DNA from: Alistipes sp.
GTDB lineage: Bacteria; Bacteroidota; Bacteroidia; Bacteroidales; Rikenellaceae
Direction of reading: 5' to 3'
Assembly: GCA_017630455.1 (NCBI GenBank)
Contig: JAGBVG010000038.1
Coordinates: forward strand, 1-59,458
DNA length: 59,458 nucleotides
In this document: positions 1 to 59,458 of the stretch, in pieces
How the letters are laid out: every line of letters begins with the position of its first letter
Numbering within the stretch: position 1 is the first letter of the stretch
Position numbers and translations under genes: made by a program
Notes under the pieces: model-generated
Databases searched by the model: none
What the model was told of the DNA's origin: nothing
The model's input: only the letters and a program-made list of their open reading frames with translations

Positions 1-1
1 C

Positions 2-1999
2 ACTGGCGGTACATTCACTACTGTAGCAAAGGAGGGTACTAACGCAGCGCTCATCAACGATGATTTGGAATGGACTGAGGCTGAGAATGGCAATTGGACA
101 CTCACTCGCAAGCCAGACGTTGCTAAGATTGGCGAGGTAGGCTATACTACTTTGGCAAAGGCAGTTGCTGCTGTTGAGGATGGTGGCACTATCACCCTTG
201 TAGCAAACGAGCTATTCACTGAGACAAATCGCTACAACAACGGTGGCTGGTGGGATGGCTTGGGCTATAGCGGCGACAAGAGCTTCACTATCGACCTCAA
301 CAACTACACAATCAGTCAGAGTCAGGATGGTATCCTCAACGACTATTTGATTTGGGTGAAGAACGATGGTGCAAAGGGTAACACTATTACACTAAAGAAT
401 GGTACTCTCGATGCTGGCAAAACAGCTTACTGCGCTTTTGCTACTGCTTCTTCAAACAAACAGAAGATAACCATTAACCTTGAGAACATCGAGCTTAAGG
501 GTAATAACTCAAATGGTGCTGTTGCTAAGATTCGTGGCGGTGCAGAGCTTAATGTTAAGGCTGGTGCAGTGATTAATGGCTTGAACAACTACGTAGGTAT
601 TGAGTGTGTTAATTCAACAACAAATATCTATGAGGGTGCTGAAATCTATCAGAAAGGTACATCAAGCAGCTGGGGATGTCTCGTTGGCGTAAGCGGCAAT
701 GGTACTGTAAATGTATATGGTGGTAAGGGTACAAGCGCAAGAGGTGGCTTTATCGCTATGACATCTGGTGGTACAATCAACGTTTATGGCGGTGAGTGGA
801 TTGCAAATGTCGATGGCACGTATGCAAGCGATAACAAGGGTATCTTGATTGCACAAAGCGATAAGCAGTATAATGCTGGCGCAGGCAACTCTGTAATTAA
901 TGTTACTGGTGGTACATTCAAGGGTGGTTACAACTGCTACGGCAACAAGGCAGGTGATGCTCAGATTAACATCAAGGGTGGTAACTTCAACGCTGATCCA
1001 TCAGCATACGTAGTAGATGGTTACAAGGCTGATGCTGATGAGGCTAATGGTGTTTGGACAGTTGTATCAGACCCAGCTGCCAAGATTGGCTCTACAGAGT
1101 ATGCTACACTTCAGGAGGCTTTCAATGTAGGTGGTGATATTACACTCCTTCGCAATGTAACCGTTGCCGAGTCAGTCGTTTTGGCAGAGGGCAAGACTGC
1201 TGTTCTTGATCTTAATGGTTTTGTTATCAATGGAGCTGAGGAGTCGACCGTTAAACATATCTATGCAATGAAGAACTACGGTACATTGACGATTAAGGAT
1301 GCTAAGAGTAATGGCTCAATCAACTCTCGTGGTATTTACAACTACGGAACTTTGAATCTTAACTCTGGTAAGATTAGTGCGCTTGATGGTAACGGTGGTT
1401 ATGCTGTTAACAACCAGTCAGGCTCAATATTTGTCATGAACGGTGGTTGGATAGCTGCAGACTACGAGGATGGCGATGCTCCTACTTCTGGTAATTACGA
1501 TGCAACAGCATTGAATGTCCCTGCAGGCGCTACAGCAACTCTTAATGGAGGTAAGATAACTAATGCTGGCAACTTTACATTTGCCGTTTCTGCTGCTGGT
1601 ACATTGACAGTTCCAGTAGAGTCTACACTTGTAATCTCTGGTCGTCACGGCGCAATCTCTGTCGGTGGCGGTGAAACTACAATTAATGCAGGTACATACA
1701 GCATCCCTGAGAACACAGAGAATACTGACAACGTTGTTTATGTATATGGTGGCAAGATGACTATCAACGCAGGTACATTTATTGGTGACCGTGATATTGC
1801 AAATGGCGGTTGCTGTGTATACGATGCAAGTGGTGGCGTAACAATCAATGGTGGTGTATTCGGCAACTCATCAGGTGGCGATGTTTGGGGTACAACAGGT
1901 ACCACTATCAAGGGTGGTAAGTTTGAGAACCTTACTGAGACTTCACGCATTGCAGATGGCTATGAGTTGAATGCAAACGGTGAGGTTGTTGCAAAGTAA
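2..1999 (+). CDS. Beta-helix repeat surface protein, 3' part (partial)
   Basis: Partial: the frame is open from the left edge, so the true start and any signal peptide lie outside the window. The TTG at 65 is in frame, but codons continue upstream of it, so I do not take it as the start. The visible ~665 residues are made of short Gly/Asn-rich strand repeats (for example GGTINVYGGEW, GGVTINGGVFG), the pattern of a right-handed parallel beta-helix surface protein. A longer unit, KIGxxxYxTLxxA followed by GxITLL/V, begins near 122 and again near 1082, marking two related modules. The protein ends in GYELNANGEVVAK with no recognisable type IX secretion C-terminal domain or membrane anchor. The role is unknown; adhesion or glycan contact are only possibilities. 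Confidence 0.75.
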   Translation, partial: TGGTFTTVAKEGTNAALINDDLEWTEAENGNWTLTRKPDVAKIGEVGYTTLAKAVAAVEDGGTITLVANELFTETNRYNNGGWWDGLGYSGDKSFTIDLNNYTISQSQDGILNDYLIWVKNDGAKGNTITLKNGTLDAGKTAYCAFATASSNKQKITINLENIELKGNNSNGAVAKIRGGAELNVKAGAVINGLNNYVGIECVNSTTNIYEGAEIYQKGTSSSWGCLVGVSGNGTVNVYGGKGTSARGGFIAMTSGGTINVYGGEWIANVDGTYASDNKGILIAQSDKQYNAGAGNSVINVTGGTFKGGYNCYGNKAGDAQINIKGGNFNADPSAYVVDGYKADADEANGVWTVVSDPAAKIGSTEYATLQEAFNVGGDITLLRNVTVAESVVLAEGKTAVLDLNGFVINGAEESTVKHIYAMKNYGTLTIKDAKSNGSINSRGIYNYGTLNLNSGKISALDGNGGYAVNNQSGSIFVMNGGWIAADYEDGDAPTSGNYDATALNVPAGATATLNGGKITNAGNFTFAVSAAGTLTVPVESTLVISGRHGAISVGGGETTINAGTYSIPENTENTDNVVYVYGGKMTINAGTFIGDRDIANGGCCVYDASGGVTINGGVFGNSSGGDVWGTTGTTIKGGKFENLTETSRIADGYELNANGEVVAK

Positions 2000-2023
2000 T
2001 CAATAACTATTTCTATTATTCAG

Positions 2024-2057
2024 GCGCTCGGCTTCGGTCGGGCGCTTTTTTTCTTTT
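2024..2057 (+). terminator. Rho-independent terminator with TTCG loop
   Basis: Nine-pair stem GCGCTCGGC / GTCGGGCGC (two G-T wobbles) closed by a TTCG tetraloop and followed by TTTTTTTC. It lies 24 bases after the stop of the beta-helix gene and ends that transcript before lpxB. Confidence 0.9.
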
Positions 2058-2115
2058 GGCATCATTAGATGCACCCACCACAAGTAGCTCTTTACAAAAT
2101 CCATCCTCACAAGTG

Positions 2116-2145
2116 ATTGTATCTCGTTATAATTTTGTATCTTTG
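2116..2145 (+). promoter_or_regulatory. Putative Bacteroidetes-type promoter for lpxB
   Basis: ATTG (2116-2119), 18 bases, then TATCTTTG (2138-2145), close to the TTTG-N19-TAnnTTTG pattern. It overlaps the region where an upstream in-frame start for lpxB (2117) would lie, which argues for the start at 2165. Confidence 0.6.
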
Positions 2146-2164
2146 CGTTACAAAAGTGATAAAT

Positions 2165-3295
2165 ATGAGATACTACGTTATTGCTGGTGAGCCGTCGGGA
2201 GATTTGCACGGCGGAAAACTGATGCGCGGAATAGCAAAATATGACCCCGAGGCGCAGTTCCGATTCTCGGGGGGCGACCTTATGTGTGAGGTGGGGGGCA
2301 AGCAGAATATGCTCTACCACTATCGCGAGATGTCGTTCTTCGGGTTTGTGCAGGTGGCGCGAAACATACGCACCATATTCCAGCAGATGGACAACGTAAA
2401 GGCTGATATAGAGACTTTTGCGCCCGATGTGATAATACTCATCGACTACCCCGCGTTCAACATCCGCATTGCCAAGTGGGCCAAAAGCAAGGGCATAAGG
2501 GTCTACTACTACATTGCCCCGAAGGTGTGGGCGTGGAAGGAGCGCAGGGTGAAGAGTCTACGCAAGTACGTAGACCGCCTATACACCATATTCCCATTCG
2601 AGACGGAGTATTTCCGCGGTTACGGCATAGAGCCGCACTTCTTCGGCAACCCATTGGCTGATGACATCGCCGAGCGTCGTGCAACACTACCCGCACGCGA
2701 GGAGTACATCGCGGAGTGCGGATTCGACAGTCGTCCCATTGTGGCACTTTTGGCGGGAAGCCGCGTGTCGGAGATACGCGCCAACCTCCCCGATATGGTG
2801 GCCATAGCGCGCCGATTACCCGAATATCAGTTTGTGGTGACAGCAGTACCGTGGATAGATAAAAGCGTGTACAACAGCATAATAGGTGGCTCGGAGGTGA
2901 GGTATGTGTGTGATCGCACGCAGCAGACGCTGGCGATGAGCGAGGCGGCGATAGTGACATCGGGAACTGCGACACTCGAGACCGCGCTGATGGGAATCCC
3001 CGAGGTGGTGATCTACCACGTGCCGTGGTTGTACGAGAAGCTGAAGCCCTACTTCTTGCGTATACCCTACATCTCGCTCGTGAACATAAATCTCGGCCGC
3101 GAGGCTGTGAAGGAGTTGGTATGTGCAAAGCTCGACATCGACAATGCCGAACGTGAGGTGCGCGCCATACTGCCACAGGGCTCAGAGCGCGAAAGGATGC
3201 TTCACGATTTCGACGAGTTGAGAGCAATGATAGGCGGCGAGGGTGCTTCGCAACGCTTTGCCGAGGATATTGTTAACACACTACGACAGAAATAG
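2165..3295 (+). CDS. lpxB: Lipid-A-disaccharide synthase
   Basis: LpxB is a glycosyltransferase (GT19) that joins UDP-2,3-diacylglucosamine and lipid X to make the lipid A disaccharide at the cytoplasmic face of the inner membrane. The 376-residue protein starts MRYYVIAGEPSGDLHGG, the family N terminus with the GEPSGD motif. It continues with the family stretch YYIAPKVWAWKERR, then LLAGSRVSEI (sugar-nucleotide part of the fold) and TSGTATLETALMGIPEVVIYH near residue 265. Length is normal for the family. Start at 2165 is chosen because the upstream extension (from 2117) overlaps a promoter and is not conserved-looking. A FAH-fold gene follows after only 2 bases, so the two are cotranscribed. 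Confidence 0.95.
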   Translation: MRYYVIAGEPSGDLHGGKLMRGIAKYDPEAQFRFSGGDLMCEVGGKQNMLYHYREMSFFGFVQVARNIRTIFQQMDNVKADIETFAPDVIILIDYPAFNIRIAKWAKSKGIRVYYYIAPKVWAWKERRVKSLRKYVDRLYTIFPFETEYFRGYGIEPHFFGNPLADDIAERRATLPAREEYIAECGFDSRPIVALLAGSRVSEIRANLPDMVAIARRLPEYQFVVTAVPWIDKSVYNSIIGGSEVRYVCDRTQQTLAMSEAAIVTSGTATLETALMGIPEVVIYHVPWLYEKLKPYFLRIPYISLVNINLGREAVKELVCAKLDIDNAEREVRAILPQGSERERMLHDFDELRAMIGGEGASQRFAEDIVNTLRQK

Positions 3296-3297
3296 TT

Positions 3298-3873
3298 ATG
3301 AAACTTATAAACATCATAAACAACTACTCAGAGGCTGGCGAGACACCACGTTTCTACCTTAAGGCCGATACCGCTCTTTTGCGCAACAACGACGCCTTCT
3401 ACATCCCCGAGGGTGTGGGACGTGTGGTGGCGATGCCACATATAGTGCTTAAGAATGCTCGTCTGGCCAAGTGCATAAGCGAGCGCTTTGCGCCACGATG
3501 TATAGATAGCGTTATGGCGGGTGTTACGTTCTCCTGCGCCGACAAACTCGCTGAGGCTCAGCGCGAAGGACTACCTTGGGATGAGGCTGTGGGCTTCGAC
3601 CACTCCTCGGCACTCTCGCTCGATGCCCTGCCCCACGACGCTATGCTGGAGGGGGCTGTGTTCTACATCAACGGCGAGGAGCGTGCGCGAATAAGGATTG
3701 CGGATATGCGATTCTCGCCCGACCGCATCGTGAGCCACCTCTCGGAGTGTATGACGCTGCGCATCGGTGACCTCATATATCTCGGTGCGGCAGAGGAGTT
3801 TGAGGTGAAGGCTGGCGACAACTACCGCGTGGAAATTGCAGGTAAGACGCTTCTGAACTTCGACATAAAATAA
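3298..3873 (+). CDS. Degenerate fumarylacetoacetate-hydrolase (FAH) fold protein
   Basis: 191 residues. The stretch DSVMAGVTFSCADKL..REGLPWDEAVGFDHSSALS matches the FAH-family core G-x-D-x-TARD-x-Q..GLPW-x-x-A-K-GFD, and the C terminus DNYRVEIAGKTLLNFDIK resembles the FAH end GD-x-V-x-x-x-I-x-GxGxLxN. Expected metal ligands (the HxGELxxVIG segment with its Glu residues) are missing: that place reads MPHIVLKNARLAKCISERF. I therefore infer a FAH fold that has lost hydrolase chemistry or has a changed role. It is translationally linked to lpxB (2-base gap), a pairing whose functional meaning is unclear. Confidence 0.65.
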   Translation: MKLINIINNYSEAGETPRFYLKADTALLRNNDAFYIPEGVGRVVAMPHIVLKNARLAKCISERFAPRCIDSVMAGVTFSCADKLAEAQREGLPWDEAVGFDHSSALSLDALPHDAMLEGAVFYINGEERARIRIADMRFSPDRIVSHLSECMTLRIGDLIYLGAAEEFEVKAGDNYRVEIAGKTLLNFDIK

Positions 3874-3892
3874 GAGGTCGTCTAACATCCTT

Positions 3893-3932
3893 ACACAAAA
3901 TAGGCGTGTCCGAAACTATTTGGACACGCCTA
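3893..3932. terminator. Bidirectional terminator between converging genes
   Basis: Perfect 11-pair stem TAGGCGTGTCC (3901-3911) / GGACACGCCTA (3922-3932) with a 10-base loop. Read on the minus strand it is followed by TTTTGTG, so it best serves argR; on the plus strand it would also stop the lpxB transcript. Confidence 0.85.
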
Positions 3933-3958
3933 CTATATTATGTTAAGGTATACCGCCC

Positions 3959-4432
3959 TTACTTGCCGACAAGCAGCGCGAGCGATGGGAACAGCTCACA
4001 CAACTGATCAATGAGGATATCCTTGTCGAAGCCTTCGCGAAGGATAAGGAGGATAGTGTTATCGCCGGCAATGGAGCCAAGAACCTCGCTGATGCCTTTG
4101 CTGTCGATAGGCACCGACACAGCACTCGCATAACCCGGCTTGGTGGTTATAACACACATATTTCCCGAGAAAGCGATATCGGTGATATTATCGGTGATGT
4201 TGGTAGATACCACAAGGTCGCTATGCGTTGCATTAGGCAACACATAGACATAGCCACGCTCCTTATTAGGCACCTTAGCCACGTTCATAAACTTCAGGTC
4301 GCGAGAGAGCGTAGACTGCGTAACAGTAACACCACACTCCTCCAGGCGCTGGATAAGTTCCTCCTGTGATGATATGTACTCCGAACGGATAATCTTTCGT
4401 ATCACAGAAAGACGCTGAGTCTTCTGATTCAT
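3959..4432 (-). CDS. argR: Arginine repressor ArgR
   Basis: 157 residues. ArgR/AhrC-type regulator: an N-terminal winged helix (residues 1-70, QRLSVIRKIIRSEYISSQEELIQRL, then TQSTLSRDLKFM as recognition helix) and a C-terminal hexamerisation/arginine-binding domain (TKPGYASAVSVPID and SIAGDNTILLILRE, the GDDT-like arginine motif). It represses arginine biosynthesis and can activate catabolism when arginine is bound. An upstream GTG (4465) would add 11 residues, but MNQKTQRLSV is the natural family start. A consensus promoter lies at 4508-4539. No arginine genes are adjacent, although an arginine-deiminase-like gene lies at the right end of the window. Confidence 0.95.
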   Translation of the reverse strand: MNQKTQRLSVIRKIIRSEYISSQEELIQRLEECGVTVTQSTLSRDLKFMNVAKVPNKERGYVYVLPNATHSDLVVSTNITDNITDIAFSGNMCVITTKPGYASAVSVPIDSKGISEVLGSIAGDNTILLILREGFDKDILIDQLCELFPSLALLVGK

Positions 4433-4507
4433 TTTTTGTTCTTCGTTATGTTTATTCCTTACCACGTCTAACGCAATTTGATGGGGATTATTGTCACAAT
4501 AGACTTA

Positions 4508-4539
4508 CAAAATTATAAAATTTAATCTTATGATGCAAA
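4508..4539 (-). promoter_or_regulatory. Promoter of argR
   Basis: On the minus strand TTTG (4539-4536), 20 bases, TAATTTTG (4515-4508): an almost ideal Bacteroidetes housekeeping promoter, giving a leader of roughly 70 bases. A+T-rich partly symmetric sequence around it could hold ARG boxes for autoregulation, but I could not define a site. Confidence 0.75.
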
Positions 4540-4574
4540 TTTAACACAAAAAATATATCCACTGGGCGTTACCT

Positions 4575-4605
4575 TTTGTTCTATGAAAATGTTTTTGTAT
4601 CTTTG
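4575..4605 (+). promoter_or_regulatory. Promoter of the lipoprotein pair
   Basis: TTTG (4575-4578), exactly 19 bases, TATCTTTG (4598-4605). It is divergent from the argR promoter and about 57 bases upstream of the ATG at 4663. Confidence 0.8.
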
Positions 4606-4662
4606 TCCCAAATATACTAAATAAGTAAACATTATTAATAACTATAACCAATTTCTAAAACT

Positions 4663-5925
4663 ATGAAAAAACTATTCTCAATCTTTGCAGTGGCACTTGT
4701 AGTACTCTTCGCGTTGAGCTGCGAGAAGTCTCAGGATAAGCCTGCACCACAGCCTGATCCAACTCCAGTGATCCCATCGGAGGTGGTATCTCCAGAGGAT
4801 TTCGAGATCGACATCCAGATTAAGGATATCAAGGCTACATCGGCTATCGCAACTGCAACACCTAACGGTTCGAACCGATACTACTTCCGTGTAATCACAA
4901 AGATGGAGCTCGACGCTTTTGGCATCTACAACGATGACTACCAGATCTTTGAGTATATCATTGAGAACCCATACAGCAGCGACTGGATCACCGAGGGCTA
5001 CACAACCCTCCAGTGCGACCTCGCAGCCGAGACCGACTACCTCGCTGTAGGTTTCAACTTCGAGAACTGGGAGGCTATGCACACCCAGCAGGATGAGCTA
5101 AAGCTCTTCCGCAAGGCCTTCACAACCCCAGAGGGCGCACAGGTAGACCCTGACTCGTTGTTCGCAACATCGGATCTTATTACAGACCACACCGACTTCA
5201 ACCTCACTGTAACACCTTCAAAGGCTGATGCACAGTGGACATACTACATCTGGACTAAGAAGTCATACGACGAGACTTTGGCTACCGAGGCTAAGGCAAA
5301 CATCGTTATGCGTAGCTACTTCGGTCTTAACAACATCGCTGTTGAGCAGGGCTTTAGCTTCGGTGACATCATCCAGGAGGATAAGCTTGGTCGCGTAGGC
5401 GCACACACAATCTCTGCATACCAGCCATTGAAGAACAACACTGAATATGTAGTAGTATTGTTCTACGTTGACCCAACATCTGTTGACCCAACATCTGTTT
5501 ACGACTACAACTATGTTGCTGTTCCATTCAAGACTGCTGAGCCATCAACAGAGACCATCGCCAAGCTTGAGGTATCTGAGGCTGTAATCGTAAAGAGCGG
5601 CTTCTCATACGATGTTCAGTTCCTTGTAAAGACTGATGGATACGCTACAGACCTTTTGGCTGGTGCACAGCTTTGGGCTAACTACGACTTTGCGAAGTAC
5701 TGGGATCCAAACGACTGGTCACAGATTCAGGCTTTCTTCTTGTACCGCAAGTCTGTAGGCGCAGAGACCTTGGCAGCTGCTAAGACATCTGAGGGCGCTA
5801 CAATTTCGTTCACAGGCTTTGACAAGAACGACTATGTATTCTTCTTCGAGGTTCTCAACGCTGAGAACACCCCAACGCAGTATGCCGTTCGCGTGACACC
5901 TGAGATGTTCGACAACGCACAGTAA
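4663..5925 (+). CDS. Surface lipoprotein with repeated Ig/Fn3-like modules
   Basis: 420 residues. MKKLFSIFAVALVVLFALSC is a lipoprotein signal peptide with Cys20 as the lipidated residue, followed by a Pro/Asp-rich linker. The body alternates conserved-looking blocks: IKATSAIATATPNGSNRYYF..., FNLTVTPSKADAQWTYYIW..., and a last block from about residue 300 (AKLEVSEAVIVKSGF). This suggests two or three beta-sandwich domains of Fn3/Ig type. A duplicated PTSVDPTSV lies near residue 270. The family was not recognised and no function can be named. It is followed after 23 bases by another lipoprotein with a nearly identical signal peptide, so the two are probably coexpressed and exposed on the surface. 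Confidence 0.8.
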   Translation: MKKLFSIFAVALVVLFALSCEKSQDKPAPQPDPTPVIPSEVVSPEDFEIDIQIKDIKATSAIATATPNGSNRYYFRVITKMELDAFGIYNDDYQIFEYIIENPYSSDWITEGYTTLQCDLAAETDYLAVGFNFENWEAMHTQQDELKLFRKAFTTPEGAQVDPDSLFATSDLITDHTDFNLTVTPSKADAQWTYYIWTKKSYDETLATEAKANIVMRSYFGLNNIAVEQGFSFGDIIQEDKLGRVGAHTISAYQPLKNNTEYVVVLFYVDPTSVDPTSVYDYNYVAVPFKTAEPSTETIAKLEVSEAVIVKSGFSYDVQFLVKTDGYATDLLAGAQLWANYDFAKYWDPNDWSQIQAFFLYRKSVGAETLAAAKTSEGATISFTGFDKNDYVFFFEVLNAENTPTQYAVRVTPEMFDNAQ

Positions 5926-5948
5926 CCCACCTAAAACCTTAGAACTCA

Positions 5949-7343
5949 ATGAGAAAGTTATTTAACATATTTGCTATCGCAGCTCTCGCACTCGGCATCA
6001 CCGCGTGCGAGAAGCCTGCGGGCAACGAGCCTGAGGTAGAGGCTAAGAAGCCTGCTCTCGAGGCTGACAAGACCGAGATTGTGGCTAATGGTGCCGATAA
6101 GGTTACCTTCACAGCTACCGTTGATGGCGAGGCAAATGCCGAGATCATCATAATCTCACTCAAGGATAACTCTGTTCTCGAGGACAACACCTTCGCAACT
6201 ACAACTCCTGGCACATACCAGTTCAAGGCTGTGTATGGCAATGAGTCCTCGGACGTAGTGGAGATCACCGCTACCGAGGCCGAGAAGATCATCACCCTCG
6301 AGGCTGATAAGAGCGAGATCGTTGCCGATGCTACTGAGGCTGTGACATTTACCGTGAAGGTTGATGGTGCAGAGGTAACAGAGGGCTATGAGATTACAAA
6401 CCTTAACTACAGCGCAGCATTGGAGGGTAACACCTTCACATCGGACGTAGCTGGAGAGTTTAAGTTCCAGGCAAAGTACGACGGCAAGTGGCTCTCTAAC
6501 GAGGTTACCATCACCGTAAACAACGTTCCCGTACCAGAGCATAAGGAGCTAAAGATTACTGCTTCACCTAACCGCATCAAGGCTGATGGCGTAGAGGAGG
6601 CAGTCTTCACAGTTATGTACGGCGAGGATGACGTAACTGCAGATGCCGAGGTATTTAACTCATTGACAAACGAGGGTATTGAGAGCAAGAAATTCTCAAC
6701 CACAGAGCCTGGTACATACAAGTTCCGCGCACGCTACAATGGCGAGACAACAGGTGCAAGCGTGGAGGTTGATGCCTATGATCCAGCAATTGCCGGTCAG
6801 TACGAGATTGGCAGCATCTATAATAAGGATGGTGTTAAGGGTGTGATTTTCGCTATTAAGGAGCATCCATCATCAGGCACTATCTTCTGCTACATTATGT
6901 CTATGGATGAGGAGGATTTGGCTTGGTCTACAGAGTATTGCGATTTGAGCTATGCAAACTCTACCTGGGGCGCTTGGATTACAGAGGACATCTTCGACCC
7001 AGCACGTGACAACCGCGACATCAACAAATACCCTGCCTTCAAGTGGTGCGTAGAGCACGGCGATGGCTGGTTCTTGCCTTCACAGGATGAGATGTTGTGG
7101 ATGTGGGATGCTGTCTCTGGTGGCACACATAAGTTTGATTCTCCAACTGTCGAGAAGTTCAACAAGGTGCTCTCTGAAAATGGTGGAGAGCCATTCCAGG
7201 AGACATACTACTGGTCATCAACTGCTGGTTCTGCAGACATCGCTATCGCTGTAGCATTTATGGAGAATAGTGTTGTTTGCCTCACACCATCGCGCGATAA
7301 CGCTTATAGCGTACGCGCTGCATACCGTTTTGCTATCAACTAA
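5949..7343 (+). CDS. Lipoprotein with three Ig-like repeats and a FISUMP/DUF1566-like C-terminal domain
   Basis: 464 residues. Lipobox ITAC with Cys20. Three ~80-residue bacterial Ig-like repeats begin LEADKTEIVANGADKVTFTA (~39), LEADKSEIVADATEAVTFTV (~119) and ITASPNRIKADGVEEAVFTV (~204). Each closes with a TPGTYQFKAVY-like strand. From ~280 the sequence switches to a domain with CVEHGDGWFLPSQDEM..., YYWSST and SVRAAYRF, the signature of the DUF1566/FISUMP (Lcl C-terminal-like) family found on Bacteroidetes surface proteins. I infer a stalk of Ig domains presenting a C-terminal binding domain. Ligand unknown. Confidence 0.85.
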   Translation: MRKLFNIFAIAALALGITACEKPAGNEPEVEAKKPALEADKTEIVANGADKVTFTATVDGEANAEIIIISLKDNSVLEDNTFATTTPGTYQFKAVYGNESSDVVEITATEAEKIITLEADKSEIVADATEAVTFTVKVDGAEVTEGYEITNLNYSAALEGNTFTSDVAGEFKFQAKYDGKWLSNEVTITVNNVPVPEHKELKITASPNRIKADGVEEAVFTVMYGEDDVTADAEVFNSLTNEGIESKKFSTTEPGTYKFRARYNGETTGASVEVDAYDPAIAGQYEIGSIYNKDGVKGVIFAIKEHPSSGTIFCYIMSMDEEDLAWSTEYCDLSYANSTWGAWITEDIFDPARDNRDINKYPAFKWCVEHGDGWFLPSQDEMLWMWDAVSGGTHKFDSPTVEKFNKVLSENGGEPFQETYYWSSTAGSADIAIAVAFMENSVVCLTPSRDNAYSVRAAYRFAIN

Positions 7344-7364
7344 TAGCTAGCCACATTAGTGATA

Positions 7365-7409
7365 TTAGGGAGGTTAGGGAGCATTGAGATTCTTCCTTAA
7401 CCTCCCTAA
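7365..7409. repeat. Intergenic 16-base inverted repeat (hairpin) before thiL
   Basis: Arms TTAGGGAGGTTAGGGA (7365-7380) and TCCTTAACCTCCCTAA (7394-7409) pair along all 16 positions with one G-T wobble and a 13-base loop. No T tract follows (next is ATTCCTTAAACTCC, itself a variant of the same motif). It could end the upstream transcript or act in the thiL leader. The simple GGGAGGTTAAGGA-type motif also looks like a dispersed intergenic repeat. Confidence 0.7.
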
Positions 7410-7429
7410 ATTCCTTAAACTCCATAACT

Positions 7430-8365
7430 ATGAAAAAATCGGAATTTGGATTTATTGGCGATATAGCCGCGATGTTTGGGGCATTACCCCACCACGGCTT
7501 CGAGCCTATTGGCGATGACTGCACGGTGCTGCAGATGGGCGATGAGGCGTTGGTGATGACTACGGATATGCTTGTGGAGGATATACACTTTCTGCGTGGC
7601 GCGTCATTGCCCGAGGAGGTGGGTGAGAAGAGCCTTATGGTCAACATCTCGGATGTGGCGGCGATGGGTGCTAAGCCCATAGCAACGCTCCTGAGCATCG
7701 CACTCCCAGAGTCGGCACAAGGCGAGTGGGCAGAGAGGTTTATGCGTGGCTACTACGAAGCATCGGAGCGTGAGGGTGTAGCACTTGTAGGTGGTGACAC
7801 CACAGCGTCGCGAGATAAGATTTCGATAAACGTTGTTGCCATAGGACGTGCGCCGATGACAAACCTAAAGCGCCGCTCAGCAGCAAAGGTGGGTGACGTA
7901 ATCGCCGTAACGGGCAAGCTCGGCATATCGTCGAAAGGTCTGGTGGATATTATGTTTGGCGACCTGAACACCGCAGCGGCGAAGGCTCATCGCCGAGGTC
8001 AGGCACGTGTGGCAGAGGGAATGTGGCTCGGCGCGCGTGAGGAGGCACACGCGATGATGGATATCTCGGATGGCATAGCCTCGGACATAAAGCACATAAT
8101 GGAGCAGTCGCAGGTGGGAGCGGTCATAGAGCTTACGAAAGTGCCTACGGATTACGACATACGTTATGCGACCACAGGCGGTGAGGATTATGAATTATTG
8201 CTGACCGTAGAGCCATCGGCATTCGACACCGTAGCAGAGGCACTACGCGCCGCAACGGGAACTACACTGACGGCGATAGGCACAATAGTCGAAGGCAATG
8301 GCATAGAGTGGCTCGAGAATGGCAAGCCCACAGAGATAGAGATGCGCGGATTTGAGCATTTCTAA
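7430..8365 (+). CDS. thiL: Thiamine-monophosphate kinase
   Basis: ThiL phosphorylates thiamine monophosphate with ATP to give thiamine diphosphate, the last step of the pathway, in the cytoplasm. The 311-residue protein shows the whole AIR-synthase-like signature: IGDDCTVL (residues 28-35), TTDMLVEDIHF, VNISDVAAMGAKP, LVGGDTTAS, GDVIAVTGKLGISSKGL, MDISDGIASDIKHI and GGEDYELLLTV. The metal/ATP-binding Asp residues (GDD, TTD, GGD, ISDG) are present. Its last bases overlap by 4 with the end of the converging flippase gene. No other thiamine gene is next to it. Confidence 0.95.
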   Translation: MKKSEFGFIGDIAAMFGALPHHGFEPIGDDCTVLQMGDEALVMTTDMLVEDIHFLRGASLPEEVGEKSLMVNISDVAAMGAKPIATLLSIALPESAQGEWAERFMRGYYEASEREGVALVGGDTTASRDKISINVVAIGRAPMTNLKRRSAAKVGDVIAVTGKLGISSKGLVDIMFGDLNTAAAKAHRRGQARVAEGMWLGAREEAHAMMDISDGIASDIKHIMEQSQVGAVIELTKVPTDYDIRYATTGGEDYELLLTVEPSAFDTVAEALRAATGTTLTAIGTIVEGNGIEWLENGKPTEIEMRGFEHF

Positions 8366-9822
8366 TGCTCTGATTTACGAAGTAAATTGCGCAGCAGAGA
8401 CAACGCCTCACGGAGGGCGTTAATGCGGAACAAGAGCGCTCCGCAGAGATAGAACGCAACAGCGATAGCGACGCTGAGCGTCAGGCGCAGGGCGGTATGC
8501 AGCATAGCAAGGTGCGGCGCAGAGAGTCGCACAACGGCGTACATAGCAACAGCGAGCGCAAGAGATGGCATCACACGGCGCAGAATGGTCGCGAACCCAC
8601 ACGACACATAGCGCATAGCGGTGGCGGTATTGAGCAGCCACTCCACAGCAGCCATAGCCGTGATACCCCACGCAACAGCCTCCACGCCGAGAGGGATAGT
8701 AACCGAGAGTATAAGAGTTTGAATAACACGCTTCAGGACCTCGAGGCGCACGATAACCGCACCATCGCTGCGGCTCTTCAGGACATTATACGACACCACA
8801 CCCAAAGGATAAAACAACCCCGAGAGTGCCAAAATCTCGAAATAGGGCACCGTAGGCATCCACTTATCGCCGAGCAACAACAGGAACATATCCTCGGCAA
8901 CGGCGACCATACCCAACATCAGCGGAAACACCACAAAGGCGAGCATCTCCGTGATACGCAGATACCCCGCCGAGAACTTCTGTGCGTCATCCTTAATCTG
9001 CGCAAGAGCTGGAAACGTTACGCCCTGAACGGCCTGAACAGTGGAGATAACAGGCAGATCCTTAAGCTTTTGAGCCTGAGAGTAATAGCCGAGCATCGAG
9101 GTATTGTGCATCTTGCCGATGAAGAGTTGCGCGACATTATTATACACCGAGGCGATAAGGTCGGTGGCCAGCAGACGCAACGAGAATGGTGCCATAGCCT
9201 TTAGCGACGCGAGGCTCAGAGGAGCATCCGTATGCCAGCGACGTATCCACCAAAATACCAAGGCCTTGATGCCCATCATAAGAAGTCGCTGCGCAACCAA
9301 CGCCCATATACCCCACCCCGTAACTGCCATAACAACAGCCACAGCACCACTAATGAGCGAGGCAGCAAAGACAATCTTCGACAGCAGCGCAAAGCGGAAT
9401 TCGCGCGTAAACATCACCGTCTGCACAACGCAGAGGGCATTAATAGGAAGGATAAGAAACAGAATGGGTGCTATAGTCCAGATTACAGGGGCTTCGTAGA
9501 GCATCGCAACGGGGTATGCCACAGCGACAAGAACGCCATAAAGCGCCACAGACATAGCAAGGTTGAAGCACAGCACCGTGCGGTAGTCGCTATCCGAAGG
9601 TAACTCCTTGCGAATGAGGGCTTGCGAGAATCCGCTGTCGACAATCGCCAATGCCACAGAGGTAAAGAAGGTCATAATGGCCATAACGCCAAAGTCCTCG
9701 GGCATAAGCTCTCGCGCCACGATGATGCTCACAACCATCTGGATGACCATCGTGAGAACCTTCTCCGAGAAACTCCACGCTATACCCGACGCGACCTTCG
9801 TCTCCAACCTCTGCTCAGCCAT
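8362..9822 (-). CDS. Polysaccharide flippase (Wzx/WzxC-like, MOP superfamily)
   Basis: 486 residues, about 12-14 hydrophobic segments. It opens ETKVASGIAWSFSEKVLTMVIQMVVSIIVARELMPEDFGVMAIM, the typical start of lipopolysaccharide biosynthesis flippases (RfbX/WzxC group). A mid-protein LGYYSQAQKLKDLPV motif before a second bundle of membrane helices is also typical. Predicted role: flipping lipid-linked glycans across the inner membrane. It is isolated from glycosyltransferase genes; its upstream neighbour aroQ (3-base gap) is probably only a transcription partner. The exact glycan cannot be deduced. Confidence 0.9.
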   Translation of the reverse strand: MAEQRLETKVASGIAWSFSEKVLTMVIQMVVSIIVARELMPEDFGVMAIMTFFTSVALAIVDSGFSQALIRKELPSDSDYRTVLCFNLAMSVALYGVLVAVAYPVAMLYEAPVIWTIAPILFLILPINALCVVQTVMFTREFRFALLSKIVFAASLISGAVAVVMAVTGWGIWALVAQRLLMMGIKALVFWWIRRWHTDAPLSLASLKAMAPFSLRLLATDLIASVYNNVAQLFIGKMHNTSMLGYYSQAQKLKDLPVISTVQAVQGVTFPALAQIKDDAQKFSAGYLRITEMLAFVVFPLMLGMVAVAEDMFLLLLGDKWMPTVPYFEILALSGLFYPLGVVSYNVLKSRSDGAVIVRLEVLKRVIQTLILSVTIPLGVEAVAWGITAMAAVEWLLNTATAMRYVSCGFATILRRVMPSLALAVAMYAVVRLSAPHLAMLHTALRLTLSVAIAVAFYLCGALLFRINALREALSLLRNLLRKSEH

Positions 9823-9825
9823 ACG

Positions 9826-10242
9826 CTAACCAATAAAGTGTTCTACGGCCAAGCGATAGGACTCCATACCGAAGCCCATAATAGTACCCGCTGCAGCAGG
9901 AGCAAGCATCGAGATGTGGCGAAACTCCTCGCGCGATAGGATAGAGGAGATATGCACCTCGACAACAGGCGTAGCGATGGCCGCCATAGCGTCGCGGATA
10001 ACAACAGAGGTGTGGGTGTAGCCTCCAGCATTTAGCACAACGCCATCGTACTCTCCATCAGCACGTTGCAGAGCATCGACAATCTCGCCCTCGATATTCG
10101 ACTGATAGTAGTCGAGCCTATGTTCCGAATAACGTGCGCGAAGAGCCTCGAGGTAATCCTCGAAGCTCTCACGACCGTATATCTCGGGTTGGCGACGTCC
10201 CAATAGGTTGAGATTCGCACCGTTGATAATTAATATTTTCAT
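9826..10242 (-). CDS. aroQ: Type II 3-dehydroquinate dehydratase
   Basis: 138 residues. Catalyses dehydration of 3-dehydroquinate to 3-dehydroshikimate in the shikimate pathway, as a small dodecameric enzyme. Visible motifs: INGANLNLLGRRQPEIYG (with the catalytic Arg and Tyr on the flexible lid), QSNIEGEIVD, NAGGYTHTSVVIRDA, and EVHISSILSREEFRHISML with the catalytic His. An ATG 6 codons upstream (10260) exists, but MKILIINGANLNLLG is the family start. A minus-strand TACTTTTG box (10265-10258) is just upstream and would give a very short leader; no clear -33 box accompanies it. Confidence 0.95.
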   Translation of the reverse strand: MKILIINGANLNLLGRRQPEIYGRESFEDYLEALRARYSEHRLDYYQSNIEGEIVDALQRADGEYDGVVLNAGGYTHTSVVIRDAMAAIATPVVEVHISSILSREEFRHISMLAPAAAGTIMGFGMESYRLAVEHFIG

Positions 10243-10323
10243 ACTTTGCAGGGTTTGCAAAAGTAAAATTTACACCGTTAAATTTGTTGTTAGTAGTGGT
10301 TAGATACAACGCTCGGCGAAATT

Positions 10324-10365
10324 ATCTGCGATGGGCTGTACTAAGGCGTACTGCCCATTGCAGAT
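10324..10365. repeat. Long near-perfect palindrome between buk and aroQ
   Basis: Nested arms ATCTGC-g-ATGGGC-t-GTAC, loop TAAGGC, GTAC-t-GCCCAT-t-GCAGAT: 16 paired positions per arm interrupted by two single mismatches. It lies 45 bases beyond the buk stop and 82 before the aroQ start. A smaller AGCGG...CCGCT hairpin sits at 10376-10395. Most likely the transcription end of the ackA-ptb-buk operon, although the run that follows on the minus strand (AATTTCG) is only weakly T-rich. Confidence 0.7.
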
Positions 10366-10409
10366 ATATTTTGCTAGCGGCAGTAGATGACCGCTAATAA
10401 CATCAAATT

Positions 10410-11477
10410 TTAGTATTCCTTGGCTACTGTCTCGCCATTGAGTACACGAAGAGCGTTCTCTGCCAATGACTCGAGCTCGTTCTCGCCAGGGTAAATCTTG
10501 ATAGGCGCGAGGAACTTACAGTAGTCAACGATAACATCGTTTACGCAGTCGTTCCAAGCGATACCACCAGTGAGGAGAATAGCATCTACCTTACCCTTCA
10601 ACACCACTGCCATCTCGCCGATATACTTGGCAACAGAGTATGCCATAGTGTCGAGCATAAAGCGTGCCTCAGCATCACCATTTGCAGCACGTACCTCGTT
10701 GAGCTCCTGAACATTGTTGCAATTAACGTGATCTACAAGACCACCCTTACCTGCCAACAACTTCTTAATCTCACCCTTGTCGTACTTGCCTGAGAAACAG
10801 AGGTCTACCAAGTCGCCAGCTGGCAAGCATCCAGCGCGCTCAGGAGCCATAGGACCGTCACCATCAAGAGCATTGTTGGTGTCGATAACACGACCCTGGC
10901 AGTGTGCAGATACAGAGATACCGCCACCCATATGTACTACTACGAGGTTCAACTCCTCGTAAGGACGACCTACCTCCTTAGCATAGCGGCGTGCGATAGC
11001 CTTCTGGTTCAAAGCGTGGAAGATAGAGCGACGTGGAAGCTCCTTGAGACCGCTAACACGTGCCATATCCTGAAGCTCGTCAACAACAACAGGATCAGCG
11101 ATATAAGCCTCAACGCCTGCTGCATCAGCGATGCGACGTGCAATCAACGCACCGAGGTTGCTGGCGTGCTGACGCTTAGGTGCTACGAGGTCAGCGATCA
11201 TAGCCTCACCAACGCGGTATACACCACCCTCGATAGGGCGCATCAAACCACCACGACCGATAACAGCATCCAACGATGTAAGCTCAATACCATCAACCTT
11301 CATAGCATCGAGGATAATCTGCAAACGCCACTCCAACTGGTCGGCAACAGAAGCAAACTGCGCAATCTCCTCTGCAGAGTGGCTGAGCTTCAAAGTCTTA
11401 ACCTGCTCCATATCCTCGAACACAGCAACTTTAGTCGAGGTAGAACCTGGGTTAATTGTTAAAATTCTATAAGCCAT
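10410..11477 (-). CDS. buk: Butyrate kinase (branched-chain/butyrate acyl kinase)
   Basis: 355 residues. Transfers phosphate between butyryl-phosphate (or a related short/branched acyl-phosphate) and ADP to make ATP and the free acid. It belongs to the ASKHA fold: ILTINPGSTSTKVAVFED at the N terminus, VVHMGGGISVSAHCQGRVIDTNNALDGDGPMAPERAG in the middle, and LTGGIAWND near 300, all typical of Buk rather than AckA. The start MAYRILTINPGS is unambiguous. Last gene of ackA-ptb-buk (26-base gap from ptb). Actual substrate (butyrate, isobutyrate, isovalerate) cannot be told from sequence. Confidence 0.93.
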   Translation of the reverse strand: MAYRILTINPGSTSTKVAVFEDMEQVKTLKLSHSAEEIAQFASVADQLEWRLQIILDAMKVDGIELTSLDAVIGRGGLMRPIEGGVYRVGEAMIADLVAPKRQHASNLGALIARRIADAAGVEAYIADPVVVDELQDMARVSGLKELPRRSIFHALNQKAIARRYAKEVGRPYEELNLVVVHMGGGISVSAHCQGRVIDTNNALDGDGPMAPERAGCLPAGDLVDLCFSGKYDKGEIKKLLAGKGGLVDHVNCNNVQELNEVRAANGDAEARFMLDTMAYSVAKYIGEMAVVLKGKVDAILLTGGIAWNDCVNDVIVDYCKFLAPIKIYPGENELESLAENALRVLNGETVAKEY

Positions 11478-11503
11478 AATATATGGTATTAACTTATTCG
11501 AAA

Positions 11504-12406
11504 TTATTTAGCTGACAAACAAGCAAGTGCGATAGAGTACAACTTGGTCTTTGTAGAGTCACCACGTGATGTCAACACACAAGGAGCCATAGGACCAGCT
11601 ACCATAGCTGCCAACTCAGCACCGCCAAACTTAGAGCAAGCCTTGAAGAATACGTTACCAGACTCCAAGTTAGGGAACAACAAGCAGTCCGCGTCACCAG
11701 CTACAGGACCTGTGAGCTTCTTAATCTTAACAGACTCCTCGTCGATAGCAACGTCCAATGCCAAAGGGCCCTGGTACAAAGCGTTTCCAAGCTCGCCAGC
11801 CTGACCGAGGTCAGAGAGCTCCTTAGCCTCAACAGAGCTTACAACCTTTGGAAGAAGCTGCTCTGATGGTGCGATGAGGGCAACCTTTGGAGTCTCGATA
11901 CCGAGGTTGTTAGCAGTCTCTACGAGATACTTAGCGATCTGCTTCTTCTGCTCGAAGTTAGGGCAAGGAAGAACAGCAACGTCGCTGACTACAAGCAACT
12001 TGTGGTAAGCAGGAACCTCCAAAACAGTAACGTGGCTAAGAACAGTACCTGCAGGCAACAAACCCCACTCCTTGTTCAAGATACCGCGCATATACTTGTC
12101 GGTAGGCACAACACCCTTCATCAAAACGTCGTACTCACCGTTGTGAACAGCCTTAACAGCGATCTCAACAGCCTTAACATCCTCAGACTCTGGGATGATA
12201 GTGTACTGGTTCATATCTACACCCTCAGCCTCGCAAGACTTCTTGATCTCCTCTGGATCACCAACCAAAGTAACCTCTGCAAGACCTGCCTTGATAGCCA
12301 TATCGGTAGCACCGATAGAGTGAGTATCCTGACCGTAAGCAACGATCATCTTCTTCTTACCACGTGCAACGGCTGCTGCAACCAACTCGTCCAAATGCTT
12401 AATCAT
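11504..12406 (-). CDS. ptb: Phosphate butyryltransferase family enzyme
   Basis: 300 residues, the length of phosphate butyryltransferases rather than full-length Pta. Converts acyl-CoA plus phosphate to acyl-phosphate plus CoA. Family motifs: IVAYGQDTHSIGATDMAIKAGLAEVTLVGDP near the N terminus, GVVPTDKYMRGIL, LSHVTVLEVPAYHKLLVVSDVAV and a C-terminal MVAGPMAPCVLTSRGDSTKTKLYSIALA. It lies between ackA and buk, so it can feed acyl-phosphate to either kinase. As no separate pta is in the window, it may also handle acetyl-CoA (inference). Confidence 0.92.
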   Translation of the reverse strand: MIKHLDELVAAAVARGKKKMIVAYGQDTHSIGATDMAIKAGLAEVTLVGDPEEIKKSCEAEGVDMNQYTIIPESEDVKAVEIAVKAVHNGEYDVLMKGVVPTDKYMRGILNKEWGLLPAGTVLSHVTVLEVPAYHKLLVVSDVAVLPCPNFEQKKQIAKYLVETANNLGIETPKVALIAPSEQLLPKVVSSVEAKELSDLGQAGELGNALYQGPLALDVAIDEESVKIKKLTGPVAGDADCLLFPNLESGNVFFKACSKFGGAELAAMVAGPMAPCVLTSRGDSTKTKLYSIALACLSAK

Positions 12407-12449
12407 AATTGTTCGATGTTTTATAGTTAATAATTATTTTTCGTTTTCC

Positions 12450-13652
12450 TTACTTTGTGAGGCGGAATGTATCCTTAGCGATCACCAACTCCTCATCGGT
12501 GCAGATAACTGCAGCCTTAACACGTGAGCCCTCTGCCGAAATCTCGTAGTCGGTACCACGCTTACCACGGTTGCGAACAGCGTCGAACTCGATACCCATA
12601 AACTCCATATTTGAGAGGACATACTCGCGAACCTCTGGAGAGTTCTCGCCAACGCCACCTGTGAAGATTACGAGGTCAACACCACCCATCTCCGCTGCGT
12701 ACTCACCCACAAACTTCTTGATGCGGTTGCAGTACATATCGCGAGCGATAATAGCGCGCTCGTTACCCTCGTCGTATGCAGCGTCGATATCACGCATATC
12801 GCTTGAGATACCTGTGAGACCCTGAACACCTGACTTCTTGTTGAGCATATTATCGAGCTCAGCGTATGACATACCCTCCTTAGCAGCGATGTAAGTAGCA
12901 GCGCTAACGTCCATAGAGCCGGCACGTGTACCCATCACAAGACCATCGAGTGGAGAGAAGCCCATAGATGTATCGAACGACTTACCATTCTTTACAGCTG
13001 TTACTGAAGCGCCGTTACCGATGTGGCAAGTTACAATCTTTGAGTTCTCGAAATCGAGGCCAAACATCTCAGCACCCACGCGAGCAACGAACTTGTGGCT
13101 TGTGCCGTGGAAACCATACTTACGAACGCGATACTTCTCGTAGTACTCGTAAGGGATGGCATACATATAGTTAATTGCTGGAATGGTGTGGTGGAACGAT
13201 GTATCGAACACAGCTACCTGCTTGATACCTGGCAACACCTTCTCCATAGAGAGAATACCCTCGAGGTTTGCAGGGTTGTGAAGTGGCGCGATAGAGTAAA
13301 GAGACTCGATCTTTGCCTTAACCTCCTCGTCAACGAGGCAGCTATCCTCGAAGAACTCACCGCCGTGAGCCACACGGTGCCCCGCAGCCTTAAGCTCGTC
13401 GAGCGATGCGATAACGCCGTGCTCTGGGTGTGTCAAAGCATCGAGAACCAAGCGGATACCTGTTGTGTGATCAGGAATTGGACAGTGCAACTCAAACTTA
13501 TCCTTACCCTGTGGCTTGTGTGTAAGATCACCCTCAGCAAGTCCGATACGCTCCACAAGACCCTTGGCCAAGAGCGTGTGCGATGCCTCCATAACATCAA
13601 GTACCTGATACTTGATAGAAGAGCTACCGCAATTGAGAACCAAAATTACCAT
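12450..13652 (-). CDS. ackA: Acetate kinase
   Basis: 400 residues. Makes ATP and acetate from acetyl-phosphate. Signatures: VLVLNCGSSSIKYQVLD (N-terminal phosphate loop), AVFDTSFHHTIP, RKYGFHGTSHKFV (acetate kinase signature 2), CHIGNGASVTAVKNGKSFDTSMGFSPLDGLVMGTRAG and FTGGVGENSPEVRE near 320. Full family length. First gene of the minus-strand operon ackA-ptb-buk with a 43-base gap to ptb; a promoter is seen at 13771-13741. Confidence 0.97.
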   Translation of the reverse strand: MVILVLNCGSSSIKYQVLDVMEASHTLLAKGLVERIGLAEGDLTHKPQGKDKFELHCPIPDHTTGIRLVLDALTHPEHGVIASLDELKAAGHRVAHGGEFFEDSCLVDEEVKAKIESLYSIAPLHNPANLEGILSMEKVLPGIKQVAVFDTSFHHTIPAINYMYAIPYEYYEKYRVRKYGFHGTSHKFVARVGAEMFGLDFENSKIVTCHIGNGASVTAVKNGKSFDTSMGFSPLDGLVMGTRAGSMDVSAATYIAAKEGMSYAELDNMLNKKSGVQGLTGISSDMRDIDAAYDEGNERAIIARDMYCNRIKKFVGEYAAEMGGVDLVIFTGGVGENSPEVREYVLSNMEFMGIEFDAVRNRGKRGTDYEISAEGSRVKAAVICTDEELVIAKDTFRLTK

Positions 13653-13740
13653 CTTTTAAAATATTTTTAGTTAATAGTATTCGAAAGAGTGTAGAGCGCG
13701 CGCACAGAATCATCACGGCCTATTACGCTCTAAAACCATA

Positions 13741-13771
13741 CAAAGGTAATAATTTTCGGCGGACTTTCCAA
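13741..13771 (-). promoter_or_regulatory. Promoter of ackA-ptb-buk
   Basis: On the minus strand TTGG (13771-13768), 19 bases, TACCTTTG (13748-13741), one mismatch from consensus. Predicted leader about 80 bases. The 378-base space between ackA and the divergent DUF349 gene otherwise holds only A+T-rich sequence and the second promoter listed at 13940. Confidence 0.7.
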
Positions 13772-13939
13772 CCAATTCACAACTTTTTTTTCACCCTCCA
13801 TTTTCAGGTCGAAAAAGAGGACAAATTTTATAGTTATATGATACATTTTTTTGTCTAATAAAAATTTACTGTTTAGCACAATTTTAAACTATTATTCCAC
13901 ACCGCTTTCGCAATGCAATAAAATAAATATAGGAGTGAC

Positions 13940-13970
13940 TTTGATTTTCGGGTAATTATTCTTATATTTG
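13940..13970 (+). promoter_or_regulatory. Promoter of the DUF349 gene (and possibly pyrG)
   Basis: TTTG (13940-13943), 19 bases, TATATTTG (13963-13970): a full match to the Bacteroidetes consensus, about 60 bases before the ATG. Confidence 0.85.
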
Positions 13971-14030
13971 CACGAATTACGCGCCACGCATAGGCGCCAC
14001 TTAAGCGAGAAATCAATTTAAAACCTAATA

Positions 14031-15974
14031 ATGATGGCTACTGATAAGATCAACCTTACGGCTCCCGGCGAGCCTGTCGGCCACGTTGCCGAAGATGCGC
14101 AGACTACCACTGTAAACAACAACACTACAGACAACAACCATTCCGAGATAGATGCCGAGGTATCGCAGATGAGTGTGAGCTTTGCCGACGAGGAGGCAGC
14201 TCTTGCCGCTGACGAGGCTGGCCTCGAGATTGGCGAAGAGACAGCCGAGGAGGAGGCTGCAGCGCCAACGTCGGGCGACGACCTCACAGGTCTTTCGGAG
14301 GCAGACCTTGTAGTGCTTTTTGCAAACAAGATAGAGTCTGAGCCTGTACAAACACTACGTCCGGTAGTCGAGGCCATCAAGATCGCTTTCTACAAGCAGC
14401 ACCGCGCCAAGGTGGATGCTGAGCGCAAGGCATTCCTCGAGGCTGGTGGCGACGAGGAGACATTCTCACCGACACCTTGCGCCGAGGAGGCACGCCTCAA
14501 GGAGCTCTTTGCAATGTACCGCAACGAGCGCGATAAGTATATCGCCGAGCTCGAGGCAAACAAGGAGAACAACCTTAAACTTAAGCTCGCGATTATCGAG
14601 GAGCTTAAGGAACTTATCAACTCTGACGAGACCCTCAACACCACATTCCACCGCTTCCGCGAGTTGCAGCAGCGTTGGAAGGAGATAGGTCTTGTACCAC
14701 AGCAGAATGTCAAGGATCTCTGGGAGACATACAACCTCTACGTTGAGAACTTCTACAACTTCATCAAGATCAACAAGGAGCTTCGCGACCTCGACCTTAA
14801 GAAGAACTATGAGATTAAGATCAGCCTCTGCGAGCAGGCCGAGGAGCTCACTCTCGAGACTCAGGTTGTAGAGGCATTCCGCCGCCTGCAGAAGCTTCAC
14901 GACGAGTGGCGCGAGACAGGTCCTGTTGCCATTGAGTTTAAGGAGACACTCTGGGAGCGTTTCAAGGAGGCTTCGAGCCGCATCAACAAGCGTCACCAGG
15001 AGCACTTCGAGAACATCAAGTCGGAGCAGACCAAGAACCTCGCCATGAAACTCGAGCTTTGCGAGAAGGTGGAGACATTGGTTGCCCGCCCTATCGTTTC
15101 GCGTAAGGATTGGAACAAGGCGAGCGAGGAGCTTCTCGAGATTCAGAAGGTGTGGAAGACCATCGGCTTCGCACCTAAGAAGGATAACAACCGCATCTAT
15201 GAGCGTTTCCGCGCGGCGTGCGACAAGTTCTTCGAGCTTAAGCGCGAGTACTACGCAGGCCAGAAGAGCGAGATGGAGCATAACCTCGCCCTCAAGACCG
15301 AGCTTTGTGCCGAGGCTGAGACTCTTGCTATGTCGGAGGATTGGAAGCGCGCTACAGATGAGCTTATAGCTCTCCAGGCTCGCTGGAAGCAGGTGGGTCC
15401 TGTGGCACGCCGCCACTCAGACGTAATCTGGAAGCGTTTTCGTGCTGCGTGCGACAAGTTCTTCGAGCGTAAGGCTGCACACTTCGCATCGGTCGACAAT
15501 CAGTATGAGGAGAACCTGAAGCTAAAGCAAGCCCTCCTCGAGGAGATGCGCTCGGCAGATGTCAAGGCGGGAGGCTTCGAGGCCATCAAGGAGTTCCAGC
15601 GCCGCTGGAGTCAGATCGGCTTCGTGCCTATCAAGTTCAAGGAGACACTTCAAAAGGAGTATAAGGCTATTGTGGATGGTATGTTTGCTACACTTCGTTC
15701 TTCGGAGCGCGACCGCTCTATCAACCGTTTCCGCGAGCGTGTATCTACGATGAAGGGCAGCGGACAGCTACGTTCAGAGCGCGAGCGTCTCTTCAACAAG
15801 GTACGCCAGATGGAGCAGGATATAGCACTCCTCGAGAATAACATCGGCTTCTTCTCTAAGTCGAAGAATGCCGAGACACTCATCGCCGATGTCCGCGAGA
15901 AGATCGAGCGCACGAAGCGTGATATGTCGGAGATTGTCGAGAAGATTCGCCTTATCGACGAGCAGGAGGCATAA
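14031..15974 (+). CDS. DUF349 repeat coiled-coil protein
   Basis: 647 residues. The first ~85 residues are acidic and low-complexity (EEAALAADEAGLEIGEETAEEEAAAP). From about residue 200 there are at least five DUF349 units, each with a helix ending in W-x-x-[IVT]-G-x-[VA]-P and then a W/Y-x-x-F-[KR]-x-A stretch (for example QQRWKEIGLVPQQNVKDLW, QKVWKTIGFAPKKDNNRIYERFRAACDKFFE). The last ~100 residues are a coiled coil. The family is widespread in Bacteroidetes; distant members in proteobacteria have been linked to nucleic-acid or stress functions, which I do not transfer. Soluble, cytoplasmic, highly charged. Start could be either ATG of ATGATG; pyrG follows after 56 bases. Confidence 0.9.
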   Translation: MMATDKINLTAPGEPVGHVAEDAQTTTVNNNTTDNNHSEIDAEVSQMSVSFADEEAALAADEAGLEIGEETAEEEAAAPTSGDDLTGLSEADLVVLFANKIESEPVQTLRPVVEAIKIAFYKQHRAKVDAERKAFLEAGGDEETFSPTPCAEEARLKELFAMYRNERDKYIAELEANKENNLKLKLAIIEELKELINSDETLNTTFHRFRELQQRWKEIGLVPQQNVKDLWETYNLYVENFYNFIKINKELRDLDLKKNYEIKISLCEQAEELTLETQVVEAFRRLQKLHDEWRETGPVAIEFKETLWERFKEASSRINKRHQEHFENIKSEQTKNLAMKLELCEKVETLVARPIVSRKDWNKASEELLEIQKVWKTIGFAPKKDNNRIYERFRAACDKFFELKREYYAGQKSEMEHNLALKTELCAEAETLAMSEDWKRATDELIALQARWKQVGPVARRHSDVIWKRFRAACDKFFERKAAHFASVDNQYEENLKLKQALLEEMRSADVKAGGFEAIKEFQRRWSQIGFVPIKFKETLQKEYKAIVDGMFATLRSSERDRSINRFRERVSTMKGSGQLRSERERLFNKVRQMEQDIALLENNIGFFSKSKNAETLIADVREKIERTKRDMSEIVEKIRLIDEQEA

Positions 15975-16030
15975 CCCACCCCCGAAAATAGAGTAAAGAA
16001 TTAAGAATACGAACAAAAAAATATAATGCT

Positions 16031-17656
16031 ATGAAACTCTCTAAACCAAAGTACATATTCGTTACCGGAGGTGTTGCCTCATCACTTGGTAAGGGTATTA
16101 TCTCAGCATCTATCGCACGCCTTCTTCAGGCTCGCGGATACTCAGTAACCATCCAGAAGCTCGACCCATATATCAACGTCGACCCAGGAACTTTGAACCC
16201 ATACGAGCACGGCGAGTGCTACGTTACGGAGGATGGTACCGAGACCGATCTCGACTTGGGTCACTACGAGCGTTTTACATCTATACAGACCACTCGCAAC
16301 AACAACGTTACCACAGGTAAGATCTACCAGTGCGTTATCGAGAAGGAGCGTAGCGGCGAGTTCCTCGGCAAGACCGTGCAGGTAATCCCTCACATCACCG
16401 ACGAGATCAAGCGTCGTGTGCAGCTCCTTGGCGCAACAAAGAAGTATGACGTTATCATCACCGAGATTGGCGGTACTGTGGGCGACATCGAGTCATTGCC
16501 ATTTATCGAGTCTGTTCGTCAGCTTCGCTATCAGCTCGGCTACCAGAACACCGTTCTCGTGCACTTGACCCTTATCCCATATATGGCAGCATCTGGTGAG
16601 CTTAAGACCAAGCCTACGCAGCACTCTGTTAAGGAGCTGTTGTCGTATGGTTTGCAGCCAGATGTCTTGGTGCTCCGCTCGGAGCATAACCTCGGCGAGG
16701 ATGTACGCCGCAAGGTAGCTTTGTTCTGCAACGTAACCCCAGAGGCCGTTGTGGAGTCTATCGACGTTCCCACAATCTACGAGGTGCCACTGCGTATGCA
16801 CGCCCAGAATCTCGACGGCGTACTCTTGGAGAAGCTCGGCTTGGAGTCTGACCAGGAGCCAGATATGACAGAGTGGGAGGCATTTGTAGAGCGCATCAAG
16901 AACCCTAAGAGCGTTGTCGACATCGCCTTGGTGGGTAAGTACACAGAGCTTCCAGATGCTTACAAATCTATCAGCGAGTCGTTCATCCACGCAGGTACTG
17001 TGAACGAGGTTAAGGTTAAGCTTCACTATGTGAACTCGGAGCGTCTGACCATCGACAACGTTAAGGAGCACCTCGGCACTATGTCGGCAATTATGGTTGC
17101 TCCGGGCTTCGGAAACCGCGGTATCGAGGGTAAGCTCGTTGCTGTGCGCTATGCTCGTGAGAACAACGTGCCATTCTTCGGCATCTGCCTCGGTATGCAG
17201 TGCGCCGTTATAGAGTTTGCCCGCAACGTCCTCGGCTGGAACGACGCCAACTCAAGCGAGATGGCACAGTCGAAGCACGCGGTTATCGACCTTATGGAGG
17301 AGCAGAAGAAGGTCACTGCCAAGGGCGGCACAATGCGTCTTGGTGGCTACCCTTGTCACCTTGCTGCAGGCTCGCGTGTGGCTGAGGCTTACGGCTCGGA
17401 GAATGTTGTGGAGCGTCACCGCCACCGCTATGAGTTCAACAACAACTTCCTCGCAGATTTCGAGGCTGCAGGTATGAAGGCTGTGGGAACAAACCCTGAC
17501 ACAGGCCTTGTGGAGGTTGTCGAGATCCCATCACACCGCTGGTTTGTGGGTACGCAGTATCACCCAGAGTATCACTCTACAGCTGCAAACCCTCACCCTC
17601 TCTTCGCACGTTTCGTAAAGGAGGCTATTGCATACCGCGATGAGCAGGCAAAATAA
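16031..17656 (+). CDS. pyrG: CTP synthase
   Basis: 541 residues. Makes CTP from UTP with ATP and glutamine. N-terminal synthetase domain (1-265): YIFVTGGVASSLGKGIISASIARLLQARGYSVTIQKLDPYINVDPGTLNPYEHGE, then GGTVGDIES. C-terminal class I glutamine amidotransferase: PFFGICLGMQCAVIEFARN with the nucleophile Cys in GICLGMQ, and VGTQYHPEYHS with catalytic His-Glu. Full-length and normal. It lies between the DUF349 gene and yidC without an obvious own promoter, so it may depend on read-through. Confidence 0.98.
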   Translation: MKLSKPKYIFVTGGVASSLGKGIISASIARLLQARGYSVTIQKLDPYINVDPGTLNPYEHGECYVTEDGTETDLDLGHYERFTSIQTTRNNNVTTGKIYQCVIEKERSGEFLGKTVQVIPHITDEIKRRVQLLGATKKYDVIITEIGGTVGDIESLPFIESVRQLRYQLGYQNTVLVHLTLIPYMAASGELKTKPTQHSVKELLSYGLQPDVLVLRSEHNLGEDVRRKVALFCNVTPEAVVESIDVPTIYEVPLRMHAQNLDGVLLEKLGLESDQEPDMTEWEAFVERIKNPKSVVDIALVGKYTELPDAYKSISESFIHAGTVNEVKVKLHYVNSERLTIDNVKEHLGTMSAIMVAPGFGNRGIEGKLVAVRYARENNVPFFGICLGMQCAVIEFARNVLGWNDANSSEMAQSKHAVIDLMEEQKKVTAKGGTMRLGGYPCHLAAGSRVAEAYGSENVVERHRHRYEFNNNFLADFEAAGMKAVGTNPDTGLVEVVEIPSHRWFVGTQYHPEYHSTAANPHPLFARFVKEAIAYRDEQAK

Positions 17657-17694
17657 TTCTTTAATATTAACGTTTTACAGACTGAATACTAACA

Positions 17695-17711
17695 ACCACC
17701 GTAATGGTGGT
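17695..17711 (+). promoter_or_regulatory. Small hairpin in the pyrG-yidC gap
   Basis: ACCACC / GGTGGT with a 5-base loop, 14 bases before the yidC ATG and without a T run. It may affect yidC translation or mark an RNA end; no known element recognised. Confidence 0.4.
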
Positions 17712-17724
17712 ATAACTCTTAGAG

Positions 17725-19650
17725 ATGAATAAGAATACGATTATTGGCATTGTGCTGATGATAGCTCTGTTTGTGGGATACTCATTCTACCAGAGCCACG
17801 AGATAGAGAAGCAGCAGGAGATCCTGAAGGAGAAGGCTCAGAAGGAGCAGGCAGCACGCGCAGAGCGTATCGCAGAGGCAGAGGCAGAGCGCCTTTTGGA
17901 GGAGCAGATGACAGAGGAGCAGCGTCACGAGAGAGACTCTATAGCAAATGTCGAGAAGATGAATGCCGAGGTTTACCACCACGGCTCTACGCTCTACGCT
18001 GCAACTACGGGAGTATCGCAGCCAGAGACCCTCAGCAACGAGTTTATGAGCGTTACGTTCGACAACCTCGGAGGTAAGATCGCAGATGTAACGCTGAAGA
18101 ACTACACTCGCTATGAGGAGGGTGAGCGCGATGAGTTGGTGAAACTTATAGTGCCAAACAGCGCAAAGATGGGCATCGCACTTCACCGCAAGGGCGAGAC
18201 CTTGAACACCGGCGACTACTACTTCACACCATCTATCGAGACCCTCGAGGATCGCAGCATCGTCACTATGCACCTCGACGTGGAGCAGGATGGCTGGGTG
18301 GAGTATGTCTATACGCTCTACAACACTGGCGAGGCGAGTCGCGACTACTTGGTAGACTTCACCATCCGTCAGCACAATATCGAGGCACTTCTCAGCGACA
18401 ATGAGATCACTCTCGGCTGGAGCAACCGCTCTATGCAGAACGAGCGTAGCTTCCAGAACGAGGCTATGGCAACCACCATCGAATACTCCGAGGGCGGTGA
18501 TGTTGACGAGCTTGAAGCAAGCGGCGAGCGCGAGGAGATCGAGGAGCTCAACTGGATAGCCTTCAAGCAGCAATACTTCTCATCAGCCTTCATTGCTGCG
18601 CAGAATTTCAAGGCTGCGATGAGCTTCAAGAGCGCGAAGAACAACACCTCAGGCTTCGTAAAGGAGTTTGACGCTACAATCTCAATCCCTTACACCGAGG
18701 GCGTTGAACAGTACGACTTTGCATTCTACTACGGCCCTAACGACTACCGCATTATGAAGCGCGTGGAGTTTATGGGCGAGAAGGCAAACCTCCAGGATAT
18801 CATCCCTATGGGTGGTGTGTTGATTGGCTGGTGGAATAAGTTTATCACCATCCCTATCTTCCACTGGTTGAGCAACCACGGCCTCGGCTTCGGCGTTATC
18901 ATCCTTATCCTCACGCTCTTCGTTAAGGTGGTAATTCTGCCTCTTACCTATAAGAGCTATATGTCTACTGCCAAGATGCGTGCTATCCGTCCTGAGATTG
19001 AGGCTATCAACCAGAAGTTCCCTAACCCTGATGATGCTATGAAGAAGCAGCAGGCAACTATGGAGCTCTACCAGAAGGTGGGCATCAGCCCTATGGGCGG
19101 CTGCTTGCCACTGCTCATCCAGATGCCTATCCTTTGGGCTATGTTCCGCTTCTTCCCTGCAAGTATCGAGCTTCGCGGCGAGAGCTTCCTCTGGGCCGAC
19201 GACCTCTCGACATACGATAGCGTTGTGGAGCTTCCGTTCAACATTCCATTCTATGGCGACCACATCAGCCTCTTCGCGTTGCTGATGACCTTGTCGTTGT
19301 TCGGCTACTCGTTCATCACCTACAAGCAGCAGGCGGCAACCACAGCGGGCCAGCCAGGTGCGGGTATGATGAAGTTTATGATGGTATACTTTATGCCACT
19401 TATGATGCTCTGCGTGATGAATAGCTTTTCATCAGGATTGTGCTACTACTACTTCCTGTCGCAGATCTTCACTATGATCATTATGTTTGCCATCCGCCGC
19501 AGCGTTGATGACGAGAAGGTTCGCGAGAAGCTCTTGTCGCATAAGCCACGCAAGAAGTCGCGCTTCCAGGAGCGTTACGAGGAGGCGTTGAAGCAGCAGC
19601 AGGATCAGATGACCATCAATCGTGAGATGCGCCGTCAGAAGCGTCATTAA
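17725..19650 (+). CDS. yidC: Membrane protein insertase YidC
   Basis: 641 residues. Inserts and folds inner-membrane proteins, alone or with SecYEG. N-terminal anchor MNKNTIIGIVLMIALFVGYSFY, a charged coiled stretch (to ~70), then the large periplasmic beta-supersandwich domain of Gram-negative YidC (about 90-350). The insertase core follows: HGLGFGVIILILTLFVKVVILPLTYKSYMSTAKMRAIRPEI (with the conserved membrane-facing Arg), MGGCLPLLIQMPILWAMFRFF, and later hydrophobic helices. A basic C-terminal tail (HKPRKKSRFQER...RRQKRH) fits ribosome contact. Usual Bacteroidetes length. A terminator follows at 19674. Confidence 0.97.
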   Translation: MNKNTIIGIVLMIALFVGYSFYQSHEIEKQQEILKEKAQKEQAARAERIAEAEAERLLEEQMTEEQRHERDSIANVEKMNAEVYHHGSTLYAATTGVSQPETLSNEFMSVTFDNLGGKIADVTLKNYTRYEEGERDELVKLIVPNSAKMGIALHRKGETLNTGDYYFTPSIETLEDRSIVTMHLDVEQDGWVEYVYTLYNTGEASRDYLVDFTIRQHNIEALLSDNEITLGWSNRSMQNERSFQNEAMATTIEYSEGGDVDELEASGEREEIEELNWIAFKQQYFSSAFIAAQNFKAAMSFKSAKNNTSGFVKEFDATISIPYTEGVEQYDFAFYYGPNDYRIMKRVEFMGEKANLQDIIPMGGVLIGWWNKFITIPIFHWLSNHGLGFGVIILILTLFVKVVILPLTYKSYMSTAKMRAIRPEIEAINQKFPNPDDAMKKQQATMELYQKVGISPMGGCLPLLIQMPILWAMFRFFPASIELRGESFLWADDLSTYDSVVELPFNIPFYGDHISLFALLMTLSLFGYSFITYKQQAATTAGQPGAGMMKFMMVYFMPLMMLCVMNSFSSGLCYYYFLSQIFTMIIMFAIRRSVDDEKVREKLLSHKPRKKSRFQERYEEALKQQQDQMTINREMRRQKRH

Positions 19651-19673
19651 TCGAACACATATATTAATATAAT

Positions 19674-19708
19674 AGGGGCGGCCTCTTCGGATGTCGCCCC
19701 TGTTATTT
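19674..19708 (+). terminator. Terminator after yidC
   Basis: AGGGGCG (19674-19680) / CGCCCCT (19695-19701), 14-base loop, then GTTATTT. Confidence 0.75.
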
Positions 19709-19812
19709 AAAGGAGTTCCGCGCTACCACAACACCAAATAGCAAAATTCGTAACGCCAAAATGGATATATAACATACAAAAGCAGCGATGACAAAGAAAA
19801 AAGGGTAAAAAA

Positions 19813-19845
19813 ATTGTGCTATTGGCGCAAAAATTATTATCTTTG
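19813..19845 (+). promoter_or_regulatory. Promoter of the hyd operon
   Basis: ATTG (19813-19816), 21 bases, TATCTTTG (19838-19845), 27 bases before the hydA ATG. Exact -7 box, near-consensus -33 box. Confidence 0.7.
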
Positions 19846-19872
19846 CTCAATTGAAAACCCAACTTTTATCGT

Positions 19873-21321
19873 ATGGCAATTAAGAATAATGTTATGATTG
19901 TGCGCCAGAGACTTCTTACGAAACTCGTAAGCCTCTGGAATGAGGGTCAGCTCGTTGAGAAGATCGACCGCTTACCTATCGAATTTAGCCCACGCAACTC
20001 TCAGGTTCGTGGACGTTGCTGCATCCACAAGGAGCGCGCAGTATGGAAGTATAAGTCGTTGCCTCTCTTGGGCTACGATATGACCGATGAGAAGGATGAG
20101 TTGATGCCACTCTCGGAGTACGCTCAGATGGCTCTTGACCGCGAGAAGATCAAGGATAACATTATGTGCGTTATCGACGAGGCTTGCTCCTCTTGTGTTC
20201 GCACAAACTACGATATTACAAATCTTTGCCGTGGTTGTGTGGCTCGTGCTTGTTCACACGCTTGCCCTAAGAACGCTATTGTCTTCGATCCTGAGACATC
20301 ACAGGGTAAGATCGACCACAGCATCTGTATCAGCTGCGGTAAGTGTCACGCTGCGTGTCCTTACCACGCTATTGTTTACATCCCAGTTCCTTGTGAGGAG
20401 GCTTGTCCAGTGGGTGCTATCTCTAAGGATGAGTATGGCGTTGAGCATATCGACGAGACCAAGTGTATCTACTGCGGTAAGTGTATGAACGCTTGTCCTT
20501 TCGGTGCTATCTTCGAGATCTCACAGGTATTCGACATCTTGCAGGCTATTCGCCGTGGCGAGGAGGTTGTGGCTATGGTCGCTCCATCTATCCTCTCACA
20601 GTACAACGTTCCTACAGAGCAGGTGTACGGTGCTATCAAGGCTATTGGTTTCAAGGATGTTATCGAGGTGGCACGTGGTGCTGAGGTAACTACCGAGAAG
20701 GAGACTCACGAGTTCGCTGAGAAGATGGAGGAGGGTCAGCCATTTATGACCACATCTTGCTGTCCATCATATATGGAGATGGCTCGCAAGCACGCCCCAG
20801 AGCTTCAGAAGTATATCTCGTCTACTTACTCACCTATGGTCTACACCGCAGATATCGCACGCGAGAAGTATCCTAATGCAAAGGTGGTCTTCGTAGGTCC
20901 TTGTATCGCTAAGCGTAAGGAGGCACGTCGCGAGGATTTGCAGGGTAAGGTTGACTTCATCCTCACCTACGAGGAGATTCACGCTATCCTCGGTGGTATG
21001 AACATCGAGCTTGGCGAGGCTTACGTTCACCCAGTAGATTGCACATCACGCCGCTCGGCACACGGCTTCGCGGAGAATGGTGGTGTTACTGCAGCGGTTA
21101 AGGAGTTGGTAGCTGGCAAGCTCGACTTCACAACATTGCAGATCGCAGGTCTCAACAAGAAGAACGTTGCTCTGTTGAAGGCATACGGCAAGACTGGCAA
21201 GGCTCCAGCACAGTTCATCGAGGTGATGGTATGTGACGGTGGCTGTATCTCTGGTCCGAGCGTTCACACTGCGTATGGCGACGGTAAGAAGACCTTTGAC
21301 GCAGAGCTTAAGAAACGATAA
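19873..21321 (+). CDS. hydA: Monomeric [FeFe]-hydrogenase (group B-like)
   Basis: 482 residues, no signal peptide, so cytoplasmic. Reversibly reduces protons to H2 with a ferredoxin-type donor. A Cys-rich N-terminal region (100-135) is followed by ferredoxin-like 4Fe-4S motifs CISCGKCHAACP (152-163) and CIYCGKCMNACP (198-209). The H-cluster domain has L1 TSCCPSY (294-300), L2 GPCIAKRKE (342-350) and L3 MVCDGGCISG (452-461). L1 ending in Tyr, the compact size and the Cys-rich N terminus point to group B. L3 normally reads CPGGC; here Asp replaces Pro, but both ligand cysteines (454, 458) remain. hydE, hydG and hydF follow directly, confirming the role. No HydB/HydC-type bifurcation partner is adjacent. 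Confidence 0.93.
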   Translation: MAIKNNVMIVRQRLLTKLVSLWNEGQLVEKIDRLPIEFSPRNSQVRGRCCIHKERAVWKYKSLPLLGYDMTDEKDELMPLSEYAQMALDREKIKDNIMCVIDEACSSCVRTNYDITNLCRGCVARACSHACPKNAIVFDPETSQGKIDHSICISCGKCHAACPYHAIVYIPVPCEEACPVGAISKDEYGVEHIDETKCIYCGKCMNACPFGAIFEISQVFDILQAIRRGEEVVAMVAPSILSQYNVPTEQVYGAIKAIGFKDVIEVARGAEVTTEKETHEFAEKMEEGQPFMTTSCCPSYMEMARKHAPELQKYISSTYSPMVYTADIAREKYPNAKVVFVGPCIAKRKEARREDLQGKVDFILTYEEIHAILGGMNIELGEAYVHPVDCTSRRSAHGFAENGGVTAAVKELVAGKLDFTTLQIAGLNKKNVALLKAYGKTGKAPAQFIEVMVCDGGCISGPSVHTAYGDGKKTFDAELKKR

Positions 21322-21337
21322 ACAACTAATAACAAAA

Positions 21338-22393
21338 ATGACGAAGAGTTTAGTAGAGAGATTGGTAAACGGAGATAAGCTTAATGCTTCAGAGATGGGG
21401 CAGTTACTAAGAGGTGCTGCTCAAGACCCAACTATGCTACAACTACTTCGCGACAATGCCGTCCGAACTGCACGCCAGCAGTTCGGACTTGGCATATATA
21501 TACGTGGTCTTATCGAACTATCGAGCTACTGTCGTTGCAACTGCCTCTACTGCGGTCTCAGACGCAGCAACCGCGATGCGGAACGCTACAGACTGAGTGC
21601 CGAGGAGGTACTGGAGTGCTGTAAGGAGGGATACAAGTTGGGATTTAGAACCTTCGTGCTCCAGGGTGGCGAGGATGGTACACACTCCGATGAGTGGCTC
21701 GAGATGCTTATCTGCCAGATGCGCAGTCTGTACCCCGATGTGGCAATCACGCTATCGCTCGGCGAACGCAGCGAGGCGTCGTACATACGCCTAAAACGTG
21801 CGGGAGCAAACCGCTACCTACTGCGCCACGAGGCAGCAAATGAGGAGCTATATGAGTCACTGCACCCCGATAGCAAGGGTTTAGCATACCGCCTACAATG
21901 CGCCGAGGCACTGAAGCGTGCGGGGTATCAGGTGGGACTCGGTATGATGATTGGCGTTAAGGGTCAGACCATAGAACATATTGTGGAGGATCTGATGCTC
22001 ATAGAGCGTATGCAGCCCGAGATGGTGGGCATAGGGCCGTTCCTGCCACATAAAGCTACACCGCTGGGCAGCGAGCCTGCGGGAGATCTAAACATAACAT
22101 TGGCTACCATAGCCATAGTGCGCCTTATGCTTCCCAAGGCGCTGCTACCCTCGACAACAGCACTGGCAACACTCACGCCACGAGGCAGATTGGAGGGTAT
22201 ACTCTCGGGAGCAAATGTCGTGATGCCTAACCTCTCTCCCTCGAATGTTAGAGCGAAGTATGCGATATATGAGAATAAAGCCTCGTGGGGCAAGGAGGCG
22301 GCAGAGGGTTTGCAGGCACTCGAAGCAGAGCTGCAGACCATCGGCTACCACATTGACTACTCAAGAGGCGATTTTGACAACCTAAAACAGTAA
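21338..22393 (+). CDS. hydE: [FeFe]-hydrogenase H-cluster maturase HydE (radical SAM)
   Basis: 351 residues. Radical SAM enzyme that helps build the [2Fe] subcluster of the H-cluster. The SAM cluster motif is C65-x3-C69-x2-C72 within LSSYCRCNCLYCGLRRSN, followed by the FVLQGGEDG glycine-rich SAM-binding stretch and a C-terminal BATS-like region. The frame is open further upstream into hydA, but MTKSLVERL at 21338 sits 16 bases after the hydA stop and aligns with the family N terminus. Order hydA-hydE-hydG-hydF with gaps of 16, 5 and 4 bases means one transcript. Confidence 0.95.
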   Translation: MTKSLVERLVNGDKLNASEMGQLLRGAAQDPTMLQLLRDNAVRTARQQFGLGIYIRGLIELSSYCRCNCLYCGLRRSNRDAERYRLSAEEVLECCKEGYKLGFRTFVLQGGEDGTHSDEWLEMLICQMRSLYPDVAITLSLGERSEASYIRLKRAGANRYLLRHEAANEELYESLHPDSKGLAYRLQCAEALKRAGYQVGLGMMIGVKGQTIEHIVEDLMLIERMQPEMVGIGPFLPHKATPLGSEPAGDLNITLATIAIVRLMLPKALLPSTTALATLTPRGRLEGILSGANVVMPNLSPSNVRAKYAIYENKASWGKEAAEGLQALEAELQTIGYHIDYSRGDFDNLKQ

Positions 22394-22398
22394 CGATC

Positions 22399-23829
22399 AT
22401 GAGTGAATTTAAATATGACGTAATGTCGGAGCGTGCCGATGAGTTCATCCACGACGGAGAGATTCGCGCAACGCTCGAGTATGCACAGAAGGCGTGCAAA
22501 GACCGCGCACTTGTGGAGGAGATCCTCAAGAAGGCCGAGGAGGGCAAGGGTATCTCTCACCGCGAAGCTGCAGTGCTTATCGAGGTTAAGGATAAGGAGA
22601 TTGAGGAGCGTATCTTCGCCATAGCGCGCCAGTTGAAGGAGAAGATTTACGGCAACCGCATTGTGATGTTTGCACCGCTCTATCTCTCTAACCACTGCGT
22701 AAATGGCTGTGTATATTGCCCTTATCACGCTAAGAATAAGACCATTCCACGCCGTAAACTCACACAGGAGGAGATTCGCCGCGAGGTTATTGCGCTTCAG
22801 GATATGGGTCACAAGCGTCTGGCGTTGGAGACTGGCGAGCACCCTAAACTCTCGCCTATAGAGTACGTTTTGGAGTCCATCGACACCATCTACTCCATCC
22901 ACCACAAGAACGGAGCGATACGCCGCGTGAATGTAAACATCGCAGCTACGACCGTCGAGAACTACACACGACTCAAGGATGCCGGCATCGGCACATACAT
23001 CCTCTTTGAGGAGACATACAACAAGGCTGCATACGAGCAGCTGCACCCTACAGGCCCTAAGAGCGACTGGGCATACCACACCGAGGCGATGGATAGAGCG
23101 ATGCTGGGTGGCATCGACGACGTGGGCGTGGGAGCATTGTTCGGACTCTCGAACTACCGCTACGACGTGGTGGGAATCCTTATGCACGCCGAGCACCTCG
23201 AGGCACGCTTTGGCGTAGGCCCTCACACCATCAGCGTGCCACGTATCCGCCCAGCGGACGACATCGACCCTAACGACTTCCCTGATGCAGTAACGGACGA
23301 GGTATTCCGCCGCATCGTGGCGGTGTTGCGCATCGCAGCGCCATATACAGGTATGATTGTCTCGACACGTGAGTCGAAAGCTTGCCGCGAGTTGGTATTG
23401 GATGTTGGTGTATCGCAGCTTAGTGGTGGCTCTAAGACCTCGGTAGGTGGTTATGCTGAGGGTATTGTGGACGCTGAGGACTCTGCACAGTTCGACATCT
23501 CGGATAACCGCACGTTGGATGAGATTGTGGGATGGCTTCTCGAACTTGGCTATATACCGAGCTTCTGCACCGCGTGCTACCGCGAGGGACGTACCGGCGA
23601 CCGCTTTATGTCGCTTGCGAAGCGCGGTCTCATTGGTAACTGCTGCGCCCCAAATGCGCTTATGACACTTGCGGAGTACCTCGAGGATTACGCATCACCA
23701 CGCGTGAAGATCGAGGGTGCGAAGATGATAGACCGCCTCACACAGATTATACCGTCGGATAAGGTGCGTCGCATAACTATGGAGAACCTCAAGGCTATTG
23801 CCGAGGGTAAGCGCGACTTCAGATTCTAA
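22399..23829 (+). CDS. hydG: [FeFe]-hydrogenase maturase HydG (tyrosine lyase, radical SAM)
   Basis: 476 residues, full family length. Splits tyrosine to p-cresol and dehydroglycine, delivering CO and cyanide as an iron complex for the H-cluster. Radical SAM motif C100-x3-C104-x2-C107 in NHCVNGCVYCPYHAKNK; LETGEHPKLSPIEYVLESI; a C-terminal auxiliary cluster motif in PSFCTACYREGRTGDRFM (CxxC plus a later Cys in GLIGNCC) separates HydG from ThiH. Coupled to hydE (5-base gap) and hydF (4-base gap). Confidence 0.97.
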   Translation: MSEFKYDVMSERADEFIHDGEIRATLEYAQKACKDRALVEEILKKAEEGKGISHREAAVLIEVKDKEIEERIFAIARQLKEKIYGNRIVMFAPLYLSNHCVNGCVYCPYHAKNKTIPRRKLTQEEIRREVIALQDMGHKRLALETGEHPKLSPIEYVLESIDTIYSIHHKNGAIRRVNVNIAATTVENYTRLKDAGIGTYILFEETYNKAAYEQLHPTGPKSDWAYHTEAMDRAMLGGIDDVGVGALFGLSNYRYDVVGILMHAEHLEARFGVGPHTISVPRIRPADDIDPNDFPDAVTDEVFRRIVAVLRIAAPYTGMIVSTRESKACRELVLDVGVSQLSGGSKTSVGGYAEGIVDAEDSAQFDISDNRTLDEIVGWLLELGYIPSFCTACYREGRTGDRFMSLAKRGLIGNCCAPNALMTLAEYLEDYASPRVKIEGAKMIDRLTQIIPSDKVRRITMENLKAIAEGKRDFRF

Positions 23830-23833
23830 GCCT

Positions 23834-25015
23834 ATGCAGAGCGCACCAGCATCAGAGCGCGTTCACATCGCCATCTTCGGGCGTTGCAACGCGGGTAAGT
23901 CGACACTCATAAACCGCCTCACTGGGCAGGATGTGGCGATAGTATCTCCCGTGGCGGGTACTACGACAGACCCCGTGCAGAAGGCTATGGAGATAAACGG
24001 CCTCGGCGCTGCGATACTTATCGACACCCCAGGCCTGGATGACAATACTCAACTTGGTGCAGAGCGTGTGGCACGCAGCGCCAAGATTTTGGATAAGACC
24101 GACATCGCCGTTATCCTCTTTACCGAGGCGGGTGGCGACAGCGAACTACGCCTTATGGAGGAGTGTCGCGTGAGGGAGATTCCCACGGTTGTGGCTCTTG
24201 CGCACGCCGATACGCTGGAAAACCACGAGGCGGTAAAGACTGATTTAGAGCGCATTACAAAGAAGAGCGTCGTGGCTATAAGCGCACTTACGGGTGAGGG
24301 CATCGAGGAGCTTACAAAGGCTATCGTGGCCATTCGTCCTTCGGAGGAGCGTCTCATCACCGAAGGTTTCTGCGAGGCGGGAGATATAGTGCTGCTTGTA
24401 ATGCCACAGGATAAATCTGCGCCTAAGGGGCGTCTGATACAGCCCCAGGTGCAGACCATACGCGAGCTTCTGGACAGAGGCTGCGTGCCCGTATGCTGCA
24501 CACCGCAGAGTATGGCTCAGGCATTGGCAGGCTTGGCCGAGGCTCCGAAGTTGATAATAACCGACTCTCAAGCCTTCAACGATGTGTATGCGCTGAAGCC
24601 CGAGGCATCGGTGCTGACATCCTTCTCGATACTTTTTGCACGTTACAAGGGAGATATAGCACTCTTCACTGAGGGCGTAAAGGCATTGCAGCGTCTCACG
24701 CCAGAGTCGCGAATACTCATCGCCGAGGCCTGCACCCACCAACCACAGAACGAGGATATCGGACGTGTGAAGCTCCCTGCGATACTTCGCAAGAGGTTTG
24801 GCGAGGGGTTGCAGATAGATATCGTGGGCGGCGCGGACTACCCCGAAGATTTGACCGCGTATGACCTTGTGATTCACTGCGGCGCCTGTATGTTCAACCG
24901 CAAGCACGTGCTTAGCCGCATAGAGCGTGCACGACAGCAAGGCGTGGCTATTACGAATTACGGCGTGATCCTCGCGGCATTAGGCGGAATACTCGACAGA
25001 GTTAAGACATCATAG
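23834..25015 (+). CDS. hydF: [FeFe]-hydrogenase maturation GTPase HydF
   Basis: 393 residues. Scaffold that assembles the [2Fe] subcluster made by HydE and HydG and passes it to HydA. N-terminal small GTPase: P-loop GRCNAGKST (16-24), AGTTTDP, DTPGLDD (64-70). Middle dimerisation region with MPQDKSAPKGRLIQPQVQTIRELLDRG. C-terminal Fe-S domain: EACTHQPQNEDIGRVKLP and later IHCGACMFNRKHVLSR, matching the CxH...HCxxC ligand pattern. The frame continues upstream into hydG, but MQSAPASERVHIAIFGR at 23834, 4 bases after hydG, is the sensible start. It ends before a separate promoter for hpt. Confidence 0.96.
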   Translation: MQSAPASERVHIAIFGRCNAGKSTLINRLTGQDVAIVSPVAGTTTDPVQKAMEINGLGAAILIDTPGLDDNTQLGAERVARSAKILDKTDIAVILFTEAGGDSELRLMEECRVREIPTVVALAHADTLENHEAVKTDLERITKKSVVAISALTGEGIEELTKAIVAIRPSEERLITEGFCEAGDIVLLVMPQDKSAPKGRLIQPQVQTIRELLDRGCVPVCCTPQSMAQALAGLAEAPKLIITDSQAFNDVYALKPEASVLTSFSILFARYKGDIALFTEGVKALQRLTPESRILIAEACTHQPQNEDIGRVKLPAILRKRFGEGLQIDIVGGADYPEDLTAYDLVIHCGACMFNRKHVLSRIERARQQGVAITNYGVILAALGGILDRVKTS

Positions 25016-25047
25016 TTTGGAGATGTGATAATAAATATATAACTTTG
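25016..25047 (+). promoter_or_regulatory. Promoter of hpt-queE
   Basis: TTTG (25016-25019), 20 bases, TAACTTTG (25040-25047), 17 bases before the hpt ATG. Confidence 0.8.
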
Positions 25048-25064
25048 AAGAAATTTTTTTAAAT

Positions 25065-25604
25065 ATGGATAAGATAAAACTCCTTGACCGTAGATTTAAG
25101 AAGATGATTACTGCCGAGGAAATCGACAAGGCTGTAACACGCGTTGCAGAGCAGCTTAACGAGCGTTATGCTGGTAAGACCCCTGTGTTCCTTGGTGTTT
25201 TGAGTGGTTCGTTCCTATTTCTCAGCGACTTGGTGCGTAAGATAAACTTTGACTCGCGACTCGCATTCGTTAAGATTTCGTCGTACGAGGGCACTCAGTC
25301 TACTGGAAATGTTAAGCAGCAGCTCGGTATTGATTTCGACATCGAGGGCAAGGATATCATCATCGTGGAGGATATCGTGGAGACAGGTCACAGTATGAAC
25401 TACCTCCTCGACTACCTCAACCAGCGTCACCCAGCAAGCGTGTCGATCTGTACACTCTTCTTCAAGCCAGAGAAGTTCCTCTATGAGTACAACATCGACT
25501 ACGTGGCAATGCCTATTGGCAATGAGTTTATTGTGGGTTATGGCTTGGATTACAACCAGATAGGCCGCAACCTTAAAGATATCTACGTTTTAGATGAAGA
25601 TTAA
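25065..25604 (+). CDS. hpt: Hypoxanthine (guanine) phosphoribosyltransferase
   Basis: 179 residues. Purine salvage: hypoxanthine or guanine plus PRPP gives IMP or GMP. The PRPP-binding motif is IIIVEDIVETGHSMNYLL (around 105-122), and the flexible-loop region FVKISSYEGTQSTGNVKQQLG is present. The C-terminal IGNEFIVGYGLDYNQIGRNL is the family purine-contact segment. The gene overlaps queE by 11 bases, so translation is coupled. Confidence 0.95.
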   Translation: MDKIKLLDRRFKKMITAEEIDKAVTRVAEQLNERYAGKTPVFLGVLSGSFLFLSDLVRKINFDSRLAFVKISSYEGTQSTGNVKQQLGIDFDIEGKDIIIVEDIVETGHSMNYLLDYLNQRHPASVSICTLFFKPEKFLYEYNIDYVAMPIGNEFIVGYGLDYNQIGRNLKDIYVLDED

Positions 25605-26229
25605 TCCCGACCTTCAGCTTCTCGAGGGTGGCAAAAAGCTACCTCTTGTCGAGGATTTCTATACCATACAGGGCGAGGGTTTCCACAGCGGAAAGCCTGC
25701 ATATTTCATACGCCTCGGTGGCTGCGACGTGGGTTGCCGCTGGTGCGATGCTAAGTATACGTGGAACCCCAAGATCTTCCCTCCTACCCCCATCGAGACC
25801 ATCGTGGAGCGCGCCTGCAGCTGCAAGGCTCAGGCTATAGTAATCACCGGTGGCGAGCCACTACTCTACCCTCTCGGCGACCTCACACGAGAGCTACACG
25901 CACGTGGTCTTGAGATCTTCATTGAGACATCGGGCACAAACCCCATAAGCGGAGAGTTTGACTGGATATGTCTCTCGCCAAAGCGTCAGATGCCTCCACT
26001 GGAGGAGGCACTGCTGCGCGCTGACGAGCTGAAGGTTATCATTCAGACCAAGGAGGATTTGGAGTGGGCTGTGGAGTGCAGCAAAAAGGTAAGAGGCAAA
26101 TGCCGACTCTACCTGCAACCAGAGTGGAGCGTCTACGAGAAGATTATAGCCGAAGTTGTGGAGTGGGTGAAGGAGAATCCCGAGTGGAACATCTCTATTC
26201 AGACACATAAGTTTATGCACATTCCGTAA
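25594..26229 (+). CDS. queE: 7-carboxy-7-deazaguanine synthase QueE (radical SAM)
   Basis: 211 residues. Converts 6-carboxytetrahydropterin to 7-carboxy-7-deazaguanine in queuosine precursor synthesis. FYTIQGEGFHSGKPAYFIRLGGCDVGCRWCDAKYTW carries the shortened radical SAM cluster C44-x3-C48-x2-C51. VITGGEPLLYP and ETSGT follow, then a C-terminal HKFMHIP typical of the family. It overlaps the 3' end of hpt by 11 bases. Other queuosine genes are not nearby. Confidence 0.95.
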   Translation: MKINPDLQLLEGGKKLPLVEDFYTIQGEGFHSGKPAYFIRLGGCDVGCRWCDAKYTWNPKIFPPTPIETIVERACSCKAQAIVITGGEPLLYPLGDLTRELHARGLEIFIETSGTNPISGEFDWICLSPKRQMPPLEEALLRADELKVIIQTKEDLEWAVECSKKVRGKCRLYLQPEWSVYEKIIAEVVEWVKENPEWNISIQTHKFMHIP

Positions 26230-26276
26230 CAGTGGCGTGCAACAGCTTTGCGTAACCTCCTATCACACAACTAATT

Positions 26277-26585
26277 ATGACCAAGCAGACCCAGTCCGAG
26301 AAGGATAAGAAGCGACAGCGAAACATCAACATCTTTTGGATGGCACTGACCGTAGTCATTGCCATCTGTACTTTTGTTGTCTCGATAAGCACCCTCGGCG
26401 ATATGCTCCGCACACGAACAGAGAGGCGCATCGTAGAGGCCAAAATCGAGACCTTGGAGCGGAAGATTGAGGCCGACAGCATCTTCATACACAAGATTAC
26501 CACCTCCCCGGAGTTTATGGAACGCTTCGCACGCGAGACCTACAATATGCAACGCAAGGGCGAAACGGTATATATTATGGAATAA
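26277..26585 (+). CDS. DivIC/FtsB-type septum formation initiator
   Basis: 102 residues. One membrane segment (about 19-40, INIFWMALTVVIAICTFVVSI) with a short basic cytoplasmic N terminus, then a periplasmic coiled coil (RRIVEAKIETLERKIEADSIF) and a compact tail PEFMERFARETYNMQRKGETVYIME. This is the FtsB/DivIC layout; the tail motif FARExYxMxxxGExVY is diagnostic. It would bridge FtsQ and FtsL in the divisome. Start at ATG 26277; terminator directly after the stop. Confidence 0.88.
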   Translation: MTKQTQSEKDKKRQRNINIFWMALTVVIAICTFVVSISTLGDMLRTRTERRIVEAKIETLERKIEADSIFIHKITTSPEFMERFARETYNMQRKGETVYIME

Positions 26586-26622
26586 GGGCTTTGCCAACCA
26601 GCGCGTTGGCAGGCCCTTTCTC
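26584..26622 (+). terminator. Terminator after the DivIC-like gene
   Basis: AAGGGC...GCCAAC, loop CAGCGC, GTTGGC...GCCCTT, then TCTCTTTG. The stem starts inside the stop codon. Confidence 0.85.
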
Positions 26623-26660
26623 TTTGCTCAACAGAGCGTCCGACCTATTACCACAACCCA

Positions 26661-26730
26661 CTGGTTTTCTGATACTTACAAAACATTCTTCCGATAAGGA
26701 TATATAACACACTGATTATCAATAATATAG
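26661..26730. repeat. Left copy of ~70-base imperfect direct repeat flanking the TPR regulator
   Basis: Matches 28571-28640 at about 48 of 70 positions by hand alignment, including GATACTTACA/GATAGTTACA, AAACATT/AAATATT and TATATAAC/TTTATAAC. The element CTGATTATC occurs at 26712 and again at 28571. In the 298-base gap before the regulator, the remaining sequence holds only the terminator (26584) and a possible promoter (26850). Confidence 0.65.
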
Positions 26731-26849
26731 AATTATTGAAGATTAGCTCAATCTACCCTGCGCATATATCCTTAGTATTCAGATACTTACCAGCACACAT
26801 CGACATACGAAAACTCAAAATATCGAATCTCTATTTCGCAAAAGTTTCC

Positions 26850-26857
26850 TATGTTTG
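26850..26857 (+). promoter_or_regulatory. Possible -7 box for the TPR regulator gene
   Basis: TATGTTTG 27 bases before the ATG; no clear TTTG at the right distance upstream. Confidence 0.4.
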
Positions 26858-26883
26858 CCATAGAAAACTAACCCACGGATTAT

Positions 26884-28566
26884 ATGCTAATGCGATTTTT
26901 TAGACTAAGCACCCTGCTATGGCTACTTATAGCGATAGGATGCACAACAGATAGAGCGACTACCGAGTCGATACATCGTGCTGAACACATAGGCCTCGAC
27001 GCCCCCGACTCGGCTCTCCTCATTATGAGCTCTATCGACCCCAGTACGATTCGCACTAAACAGGATATGGCATACTACCGCCTTGTCTACAGCGAGACGC
27101 TATACTACAACTATGCGGAGGGAAACAACGACTCGCTAACCTCTCACCTGGCGCAACACTATATGGCAAGCAACAACCATAACGAGCGCTCGAGGGCGAT
27201 GTTTCAGCACGCTGTAGTGAAGAAAAATGGCGGTAACTTCGACGATGCAATGTGCTACTTCCTGGAGGCTGAAAAGTCACTGAAGGAGTACAAAAACGCA
27301 CGCCTCACGGCCCTCGTGCATCGCTATAAAGGTTATATATATGGTGCGGAGTATCTCTTCAACAACTCCCTTAGTGAGCACCTCGCAGCAAAGGAGTGTT
27401 TCGAGGCAGCAGAGTCGGAGTACAACATCGCCTATACCAATTACGACATCGGCAAGACATACCTCTGCTTGCAACAATATAGTAAAGCTGAGGAGCATCT
27501 CTATGAGGCGTTGCTATATGCCGAGGAAAACGCCATTGACAATCTCGCTGCCGAGGCTGTAAACTCGCTTCTCGACGTCTATACCTCAAAGATGCAGTAT
27601 GACCGCCTTGAGGAGTTCTTCGAGGAGTATGAGCCATATATCGCTCTCGACGAGATGGCATACTACCGCTATCGAGCAATCCGCAATGCCTATCGTGGAG
27701 ATAAGAAGCAGGCGATTGAGGATTTGAAGCAGGCCGAGAGGTTTGGTTGCGAGATGATACACATAGAGCACACGAGTTACATTGTATACGACATCTTAGG
27801 CGATGACAAACTTGCGCTACACTACCTCGAGGAGTGTATAAGACGACAAAACAACCAGATTATAGTATCTCTCGGCGCACCTATATTAAATATGCAGGTT
27901 GAGTTGGGAATACAGGAGCGTATAGAGTTAGAGCTACGCAGTAAGTATGAGAAGCTTGTCCTAATATTCATAATAATACTTGTAATTATCGCCCTGTCGT
28001 GCTTCACATACATAAAACTGATTCGCAAGAAGGCTGAGGTCGAACTCCTCCAAAACCAAGTGGAGAGCTTCGTCAACGACCTTGAGACGCAAGCTAAGAG
28101 GGTAAAATCACTAACTGCGATTGCCAATGACAAGGAGCAGAGGCTATCGGCTATGCGCAAGTGCATCAACGAACTGATTAGCCGCGAACTGGGCCGAATC
28201 AGCGACCTTCTGGATGCCTACTACAGCGACTTGACAAAGTCCGTGAAACATAACCAGGTGATTGCCGAATTGGACAACTACATCAAGGAGTTTGCCAGCA
28301 GCCCAAAGGGATATATCGCCGTGGAGCACTTTGTAAACGAATATCTCGCTGATATTATGACAAAGCTACGTTCGGAGATTCCGACGCTCAAGGAGGAGGA
28401 GTATAGACTGCTATGCCTCATATATGCCGACTTCTCATCGAATGCAATATGTATGTTTATGAGCTACGATAAAAACAAACTATATAAGCACAAAAGCAAA
28501 CTAAAGGCCATAATAGCGGCAAGTGATGCACCGAGCAGGGCACAATTAATCGAAAATCTACGATAG
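26884..28566 (+). CDS. TPR lipoprotein-anchored regulator with membrane segment and HTH-like C terminus
   Basis: 560 residues. N terminus MLMRFFRLSTLLWLLIAIGC is lipobox-like (Cys20), followed by periplasmic tetratricopeptide-type helical repeats (about 30-330; for example AYTNYDIGKTYLCLQQYSKAEEHLYEALLYAEE). A membrane segment (LVLIFIIILVIIALSCFTYI, ~360-380) leads to a cytoplasmic coiled coil. The C-terminal region EEEYRLLCLIYADFSSNAICMFMSYDKNKLYKHKSKLKAII has the spacing of a LuxR-type helix-turn-helix (REyxvLxLixxGxSxxxIAxxLxxSxxTVxxHxxxI) but is diverged. This layout is common in Bacteroidales TPR-transmembrane regulators. I infer a membrane sensor; its flanking direct repeats and the next lipoprotein gene are candidate targets. 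Confidence 0.75.
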   Translation: MLMRFFRLSTLLWLLIAIGCTTDRATTESIHRAEHIGLDAPDSALLIMSSIDPSTIRTKQDMAYYRLVYSETLYYNYAEGNNDSLTSHLAQHYMASNNHNERSRAMFQHAVVKKNGGNFDDAMCYFLEAEKSLKEYKNARLTALVHRYKGYIYGAEYLFNNSLSEHLAAKECFEAAESEYNIAYTNYDIGKTYLCLQQYSKAEEHLYEALLYAEENAIDNLAAEAVNSLLDVYTSKMQYDRLEEFFEEYEPYIALDEMAYYRYRAIRNAYRGDKKQAIEDLKQAERFGCEMIHIEHTSYIVYDILGDDKLALHYLEECIRRQNNQIIVSLGAPILNMQVELGIQERIELELRSKYEKLVLIFIIILVIIALSCFTYIKLIRKKAEVELLQNQVESFVNDLETQAKRVKSLTAIANDKEQRLSAMRKCINELISRELGRISDLLDAYYSDLTKSVKHNQVIAELDNYIKEFASSPKGYIAVEHFVNEYLADIMTKLRSEIPTLKEEEYRLLCLIYADFSSNAICMFMSYDKNKLYKHKSKLKAIIAASDAPSRAQLIENLR

Positions 28567-28570
28567 CGCA

Positions 28571-28640
28571 CTGATTATCTGATAGTTACAAAATATTATT
28601 CCCGAGCATATTTATAACCACCTGATATTCAACAACTTAA
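28571..28640. repeat. Right copy of the imperfect direct repeat flanking the TPR regulator
   Basis: Partner of 26661-26730. It begins 5 bases after the stop codon and runs into the terminator stem. Confidence 0.65.
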
Positions 28641-28679
28641 AGTGGAGGTAAAATTACGACATCTACCTCCACTTTATTT
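28639..28679 (+). terminator. Terminator after the TPR regulator
   Basis: Perfect 12-pair stem AAAGTGGAGGTA (28639-28650) / TACCTCCACTTT (28664-28675), then ATTTC. Confidence 0.85.
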
Positions 28680-28732
28680 CATTGAATACCAACACATTAG
28701 CCCTCCTCCACAGCATATTATATAGGGAATAT

Positions 28733-28767
28733 TTTGCTGAGAACACAGCACTTCTGAACTACCTTTG
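28733..28767 (+). promoter_or_regulatory. Putative promoter of the 28810 lipoprotein
   Basis: TTTG (28733-28736), 23 bases, TACCTTTG (28760-28767). The spacer is longer than usual. Confidence 0.5.
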
Positions 28768-28809
28768 TAGTAGGAAAATAGTTCCATAAAACCCTAAACA
28801 ACTACTACT

Positions 28810-29592
28810 ATGAAAAGAATGTTACTATTAATGCTCACGCTTGCCGTTGTGGGCATAGCATCGTGCGAGAAGGAGATGCCACCTCAGAAACCCGAGAACG
28901 AGAAACCGCAGGAGGAGCCAAAGGAGGAGGGCAAGGAGATTGATATTGAGGCCGCGAAGTTCGTAGGAATGTGGACACGCACCTGGAAGGCAGAAGAGGA
29001 TGTGCAGGTGGGAAGCGCCAAGGCTATATACGTCTGGCGATTCTACAAAGATTACACAGGTTACCTCACCATAGACACCTACGACAAGGAGGAGCACATC
29101 GTAGGATTTACAAGAACACAATTTACCTACAAAGTGGAGAACAGTAAACTCTACATCCTCTATCCAAATGATACGAAGCCTATTGAGTGGGACTACACCT
29201 TTGAGGGAGATAGCCTGCGTATGAGCTCAGAGATGGATGAGATGGGCATAGAGTATGTGTTCCACAAAGGCGTGGATGCAGACGACTCATTAGTGGGAGA
29301 GTGGAAACAGACGATGACGATAAACGGCAGACGTGTGGACAAGCGTCTTGACTTTTACACCCCTACCGACGCCCGAGCAAATGAGGTGCGATACAACGAA
29401 AATGGCGATAAGGTCGAGGAGGTTACACATCCAAGAGAGTACAAATATACCTTCGACAACAGCAACCTCTATTTAATGGACATCTCAACGGAGGCGACCA
29501 CAGAGTACACCTACCGCATTAGCGGCAACACCCTATACCTCAAAGCCGCGAATGGGGATGCAGAGGTGACATATACCAAGTTTGGTAATTAA
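28810..29592 (+). CDS. Lipoprotein with two lipocalin-like modules
   Basis: 260 residues. Signal peptide MKRMLLLMLTLAVVGIASC with Cys19, then a Pro/Glu/Lys-rich linker. Two similar halves follow: FVGMWTRTWKAEED...YVWRFYKDYTGYLTI...LYILYPND (about 55-150), and LVGEWKQTMTINGRRVDKRLDFY...NLYLMDISTEATTEYTYRISGNTLYLKAANGDAEVTYTKF (160-260). The pattern LxGxWxxT...F...G...Y...LxL is that of Bacteroidetes lipocalin-like small lipoproteins. No ligand can be assigned. It has its own promoter and terminator. Confidence 0.75.
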   Translation: MKRMLLLMLTLAVVGIASCEKEMPPQKPENEKPQEEPKEEGKEIDIEAAKFVGMWTRTWKAEEDVQVGSAKAIYVWRFYKDYTGYLTIDTYDKEEHIVGFTRTQFTYKVENSKLYILYPNDTKPIEWDYTFEGDSLRMSSEMDEMGIEYVFHKGVDADDSLVGEWKQTMTINGRRVDKRLDFYTPTDARANEVRYNENGDKVEEVTHPREYKYTFDNSNLYLMDISTEATTEYTYRISGNTLYLKAANGDAEVTYTKFGN

Positions 29593-29612
29593 ACTTTTTC
29601 TGCGCTCACACA

Positions 29613-29642
29613 ATATAACGCTCCAACGGGGCGTTATTTTTG
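29613..29642 (+). terminator. Terminator after the lipocalin-like lipoprotein
   Basis: ATAACGC (29615-29621) / GCGTTAT (29631-29637), then TTTTG. Confidence 0.85.
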
Positions 29643-29710
29643 TGTAATAACCATAAAAACCGATTGCCTATAGAGAGACGTTGACGCAGAAGGATTATAA
29701 ATTTTTGAGT

Positions 29711-31177
29711 ATGAAAAAGCGAATATTTAATGTGTTGGCTATTGTCGCAGTGTCGGCAATAACCACCTCTGCGACAATCTTTTTTACATCTTCATTCAAG
29801 GCACACGACACCGCTTCGATCTGCGACCAACCATTCATCGAAAACCCCACAACGGATGCACACTTTGCCGCCTCGGTGGTCTCAAGCGACTACCCCGACC
29901 TTACATACGCGGCGGAGAATGCGGTAAAGGCTGTGGTCAACATCGAGGCTACGCTTACGGTGGCAAATCGCTCTATGCCCCGCGACCCCTTCTTCGAGTT
30001 CTTTGGCTACCCACAAGGTTATGGCGAGCGTGAGGCACGCGCCGGAGGTTCGGGAGTTATAATCTCGGAGGATGGCTACATCGTGACCAACAACCACGTG
30101 ATCGAGAATGCCACGAAGCTCCGCGTGAAGCTCTACGATGGCCGTGCATTCGATGCAAAGATCATAGGCTCTGACCCATCGACCGACGTAGCACTTATAA
30201 AGATCGAGGCCTCGGAGCTGCCTACCCTACCATTTGGATCGTCGGATGATCTGCGCCTCGGAGAGTGGGTTTTAGCAATCGGCTACCCAATGGATCTGCA
30301 GTCTACAATCACCGCGGGCATCGTATCGGCGAAGGCGCGAAGCCTCGGCGCACTAAACAGCCAACGCAGCATAGAGTCGTTCATACAGACCGACGCGGCT
30401 GTAAACCCTGGTAACTCGGGTGGCGCGCTGGTGAACACACGCGGCGAGTTAGTGGGCATAAACACCATAATCAAGACCTTGACAGGCAGCTACGTGGGTT
30501 ACTCCTTCGCCGTTCCCGAGACCATAGTGCGAAAGGTTGTTGTTGATCTCAAGGAGTCGGGCGTTGTGCAGCGCGCCGTACTCGGCATATCGTTCCGAGC
30601 TATAGATCAGCAGTTTATAGATGAACTTGGAGAGACCACAGGTATTAGTGAGATTGGCGGCATATATGTAGCCTCGGTAGTGGAGAATGGCGCAGCCTCG
30701 GAGGCAGGAATCCGCAAGGGCGATATCATAACAGCATTGGATGGCGTTGCGACAAATGATGCCGCTACGTTTGTGGAGCAGATAGGCAAGCGTCGTCCTG
30801 GAGACAAGATTAACATTGAGCTTCGCCGCGGGGATAAGGAGATGACGGTTACGGCAACGCTACAGAACAAGGCTGGCGAGACCACGCTCCTTGCCAAGGA
30901 GAGCATTGATGCGCTGAAGGAGCTGGGTGCGAAGTTCCGCAACGCTCCGACATCGCTCTGCCGCGAGTTGGATATCAAGGGCGGTATTCAGGTTACGGCT
31001 ATCGAGCGCGGCGGACTGATGGAGCGCTGCCGCGTCCACGAGGGCTACGTCATCACCCACATCAACGACCGCGAGGTGACAAGCACCAATGACCTCGACC
31101 GCATCACCGAGAAGATAACCTCGATCGACGGCATCTACCCCAACGGCCGCACCTCGAGCTACACGATAATACAGTAG
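29711..31177 (+). CDS. degP: DegP/HtrA-family periplasmic serine protease
   Basis: 488 residues. Signal anchor MKKRIFNVLAIVAVSAITTSATIFF, then an S1C trypsin-like domain with His in VTNNHVIEN, Asp in STDVALIKIEA and Ser in VNPGNSGGALVN. Two PDZ domains follow (about 290-390, GIYVASVVENGAASEAGIRKGDIITAL; and 410-488, GGIQVTAIERGGLMERCRVHEGYVITHI). It degrades or refolds damaged envelope proteins. Ten extra in-frame codons upstream exist, but MKKRIF is a proper signal start. No clear housekeeping -7 box is seen in front, so an envelope-stress sigma factor is possible (inference). It lies back-to-back with the signalling island at a shared terminator. Confidence 0.93.
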   Translation: MKKRIFNVLAIVAVSAITTSATIFFTSSFKAHDTASICDQPFIENPTTDAHFAASVVSSDYPDLTYAAENAVKAVVNIEATLTVANRSMPRDPFFEFFGYPQGYGEREARAGGSGVIISEDGYIVTNNHVIENATKLRVKLYDGRAFDAKIIGSDPSTDVALIKIEASELPTLPFGSSDDLRLGEWVLAIGYPMDLQSTITAGIVSAKARSLGALNSQRSIESFIQTDAAVNPGNSGGALVNTRGELVGINTIIKTLTGSYVGYSFAVPETIVRKVVVDLKESGVVQRAVLGISFRAIDQQFIDELGETTGISEIGGIYVASVVENGAASEAGIRKGDIITALDGVATNDAATFVEQIGKRRPGDKINIELRRGDKEMTVTATLQNKAGETTLLAKESIDALKELGAKFRNAPTSLCRELDIKGGIQVTAIERGGLMERCRVHEGYVITHINDREVTSTNDLDRITEKITSIDGIYPNGRTSSYTIIQ

Positions 31178-31188
31178 CTATGGCACAA

Positions 31189-31226
31189 GAAAATCCCTGT
31201 AACACTATCGGTTACAGGGATTTTTC
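31189..31226. terminator. Bidirectional terminator between degP and the signalling operon
   Basis: AAATCCCTGTAAC (31191-31203) / GTTACAGGGATTT (31211-31223), 7-base loop, T run on the plus strand and a weaker one on the minus strand. It marks the left edge of the island. Confidence 0.9.
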
Positions 31227-31265
31227 ATCATCTCGGGCTGAACCGCCCAAAGGAGACTCAATGGG

Positions 31266-32216
31266 CTACTCTTGGGTCTTAGCCTTGATAGTCACCGCTA
31301 TCTTAATCTCCTTGCCACAAGCAGCCTTAACCACAATAGTCGCCTCGCTGTCCTTCGAGAAGTCGCCATTTTCCAAATCTAATGCTACGTTAAATGTACC
31401 AGCATCAGCATCTTTATCACTTATTATCAGCAACTTATCCTTGGAATTCTTATCAGTCACACTCCAATCCTCAGAACAAGTGACTGTAACAGTCTGTGTC
31501 TGCGGATCATTGGCATCAAACTCCAACTTCTCAACGCTTACTTCAAACACGTGATGTGCCTGCGAAAACGTATACTCTCGCGAGTACCTCTTTCGGAATT
31601 CGGCATTATCAGTATTTGGCACTATACGTAACGTATCAATTCGCTCAGCATCAGAGTGGTTTTGGTTTTTAGGCCTAATATCAAACTTATGCTCCCCATC
31701 CGAATAAGCAACATTAAACTCACCTCCAGAGTTCAACTCCCAATCAAACTTGAAATTGGCATCATAATCAATAGCGCGCGACGACGTGTCGTTGAAATCC
31801 CAAGAAAAAGCCTCGCCATCTGCAGGATTGGAATTCATAACCACAGCCTCCTGTGTTATATTAATCTCCCTTATGTCAACGCCATTCTCATCGGAGAACT
31901 TCACCGTAAACTTACGCTCCTCGCTACCACTTCCGTCTGCATTTCCCGTTAAATTTGGCCCGATATTAACAGTGTATGTCGTAACGTTGTTATCCTTTTC
32001 ACGAACGATGGTGACATCGTTATCTGGCTCGGTATATTGCAGCTCACTCTCCGATCTCACATAAAATTCGACTAAAGAGTCTATTGGCGACAATACAAAC
32101 TCGGTGGCTGAAAAAATAGGGCCTCCTTGGTTTCTATTATCGGCAGGCTCCTCGGGAGTGCAAGAGTATATCATTGCAGCTATGGCTGCTAATGGTAATA
32201 AGTAATATCTTTTCAT
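31266..32216 (-). CDS. Lipoprotein, last gene of the signalling operon
   Basis: 316 residues. Lipoprotein signal MKRYYLLPLAAIAAMIYSC (Cys19). The mature part is beta-rich: YTEPDNDVTIVREKDNNVTTYTVNIGP, and a C-terminal block VEKLEFDANDPQTQTVTVTCSEDWSVTDKN...AGTFNVALDLENGDFSKDSEATIVVKA. This last block has the shape of the BACON domain (a Bacteroidetes beta-sandwich often involved in carbohydrate or mucin contact). Start 32216 is chosen over the ATG at 32231 because it gives a clean lipoprotein signal and lies 4 bases after the permease stop. As the operon's lipoprotein it may be cargo or a partner of the ABC complex (inference). Confidence 0.8.
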   Translation of the reverse strand: MKRYYLLPLAAIAAMIYSCTPEEPADNRNQGGPIFSATEFVLSPIDSLVEFYVRSESELQYTEPDNDVTIVREKDNNVTTYTVNIGPNLTGNADGSGSEERKFTVKFSDENGVDIREINITQEAVVMNSNPADGEAFSWDFNDTSSRAIDYDANFKFDWELNSGGEFNVAYSDGEHKFDIRPKNQNHSDAERIDTLRIVPNTDNAEFRKRYSREYTFSQAHHVFEVSVEKLEFDANDPQTQTVTVTCSEDWSVTDKNSKDKLLIISDKDADAGTFNVALDLENGDFSKDSEATIVVKAACGKEIKIAVTIKAKTQE

Positions 32217-32220
32217 AATC

Positions 32221-33780
32221 TTATCTATCATAAATCAAGTTACCTGGAGTGACCGAAAGCAGTCGCTTCATAACCATATATACAGTCATAATAGAGCTGA
32301 AAAGGATAACGACAATAGCCATCCAAGTCATACTGCTATTGAGCGTGAGGTAGTCAAACTTTCCATCCTTCATTACTCCACAAATAGGGAGGATAATCTC
32401 GGCGGCATAGGATACAAAGAGCGATATGAGAATCGAAATCATAATAATGCCGAACATAATAAGCAGATAGACACCAACAAGTTGCGAGTTGCTGATTCCA
32501 AACGCCTTGAACGTTCCTAAGTTTCTCTTCACCTTCTGGAAGTATGACTGGAAGAGGTTGACAATAAAGAGGATGATACAGATGATAGAGAAGCTAACGA
32601 TTGCCCACGAAAGGATATTAGCCATAACCGACACGGCATTAAAATTCTCCTTCGCATTGACGTGCTCCATCTCGATCTCATACTTCTCATTACGGATAAA
32701 CTCCTCAAACTCGCGAATCTTCGACAGGTTGTTGAACTGCACGGAGATAATCTCATTACCCGGAGGCAGCTTACTATCAACAAAATTCATATTATACACG
32801 CGAGTAACACCCCTATCACCATACTTCTCCATTACCTTTGCGTGGAGTGCTGCGACTGCCATAGGATCAATCTCAGCGCCATACTCGCCACTGATATCGA
32901 CATAATTACCCGGTCTCCAAGTAGCAATCTGTGGCAGGTAGGAATTCTGAATATAGCAAGGCTCGCCATACATCGCCTCCAAATCCCTCTTAAACTCCTC
33001 GATATCAATCGTACTTGGCACAAAATAATAGGCCGACGTAGCATACTCGGGACGATTCATACGAAACGTACCCTGCACACCATTGTGTATCTGCGCAATG
33101 AAATACTTTGTCGTAACCATATTGGTATTACCTGGGAGTCGCTTAACAACAGCCAAGACTGGAATAGGGCAACGAACATAGTTTTTCGTGATAAACTTCT
33201 GACCCAACGTATCGGCACCTGGACTTGGCGACAACATATCGATAAATGCAGGGGCTTCGGTATATCCCAATTTCTTAAGGACCTCCTCCTTGATGATTAC
33301 ACCCACCTGTGTATCAGCGATTTTATCGAGCGATATAGCAGCTCCGTCGACAACATTATCCTTGGCAAGGATAACATCCATAATAGGATTTTGGGCTACA
33401 CGACCAAAACACTTACAAGATAAATACTGGATATAAGAGTCCTCCTTACCTACGAAATTTATATTCTCATAGGTGTCGACATTACAATCGGCATAGTTAT
33501 ATTTTTCTTTTTTCTCCGAATCTACAAGTCCAGAGACAAAATCATCGCTTCTAACCTCCGCATCGCGTGCAGGTCTAATCTCCACCCAATTAATAAACGG
33601 ATCGTTCATCTTCTCCGACAAGTAGTTGATACTTGCGTTACTAAACGATATGGCAAGAAGCGTAAGAGTTAGAACGGCCGTAAGAAGCCAAAGACTTGAG
33701 AAATTCTTTCCCAACACGACTCGTCCCTCTCTTTTAACAAAAAGTCTGAAATAGTCTCGAGACACTACATTATTCTTCAT
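32221..33780 (-). CDS. FtsX/MacB-type ABC permease
   Basis: 519 residues. Four membrane segments: one near residue 28-48, a large periplasmic domain (about 50-385), then three grouped at ~391-412, ~436-460 and ~484-503. The motif FQKVKRNLGTFKAFGISNSQLVGVYLL (coupling helix, as in MacB/LolC/FtsX) sits between segments two and three. This is the type VII ABC mechanotransmission fold, where ATP hydrolysis moves a periplasmic domain rather than carrying a substrate through the membrane. Its ATPase is the adjacent gene (3-base gap). In this operon it could drive the exported VWA protein, the lipoprotein or the barrel (inference). Confidence 0.88.
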   Translation of the reverse strand: MKNNVVSRDYFRLFVKREGRVVLGKNFSSLWLLTAVLTLTLLAISFSNASINYLSEKMNDPFINWVEIRPARDAEVRSDDFVSGLVDSEKKEKYNYADCNVDTYENINFVGKEDSYIQYLSCKCFGRVAQNPIMDVILAKDNVVDGAAISLDKIADTQVGVIIKEEVLKKLGYTEAPAFIDMLSPSPGADTLGQKFITKNYVRCPIPVLAVVKRLPGNTNMVTTKYFIAQIHNGVQGTFRMNRPEYATSAYYFVPSTIDIEEFKRDLEAMYGEPCYIQNSYLPQIATWRPGNYVDISGEYGAEIDPMAVAALHAKVMEKYGDRGVTRVYNMNFVDSKLPPGNEIISVQFNNLSKIREFEEFIRNEKYEIEMEHVNAKENFNAVSVMANILSWAIVSFSIICIILFIVNLFQSYFQKVKRNLGTFKAFGISNSQLVGVYLLIMFGIIMISILISLFVSYAAEIILPICGVMKDGKFDYLTLNSSMTWMAIVVILFSSIMTVYMVMKRLLSVTPGNLIYDR

Positions 33781-33783
33781 ACT

Positions 33784-34650
33784 CTAATTCTGTTTTAAGA
33801 ATGTTTCGAACTCCTCGGCCGTATATCTCTGCTCGCCGTTTGTCCAGCTCTCGCCATTGCTGAAATAGAGACACGATTTGTCGATGAAGCCATAATATGT
33901 CACCTCATCATCGTTCTCTCGCTTGACATTCTCTCTCTTGGCAATCTTGATTACCAAATCGGCAAACGTCACTGCCAGGTGCATATCGTGGGATACAATG
34001 ATAGCCGAGCTTCCTGGTAACTCCTGCAATTTATTCGACAGGAGCTGCATAGCCTTAGCCGCATTGTCGCCATCGAGATTTCCTGTAGGCTCATCGCCAA
34101 AAAGCACCGTAAAATCAGGGATGATGGCGCGGGCAAAGGCCAAACGCTGCTGCTGACCTCCCGATAGCTCTGTTGTCATTCGCGACTTGCTTATATGCCC
34201 CAGATCGAGAAACTCCAAAATCTTGCTGGCCCTATTAAATGACGAATACTCGGTATATCCCTGCAGCATACGGGTGATGGATACATTCTCGTAAGCTGTG
34301 AAGTTTCTCATCAGATTGGTGCTCTGGAAGATGAAATTGAAGTGTTCGCGTCGGATTTCGGAGAGCTCAGCATCGCTGTTTCTTCGCCAAAGACTAAGAA
34401 CATCAATCGCCTTGCTATCCGAGCCATAGAATACAAATGATGTCTCCTTGTCGGGCACAATCGTATTATTCATCAATCCGAGCACCTCCAATATAGTACT
34501 CTTTCCGATTCCCGACTCGCCGACGATAAACACCTTCTTGCCGCGCGGAATTGCAAGTTCGTGGATTTTCAGCACTATCTTGGAGATGCCCTCACGATAG
34601 TGACTATCGTAAGAGCATCGCAGATTATTTATTTCGAATAGTTTTTCCAT
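33784..34650 (-). CDS. ABC transporter ATPase (MacB/LolD/FtsE type)
   Basis: 288 residues. Walker A GESGIGKST (44-52), Q-loop FIFQSTNLM (~106-114), signature ELSGGQQQRLAFARAI (161-176), Walker B VLFGDEPTGNLD (182-193) and H-loop IIVSHD (217-222): all catalytic elements intact. QSTNLMRNFTAYENV is typical of the MacB/LolD subfamily. A C-terminal extension of ~50 residues (YYGFIDKSCLYFSNGESWTNGEQRYTAEEFETFLKQ) is unusual and could be a protein-interaction tail. Its ATG shares one base with the stop of the VWA gene and it precedes the permease by 3 bases. Confidence 0.9.
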   Translation of the reverse strand: MEKLFEINNLRCSYDSHYREGISKIVLKIHELAIPRGKKVFIVGESGIGKSTILEVLGLMNNTIVPDKETSFVFYGSDSKAIDVLSLWRRNSDAELSEIRREHFNFIFQSTNLMRNFTAYENVSITRMLQGYTEYSSFNRASKILEFLDLGHISKSRMTTELSGGQQQRLAFARAIIPDFTVLFGDEPTGNLDGDNAAKAMQLLSNKLQELPGSSAIIVSHDMHLAVTFADLVIKIAKRENVKRENDDEVTYYGFIDKSCLYFSNGESWTNGEQRYTAEEFETFLKQN

Positions 34651-37007
34651 TATGGTAGATATTCAATTGGTATCCAATAATAAGTCTCGTTGTTAAACTC
34701 CTTTACAAACTTATATGTACCCTTCAAATCCTTAAGAGCTTCATATTTACCTGCAAAATCCGATACTAAAGTATTAAACTCGGCAGGTTTAACAACATTC
34801 GGATCGCCAATATCGATAATCGTATACTCACCCTTCATCGCAGCAGAAGCCTCATTGAGACCCTGAATCATCTTTGTAACATTGGACATACCCATGTTTT
34901 CCATATCCGCATCTGACAATCCCGGCACAAAACTTCTTAAGAGACCCTTGATCGCATTGATATACGCCTTTCTATCTCTTGAATTTGCATTCTTTGAAGC
35001 TGCATATACAGGTTCAAGTCTGCGGAGCAGATCGGTAAACTCACCATCTGTAATAAAGAGAATAGGCTTGTAGTATGCGTATTCAGGATCTCCGCGATAG
35101 TATTTCGCTGTGGTACCGCGGAAAGCAAGAAGCTCGTTTGATGTCCCAAGGCCTTTCTTCTTCAGATACTCTTGATTCATCTTAAATCCTATGGACTCTT
35201 TTACCTCCTGTGAAACAGGGATAGATGGTCCGTTAATGGCCATATCAATATGATGTTGCACGATTATGGCATAATCCTTCAACGAAGTGCGGATAAGCTC
35301 GGTCAAGACATCCGTACTAATCGACGTACCTGATGCAGCATACTTATTGAGACCGAAAAAGAGCTCTATACCATTAAAGACATCGGTTCTTCTGGCGCTA
35401 TTATAGTACTCATAACCATTTCCACTTCTTTTATGACGAACTTGCGTACCAGCGAGAGTATTATCATACTTAGCCTGAAGGATATTCCTATTGATGCTTG
35501 TCATCTGAGCATTAAACTTATTCCACGCATCGAGATCGAGGTTCTGCACCTGGAAGCTAAGAAGCTGGATATCTTTTTCTATCAGCAACTTTTCGATCTC
35601 TGCCTGCGTAGGAGCTTTGGAGTCCTTGCTGGCATTACCGCAATCACCAACCACAAGCATAACATTTGACTGAGCAGGATCTATCTTTAACTTAGTAATT
35701 GCCTCATTCATACCATAGAACAGAGCCTCGGTGTTTGTTTTGTCACCAACACTCTTAATACCGTAGCTTCCTCCATCCTGTAGGAATTGCAAAAGCTCTG
35801 GGTGATTAGGTTCGTGGAATGGGAATACCTCTACAAGGCCCTTTCCATCCGAATAATCGCGATAGATAACAACACCCACCTTCACCTTATACTTCTGATC
35901 GTCGAAGAACTCACAACCCGCTTTAATAGCCTCATATACTGGCATAAAAAACTTGCCCATAGATCGGGTTCCATCGATCACAATCATCAAGTTGATATTC
36001 AGCTTATTCTCATAATACTCCTTTTTGCGCGCCTCAAGCTCGATATCCTGCGCACCAAATGACGAGCACTCATAAGTCGTTTCAGTAGTACCATCAAGAA
36101 TCGGGAATCGAAGCATAGCTGGTGCAACTCGATATTTATACTCCTCATAACCATCTTTTGCCGCGAACTTATATCCACTTGCACTATATCCGCTCACATC
36201 GTAAATAACAGCCTCAGCACCCTTAGATGCCAAATATTCTACAGTCTCCTCATCCCAAGTAGGCTCGATACACGAACGCTGGTTCCAAGGAATAAATGAA
36301 TCTTGATTAAACCATCCATAAAGAACCTGATCAGAGATTCCGTTCATACTATTCTGCGTTGCAAGCAGCACCTTGCCACCCTCGCGCTTCATAACGAAAC
36401 AGAACTGCAAATCTGACTCCACAGGCAGCGAATTGTGCTCGCGCGTTGGATGCAGATATCTCTTCTTTGTGTATTTACCACTCGAAGATGATTTGTCTAC
36501 ATTGCGGCATATAAGCGCCTTATAAAGGATGCTTCTATCATCCGCAAGACACGAACCCCAAAGAAGCAGGTTATCCATCTTAACCCAACCACGCGATACA
36601 GCATCCTTAGAGATCTTTGGCCACTGCACCTTCGCATTTGGCTCAGAGTAGACCAAAGCATAGTCGCCCTCGATACGTGCGATACGCAACTTCTCGTTCC
36701 ACTCCAATTCCACAGGCTTACCATTGACGGTATATGGGTATTGACCCTTGGAATCTCTATAGGTTTGATTATTGACTCTATCGCTATACACGATCCAATA
36801 TTTCTTTGCGTCGGGTTTCTCTTTCTGGCCATACGCCTTATCTGTCAAGAACTTGTTGATATCCGACTCCCTCAACACATTAGCCTTCAATATTGCATTT
36901 GGCAAATAGGCGTCACACGATGAGGGCAATTGAGCACTACTACTACCTTGACCCCATACGTTGATATGCTGCACAAGGATTAATAGTATAACTAATAAAC
37001 GTTTCAT
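34650..37007 (-). CDS. Exported SH3-like + von Willebrand A (VWA) domain protein
   Basis: 785 residues. Signal peptide MKRLLVILLILVQHINVWG. An SH3-like segment lies around 80-150 (EKLRIARIEGDYALVYSEPN...RGWVKMDNLLLW). A VWA domain spans about 335-540, with MIDAS residues in LMIVIDGTRSMGK (DGTRS, residue ~344), Thr in VGDKTNTEAL and Asp in MLVVGDCGNA; a divalent metal ion and protein ligands are expected. The rest (540-785) is helical and unassigned. Because it is exported, it works in the periplasm or at the outer membrane. A VWA domain next to Ser/Thr kinase, PP2C and FHA genes recalls the PpkA and TerY-type phosphosignalling modules, but here the VWA is a separate secreted protein. Confidence 0.85.
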   Translation of the reverse strand: MKRLLVILLILVQHINVWGQGSSSAQLPSSCDAYLPNAILKANVLRESDINKFLTDKAYGQKEKPDAKKYWIVYSDRVNNQTYRDSKGQYPYTVNGKPVELEWNEKLRIARIEGDYALVYSEPNAKVQWPKISKDAVSRGWVKMDNLLLWGSCLADDRSILYKALICRNVDKSSSSGKYTKKRYLHPTREHNSLPVESDLQFCFVMKREGGKVLLATQNSMNGISDQVLYGWFNQDSFIPWNQRSCIEPTWDEETVEYLASKGAEAVIYDVSGYSASGYKFAAKDGYEEYKYRVAPAMLRFPILDGTTETTYECSSFGAQDIELEARKKEYYENKLNINLMIVIDGTRSMGKFFMPVYEAIKAGCEFFDDQKYKVKVGVVIYRDYSDGKGLVEVFPFHEPNHPELLQFLQDGGSYGIKSVGDKTNTEALFYGMNEAITKLKIDPAQSNVMLVVGDCGNASKDSKAPTQAEIEKLLIEKDIQLLSFQVQNLDLDAWNKFNAQMTSINRNILQAKYDNTLAGTQVRHKRSGNGYEYYNSARRTDVFNGIELFFGLNKYAASGTSISTDVLTELIRTSLKDYAIIVQHHIDMAINGPSIPVSQEVKESIGFKMNQEYLKKKGLGTSNELLAFRGTTAKYYRGDPEYAYYKPILFITDGEFTDLLRRLEPVYAASKNANSRDRKAYINAIKGLLRSFVPGLSDADMENMGMSNVTKMIQGLNEASAAMKGEYTIIDIGDPNVVKPAEFNTLVSDFAGKYEALKDLKGTYKFVKEFNNETYYWIPIEYLP

Positions 37008-37010
37008 ACG

Positions 37011-37625
37011 CTAATAATATAAAAACTCTAAATTCCTTAAATTTTTGCAAAGATTCTTCACTCCAAAGGGGTTCTCCTTGTCATACTCGAATTCATTATC
37101 GCTCCTATAGAAAAGCATCAAATGCAGATAGTCGTTCGGCAAGAGATCAAGGTCAAGAGCAAAGTACAACTTCGCGATAATCTCCTCGTTGTAGTTATCC
37201 TTCCAGAACTGCTGATCTATATAAAATTGCCAAGTCATAGAGCTATACTTCGGCACCCCCAACTCAGACAAGAAGTCAATGCGATTGAATATCTCGATAA
37301 TATTCCTTAGATCCTCTTTTGTGTCTATGGGATGGGAATTTTTCTCCTGAAGCGCCTGTATGATATTGTCAAACCCTTCTTCTTTAGGGCCATTGATTCC
37401 TACCGTAGCTATATATGGCTTCTTGCCATTGGCGAGATATATAATCAACGGACTTTTAACTCTTTGAGCGGTTTTAACTTTGTCGCCGAGTCGCTTACAG
37501 AGATCATTAATCGGAGTGTCATTGGTGTGGTTGATATAGACAAATGTCAGATCACCACCAGGTCTACTCTGGGCAGATGCACTTATACAAAAGAACACCA
37601 AGACAATTAATATCAGTTTTCTCAT
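37011..37625 (-). CDS. Small exported protein of the signalling operon
   Basis: 204 residues. Cleavable signal MRKLILIVLVFFCISASAQ. The mature protein starts GGDLTFVYINHTNDTPINDLCKRLGDKV and continues PLIIYLANGKKPYIATVGI, an alternating hydrophobic strand/helix pattern that could be a small Rossmann-like (VWA-like) fold without metal residues; this is a guess. It sits 3 bases upstream of the VWA gene, so a direct partnership is likely. Family not recognised. Confidence 0.7.
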   Translation of the reverse strand: MRKLILIVLVFFCISASAQSRPGGDLTFVYINHTNDTPINDLCKRLGDKVKTAQRVKSPLIIYLANGKKPYIATVGINGPKEEGFDNIIQALQEKNSHPIDTKEDLRNIIEIFNRIDFLSELGVPKYSSMTWQFYIDQQFWKDNYNEEIIAKLYFALDLDLLPNDYLHLMLFYRSDNEFEYDKENPFGVKNLCKNLRNLEFLYY

Positions 37626-37631
37626 TTTCTA

Positions 37632-38486
37632 TTACCAGTTGCATTGAACCTTAATGTACAAATGTGTGATTCTGCAAGAATCATCGTATAATGGGTCTTT
37701 TGTAAGCTTCGCGTTGCTGAACCTACCACTTCTAATCTCGTCAAGCAAATCAGAGAATCTTGTAAATTCTGGCTCGTCAGGCGCTAAACCACTGATATGC
37801 AACTTATAACCCCAAGCAAACTTCTTTCTCTCAGCATTGGTAAAAGGCCTACAGTCAGGATTAGAGAGGTAAGATTGGATATCCTCCTTAGTCAGCGGCT
37901 CTACCTTATCTGGATTTATAAATCCAGGGATTTGCAACTCTGCATAGGCTCCATTCTTGATGTTCGTCACCTTGAGGCTATAGAGTCCATCTTCGGTATA
38001 TGGTATTTTTTCGAACTTTCCATCATCCGAAGTATAACTCTTTTCCGCATCGGCAGGATTTGTGAGTTGGTATTCCAACTTATCTCGTGATGCAACAGAA
38101 GCGCTAACCACGAGAGTATAACCTCCATTCTCATATTTTAGATCATACGTCTCCTCGATTACTGGGATATCATCCGCGAGAATTATCGGCTCACCTGAGA
38201 CCTCGGTATGCTCCCAATCTGATTTAGTACCCCCGCCCTGATCTTCAGATGGATAAGTCTTTCCTCCCATCTTTACATCATTGCTAAAGTGTTCAACAAT
38301 CTTATCGACACCAAAGCCGATTCCAAGTCCTACTGGAATACCGATCAGACCTACCAACAGACCTTTGACAAAATGTGGCATCTTTCTAATAGGTGTGATG
38401 TTATCCGAGCCACACTGAGGACATATCTCTACCGCATCGTCAGCCTCAAACACATTACCGCAACCTATACACTTATACGTCTTCAT
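37632..38486 (-). CDS. Zinc-ribbon membrane protein with periplasmic domain
   Basis: 284 residues. N-terminal zinc ribbon YKCIGCGNVFEADDAVEICPQCGS with CxxC pairs at 6/9 and 22/25, then one membrane segment (about 39-60, VKGLLVGLIGIPVGLGIGFGVD). A ~220-residue extracytoplasmic region follows, containing an Ig-like stretch (YDLKYENGGYTLVVSASVASRDKLEYQLTNPADAEKS...YSLKVTNIKNGAYAEL). This places a cytoplasmic metal-binding knob on an envelope protein. Function unknown; its place among kinase, FHA and VWA genes suggests a structural adaptor. Confidence 0.75.
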   Translation of the reverse strand: MKTYKCIGCGNVFEADDAVEICPQCGSDNITPIRKMPHFVKGLLVGLIGIPVGLGIGFGVDKIVEHFSNDVKMGGKTYPSEDQGGGTKSDWEHTEVSGEPIILADDIPVIEETYDLKYENGGYTLVVSASVASRDKLEYQLTNPADAEKSYTSDDGKFEKIPYTEDGLYSLKVTNIKNGAYAELQIPGFINPDKVEPLTKEDIQSYLSNPDCRPFTNAERKKFAWGYKLHISGLAPDEPEFTRFSDLLDEIRSGRFSNAKLTKDPLYDDSCRITHLYIKVQCNW

Positions 38487-38491
38487 TATTT

Positions 38492-40012
38492 CTAAAATTT
38501 AAGTTTTAATCCTACGCTTATCCATAGCGCATTTTTACGGATACTGATGTCGTTTACAAGTGGTGCTACCAGCAAATCCTCGCCTGTAACTCCATTGTAT
38601 ATCACAGGGTTCTCACCTTGAGCCAATGCCCCATCTCCCGAAAAGCGGGTGATGCCGAAACCTCTTTCATATCCGAGTTTTCCCTCGATATAGAGCTTTC
38701 GTGGCACTATCATATAATCAACACCCGCGCTAAAGAATAGCGAGGCATCGAATCCTGCACCACTAATCGACGTTTCGCCTATGTATGCCGAAGCGAACTC
38801 TTTGCCGTCTACCCTACCCTCAGCAATGGCATTGCCACACTGCCTATCGAGTGATATATAAGCCTTTGCACCGAGGTCAAACACAAGACCAAGCTCCTTG
38901 GTTAGTTTTGACTCTAAGTTGAAATAGAGAGGAATGGCAAGATCGGTAAACTTCGCACGCTGGACAACCCTATCGATAGAATAGGATCTTTCAACTCTTT
39001 GTCCTTTAAAGTTGCTAAAGGATATCGCGTAATCGCCGATATCTTTAACACGAGCAGTGAAGTTTGACATCGTGAGCGCCGCACCGACATAGAATCCTCC
39101 CTTGAGATTCTTACCAAGTCGGAATGTCGCTCCGAGATCTGCTCCAATAGAGTATCCAAACGATCCTCCCTTGCCGAGGTTCGGGTTCTCGACCATCGAG
39201 TACATCACAGGCGCAATCTCATTTCTCAGTCTAAGACGCAGAAGCATAACCGAATAGTTGAGCTTGATCAGTTCATAAGCCTGCTGATCACAAATTCTCT
39301 CCGTGCTAATCAACACATCCTCATCCGGATGCTTGAACGAATGTGAAGAGACAAGAGCCTGATCAAATGAGTTGTATCTCAAATGTTGACCATCAGATGT
39401 CACCGCGTGCTCAAACTTTTGGTATTTCGCCTCACATCGCTTGACAATGATAGCTTTCTGAGATCTATCGGGAGTCTCAGTATTTTGAGCCGTGAGAGAG
39501 TGGATAAAGGCCGCCTCTAAATTGGAATCGAAGACCAATGTCATCGCCAACTTATGAATCTGACGTGCATCATTTCCATCTTCGTCGACACCTAAAGGGA
39601 ATAACACTTCATTGCTATCGGAATATACAATCTCCCTATCGAAGGTAAGGCTATAATACCATTTACCGTCGACATACCTGACACGATCCTTTTGGATATT
39701 GCTGAGCTGACACTTATAGATATTACTCTGACTCTGCTCAACAAACGAGACATAGTTAGCCACAGGAATTTGCTGGCAGTAGCAATCTGCATTGTGGTAC
39801 AAATCGCAAAATATCTCAGTATCGCTACTCTCAAACATCCTTAGGAAACGAGACTTTGTCTGCTTATTTCTCAGCGTGGAATTAGCCTCATACCTATCCA
39901 TCAACTCGATAGCAAGAAGATTCATCTGCCTCGATTGTGCATTTGTTGGCTTCTGAGCATAGGTCGAGGATGCAAGCAGCGCGAGGATGAAAACCAATAC
40001 TAACTTCCTCAT
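38492..40012 (-). CDS. Exported protein with C-terminal outer-membrane beta-barrel
   Basis: 506 residues. Signal peptide MRKLVLVFILALLASSTYA. An N-terminal periplasmic region (about 20-280) is unassigned. The last ~220 residues are alternating amphipathic strands with Gly/aromatic girdles (GGSFGYSIGADLGATFRLGKNLKGGFYVGAALTMSNF...KLYIEGKLGYERGFG...ALWISVGLKLKF). The protein ends in Phe, the outer-membrane insertion signal, fitting the OmpA/OprF-like or PorT-like 8-10 strand barrel of Bacteroidetes. It would give the system an outer-membrane terminus. Its ATG overlaps the stop of the preceding kinase gene by 4 bases. Confidence 0.78.
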   Translation of the reverse strand: MRKLVLVFILALLASSTYAQKPTNAQSRQMNLLAIELMDRYEANSTLRNKQTKSRFLRMFESSDTEIFCDLYHNADCYCQQIPVANYVSFVEQSQSNIYKCQLSNIQKDRVRYVDGKWYYSLTFDREIVYSDSNEVLFPLGVDEDGNDARQIHKLAMTLVFDSNLEAAFIHSLTAQNTETPDRSQKAIIVKRCEAKYQKFEHAVTSDGQHLRYNSFDQALVSSHSFKHPDEDVLISTERICDQQAYELIKLNYSVMLLRLRLRNEIAPVMYSMVENPNLGKGGSFGYSIGADLGATFRLGKNLKGGFYVGAALTMSNFTARVKDIGDYAISFSNFKGQRVERSYSIDRVVQRAKFTDLAIPLYFNLESKLTKELGLVFDLGAKAYISLDRQCGNAIAEGRVDGKEFASAYIGETSISGAGFDASLFFSAGVDYMIVPRKLYIEGKLGYERGFGITRFSGDGALAQGENPVIYNGVTGEDLLVAPLVNDISIRKNALWISVGLKLKF

Positions 40013-41064
40013 AACAGTTTAGCTAAAAAATATATTCCTATGCCAATTACCACGCCCAGCGCTCCTCCGATAATCATCATCATCGTTTCATCCAACTTTT
40101 TAGCTGGGCCTTTGGTCTTAACAACCTCATCATCGGCACTTGACGTTTCGAGGGCGCTAATCATAGCATCAGTATCTTGATAACGCTCGGCCTGAACCTT
40201 GGCTGTCGCTTTTGCCACAACAGCACGAATCGTCTTGTCGCTGATATTTGCAATAGGCAACGGCTGATGGATCTGGGCGTGTAGAATCTGAGCCTCATCA
40301 CCCTGAAATGGTAAGACGCCGGTGAACATCTCATAAATCATAATACCGAGAGAGTAGACATCCGTGGTAGCATTATGATTCGTAATATCGCCAGTGAGCA
40401 TCTCCGGAGCAGCATAACTTGGCTTGCCGATAATAGCGCCCACCTGCGTGAGCTTCGGGCCGTTATACACCTGAATAGCCTTCGTAACACCAAAGTCAAT
40501 CAACTTGATCTTGCGATCGTGTGTTACCATAATGTTGCTCGGATCGACATCTCTATGCACATAACCCGCGCTATGCAGAGCATACAAGCCCTGACACACC
40601 TCCGTAGCTATCCTCTTCACAAAGCCAACTCGATCGTTGATATACTGATCGTAAAGTTCCTTGGCAAATTCTACAAATGCTCCACTCTTATCGATGAGAA
40701 CACCCTTCATAAGATTCTCGAGACTAACGCCAACGATACGCTCCATAACCAAATAGTATTTTGGCTTATAAGTCTGAGAATACTCATCCAACTCCATATT
40801 TGGGACAAAGCCATACATCCTCAGCAGATTAGGGTGGTCGATCTGTATCGATGCCTCCCTCATAGCTCTGTCGACAAGATTTTTTGTAGGATTTTGAATT
40901 GCCTTGATGGCAACAGGCACAAACTCATTAGGGTTCAATGCATTATAGCAATAACCCTGATACACTACACCCATTCCACCTTGACCAAGCGGCATTGATT
41001 CAGAATCATATTCGTAGTAAATATCATTCTGAATCTCCGCATTACCTTGCACTCGTATTTTCAT
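40009..41064 (-). CDS. Tail-anchored Ser/Thr protein kinase (second kinase)
   Basis: 351 residues. Hanks-type kinase: Gly loop GQGGMG (27-32), VAIK Lys54, helix-C Glu70, catalytic loop HRDVDPSN (170-177), DFG (190-192), APE (219-221). The loop Lys of HRDxKxxN is Asp here, an uncommon change that may lower or alter activity. A C-terminal membrane helix (328-350) ends the protein, so the kinase faces the cytoplasm with essentially no periplasmic sensor. It should therefore be activated by partners such as FHA proteins or by the periplasmic assembly through the membrane. Overlaps the barrel gene by 4 bases. Confidence 0.9.
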   Translation of the reverse strand: MKIRVQGNAEIQNDIYYEYDSESMPLGQGGMGVVYQGYCYNALNPNEFVPVAIKAIQNPTKNLVDRAMREASIQIDHPNLLRMYGFVPNMELDEYSQTYKPKYYLVMERIVGVSLENLMKGVLIDKSGAFVEFAKELYDQYINDRVGFVKRIATEVCQGLYALHSAGYVHRDVDPSNIMVTHDRKIKLIDFGVTKAIQVYNGPKLTQVGAIIGKPSYAAPEMLTGDITNHNATTDVYSLGIMIYEMFTGVLPFQGDEAQILHAQIHQPLPIANISDKTIRAVVAKATAKVQAERYQDTDAMISALETSSADDEVVKTKGPAKKLDETMMMIIGGALGVVIGIGIYFLAKLL

Positions 41065-41070
41065 CGCTCT

Positions 41071-42255
41071 TTACTCCTCCTTTTTGTTCTCCAATACCAC
41101 ATTTAGTCCTGAATCAAAACCATCGACTGCAACATAATATTTTCCAGGTTTTCGTATAATCAATCTGCACTCCTGAACATCATCGTTGCTAACTAATGTA
41201 GTTTCATAGATAGGTAGCGCATCTGCTGGTATAACAAAGCTCTGCTCCTTACCCTCCTTCACAACCTGGAACTGATAGACAGCAATAGTCTCTCCGTATG
41301 AGATATTCTTCAGCGACAACTGAAGCTCCGTGCCCACTGTGAATGTATTTACATTCTCCTCGGTTCTGACATAACCCTTCTCCTCCTTTTCAAGGGTTAT
41401 CAGTGTGGCATCATTGTCGTTGAGACGCACCAACTCTGTAGTATCAACAACATACTTCCTATAAGCACTATTTCTCGTCTTCTGATACTTCTCGATGTTC
41501 TCGGCCTTGATCTGCTGAGGCTCAGAGCTGAACTTCATCAAAAGATTTACAGTCTGCCCCATAATACGAGAGGTTATCAAGCCCTCCAACATCGTACCCT
41601 CCTTGGTGATAACTCTATCCAAGAGCGGAGCCTGCTCCCAAATAGTGTGCTTATCTGAGATCTTCTCAACAAGGACACTCAACACATCGTTAGACTTCAC
41701 CGTCTGACGACTACCATCAGTCTTCTCTATGGTCAAACCCTTGGCAGTATCCTGCTCAACGATATAACCTACGATTCTCTCACCGTTTTTGAGTGTCACG
41801 ACATCACGCAAGCCGTACGAATCGCCATCCACAAATCTCTTAGTGGTTCGTGCTATCTCACTCCAAGGGGTGAAATAGGTCCTTGGAGTGAGTGAATATG
41901 CGCGAAGTGTTGTCTCGGTCTGCTCTATTACATAGAGATTCTCGAAATGCGTTCCTTTATACTCGAAAGAGGTGAGATAGAGAGATGTTGTATCGCAGAT
42001 ACCCCTCACCAAATCCTTCGAAGCCTCGGGCAGACAATTGAAATCATAATAGTCTCTGCGCGCATCTACCACTTCATCGTTATCGAATACTATGTAGGCA
42101 TTATCGGCGTAGACGGCTATATGCTTACCAGGCAACTGCTCTGAGATATATCCCGAATACTTAGATCCGTTTTTGGTATGTACCTCCTCAATTATCTGTG
42201 CAGACAATAGTGCAGGTGCTGCACACATCGCTGCTAAGAGAAATAATCGTCTCAT
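41071..42255 (-). CDS. Exported protein with three ~40-residue repeats
   Basis: 394 residues. Signal peptide MRRLFLLAAMCAAPALLSA. Three related units start HTKNGSKYSGYISEQ (~26), TLKNGERIVGYIVEQ (~154) and ITKEGTMLEGLITSR (~215), each continuing into a beta-rich stretch; the shape K-[NE]-G-x-x-x-x-G-x-I suggests small SH3/Sm-like barrels. The final ~90 residues (FTVGTELQLSLKNISYGETIAVYQFQ...PGKYYVAVDGFDSGLNVVLE) look like a jelly-roll/Ig-like domain. Periplasmic, no lipobox. It is translated between the FHA-protease and the second kinase; function unknown. Confidence 0.75.
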   Translation of the reverse strand: MRRLFLLAAMCAAPALLSAQIIEEVHTKNGSKYSGYISEQLPGKHIAVYADNAYIVFDNDEVVDARRDYYDFNCLPEASKDLVRGICDTTSLYLTSFEYKGTHFENLYVIEQTETTLRAYSLTPRTYFTPWSEIARTTKRFVDGDSYGLRDVVTLKNGERIVGYIVEQDTAKGLTIEKTDGSRQTVKSNDVLSVLVEKISDKHTIWEQAPLLDRVITKEGTMLEGLITSRIMGQTVNLLMKFSSEPQQIKAENIEKYQKTRNSAYRKYVVDTTELVRLNDNDATLITLEKEEKGYVRTEENVNTFTVGTELQLSLKNISYGETIAVYQFQVVKEGKEQSFVIPADALPIYETTLVSNDDVQECRLIIRKPGKYYVAVDGFDSGLNVVLENKKEE

Positions 42256-42260
42256 ATCGT

Positions 42261-43733
42261 CTATTTTGTGATGTTAGCACTATTGATCAACTTAACAAGA
42301 TACTCGGCTTTGATAGCATAGTTGTATCCCTGAGTTCTCTCATATCCTGAGTTGATAATTCCCACCAATCTGCCATACTTATCGAAAACAGGAGAGCCGC
42401 TTGCACCGTGATCCGATGTGGCTGTAACACCAAACTTATAAATAGGCTGTGTGGTAGATACCATACCGTCTGAGAAGTAGATCTGCAATGGAGCCTCCTT
42501 GAGATACTGCAAACTAACACCATTAGGGAATCCTGCGGTATAGATTTTGTTACCAGAAGAGAGCTCCTTGGTTGATATCATATCAAATGGAACAGAAGCG
42601 ACATTTGGCAAGAGGTTGTTTTTAACCTTAAAGATTGCCAAATCCTCCTCCTTAGAACCTACTGCGATCTCGCGACAATTGATTCTGTTATGCTCATCAA
42701 ACTCCGAACCGTGTGGAATGATGAATGTTCCATCCAAAACGCCCTTAATCTTGAGCTGTCCAATGTGCGCAGTAATTGCTGCTGATGAATACCTATTGAA
42801 AAGATAGGTTCTGAATAGAACCTCGGCTTCTTCAATAAAATTGTCAAACGAATACGAATATTGTGCATCGGTATACTCCCAAGGTCGTGCCACGTGGCGA
42901 TTGGTTACGATATGTCCGTCATCACCGATGAAAAATGCCGTACCTTGTGAAGCCATAGATCCAAACTGACGGAATGGAGCTATTTTGTTTTCTTTATCGT
43001 TTTGGTCATATATAAGTCTAAATTCTCTGTATTCATCATCTTCCAAGAGGACTTCCAATCCAGGACACGATACCTCGAAGTGATAGAATGTCACCATCCA
43101 AGCTACTGATGGGCTGTAAGTGCGTGCGATCTTCTCCGCTGACCAAGGCTTAGGAATCAAAAATGCCACAGCTGTCAAACAAGCTACAACGGCAACAACA
43201 GCCACCCACTTCAACGAGAAGTCTCCCGATGGTATAGGGTTCTGGATAGGCACACCAGCACAAGCAATCTCATCACCCTTCTTGATGCGGGTATATCGAT
43301 CCTTAGGGATGCGAACATTATTCACCGTTGTACCATTCTTACTATGGTCACATATATACCACTTATTATCCGACATCTGGCGGATTGTTGCGTGGAAACG
43401 GCTTACGTTATTACCCTGAACATTTATGGAGTTCATATAGTGCGAACCGATGCCCTTGATCACCTTTACATCCTTTGGCAAACGGATTGGGTCGATGAGA
43501 TTCCAATTGAGAGGAACATCGGCAAACATAATATTATCACCTCGCTTAATAGCGACCTCCTTGCCCGGCGAGAGTCGCAACCCGTTGAGGAATGTTCCGT
43601 TGGTGCTCTTATCGACGAGGAACATATCACCGTTATCGAGCAAAATAATCTCGGCGTGGTAATTGCTTACATACTGGCTATTTAGAACTATATTGGCTTC
43701 TTGTGGATTTCTTCCAATTACTATTAATCTCAT
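42261..43733 (-). CDS. Double-FHA transmembrane trypsin-like protease
   Basis: 490 residues. Two FHA domains in the cytoplasmic part: GRNP (7-10)...SNYHAEI...STNGTFLNG (43-51), and VQGNNVSRFHATI (105-117)...SKNGTTVNN (131-139). One membrane segment (about 175-193, WVAVVAVVACLTAVAFLI) follows. The extracytoplasmic S1-type protease domain has His280 in IVTNRHVA, Asp364 in KEEDLAIFKV and Ser445 in HGASGSPVF, a complete triad with the oxyanion pattern of DegS/HtrA-like enzymes but no PDZ domain. The layout means phosphothreonine binding in the cytoplasm could control a protease on the other side of the membrane. I know of no standard family with this exact order. Confidence 0.88.
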   Translation of the reverse strand: MRLIVIGRNPQEANIVLNSQYVSNYHAEIILLDNGDMFLVDKSTNGTFLNGLRLSPGKEVAIKRGDNIMFADVPLNWNLIDPIRLPKDVKVIKGIGSHYMNSINVQGNNVSRFHATIRQMSDNKWYICDHSKNGTTVNNVRIPKDRYTRIKKGDEIACAGVPIQNPIPSGDFSLKWVAVVAVVACLTAVAFLIPKPWSAEKIARTYSPSVAWMVTFYHFEVSCPGLEVLLEDDEYREFRLIYDQNDKENKIAPFRQFGSMASQGTAFFIGDDGHIVTNRHVARPWEYTDAQYSYSFDNFIEEAEVLFRTYLFNRYSSAAITAHIGQLKIKGVLDGTFIIPHGSEFDEHNRINCREIAVGSKEEDLAIFKVKNNLLPNVASVPFDMISTKELSSGNKIYTAGFPNGVSLQYLKEAPLQIYFSDGMVSTTQPIYKFGVTATSDHGASGSPVFDKYGRLVGIINSGYERTQGYNYAIKAEYLVKLINSANITK

Positions 43734-43752
43734 AGTTGTAGTGTTTTATTGA

Positions 43753-44355
43753 TTATACAAATGGCTGATAAGTTACAGTATCCTTTACCTCCTTCTCGGC
43801 TTCTGCTTCGGTCTTAGTTTCGGTCTCTTTCTCTGCTTCTTTTGCAGTCTCCTTCTTAACCTCCTTCTTAACCTTTGGCTTGGCAACCTCCTTCTGCTCT
43901 ACCGGTGGGGTAGCTACAGCTGTTGAATCCGCCTTTTCAGCATCCTCTTTCTCCTCTACCTCGGCGATCGGAGGATTGATAATTATATCATTTGCGCCAC
44001 CGCCCTCATTAATAAACTGATAGGCGCAATATCCCAATGCTCCGACAACTATAACCGCCGCAAGCGAGAGTAGTATTGTCTTAGGAGACATCAAGCCCGA
44101 CTTTGGCACCTGAGACCAATCCAACTCTGCAACGTGTGCGAATGAGACGACATCCTTGCGAGAGACTGGGACCTGAACACCTTGCGAAATCTTAATTCCG
44201 TTAATGTAGGTTCCATTCATACTCTGGTCGATGATAAAGTATTTTCCGCCCTTACCAATTTTTAGGATGGCGTGATTACGACTGATGAGATTTTTATCAT
44301 CTACGAGATAAATATCACATCCTGGATCTCTACCAATTGAATAAATTGTTTTCAT
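43753..44355 (-). CDS. FHA-domain membrane protein with Glu/Lys-rich periplasmic tail
   Basis: 200 residues. The N-terminal FHA domain (1-78) has the phosphothreonine-binding set GRD (8-10), SRNHA (25-29) and NGTYING (47-53). One membrane helix (93-113) is followed by an ~85-residue low-complexity tail rich in Glu, Lys, Ala and Thr (KKEVKKETAKEAEKETETK region), extended or coiled and long enough to reach through part of the periplasm. Its FHA domain resembles the first FHA of the protease protein, suggesting duplication. Probable docking site for the operon's kinases. Confidence 0.87.
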   Translation of the reverse strand: MKTIYSIGRDPGCDIYLVDDKNLISRNHAILKIGKGGKYFIIDQSMNGTYINGIKISQGVQVPVSRKDVVSFAHVAELDWSQVPKSGLMSPKTILLSLAAVIVVGALGYCAYQFINEGGGANDIIINPPIAEVEEKEDAEKADSTAVATPPVEQKEVAKPKVKKEVKKETAKEAEKETETKTEAEAEKEVKDTVTYQPFV

Positions 44356-44399
44356 ATCTTATTTGTTTAATTTTTTCCTATTATTACCTCATTTGAGGT

Positions 44400-45470
44400 C
44401 TATTCACCAGAACCACCTACTTCGGCGGATCCAGATTCAGCATTACCACCTTGAGGATTTGGAGTCTCGATATCCTGTGCCACTGTATCGCCATTTCCAG
44501 AGCCATCACCCTCTTCTGGGAAGATCTTAGCCTCCTCAACCTCGGTTACTGCATCATCCTGCTGAACAGCCGACAATGAAGAGGTATCTGCATCAGAATT
44601 ATGGTTATGATTATACCACTGATAGATATTAAGACCCAAGCTGGCCAACATAAGAACCGATAGCACAGCTACTAATATTTTTACACTTCTGCTCATTTTT
44701 ACTCTCATTTTTGATTCACGTTTCACGTCAAATAGTGCTGCTGTCAGATTGTCGTGATGTCCGCCTTGCATAGCTCCGATATGATCTATATAAGTCACAG
44801 CCCTATCAAGCGTCTTGCATATTTCCCCCTTAGCAATAAGCTTGATAACCTCGCGCTCAGGCAATGCCCCCCAGAATCCGTCTGTACACAAGACAAACCT
44901 GTCGCCTGGCAGATAAGGTAACTGATACACCTCGGGGTCGATATCTCTACGTATACCTAATGCCTTGGTGATAACATTGGACTGTGATGATAATCTTGCC
45001 TGCTCCTCGGTTATGACACCTAACGCCACGGAATTGAATACTACGGAGTGGTCGAAGGTTCTAAATACCTTTCTCTTACCTCGCAGCTGATAGACTCTAC
45101 TATCACCAAGATATGTAACCGTGGCACATTGGTCGTTGATAATTACAGCTGTAACCGTAGTTCCCATTCCCAGCAGGTCTGTATCCTCCTCGGCAGCGTC
45201 GAGAATCGCGCTATTTGCTCTAATCACTGCTCGCTTAAGAACCTCAGACGCAGAGTCCTCGCCTGTAACATTGGACACCTCCTCAAGGATGGTCTTAACA
45301 GCTATTGACGAAGCGACACTACCACCGTTTAACGCACCCATACCATCACACACAACGACAACCGTTCCAATGGCGGTGTCGACAATACCGGCCGAATCTT
45401 GATTCTCCGCGCGGCCTCCGATAAGTGAGTTGATATGGCAGTTTATCCAAGATTTAGTATCCTTTGACAT
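44400..45470 (-). CDS. PP2C-type Ser/Thr phosphatase with membrane anchor
   Basis: 356 residues. Metal-dependent phosphatase (PPM) fold: GGRAENQDS (18-26), VVCDGMGALNGG (40-50), GMGTT (101-105), GDSRVY (122-127), VLCTDGFWGALPE (193-204) and HHDNLTA (238-244). All metal-binding Asp residues are present, so it should remove phosphates put on by the two kinases. One membrane helix (264-284) leads to an acidic, Ser/Gly-rich periplasmic tail of ~70 residues. Bacterial PppA/PstP/Stp relatives pair with Hanks kinases in the same way. Confidence 0.93.
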   Translation of the reverse strand: MSKDTKSWINCHINSLIGGRAENQDSAGIVDTAIGTVVVVCDGMGALNGGSVASSIAVKTILEEVSNVTGEDSASEVLKRAVIRANSAILDAAEEDTDLLGMGTTVTAVIINDQCATVTYLGDSRVYQLRGKRKVFRTFDHSVVFNSVALGVITEEQARLSSQSNVITKALGIRRDIDPEVYQLPYLPGDRFVLCTDGFWGALPEREVIKLIAKGEICKTLDRAVTYIDHIGAMQGGHHDNLTAALFDVKRESKMRVKMSRSVKILVAVLSVLMLASLGLNIYQWYNHNHNSDADTSSLSAVQQDDAVTEVEEAKIFPEEGDGSGNGDTVAQDIETPNPQGGNAESGSAEVGGSGE

Positions 45471-45484
45471 AAATCTTCAAGTTA

Positions 45485-46414
45485 TTAGTTCAATATGACA
45501 ATAGTTGACAACAGCGCTATTAGCAACGCTATGATAGATATCACTACGATTATCGCCTTAGGAAACGCCCTTTTCGTCTGTTTTTCTGAGAGATAAGATA
45601 ATAGCGAATCGCGCATTTCGTAGGCGTGCTGATATCTTTGGTTCACATCTCGCGCAGTGGCTTTCTTGATGATGTTTTCGAGGGTTCGAGATACCTTATC
45701 TGAAGCGTTAATAGGATAATGCCCAACTAACAGAAATGATAACGTTACACCTAATGCGTAGATATCGGCTCTGTGGTCGATATTAGCCTCTGTGCTATCA
45801 TCCACAATCTGCTCTGGTGCAGCAAATGGCATAGTTCCAATAAAACCCTTGAGGTGCGCATCAAAAAAGTAATCAGCCTTAGCGATACCCAAGTCCATAA
45901 GTTTCAGCAAATGACCATCCTGAAACATCAGATTTGCTGGTTTTATATCTCGGTGTATGATTCCAAGCGAATGGAGATACTCTACAGCATCCATCACTGG
46001 CAAGAACTCCGACACAATCTTCCTATATTTCGACTCATTAGCCGACTCAACATAAGAAAGCTGCCCAACGTGCTCCTTGAACGTTACACCACACACATAT
46101 TCGCTCAGGACATATAGCGGTCCCGACCCTGACGACTCCTCGCAATACCCTATCATTCTTATGACATTGGGATGATTGATGGTTATGGAGGCCTCGAGCC
46201 TCAGTCGATTACGAATCTGCTGGTTGCTCCAAAACTCCTGACGGAGCATCTTTATGGCCACCTTTTCGTTAGTAGCACAGTCGAAGCCAAGATAGACAAC
46301 ACCCATAGCCCCCTCTCCTATGGGTGCAGATGTATATAGATACCTATACCATCTGCCACCTACGAAGAGATATACATTAGGGTCATTCTGCTGCCACCTG
46401 ATCGAGGATGTCAT
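45485..46414 (-). CDS. Tail-anchored Ser/Thr protein kinase (first kinase)
   Basis: 309 residues. Canonical Hanks kinase: Gly loop GEGAMG (33-38), Lys55, Glu74, HRDIKPAN (154-161), DLG in place of DFG (174-176), APEQ (199-202), and a short HxxYP lobe. A C-terminal membrane helix (287-308) ends the protein at the membrane, so there is no external sensor domain. With intact catalytic residues this is likely the main active kinase of the operon. It comes 18 bases after the soluble FHA gene and 14 before the phosphatase gene. Confidence 0.93.
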   Translation of the reverse strand: MTSSIRWQQNDPNVYLFVGGRWYRYLYTSAPIGEGAMGVVYLGFDCATNEKVAIKMLRQEFWSNQQIRNRLRLEASITINHPNVIRMIGYCEESSGSGPLYVLSEYVCGVTFKEHVGQLSYVESANESKYRKIVSEFLPVMDAVEYLHSLGIIHRDIKPANLMFQDGHLLKLMDLGIAKADYFFDAHLKGFIGTMPFAAPEQIVDDSTEANIDHRADIYALGVTLSFLLVGHYPINASDKVSRTLENIIKKATARDVNQRYQHAYEMRDSLLSYLSEKQTKRAFPKAIIVVISIIALLIALLSTIVILN

Positions 46415-46432
46415 AATAGTACGTGAGCGTTA

Positions 46433-47098
46433 CTATTTCGGACCGTACATAGTTGCCATCTTATTCTCCAAAGAAGATGAGCCATCTCCTGCGATAGTAC
46501 CCTTATTTACATTACCTGAGAAGATATTATGACCAGGTGCTACTGGCACTGGCTCTGCCTTTGCTGTAGACTTAAAGTTTGGCTTTGGAAGCAGACCAAT
46601 TGCCTTAGGCTCCACGAGGATGAAATAGAGCTCATAGTTCTCACCAATGGTGATAATATCGCCATTCTTGCACTCACGTGGATTGAAATCCAAAGTAGTG
46701 CCATTGACCAACGTACCACACATCGAACCTGTATCCTGAATAAAGACAAACAATCCAGCATCCTCACCCTTGTTCTGCATCTGTCTGATTACGAGTGTTG
46801 CGTGCTGGCTTGATACTGAAGCCTCAGATAAACACACATTTGCATTGGCTGATCGACCAATTGTATTTGCGCCCAAATATAGTGGCCAATACTCTCCACA
46901 GCTATCCTTCGAAACAGAATAGAGGAATCCATAGATTGGCTTTTTGTTAACCGATGCCGAATTTGATGCGGCAGGCACTGCACCTGGGAAAATAGTTCCG
47001 TCATTGTTAACAGGCGTAAAACCTTGACTTGGATTAGAGCTCTGCGAATAGTCAACGTTATTGACTGGCGCACCAGGGTAAACAGTTTTCTCTGACAT
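46433..47098 (-). CDS. Soluble FHA-domain protein, first gene of the phase-variable operon
   Basis: 221 residues. A disordered N-terminal stretch has two copies of T-[VI]-[YF]-P-G-A (TVYPGAP at 5-11, TIFPGAV at 35-41), which look like substrate/docking threonines. An FHA domain spans about 58-165: NTIGRSANANVCL, SSQHATLVI, GSMCGTLVNGT. The tail is Ser/Gly-rich. No membrane segment. By analogy with GarA/Fha1-like proteins it may be phosphorylated by the kinases and then bind other FHA partners (inference). The start at 47098 is chosen over one 32 codons upstream, whose extension (FTQTTIFNFCLWLLPQ) runs through the leader hairpin and the left inverted repeat region. Confidence 0.87.
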   Translation of the reverse strand: MSEKTVYPGAPVNNVDYSQSSNPSQGFTPVNNDGTIFPGAVPAASNSASVNKKPIYGFLYSVSKDSCGEYWPLYLGANTIGRSANANVCLSEASVSSQHATLVIRQMQNKGEDAGLFVFIQDTGSMCGTLVNGTTLDFNPRECKNGDIITIGENYELYFILVEPKAIGLLPKPNFKSTAKAEPVPVAPGHNIFSGNVNKGTIAGDGSSSLENKMATMYGPK

Positions 47099-47130
47099 AA
47101 TATTAAAATTTAGAGTTAGTCGATACAACG

Positions 47131-47150
47131 TCTGTGGCAACAGCCACAGA
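47131..47150. promoter_or_regulatory. Hairpin in the operon leader
   Basis: Perfect 8-pair stem TCTGTGGC / GCCACAGA with AACA loop, between the left inverted repeat and the first FHA gene. No T run, so perhaps a leader structure or protein site rather than a terminator. Confidence 0.55.
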
Positions 47151-47184
47151 CAAAAGTTAAAAATTGTTGTTTGTGTAAAATGCA

Positions 47185-47206
47185 GTAGTTCCACAAAAGA
47201 ACTATA
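47185..47206 (+). repeat. Left inverted repeat of the invertible segment (recombination site)
   Basis: 22 bases identical, in reverse complement, to 47470-47491. Internally it is TAGTTC (47186-47191), 7-base core CACAAAA, GAACTA (47199-47204): two inverted binding arms around an asymmetric crossover core, the form of a tyrosine recombinase site. Confidence 0.92.
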
Positions 47207-47214
47207 GCTTTATG

Positions 47215-47248
47215 CAAAGTTATATAAAATAATTTAATGTTTAGCATA
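47215..47248 (-). promoter_or_regulatory. Invertible promoter facing the signalling operon
   Basis: Minus-strand -7 box TAACTTTG (47222-47215), exact TAnnTTTG; best -33 is TATG (47248-47245) at 22 bases, imperfect. Transcription would start at about 47208, at the edge of the left repeat, giving a ~110-base leader. Confidence 0.65.
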
Positions 47249-47468
47249 AAAGAACGATTATTTTTCCTTTGCGAATCAACTTTTTACCACTTCGAATATA
47301 TTTATATTCAACAAGTTATGAAAATCTTTTCATTTTAATACGGCAAATTGTTTTCTCTATTTTGGTTCATAATTACATAAAAAACCATTTGCTGTTTTTT
47401 ATACTAAACATAAAATATAACAAATTACAGTTTTCTATTGTTTTAAGAATCACCGACTTATGAAATGC

Positions 47469-48683
47469 TTATAGTTCTTTTGTGGAACTACCCACGAGTG
47501 ACATAATTATTCCTTTATTCGCATCATCTATCACCGAGTTTTCCAACATTGTTAGGTAAATCTGGGTTGTCTGTTCCGAGGTGTGGCCCATACCTTGGCT
47601 GATGACCGAGATAGGCACATTGTGGTTTCGGGCAGCCATAGCCCAGCTATGTCGCGAAGTGTATGATGTTAATTTACAACACGTAGGCAGCATCTTCGAC
47701 AACCGTCTCAACAAACGATTATGGTTATTAATTGCCACCTGATACTCATCGTATGCCTCTTTCGTTTCGCTTGAAGTCAGTATTGGGAAAACGTATGGCG
47801 ATAATGCCGATGAATATCGGTCAATAATGCGTTGTATGCTCGGTTCTATCCTGATACTTAGCAATTGTCCTGTCTTTCGACGAGCGTAGCAAAGCTCACC
47901 ATTTTGGATATTCTCTCTCTTCAAATATGCAATATCCACGAATGCCATTCCACGGGTGCAATAGCTGAAAATGAATACATCTCTGGCAAGGGCAAGAGGA
48001 GTCCCTTCGGTCAATTTCAGGTTATACAACTGCGATATTACGGATTCAGAGACAGCACGCTTGCGGGTGCGATCAATCCCTGTATACACCTCCGTAAACG
48101 GGTGCGATTGCTCAACAAGTTTTTGCCTGACCGCCTTGTTATAAACTGCTCGCATTATACGCATATAGAATGAGATGGAGTTTCTCACCATCCCTCGTTG
48201 CACGAGAAAAGCGTTATAATCAGCAATAAGTTGTTCTGTCATAGCCGAGAATGGCAGATTGACTTCACCGAGAAACTCGGCAAAGTTTTTCATCGTTTTC
48301 TCATAGTTCAAGGCAGTTCCCAAGCGATTGGCATTACGCATCAATCGTATCTGGTTCTGCATAAAGTCCAGTACTAACACGTGACATTCCGGCGACTTGT
48401 AGCGTTTGATAATATCTCGGGCAGAATAGGTCGCACCGCTCTCCTCTAAATCCTTGACAATGCGCTTCAACAGAGCGATATCGCTATCTATACGATTTTG
48501 AATAATAGATCTCTCTGCAACACCTACAGCAACCTCTTCTCTTGTTGCATCCCACTCGTTGGGCTGCAATCGGATACTCGTTGTTATCTGCAGTGTCGCT
48601 CTGCGATGAGTCACTTGATAAAATATCGTTCCTGTACGTCCTGCTACAGATGAAAGACGTAATTTTACTTTTACGGTTGCCAT
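47469..48683 (-). CDS. Tyrosine recombinase (probable DNA invertase, Tsr-like)
   Basis: 404 residues, the size and layout of Bacteroidetes phage-integrase-family proteins: N-terminal arm domain (LRLSSVAGRTGTIFYQVTHRRATLQITTSI), SAM-like core-binding domain (~105-195, FAEFLGEVNLPFSAMTEQLIADYNAFLVQRG) and catalytic domain (~205-390). Catalytic residues: Arg244 (CTRGM), Lys270 (RRKTGQ), Arg344 in YTSRHSW (Tyr at the usual first His, common in this group), His367 (GMGHTSEQTT) and Tyr376 (QIYL). The right inverted repeat overlaps its 3' end, which strongly suggests that this enzyme inverts the neighbouring segment. After inversion its stop would change from TAA to TAG, so the protein is unaffected. 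No excisionase, transposition genes or element ends are seen. Confidence 0.92.
   Translation of the reverse strand: MATVKVKLRLSSVAGRTGTIFYQVTHRRATLQITTSIRLQPNEWDATREEVAVGVAERSIIQNRIDSDIALLKRIVKDLEESGATYSARDIIKRYKSPECHVLVLDFMQNQIRLMRNANRLGTALNYEKTMKNFAEFLGEVNLPFSAMTEQLIADYNAFLVQRGMVRNSISFYMRIMRAVYNKAVRQKLVEQSHPFTEVYTGIDRTRKRAVSESVISQLYNLKLTEGTPLALARDVFIFSYCTRGMAFVDIAYLKRENIQNGELCYARRKTGQLLSIRIEPSIQRIIDRYSSALSPYVFPILTSSETKEAYDEYQVAINNHNRLLRRLSKMLPTCCKLTSYTSRHSWAMAARNHNVPISVISQGMGHTSEQTTQIYLTMLENSVIDDANKGIIMSLVGSSTKEL
47470..47491 (-). repeat. Right inverted repeat of the invertible segment
   Basis: Exact reverse complement of 47185-47206. It lies in the last codons of the recombinase gene (encoding GSSTKEL) and covers the first two bases of its stop codon. 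Confidence 0.92.
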
Positions 48684-48873
48684 AAGCGTGATAAACGGTT
48701 TAAGATGATAGAATTAGAGCCTTATCAAATTTACATTATCGGCTACATTATCTATTAATCCTATGTCGTTTATCGGAGGTAATAGCGATAAAAAGCACCT
48801 ATCACAATACTAAATTCCAGCGCAAAATGGCGATTGAAACTAAAATTTCGTCGCAGATGGTTTCGCTATGGCA

Positions 48874-48920
48874 CAAAAAAACCTCGAATGGGGTGTACTT
48901 AGGTACTTCCCATTCGAGGT
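48874..48920 (-). terminator. Terminator of the nqr operon
   Basis: Stem ACCTCGAATGGG (48881-48892) / CCCATTCGAGGT (48909-48920), 16-base loop; on the minus strand it is followed by seven T. Between it and the recombinase start (48684-48873) I see only A+T-rich leader with a possible minus-strand -7 box TAAATTTG at 48733-48726. Confidence 0.92.
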
Positions 48921-48963
48921 GTAAGAGATCGGCGCAACGTGTGCGACGCGATCTGAAGATAAA

Positions 48964-50226
48964 TTATGCGCCGAAGTTATCGAAGAGGATATTCTCTGAT
49001 GGAACACCGAGAGAATCCAACAAGTTAACTACAGACTGCGCCATCATTGGAGGTCCACACATAAGGTAGATGATGCCCTCTGGCTCGTCGTGGTTCTTGA
49101 GATATGTCTCATAAAGAACGTTGTGAACGAAGCCTGCAACGTATGGTACACCAGCCTCATCAGCTACTGGATCTGGACGGTCCAACGCGAGGTGGAACTT
49201 GAAGTTAGGGAACTCCTTCTCGATCTGATAGTAATCATCGAGGTAGAAGGCCTCCTTCAAAGAGCGAGCACCATAGAAGAAGTTAACCTTACGGCCTGTC
49301 TTGAGAGTCTTGAAGAGGTGCATAATGTGTGAACGCATAGGCGCCATACCTGCACCACCACCGATGAATACAAGCTCCTGATCGTCAGAGAGGTTATCTG
49401 GCAAGAAGAACTCACCGAAAGGACCTGACATAATGATCTTATCGCCTGGCTTCAACGAGTAGATGTATGAAGAACATACACCAGGGTTAACAGCCATCCA
49501 GTCGTTCTTTGCACGATCGAATGGAGGAGTTGCGATACGCACGTTGAGCTTGATGATATCGCCCTCAGCAGGATATGTAGCGCAAGAGTAGGCACGTACC
49601 TGTGGCTCAGGGTTAACCATCTTGAGGTTGAAGACACCCATCTTCTCCCAATCCTCGCGGTACTCTGGATCAACGTCGATATCCTTGTAATCTACAGTGA
49701 TTGCAGGAACGTCGATCTGGATGTAACCACCAGAACGGAAGTTCAAGTGCTCACCCTCAGGGAGCTTAACAACGAACTCCTTGATAAATGTTGCAACGTT
49801 GTTGTTCGATACAACCTCGCACTCCCACTTCTTGATGCTGAGAACCGAAGCAGGAACCTTGATAGCGATATCCTCCTTAACCTTCACCTGGCAGCCAAGA
49901 CGCCAACCCTCGTTGATCTCACGACGGTTGAAGAAGCCACGCTCGGTAGGAAGAATCTCACCACCACCAGATACAACCTGGCACTTGCACTGACCACAAG
50001 CACCCTTACCACCACAAGCCGATGGAAGGAAGATGCCCTGCTCAGAGAGTGTGTTGAGGAGTGTAGAACCAGACTCTACCTCCAACACCTTATCACCACC
50101 GTTGATGTCGATCTTAACGGCACCTGATGATGTGAGTTTTGCCTTTGCAAAGAGCAGCAGTGCCACCAAAAGGAGTGTTACTGCGAGAAAGGCAATAACT
50201 GCCCATAAAATAATAGTAAAATTCAT
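48964..50226 (-). CDS. nqrF: Na+-translocating NADH:quinone reductase subunit F
   Basis: 420 residues. Entry point of electrons: oxidises NADH and passes electrons through FAD and a 2Fe-2S centre. N-terminal membrane helix (5-27); ferredoxin domain with C71, C77, C80 (ACGGKGACGQCKC) and C112 (LGCQV). The FAD-binding RAYSCATYP and the NADH-binding VFIGGGAGMAPMRSHI and MCGPPMM motifs follow. It ends in LFDNFGA, as family members do. Last gene of nqrABCDEF, before the terminator at 48874. Confidence 0.97.
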   Translation of the reverse strand: MNFTIILWAVIAFLAVTLLLVALLLFAKAKLTSSGAVKIDINGGDKVLEVESGSTLLNTLSEQGIFLPSACGGKGACGQCKCQVVSGGGEILPTERGFFNRREINEGWRLGCQVKVKEDIAIKVPASVLSIKKWECEVVSNNNVATFIKEFVVKLPEGEHLNFRSGGYIQIDVPAITVDYKDIDVDPEYREDWEKMGVFNLKMVNPEPQVRAYSCATYPAEGDIIKLNVRIATPPFDRAKNDWMAVNPGVCSSYIYSLKPGDKIIMSGPFGEFFLPDNLSDDQELVFIGGGAGMAPMRSHIMHLFKTLKTGRKVNFFYGARSLKEAFYLDDYYQIEKEFPNFKFHLALDRPDPVADEAGVPYVAGFVHNVLYETYLKNHDEPEGIIYLMCGPPMMAQSVVNLLDSLGVPSENILFDNFGA

Positions 50227-50248
50227 ACTCTATACTCTTATTAAAGGT

Positions 50249-50848
50249 TTACAACTGAATACCTGAGAAAATCATAAACGCCATACCCATCAAACCTGTG
50301 ATGATGAACGCGATACCAGGACCCTTCATCGCAGCAGGGACGTGCGAGTACTCGATCTTCTCGCGGATAGCAGCCATCATAACGATAGCCAACCACCAAC
50401 CAATACCTGAGCCAAGACCATAAACGATAGAGTCACCAACGTTGTTAATCTCAGTGCCGATCATCTGCTGCATAAACAACGAGCCACCCATAATGGCACA
50501 GTTAACAGCGATAAGAGGCAAGAAGATACCGAGCTGGTTGTACAACGATGGCGAGAACTTCTCGACGATCATCTCCACCAACTGCACGAATGCAGCGATA
50601 ACGGCGATGAACAAGATGAATGACAAGAAGCTAAGGTCAACACCCTCTACCAAAGCACCATCCTTAAGGACATACTCATTAAGAAGGTAGTTCAAAGGCA
50701 CGGTCATAAGCTGAACGAAGGTTACAGCAGCACCCAAGCCTATTGCAGTCTTAACGCTCTTCGACACGGCAATGTACGAACACATACCGAAGAAGTATGC
50801 GAAGACCATATTTTCGATAAATACCGAATTTAGAAACAAATTTAACAT
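50249..50848 (-). CDS. nqrE: Na+-translocating NADH:quinone reductase subunit E
   Basis: 199 residues, six membrane helices. [21 protein letters not shown] and [17 protein letters not shown] carry the conserved cysteines that, with NqrD, hold the intramembrane iron centre. Homologous to RnfA; called NqrE because of the surrounding full nqr set. Gap of 11 bases from nqrD. Confidence 0.97.
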
Positions 50849-50859
50849 ACGCTACCCTC

Positions 50860-51462
50860 CTATTTTTCCTGTAAGTCCTTATTAATAGTACGGTGAATCC
50901 AGATGATACAGCCGATGATGATAAGCGCCATTGGTGGGAACAACATCAACGCATTGTTTACATAGCCAAAGCGTGCCAATACATCGAAACCGAACAATGT
51001 ACCAGAGCCGAACAACTCGCGGAAGAAGGCTACCAACACCAAGATGAAGGCGTAACCCAAACCGTTAGCAACACCATCCACGAATGAGTCCCAAGGTTTG
51101 TTACCCAATGCAAATGCCTCAACACGACCCATTACGATACAGTTGGTAATGATAAGACCAACGTATACCGAGAGCTGCTTCGATACATCATACATATACG
51201 CGCGAAGGAACTGGTCTACAACGATTACCAACGTTGCGATAACCACCAACTGCACGATGATACGGATACGTGAAGGAACGCCAGTACGAAGCAATGACAT
51301 AATCAAGTTAGAGAATGCACATACGAAAGTTACCGAAAGACCCATAACAAATGCAGGCTCCAACTTTACGGTTACTGCCAATGCAGAGCAGATACCCAAG
51401 ATCTGAACGATAACAGGGTTATTTGCTGCCAAAGGATTTGTAAAATTCTTGCTTAGTTTCAT
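50860..51462 (-). CDS. nqrD: Na+-translocating NADH:quinone reductase subunit D
   Basis: 200 residues, six membrane helices. [18 protein letters not shown] and [19 protein letters not shown] carry the partner cysteines of the NqrD/NqrE iron site. C terminus [12 protein letters not shown] is cytoplasmic and polar. Three bases separate it from nqrC. Confidence 0.97.
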
Positions 51463-51465
51463 AGC

Positions 51466-52248
51466 TTACTCCTCCATAACATTTGTAGGTTCAACATTTG
51501 TAGCCTCCTCTGAGCACTCGCCGCAGCAGCACTCCTCGGTGTCAGCCTCAGCCTCTACCTCAGCGCCGCGCAAGAATGACTCATACTTGCTGATAGAGCT
51601 CTCCAACATAGCGTTTACGCCATCACAAGTCTTAGTACCACCAGTGATAGCATCTACCTGATGCTCGTTCTGAGCGCCACCCTTCTGCATACGTACTGCA
51701 AAAGCACCCTCAGCATTGTAGAGAGCCTTACCCTCGAACATCTGCTGAACCTTTGCTGTAGCGATCTCGGCACCAAGACCTGGAGTCTCACCAGCGTGAT
51801 CCATAACGATACCTGTGATAACAACATTATCCTCGGTCTGCTGCAAAGCAATATAACCCCAGATATCGCCCCAAAGACCCTTACCTACGATAGGCAAAAC
51901 ATACTTTGATACGCCATCCTTCTCCATCTTGAAGATAGGTAGGTTGTCTGTAGCCTCAGCCAAAGCCTTGCGGTTGCCAAGCATTGCGAATACCTCAGCA
52001 ACAGCAGCATCGTCAGCAACTGGTGCAAACTCACCAGCCGACAAGCGACCCATAGTCACAACCTCGTCGAACGATGCGTCAGCCTCGCCAAAGGCCTTCA
52101 TAATAGATGTCTTCTGCTCGTTAAGCACATTAGCATCCTGCTTTCCCTTAAGCGAAGTTGCCAAAAAGGCGAGCAAAGCACCTACGATAGTCACCATCAC
52201 AACTGTGTAGATGATGATATATGCGTTTGAATTCTTATTAATTGCCAT
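51466..52248 (-). CDS. nqrC: Na+-translocating NADH:quinone reductase subunit C
   Basis: 260 residues. One N-terminal membrane helix (9-31) and a periplasmic flavin domain. The covalent FMN site is VDAITGGTKTCDGV, with the Thr of the S/T-G-x-T-x-T motif as the attachment residue. A C-terminal ~30-residue acidic extension with Cys-Cys-Cys-Gly-Glu-Cys (residues ~243-248) is not part of the classical domain and could bind metal; its role is unknown. Confidence 0.95.
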   Translation of the reverse strand: MAINKNSNAYIIIYTVVMVTIVGALLAFLATSLKGKQDANVLNEQKTSIMKAFGEADASFDEVVTMGRLSAGEFAPVADDAAVAEVFAMLGNRKALAEATDNLPIFKMEKDGVSKYVLPIVGKGLWGDIWGYIALQQTEDNVVITGIVMDHAGETPGLGAEIATAKVQQMFEGKALYNAEGAFAVRMQKGGAQNEHQVDAITGGTKTCDGVNAMLESSISKYESFLRGAEVEAEADTEECCCGECSEEATNVEPTNVMEE

Positions 52249-52258
52249 ATCTCCTCGC

Positions 52259-53377
52259 TTATTTAACGTTCTTAATTAGCTTCTTACGACGTGCAATGTT
52301 ACGCTCAACAACGAAGTAGTCGATAAGCGGAGCAACTGCATTCATAAAGAGGATTGAGAGCATCATACCCTCTGGGTAAGCTGGGTTAACAACACGGATA
52401 AGGATTGCCAAAGCACCTACCATAAAGCCGTAAATCCACTTACCAGTGTTGGTCTGTGCAGAGGTTACAGGGTCGGTAGCCATAAATACAGCACCGAACG
52501 CGAAACCACCAACCAACAACTGCATATATGCTGGAGCATCGTCGATCATAGTAGCCTCAACACCCACAGCCTGGAACAAGTATGCGAATGCCAAACCACC
52601 TACAAATACCGAAAGCATAATGCGCCAAGAGGCAACACCTGTGAAGAGCAAAATAGCCGCACCGATGAGGATAGCTGCTGTAGATGTCTCACCTGCAGAA
52701 CCAGGGATCAAACCGATGAACGCATCCATAACGCTCCACTGCATATCGCCTGTGGTTGCGAGCTGCTCCAATGCTGTAGCACCAGTCTTAGAGTCGGCAT
52801 ACCATACTGCCTCACCAGACATCTGTGGAGTGTATGCAAAGAACGCAAAGGCACGTGCCAACAACGCTGGGTTAAAGACGTTCATACCTGTACCACCGAA
52901 GACCTCCTTACCGATGATAACAGCAAAGGCTGTTGACAACGCTACGATCCACAATGGCACCGATACTGGCATAATCATAGGAATGAGAAGACCTGATACG
53001 AGGAAACCCTCGTTGATCTCGTGCTTACGCTTCTGGGCGAATGCAAACTCGATTGCAAGACCTGTAACGTAAGATACGATGATCATAGGCAACATCTTGA
53101 GGAAACCAAACCAGAATGCTGGGAGGATACCCTCGATGCCAGCCTGGTAGCCGATGTTGTACATACCCATCAACAATGCTGGGATAAGAGCCAACACCAC
53201 AACGATCATAACGCGCTTGATATCGTTACAGTCGCGAACGTGTGCACCCTTGGTGGTTGTTGTGTTAGGAACAAAAAGGAATGTCTCGAAGCCCTCGAAA
53301 GTCGAGTGCAAGAAACTGAGCTTACCGCCCTCTGAGAAGGTAGGCTTAATCTTATCTACTAAATTACGCAATCCCAT
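52259..53377 (-). CDS. nqrB: Na+-translocating NADH:quinone reductase subunit B
   Basis: 372 residues, about ten membrane helices; the main Na+ pathway subunit with covalent FMN and riboflavin. The FMN-attachment Thr is in DSKTGATALEQL; the sequence GGTGMNVFNPALLARAFAFFAY is a family hallmark. Close spacing with nqrA (3 bases) and nqrC (10 bases). Confidence 0.97.
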   Translation of the reverse strand: MGLRNLVDKIKPTFSEGGKLSFLHSTFEGFETFLFVPNTTTTKGAHVRDCNDIKRVMIVVVLALIPALLMGMYNIGYQAGIEGILPAFWFGFLKMLPMIIVSYVTGLAIEFAFAQKRKHEINEGFLVSGLLIPMIMPVSVPLWIVALSTAFAVIIGKEVFGGTGMNVFNPALLARAFAFFAYTPQMSGEAVWYADSKTGATALEQLATTGDMQWSVMDAFIGLIPGSAGETSTAAILIGAAILLFTGVASWRIMLSVFVGGLAFAYLFQAVGVEATMIDDAPAYMQLLVGGFAFGAVFMATDPVTSAQTNTGKWIYGFMVGALAILIRVVNPAYPEGMMLSILFMNAVAPLIDYFVVERNIARRKKLIKNVK

Positions 53378-53380
53378 AGC

Positions 53381-54715
53381 TTAGCTCTCCTTAATCATTA
53401 GGTTAATACCATCACGCAAAATCTGCTGCATCTCGATCTTCGATGGATCGACAAACTCGCAAACTGCCAAATCCTCTGGCAATACCTCATAAATACCAAG
53501 GTTCTCCATCTTATCGAGATCCTTTACAAGGCACGCCTTCAACAGATATGCTACATATACATCCATTGGCAAGTAGTTCTCATAGAGACCTGTAACAACG
53601 AATGGACGCTCACCACCATTGAGGTTGGTATCGAGTTTGTACTCCTTCTTAGGGCAGAGCCAAGAGAAGTAAGCACGCGATACTGAGAAGCGGTGGAAAC
53701 GTGGCATAGCCCAACCGAGCAACTCATATACGTTACCCTCTGGGATAAGGCTCAACATATTGGCGTTAGCCGAGATGTAACCATCCGCAGCTGTTGTAAC
53801 ACCAGTAAGAACATCACCCGAGATTACGCGTACGTTCTGAGCAACCTTACCTACGATAGACTCTACCGCTGCACCAGCGATGATGCGCTTGTAACAAGGC
53901 TTCTGAGCCTCGCTACCTGCTACAGCGATAACCTTGGTCATATTGAGCTTGCCACCCATTACCAAGCGACCAATAAGCGCAACATCCTGAACGTTTACTG
54001 TCCAAACGATATCGCCCTTAGCGATGCGGTCGATGTGATGAATCTGAACACCCACGTTACCTACTGGGTGCTTGCCTGAGAATGTGTGGTACTCCACGCC
54101 CTTAACCTCGGCCATATAACCCTCATCGCCCTGACGTGCAGAGAGGTGAACCTTGCCATCGGTCAAGCGTGCCAACACTGCCAAACCTGCCTCCAAAGCA
54201 GCCTTCTCCGACTTCAACACAAAGTTGTAGTCTGGAGCAAGTGGAGCAGAGTCGAAAGCCGACACAAAGATTGCCTTAGGTGTAGCATCTGGGTTAGCAA
54301 TAACACCAAAAGGACGCTCAACGATACGAGTCCAAAGACCTGACTCGAGAAGCATCTCGACGATTTCCGAACGTGAAGCCTTGGCGTCAACAACCTTAAG
54401 CTCTTTGTACACCTGAGTCTGATCTGGCTCTACGGCAACGTTAAGAAGCTTGCGCTTCTCACCACGATTGATGGCTAAAACAGTACCGCTGACTGGCGAT
54501 GTGAAGAGGATGCGAGGATTGTTCTTATCGAAGAACAACGCGCTACCAGCCTCCACCTTATCACCAACCTTAACCAACAGCTTTGGTGTAACGTTCTCAT
54601 AATCAAGCGGACTTACAGCATAAGACTTTGCCATAGGAGTCTCCTCCACGCGCATCTCTGCCTTACCTGCCAGCTTGATGTCGAGACCTTTACGTAATTT
54701 AATGTTTTTCGACAT
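53381..54715 (-). CDS. nqrA: Na+-translocating NADH:quinone reductase subunit A
   Basis: 444 residues, soluble cytoplasmic-side subunit, the first gene of the operon. Family features: IKLRKGLDIKLAGKA at the start, VKVGDKVEAGSALFFDKNNPRILFTSPVSGTV (barrel-sandwich domain), then TDGKVHLSARQ and SRAYFSWLCPKKEYKLDTNLNGGERPFV. I could not find a good TAnnTTTG box in the ~190 bases upstream (54716-54906), which also hold the divergent promoter at 54858. Confidence 0.97.
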   Translation of the reverse strand: MSKNIKLRKGLDIKLAGKAEMRVEETPMAKSYAVSPLDYENVTPKLLVKVGDKVEAGSALFFDKNNPRILFTSPVSGTVLAINRGEKRKLLNVAVEPDQTQVYKELKVVDAKASRSEIVEMLLESGLWTRIVERPFGVIANPDATPKAIFVSAFDSAPLAPDYNFVLKSEKAALEAGLAVLARLTDGKVHLSARQGDEGYMAEVKGVEYHTFSGKHPVGNVGVQIHHIDRIAKGDIVWTVNVQDVALIGRLVMGGKLNMTKVIAVAGSEAQKPCYKRIIAGAAVESIVGKVAQNVRVISGDVLTGVTTAADGYISANANMLSLIPEGNVYELLGWAMPRFHRFSVSRAYFSWLCPKKEYKLDTNLNGGERPFVVTGLYENYLPMDVYVAYLLKACLVKDLDKMENLGIYEVLPEDLAVCEFVDPSKIEMQQILRDGINLMIKES

Positions 54716-54857
54716 AAAAACTGTTTGTTAGATTAATTTGATAGTTTTGTATTATGTGTTTGTTGTTTTTTTAACCTCGGGGGTCACTTATATACATTAC
54801 AAAATGCGCACGAAGATACGGCTTTTTTTCGAAACCGACAACGATTTATTGAGGTAA

Positions 54858-54889
54858 TTTGTGTTTTCGGCAATAATTTATTAATTTTG
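54858..54889 (+). promoter_or_regulatory. Promoter of the TatD-like gene cluster
   Basis: TTTG (54858-54861), 20 bases, TAATTTTG (54882-54889), 17 bases before the ATG at 54907. Confidence 0.8.
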
Positions 54890-54906
54890 TAACACAAAGC
54901 TGACAG

Positions 54907-55491
54907 ATGAGACACCGCTTGATAGATATACACACCCATCATCCACGCCCCGATGTAATCTCCCCGCGTATGGAGGGCATACACCCCTGGGATGCGGAGA
55001 AGGGGCTAGCGATGCCCGACTTTGGCGAGTGCGACATAGTGGGTGAAACGGGTCTCGACTACCACAGAGAGGTGGACCGAGAGGCGCAAAAGAGGCTCTT
55101 TGAGCACCACCTGCTGGTGGCTGAGGAGTTGGCGAAGCCTGTGGTGATTCACAACGTGAAGGCTACCGAGGATATACTCCGCATTTTGGCTCGCCACCCT
55201 GCTGTGCATCGTGTGGTTTTCCACGGCTTCATAGGCTCGTGGCAGCAGGCCGAGACGATCATAAAACGGGGCTATTCCCTCTCGTTTGGGGAGCGTTCGC
55301 TCCACTCTGCAAAGAGTCGCGAGGTTATAGCTAAAATGGACAAAAGAAGGCTTTTTTGCGAAACGGACGACAGACCTGATATCAGCATCGAGGAGATATA
55401 TTCGGAGGTTGCTAAGCTGCGCAACACAACACCCGAGGAGCTCCTCGAGGAGATAAGGAATAATTACAATATACTTTTTGCTAAATATTGA
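54907..55491 (+). CDS. Short TatD-family metal-dependent hydrolase
   Basis: 194 residues, about 60 shorter than typical TatD DNases. The metal-binding His pair is in DIHTHHP; IVGETGLDYHRE carries the bridging Glu; PVVIHN and VFHGFIGS each carry further His ligands; FCETDDRPD carries the catalytic Asp. The loss is mainly in connecting loops of the TIM barrel, so activity is plausible. TatD proteins are nucleases acting on DNA ends or abasic sites. First gene of a plus-strand cluster with tcdA (11-base gap). Confidence 0.88.
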   Translation: MRHRLIDIHTHHPRPDVISPRMEGIHPWDAEKGLAMPDFGECDIVGETGLDYHREVDREAQKRLFEHHLLVAEELAKPVVIHNVKATEDILRILARHPAVHRVVFHGFIGSWQQAETIIKRGYSLSFGERSLHSAKSREVIAKMDKRRLFCETDDRPDISIEEIYSEVAKLRNTTPEELLEEIRNNYNILFAKY

Positions 55492-55502
55492 TTTTTAGAT
55501 AG

Positions 55503-56243
55503 ATGGAAGGATGGCTTGAAAGAACCGAACTACTCCTTGGCGAGGAGAAACTCAACACCCTGCGCAACGCCAACGTTCTTGTCGTTGGTGTAGGTGGTGT
55601 GGGAGCTTACGCCGCTGAGATGATAGTTCGTGCGGGTGTGGGACGTATGACAATTGCCGATGCCGACAAAGTGTCGGAGAGCAACATCAACCGCCAGTTG
55701 GTTGCCCTGCACTCGACCATCGGACGCGAGAAGTGCGACATCCTCGCAGAGCGTCTGAAAGATATAAACCCCGAGCTTCAGCTTACGATTGTCAACCGAT
55801 TTATCAAGGACTCGGAGACCGACGCACTCCTCGACAGCGACAAATTCGACTACGTCGTGGATGCCATCGACACCCTCTCTCCGAAGCTCGCACTGATCAA
55901 AGGCTCGCTCGACAGAGGCATACCTCTGGTAAGCTCGATGGGTGCGGGTGCGAAGTGCGACCCTACGCTTATGGAGATTAAGGATATCGCCAAAACCCAC
56001 CACTGTCCGCTGGCGCATATGTTGCGTAAACGCCTGCACAAGATAGGCATTCGCAAAGGATTCTGGGCGGTATTCTCACCCGAACCAGTACGCGATGGCG
56101 CAATGATCCTATGTGAGGAACAGAATAAAAAGTCGAACGTAGGCACCATATCCTATATTCCTGCGTTATTTGGTATAGGCTGCGCATCGGTTGTGGTGCG
56201 CGACCTAATTGGAGAATTTACAAACGAAACTAAAACTGAATAG
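55503..56243 (+). CDS. tcdA: tRNA threonylcarbamoyladenosine dehydratase
   Basis: 246 residues. ThiF/MoeB/E1-like enzyme that uses ATP to cyclise t6A37 of tRNA to ct6A. ERTELLLGEEKLNTLRNANVLVVGVGGVGAYAAEMIVRAGVGRMTIADADKVSESNINRQLVALHSTIG is the adenylation fold with the GxGGxG loop and the Arg finger NRQL. DAIDTLSPKLALI and GAKCDPTLMEIKDIAKTHHCPLAHMLRKRL are characteristic of TcdA rather than MoeB (no CxxC zinc pairs). Ends 2 bases before the next gene. Confidence 0.93.
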   Translation: MEGWLERTELLLGEEKLNTLRNANVLVVGVGGVGAYAAEMIVRAGVGRMTIADADKVSESNINRQLVALHSTIGREKCDILAERLKDINPELQLTIVNRFIKDSETDALLDSDKFDYVVDAIDTLSPKLALIKGSLDRGIPLVSSMGAGAKCDPTLMEIKDIAKTHHCPLAHMLRKRLHKIGIRKGFWAVFSPEPVRDGAMILCEEQNKKSNVGTISYIPALFGIGCASVVVRDLIGEFTNETKTE

Positions 56244-56245
56244 AT

Positions 56246-57187
56246 ATGAAGAAAATAGTCTTTTTGGATGAGTATAGCATCGCAGGTCGCAACTTCGATA
56301 AGGTGACCTCACAGGGCCAGTATATCGCCTATGATTTCACACGTAAGGAGCAGGTTGTAGAGCGCCTGAAGGATGCCGACATAGCCATTACAAACAAGGT
56401 GGTTATCGACGGTGAGGCGATGCGCCAACTCCCTAACCTTAAGTTGATTTGCATCGCTGCAACGGGTATGAACAACGTAGACCTCGAGACCGCAAAGGAG
56501 CTTGGCATCGAGGTAAAGAATGCCGTGGGCTACTCTACAACTTCGGTTGCCGAGACCACCCTCGCATCGGCACTCGCCTTGGCACGTAACGTCGTGTACT
56601 TCGACGAGTATTTCCACGACAAACGCTACTCTCAGGCCGAGCGCGCCTTCTGCTACGACCGTCTTACGTTCCAGATCAGCGGCAAGCGTTGGGCAATCAT
56701 AGGTCTCGGAAACATCGGACGCGAGGTTGCTCGCCTCGCCTCGGCCTTTGGCTGCGAGGTGCGCTACTACTCTACATCGGGTGTTAAGCGCGAGGAGGCA
56801 TACGAGGCTATGGAGCTTAAGGAGCTCTTGGAGTGGTGCGACATCCTCTCTGTTCACTCGCCTCTTAACGACCGCACACGAGGTCTCATAGGTGCGGAGG
56901 AGCTTAGCGTTATGAAGCCTTCGGCAATCGTCATCAACGTGGCACGTGGCGGCATCATCGACGAAGCAGCCCTCGCCGAGGCTCTCGACAACGGCACCAT
57001 CGCCGCGGCAGCACTCGACGTCTTCTCTGTAGAGCCACTGCGCGAGTCACCTCTCTACAACATCAAGGATCGCTACCGTCTCCTGGCATCGCCACACAAC
57101 GCCTGGTCGGCAGCCGAGGCCATAGACAACCTTATCAACTGCATAGCAAATAACATCTCTCAATGGCTCGAGAAAAACTGCGACTAA
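56246..57187 (+). CDS. D-2-hydroxyacid dehydrogenase (NAD-dependent)
   Basis: 313 residues. Reduces a 2-oxoacid (hydroxypyruvate/glyoxylate type) with NADH. The N-terminal half has IAATGMNNVDLETAKELGIEVKN and GYSTTSVAETTLA. The Rossmann motif is GLGNIGREVARLASAFGCEV; catalytic Arg in NVARGGIID, Glu in DVFSVEPL, and His in ASPHNAW. The closest feel is glycerate dehydrogenase (HprA-like), but substrate is uncertain. Its 3' end overlaps the following barrel gene by 25 bases. Confidence 0.9.
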   Translation: MKKIVFLDEYSIAGRNFDKVTSQGQYIAYDFTRKEQVVERLKDADIAITNKVVIDGEAMRQLPNLKLICIAATGMNNVDLETAKELGIEVKNAVGYSTTSVAETTLASALALARNVVYFDEYFHDKRYSQAERAFCYDRLTFQISGKRWAIIGLGNIGREVARLASAFGCEVRYYSTSGVKREEAYEAMELKELLEWCDILSVHSPLNDRTRGLIGAEELSVMKPSAIVINVARGGIIDEAALAEALDNGTIAAAALDVFSVEPLRESPLYNIKDRYRLLASPHNAWSAAEAIDNLINCIANNISQWLEKNCD

Positions 57188-58356
57188 GAGAGGTTCTACT
57201 CCTACTATTTCTGCTACTACTGACGAGTGTAGAAAGCCTATACTCCTCACCAATATCGTTGGATTCGTTAAGTCATCGACTATCCATAGAGTTGCGCCCC
57301 GCGTACAACTTAGTCACCAACTACGAATTCCACAATCACGATGCTGAAGGCGATAAACTCTACTCGAGTTTATCGCTTCACGCTCGTTATGCCTTCTCGT
57401 TTGATAATGATAGCCGTATAGGCTCGCGCTACCCCACCACCTACCAAGGCATAGGCATTGCAGGATACTCCTTTGGCGACCATAGTTATGTAGGCACCCC
57501 CATAGCCATATACATCTTCCAAGGTGCGCATATAACAGACTTTAACGATGCCCTATCGTTAGGCTACGAATGGAACTTTGGATACTCCTGGGGATGGCAT
57601 CCAAACGCAGCTATGAACTCCAAATGGAATGTGCTGATTAGCGTGGCACTACCATTCACCTGGCACATAAACTCAAAATGGGATATTTCGCTCATTCCCG
57701 ACTTCACACATTTATCCAATGGCGACACATCATTCCCGAATGCCGGAGCCAACCTCATCGGCATACGCATAGGAGCCACACGACTATTCAACGACCAGCA
57801 CAAGACTACCAAGGTCCGCGAATACGCATTTACCGACCCCAAACTATCCACCAAAACTTTCGGTGAACGTCTCTCCTACGATATCATACTCTACGGAGGC
57901 TGGCGTGCCGACCGATTCACAGATGACACCTTCTACGTTATAAACAAACCCCACCCCTTAGGCGGATTACAGTTTCAGACACTTTTTCACGCCAACCATC
58001 ACTTCGCAATTGGCGCATCGATAGATGCACAATACGACAGTAGTCTCAACCTGTATGCCACAGACTACAACCCCGAGACAGATACCGCAACGATATTATC
58101 ACCCTCGATGTGGCAGCAAACCGAGGTGGGCTTATCACTCCGTGGCGAGATTACAGCGCCTATATTCTCCGTAGGTGTAGGCTTTGGCGTCAACCTCTTC
58201 AAGCACGGATATGATATGAGCCGCATATATACACAATTTTCGCTCAAAGCATTCATCACCAAACGGATGTTCCTATACATCGGCTACCGCTACAACAGCA
58301 AACAATACACCCATAACCTAATGTATGGCTTAGGGATAAGGATACAAAAAAGATAG
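57163..58356 (+). CDS. PagL-like lipid A 3-O-deacylase / acyloxyacyl hydrolase family barrel
   Basis: 397 residues. Signal segment LREVLLLLFLLLLTSVESLYS, then strand-rich barrel sequence. The motif PDFTHLSNGDTSFPNAGANLIGIRIGATRLF matches the PagL active-site signature (His and Ser of H-x-S-N-G, with the following N-x-G). These outer-membrane enzymes remove an ester-linked acyl chain from lipid A and so change LPS signalling; the longer length compared with PagL (~150 residues) is typical of Bacteroidetes acyloxyacyl-hydrolase members. Its start lies 25 bases inside the dehydrogenase gene; a later start would cut the signal peptide. Confidence 0.82.
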   Translation: MAREKLRLREVLLLLFLLLLTSVESLYSSPISLDSLSHRLSIELRPAYNLVTNYEFHNHDAEGDKLYSSLSLHARYAFSFDNDSRIGSRYPTTYQGIGIAGYSFGDHSYVGTPIAIYIFQGAHITDFNDALSLGYEWNFGYSWGWHPNAAMNSKWNVLISVALPFTWHINSKWDISLIPDFTHLSNGDTSFPNAGANLIGIRIGATRLFNDQHKTTKVREYAFTDPKLSTKTFGERLSYDIILYGGWRADRFTDDTFYVINKPHPLGGLQFQTLFHANHHFAIGASIDAQYDSSLNLYATDYNPETDTATILSPSMWQQTEVGLSLRGEITAPIFSVGVGFGVNLFKHGYDMSRIYTQFSLKAFITKRMFLYIGYRYNSKQYTHNLMYGLGIRIQKR

Positions 58357-58409
58357 GGTCTGCCAAACAAACCATATCTTTTTCGAAGAGAAATAATTTT
58401 TTACTTTAA

Positions 58410-59057
58410 ATGATAGTTCCGTCTATGAAAACTGAAGTAAATCCGCAAGATACAAAAAGGGCAACGGCTTTTGAACTTTGGATAAGCTCTCCTATGCCTA
58501 TGGTGACATTGACAAAAACCTTTGATGTGAGCCGACTGATCAGGGCAAGCAGAAAACTTGGAGTAAAATTCAATGCTCTTCTATGCTGGTGCATCGCGAA
58601 ATCCGCGACACAGATAGAGGAATTTTATACTCTTCCGGAGAATGGTAAGCTGTTTCAATATGATTGCATCGCAGTAAATGTTATAGTGAACAACAGCCAG
58701 GGCGGGATCAACTCGTGTGATATACCTTATACTGACGATCTGAGGGAGTTCCTTAATGAATATAATGCTCTTACTCATAAGGTGGCAGCAGAGTGCCAAA
58801 GCACGTTCCTGGAGGAGTATATGATCGTGGGTACATCTGCGATGATCGAGACGGAACTGGATAGTATTGTTAATCAATATACCGACAAGTTCTGCAACCC
58901 GATGGTGATGTGGGGTAAATACCGCAAACAGTGGTTCAAGACAACACTTCCAATCTCATTCCAGTTCCATCACACCCAGATGGACGGGGCGCACGCAGGT
59001 AAATTCTTAGCCGCGCTGCAGGATGAAATAGATAACGTGCTAGAAAATTCCAAATAA
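58410..59057 (+). CDS. Chloramphenicol-acetyltransferase-like (CatA fold) protein
   Basis: 215 residues. The C-terminal motif ISFQFHHTQMDGAHAGKFLAALQDEI is the CAT active-site HHxxxDG; the first half (MPMVTLTKTFDVSRLIRASRKLGVKFNALLCWCIAKSATQIEEF) also follows the CAT trimer fold. Acetyl transfer from acetyl-CoA is likely, but many CAT-fold proteins of gut Bacteroidetes are not drug-resistance enzymes and the usual chloramphenicol-pocket residues cannot be judged here. The start may instead be the ATG at 58425. Base usage looks somewhat unlike its neighbours, a weak hint of transfer. Confidence 0.85.
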   Translation: MIVPSMKTEVNPQDTKRATAFELWISSPMPMVTLTKTFDVSRLIRASRKLGVKFNALLCWCIAKSATQIEEFYTLPENGKLFQYDCIAVNVIVNNSQGGINSCDIPYTDDLREFLNEYNALTHKVAAECQSTFLEEYMIVGTSAMIETELDSIVNQYTDKFCNPMVMWGKYRKQWFKTTLPISFQFHHTQMDGAHAGKFLAALQDEIDNVLENSK

Positions 59058-59084
59058 TCTAATATAATATTCCGTTTTTTTTCT

Positions 59085-59092
59085 TATATTTG
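59085..59092 (+). promoter_or_regulatory. Possible -7 box for the arginine-deiminase-like gene
   Basis: TATATTTG, 30 bases before the ATG; no TTTG at the usual distance (the region is T-rich). Confidence 0.45.
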
Positions 59093-59121
59093 TAATTACA
59101 TTAACATTTAATCTTAGGACT

Positions 59122-59458
59122 ATGAAGAGCACGTTTCTTATGATGTCGTTTATCCTCACGACATCACTTGCCACATGGGCGCAAGATACTATAACCTACC
59201 CTACTGCTGAGTGGGATAAAGCCAAAGCGATACTAATGCACACTCCCGGAGTGGAGCTTTTCGATGGTGTTATACACCCATACGCAGGACTATTTGAGTA
59301 CTATTTCGATGTGGACGAAGCGGCAGAGGAGCACCGTGGATATATCGCAGCACTTGAGAAAAATGGCATTGAGGTATATACCGTACGAGAGCTACTCAAC
59401 CAAGTGCCCATAGAGAAGTTACGCCAATACGCTATGGAGACGCTCACCTATGATATCA
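59122..59458 (+). CDS. Exported arginine-deiminase-like amidinotransferase-fold protein (partial)
   Basis: The first 112 codons; continues beyond the right edge. Signal peptide MKSTFLMMSFILTTSLATWAQ precedes AEWDKAKAILMHTPGVELFDG, matching the arginine deiminase start (xxVLLHxPGxEL), and YFDVDEAAEEHRGYIAALEKNGIEVYTVRELLNQ, matching the next family block (AxxxHxxFxxxLxxxGxEVxxLxxLL). Catalytic residues (Cys, His, Asp) are downstream and out of view. Canonical arginine deiminases are cytoplasmic, so an exported copy is unusual and might hydrolyse arginine or agmatine in the periplasm. Confidence 0.72.
   Translation, partial: MKSTFLMMSFILTTSLATWAQDTITYPTAEWDKAKAILMHTPGVELFDGVIHPYAGLFEYYFDVDEAAEEHRGYIAALEKNGIEVYTVRELLNQVPIEKLRQYAMETLTYDI

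Follow-up and report, generated by a model that had tools for sequence, protein, structure and literature searches.

The segment bounded by positions 47185 and 47491 of the window, the whole stretch of 59,458 nt analysed here, is very probably a tyrosine-recombinase-driven invertible promoter (inverton), and its flipping by the neighbouring enzyme probably turns a 14-gene operon on or off. A preliminary description of this DNA had proposed a promoter that can be inverted, that is in its ON orientation in the assembly and that has a tyrosine recombinase gene next to it. This proposal is supported by similar segments lying in opposite orientations behind related recombinases and by the recurrence of a promoter box near one recombination site in most of these loci. 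The window comprises bases 1-59458 of contig C25 in a 93-contig, 2.0-Mb MAG that is 90% complete. The elements of the switch, its recombinase and the predicted leader are the following:

47130-47151, minus strand: 9-bp perfect hairpin in the predicted leader between the switch and the first gene, g01 (by eye)
47185-47206, plus strand: left (operon-side) recombination site with the TAGTTC-CACAAAA-GAACTA core, which occurs exactly in the left and right copies only
47207-47469, no strand: invertible segment, 263 nt, 23% G+C, with similar segments in both orientations among relatives
47215-47222, minus strand: -7 box TAACTTTG (TAnnTTTG), ON, aimed at the operon (from sequence; near-site box in 26 of 32 loci)
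47256-47265, minus strand: block AAAAATAATC, upstream of the box and inside the segment, invariant in six aligned segments
47300-47311, minus strand: block TTGAATATAAAT, inside the segment, invariant in six aligned segments
47470-47491, minus strand: right (recombinase-side) recombination site, a perfect inverted copy of the left one (repeat search)
47469-48683, minus strand: tyrosine recombinase, 404 aa, with its 3' end inside the right site (Pfam and sequence)

The anatomy given in the preliminary description stands on all points. The claimed perfect 22-base inverted repeats are 22 nt long, 100% complementary and 263 nt apart, and the claimed TAGTTC-CACAAAA-GAACTA layout can be read in both arms. 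The segment said to be A+T-rich has 23% G+C (vs 44% in the operon), the exact minus-strand -7 box reported beside the left repeat is TAACTTTG at 47222-47215, and the recombinase gene does more than abut the switch, as it terminates within the right repeat. In 500 first-order shuffles of positions 46500-48500 the longest inverted repeat was 14 nt, and a scan of the window for further inverted pairs of at least 16 nt with a gap of 30-2000 returned none besides the 22-nt pair. Allowing up to 2 mismatches, the window contains two copies of the core GTTCCACAAAAGAAC (0.10 expected), and elsewhere in the 2.0-Mb MAG no copy with fewer than 2 mismatches was found, four places having 2 mismatches each. 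The arrangement looks like a dedicated switch. Viral contigs scanned with the left junction gave no match, and hence no second orientation within the species.

Pfam resolves the recombinase into arm-binding, SAM-like and catalytic domains (Arm-DNA-bind_5 8e-7, SAM_5 6e-19 and Phage_integrase 1.5e-6). Its last codons in the right site read ...GAA CTA TA|A, the bar marking the repeat edge. The stop codon is TAA as assembled and would be TAG after inversion, the next base then being G, so that the recombinase protein is the same in both orientations. The enzyme shares 36% identity with each of the operon-side recombinases of two relatives (G011 and G502) described below, and RGM, RKT/HKT, SRH/ARH, GH and IY motifs, which we take to be the catalytic motifs of a tyrosine recombinase, align across all three proteins.

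The box TAACTTTG is located 8 nt inside the operon-side repeat and directed toward the operon, and transcription is predicted to start near 47208; inspection by eye found no TTTG at the usual -33 position of this promoter. ON and OFF, here and below, are read from matches to the box consensus, and in the one assembly of the window the ON orientation alone is present. The leader hairpin at 47130-47151 lacks a T run by eye and may be a regulatory site.

A search with the recombinase found 47 loci; at E 0.001, 127 of the 151 genus genomes gave matches, a large share of which are distant integrases. A rule-based set contained 65 distinct places, 32 with an exact repeat pair, 18 without one and 15 with less than 500 nt behind the gene. 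An outward TAnnTTTG lies at most 35 nt from a site in 26 of the 32 repeat-pair loci (window included), compared with a mean of 2.4 and a maximum of 8 in 1000 first-order shuffles. This box points toward the downstream gene in 7 loci (ON), toward the recombinase in 19 (OFF) and both ways in none, and the remaining 6 segments carry no box near a site. The 18 distinct loci with at least 500 nt behind the gene and no exact pair are mostly distant; one of them, L036, has a pair with one mismatch, fails the rule and was scored ON in a hand-chosen set. For that set, 29 of 79 loci were picked and two (L053, L057) failed the strict pattern, leaving 27 with the window included; five loci with other pairs (L028, L031, L068, L073, L077) were left out. 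It gave a box in 23 of 27 loci, 7 ON and 16 OFF, at 5-17 nt from the site core. At the three-site locus L007 (= L055) the rule picks an inner pair with no box, and the hand-chosen set scored it OFF.

The segment is found in both orientations between species. When aligned directly and after turning, the window segment scores 66/23 against L036, 54/20 against L035 and 67/23 against L037, but 20/70 against L069 and 19/46 against L040; it thus aligns directly to the first three and as reverse complement to the last two. After one of the two is turned, segments L035 and L069 share 82% identity over 270 nt, and AAAAATAATC and TTGAATATAAAT are invariant in all six aligned segments. The window also has the other attributes of an inverton, namely inverted repeats around a short segment, an outward promoter (as a consensus match) and a tyrosine recombinase nearby. 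At least 57% identity to the recombinase is reached by 34 of the 47 loci. Of their contigs, 11 stop no more than 400 nt beyond the match on its 3' side and 2 no more than 400 nt from it on its 5' side, one on each side being a cut gene (L074, L069). The contigs of L033, L038 and L039, which contain one arm each, stop with the final bases of the site, roughly at the point from which two orientations would differ; a population of mixed orientation would give such ends, and breaks have other causes too. In the other 23 of these 34 loci a repeat pair lies behind the gene in 19 and was absent from four (L041, L064, L065, L079). Within a locus the two sites have the same middle 7 nt in 26 cases out of 27; between loci, 21 of 351 pairs do. 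The within-locus figure is largely due to construction, since the loci were chosen by their repeat pairs, and we therefore dropped it as strong evidence. The site sequences differ between loci.

Some of these loci have three-site switches, situated about 5-340 nt 3' of the recombinase match (L049, L050, L055, L056, L051). They have a further copy of the site some 85-90 nt in from one end, making two direct copies and one inverted, and in L051 two copies precede the contig end. The promoter end of such switches could be excised or inverted separately.

Downstream of the window switch, the 14-gene operon of the preliminary description was recovered in full, as fourteen minus-strand genes running from 47098 down to 31266 with gaps of -11 to +44 nt:

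46433-47098, minus strand: g01, FHA-domain protein, first gene (Pfam FHA 2.4e-13)
45485-46414, minus strand: g02, Ser/Thr kinase (Pfam Pkinase 3e-41)
44400-45470, minus strand: g03, PP2C phosphatase (Pfam PP2C_2 3e-17)
43753-44355, minus strand: g04, FHA protein (Pfam FHA 1e-16)
42261-43733, minus strand: g05, double FHA and trypsin-like peptidase (Pfam FHA 3e-34 in 2 stretches, Trypsin_2 1e-15)
41071-42255, minus strand: g06, hydrophobic N-terminus, no match in the Pfam search
40009-41064, minus strand: g07, Ser/Thr kinase (Pfam Pkinase 7e-39)
38492-40012, minus strand: g08, signal-peptide-like start (by eye), no match in the Pfam search
37632-38486, minus strand: g09, zinc-ribbon (weak Pfam matches), one TM-like stretch
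37011-37625, minus strand: g10, hydrophobic N-terminus, no match in the Pfam search
34650-37007, minus strand: g11, TssR-like protein (Pfam TssR_VWA 1e-11, TssR_C 8e-9, TssR 1e-6, all three TssR models)
33784-34650, minus strand: g12, ABC ATPase, LolD/MacB type (Pfam ABC_tran 3e-22; NCBIfam LolD 2e-39, below its cut-off)
32221-33780, minus strand: g13, FtsX-like permease (Pfam FtsX 9e-7)
31266-32231, minus strand: g14, lipoprotein-like N-terminus (by eye; Pfam search and sequence), last gene

The cytoplasmic part consists of FHA, kinase, PP2C, FHA, FHA-trypsin and kinase proteins, while g06, g08, g10 and g11 have exported-looking starts by eye, and g12 and g13 look like an ABC pair of the LolD/MacB type. 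From these domains we infer a phospho-signalling system that extends into the envelope. That the operon is switched as a unit is likewise an inference, supported by the gaps of at most 44 nt and by the different invertons that precede orthologous operons. Like the TssR of T6SS, g11 matches three TssR domain models, which we take to be those of the Bacteroidota type, and a TssR-like protein is encoded in 8 of 180 genus genomes. A T6SS reading of the operon is not supported, as VipB had no match in the 90%-complete MAG; the search for TssD gave no match in any control genome and is therefore uninformative. Nor was the operon called as a defence system, the PADLOC matches of 10 of its 14 proteins being to kinase, PP2C and protease domains of other systems. 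Genes g01-g13 were matched in five related loci (L089, L090, L091, L093, L094). In 20-kb stretches from other families only part was matched, namely g01-g07 in L127, L129 and L130 and the same genes without g06 in L128, and the order of the kinases varies among these stretches.

Orthologues of g01 were found in 9 of 268 family genomes (E 1e-20), in 7 of 393 order genomes (E 1e-13), and in 1 of 8 genomes of the family of G502 and 9 of 251 of that of G523 (E 1e-25). Dropping G340 (E 6.6e-18) and repeats, and leaving out G021, which has a TssR-like protein and no g01 match, gave 22 loci. Six of them have a complete inverton before g01, with six different repeat sequences, four ON and two OFF:

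G000: 22-nt repeat, ON
G053: 16-nt repeat, ON
G011: 22-nt repeat, ON, own recombinase
G256 (another genus): 15-nt repeat, OFF
G523: 15-nt repeat, ON, recombinase split
G502: 15-nt repeat, OFF, own recombinase

In these six the box lies 8-17 nt from a site, and the inverton lies about 39-526 nt from the start of the first gene. A strict test (a repeat of at least 13 nt plus a box), run with controls on 14 of the 22 loci, was passed by six of the 14 first genes; among the 202 further genes of these stretches none passed, one having a repeat alone. As many of the 202 sit inside operons, the control was repeated on genes behind a gap of at least 100 nt, and again 0 of 57 other first genes passed (1 with a repeat alone). 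In view of the six different invertons and the empty controls, phase variation of the FHA/kinase/phosphatase operon seems to have been acquired recurrently. The other 16 of the 22 loci show no complete inverton; a search of 0.1-1.5 kb upstream of g01 found no repeat pair of at least 13 nt in the 8 loci outside the controlled set. The contig of G076 starts, 81 nt upstream of the g01 match, with the dyad that G053 also has, and that of G896 starts just ahead of a dyad. G145 and G042 retain a box on the 5' side of g01 and have no repeat pair. No relative of the window recombinase was found beside the invertons of G053 and G256, in 2.2 and 5 kb upstream, respectively.

Several of these upstream regions have further features. 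In G523 (L130) the recombinase matches are split over two ORFs about 1-1.1 kb apart, with 13-nt inverted repeats and another ORF in the intervening stretch; sites and box are kept, and this switch may be locked ON. The g01 leader of the same genome (L121) resembles by eye the start of an UpxY-like gene, of which no intact copy is present, and suggests a lost antiterminator. An UpxY-like gene precedes g01 in G538 (L127), and Cas1- and Cas2-looking ORFs lie upstream of this gene and of the FHA/kinase operon (both by eye).

The reverse comparison, of what lies behind related recombinases, found the FHA/kinase operon in no locus but that of the window, within the DNA available there; the search for operon genes returned scattered weak ABC and PP2C matches only, and many loci have short DNA behind the gene. 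We therefore rejected the idea that the operon travels with its switch, as related recombinases precede other cargo and the operon's relatives have other switches or none. Proteins matching the NusG/UpxY-like protein of L043 are encoded in ten of 21 compared cargo loci (L037, L040, L043, L047, L055, L065, L066, L067, L069 and L070, with no repeat pair in L065). Other cargo, identified by Pfam on 20 chosen proteins, includes a capsule-type Wzz (L070), a fimbrillin (L056), a radical SAM protein (L036), dynamin-like GTPases (L046, L050), Hsp70 (L047) and a HerA-like ATPase (L061). A tubulin-like operon stands behind the L035 switch (Pfam 6e-4, below cut-off), and L035 (ON) and L059 (OFF) share this cargo, 73-77% identical, behind different sites. 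Large uncharacterised operons follow invertible promoters of related recombinases in L035, L059, L046, L050, L047 and L043; they encode dynamin-like or Hsp70 proteins or have weak matches to tubulin, Hsp70 or FtsA.

In the mechanism that we propose, the recombinase encoded at 47469-48683 would recognise both TAGTTC-N7-GAACTA sites, and strand exchange in the asymmetric 7-nt spacer CACAAAA would invert the 263-nt segment. In the ON state, the outward promoter TAACTTTG, 8 nt from the operon-side site, would fire into the 14-gene FHA/kinase/phosphatase/TssR-like operon; in the OFF state, the flipped promoter would face the recombinase gene and transcribe its 3' end in antisense, and the operon would lack this promoter. 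A formerly invertible switch that is now fixed ON in the lineage, the operon being constitutive, would also appear in the ON orientation alone in one assembly, and locked-looking cases exist in G523, with sites, box and a split recombinase, and in G145 and G042, with a box and no repeat pair. The window sites, however, match perfectly along all 22 nt, and the recombinase has an open frame whose RGM, RKT, SRH, GH and IY motifs align with two other recombinases, which makes a locked or dying switch unlikely.

Slightly less probable still is that the switch inverts and operon expression is independent of it, being dominated by a promoter outside the segment or by recombinase-gene read-through, with antisense feedback on the recombinase as the main effect. 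A near-box outside the segment, TAACTTTTG at 47151-47159 in the leader (by eye), could give switch-independent expression, and the recombinase is transcribed in the direction of the operon, into which its transcript could read; in 19 of the 32 loci the box is directed at the 3' end of the recombinase. Such independence is at odds with six different invertons placed close before orthologous first genes, and feedback on a neighbouring recombinase leaves G053 and G256 unexplained. We regard it as highly improbable that the repeats, instead of being recombination sites, delimit a small mobile element or serve as paired operators or terminators. Inverted repeats are known in all these roles, and the recombinase belongs to the integrase superfamily, but no ORF of at least 90 aa is listed within the 263 nt, the genome has no near copy of the site elsewhere, and related recombinases are followed by similar segments in either orientation. 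An invertible promoter acting on the operon thus remains our preferred reading.

The presence of different switches before the operon in some relatives suggests that heterogeneity in this pathway is favoured. More tentatively, and with slightly less than even confidence, we propose that phase variation is a recurrently selected property of the FHA/kinase/PP2C system, which in at least three families of the order is preceded by invertible promoters with six different repeat sequences and diverged recombinases, and that related recombinases also switch large intracellular NTPase operons (dynamin-like, Hsp70, tubulin-like). If true, bet-hedging would concern costly conflict or envelope-signalling systems and not surface antigens alone. 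The switch also offers a handle on operon function, as metagenome reads allow the ratio of ON to OFF to be counted in relation to phage, inflammation or diet.

According to excerpts from PMC11892184, tyrosine invertases of Bacteroidota adjoin invertons in an orientation that the inverton cannot regulate, and the genes near invertible promoters of gut Bacteroidota are largely linked to surface products. The window resembles these invertons in having a recombinase beside the inverton, so oriented that the inverton promoter cannot drive it, and a Bacteroidota promoter motif inside. Its cargo, a Ser/Thr phospho-signalling operon with envelope-like parts, differs from the enriched regulatable genes named in those excerpts (UpxY, TonB/SusD, fimbrillin, PEP-CTERM), and the words 'kinase' and 'type VI' are absent from the main text of that paper. 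The capsule switches of Bacteroides intestinalis, as far as given in the sections of PMC8375218 consulted, likewise place a small invertible promoter before an operon, and their transcription start, mapped inside the proximal repeat, is near the position predicted here; they differ in their 183-186-nt segment, in 10-nt repeats that partly resemble serine-recombinase (Mpi) sites, and in their capsule cargo.

The operon is comparable to two described systems. One is the KKP kinase-kinase-phosphatase module (PMC11341870), a prophage gene triplet in which a PP2C is followed by two kinases, one with a cold-shock domain and one with FHA. Both clusters combine a pair of Ser/Thr kinases, a PP2C phosphatase and FHA domains, but in the operon the FHA proteins are separate and are joined by trypsin, TssR-like and ABC/FtsX genes; Pfam at E 0.001 detected neither a CSD nor a fused FHA in g02 or g07, and we do not assign the operon to KKP. 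With the NTP-dependent conflict systems, as outlined in part of PMC7159879, the operon shares kinase, PP2C, vWA, trypsin and FHA parts, and the switch cargo of relatives adds dynamin-like GTPases, Hsp70 and weak tubulin matches to this likeness. Unlike those systems, the operon gave no MoxR or STAND match at E 0.001, and it was not classed as a MoxR-vWA conflict system, no MoxR AAA+ ATPase being found among the 14 proteins at this threshold. In the open-licence PMC literature searched, we did not find an inverton on an FHA/kinase operon or its recurrence. The switch belongs to a described kind, and its position on an FHA/kinase operon, together with the recurrence of invertons there, appears to be the new part.
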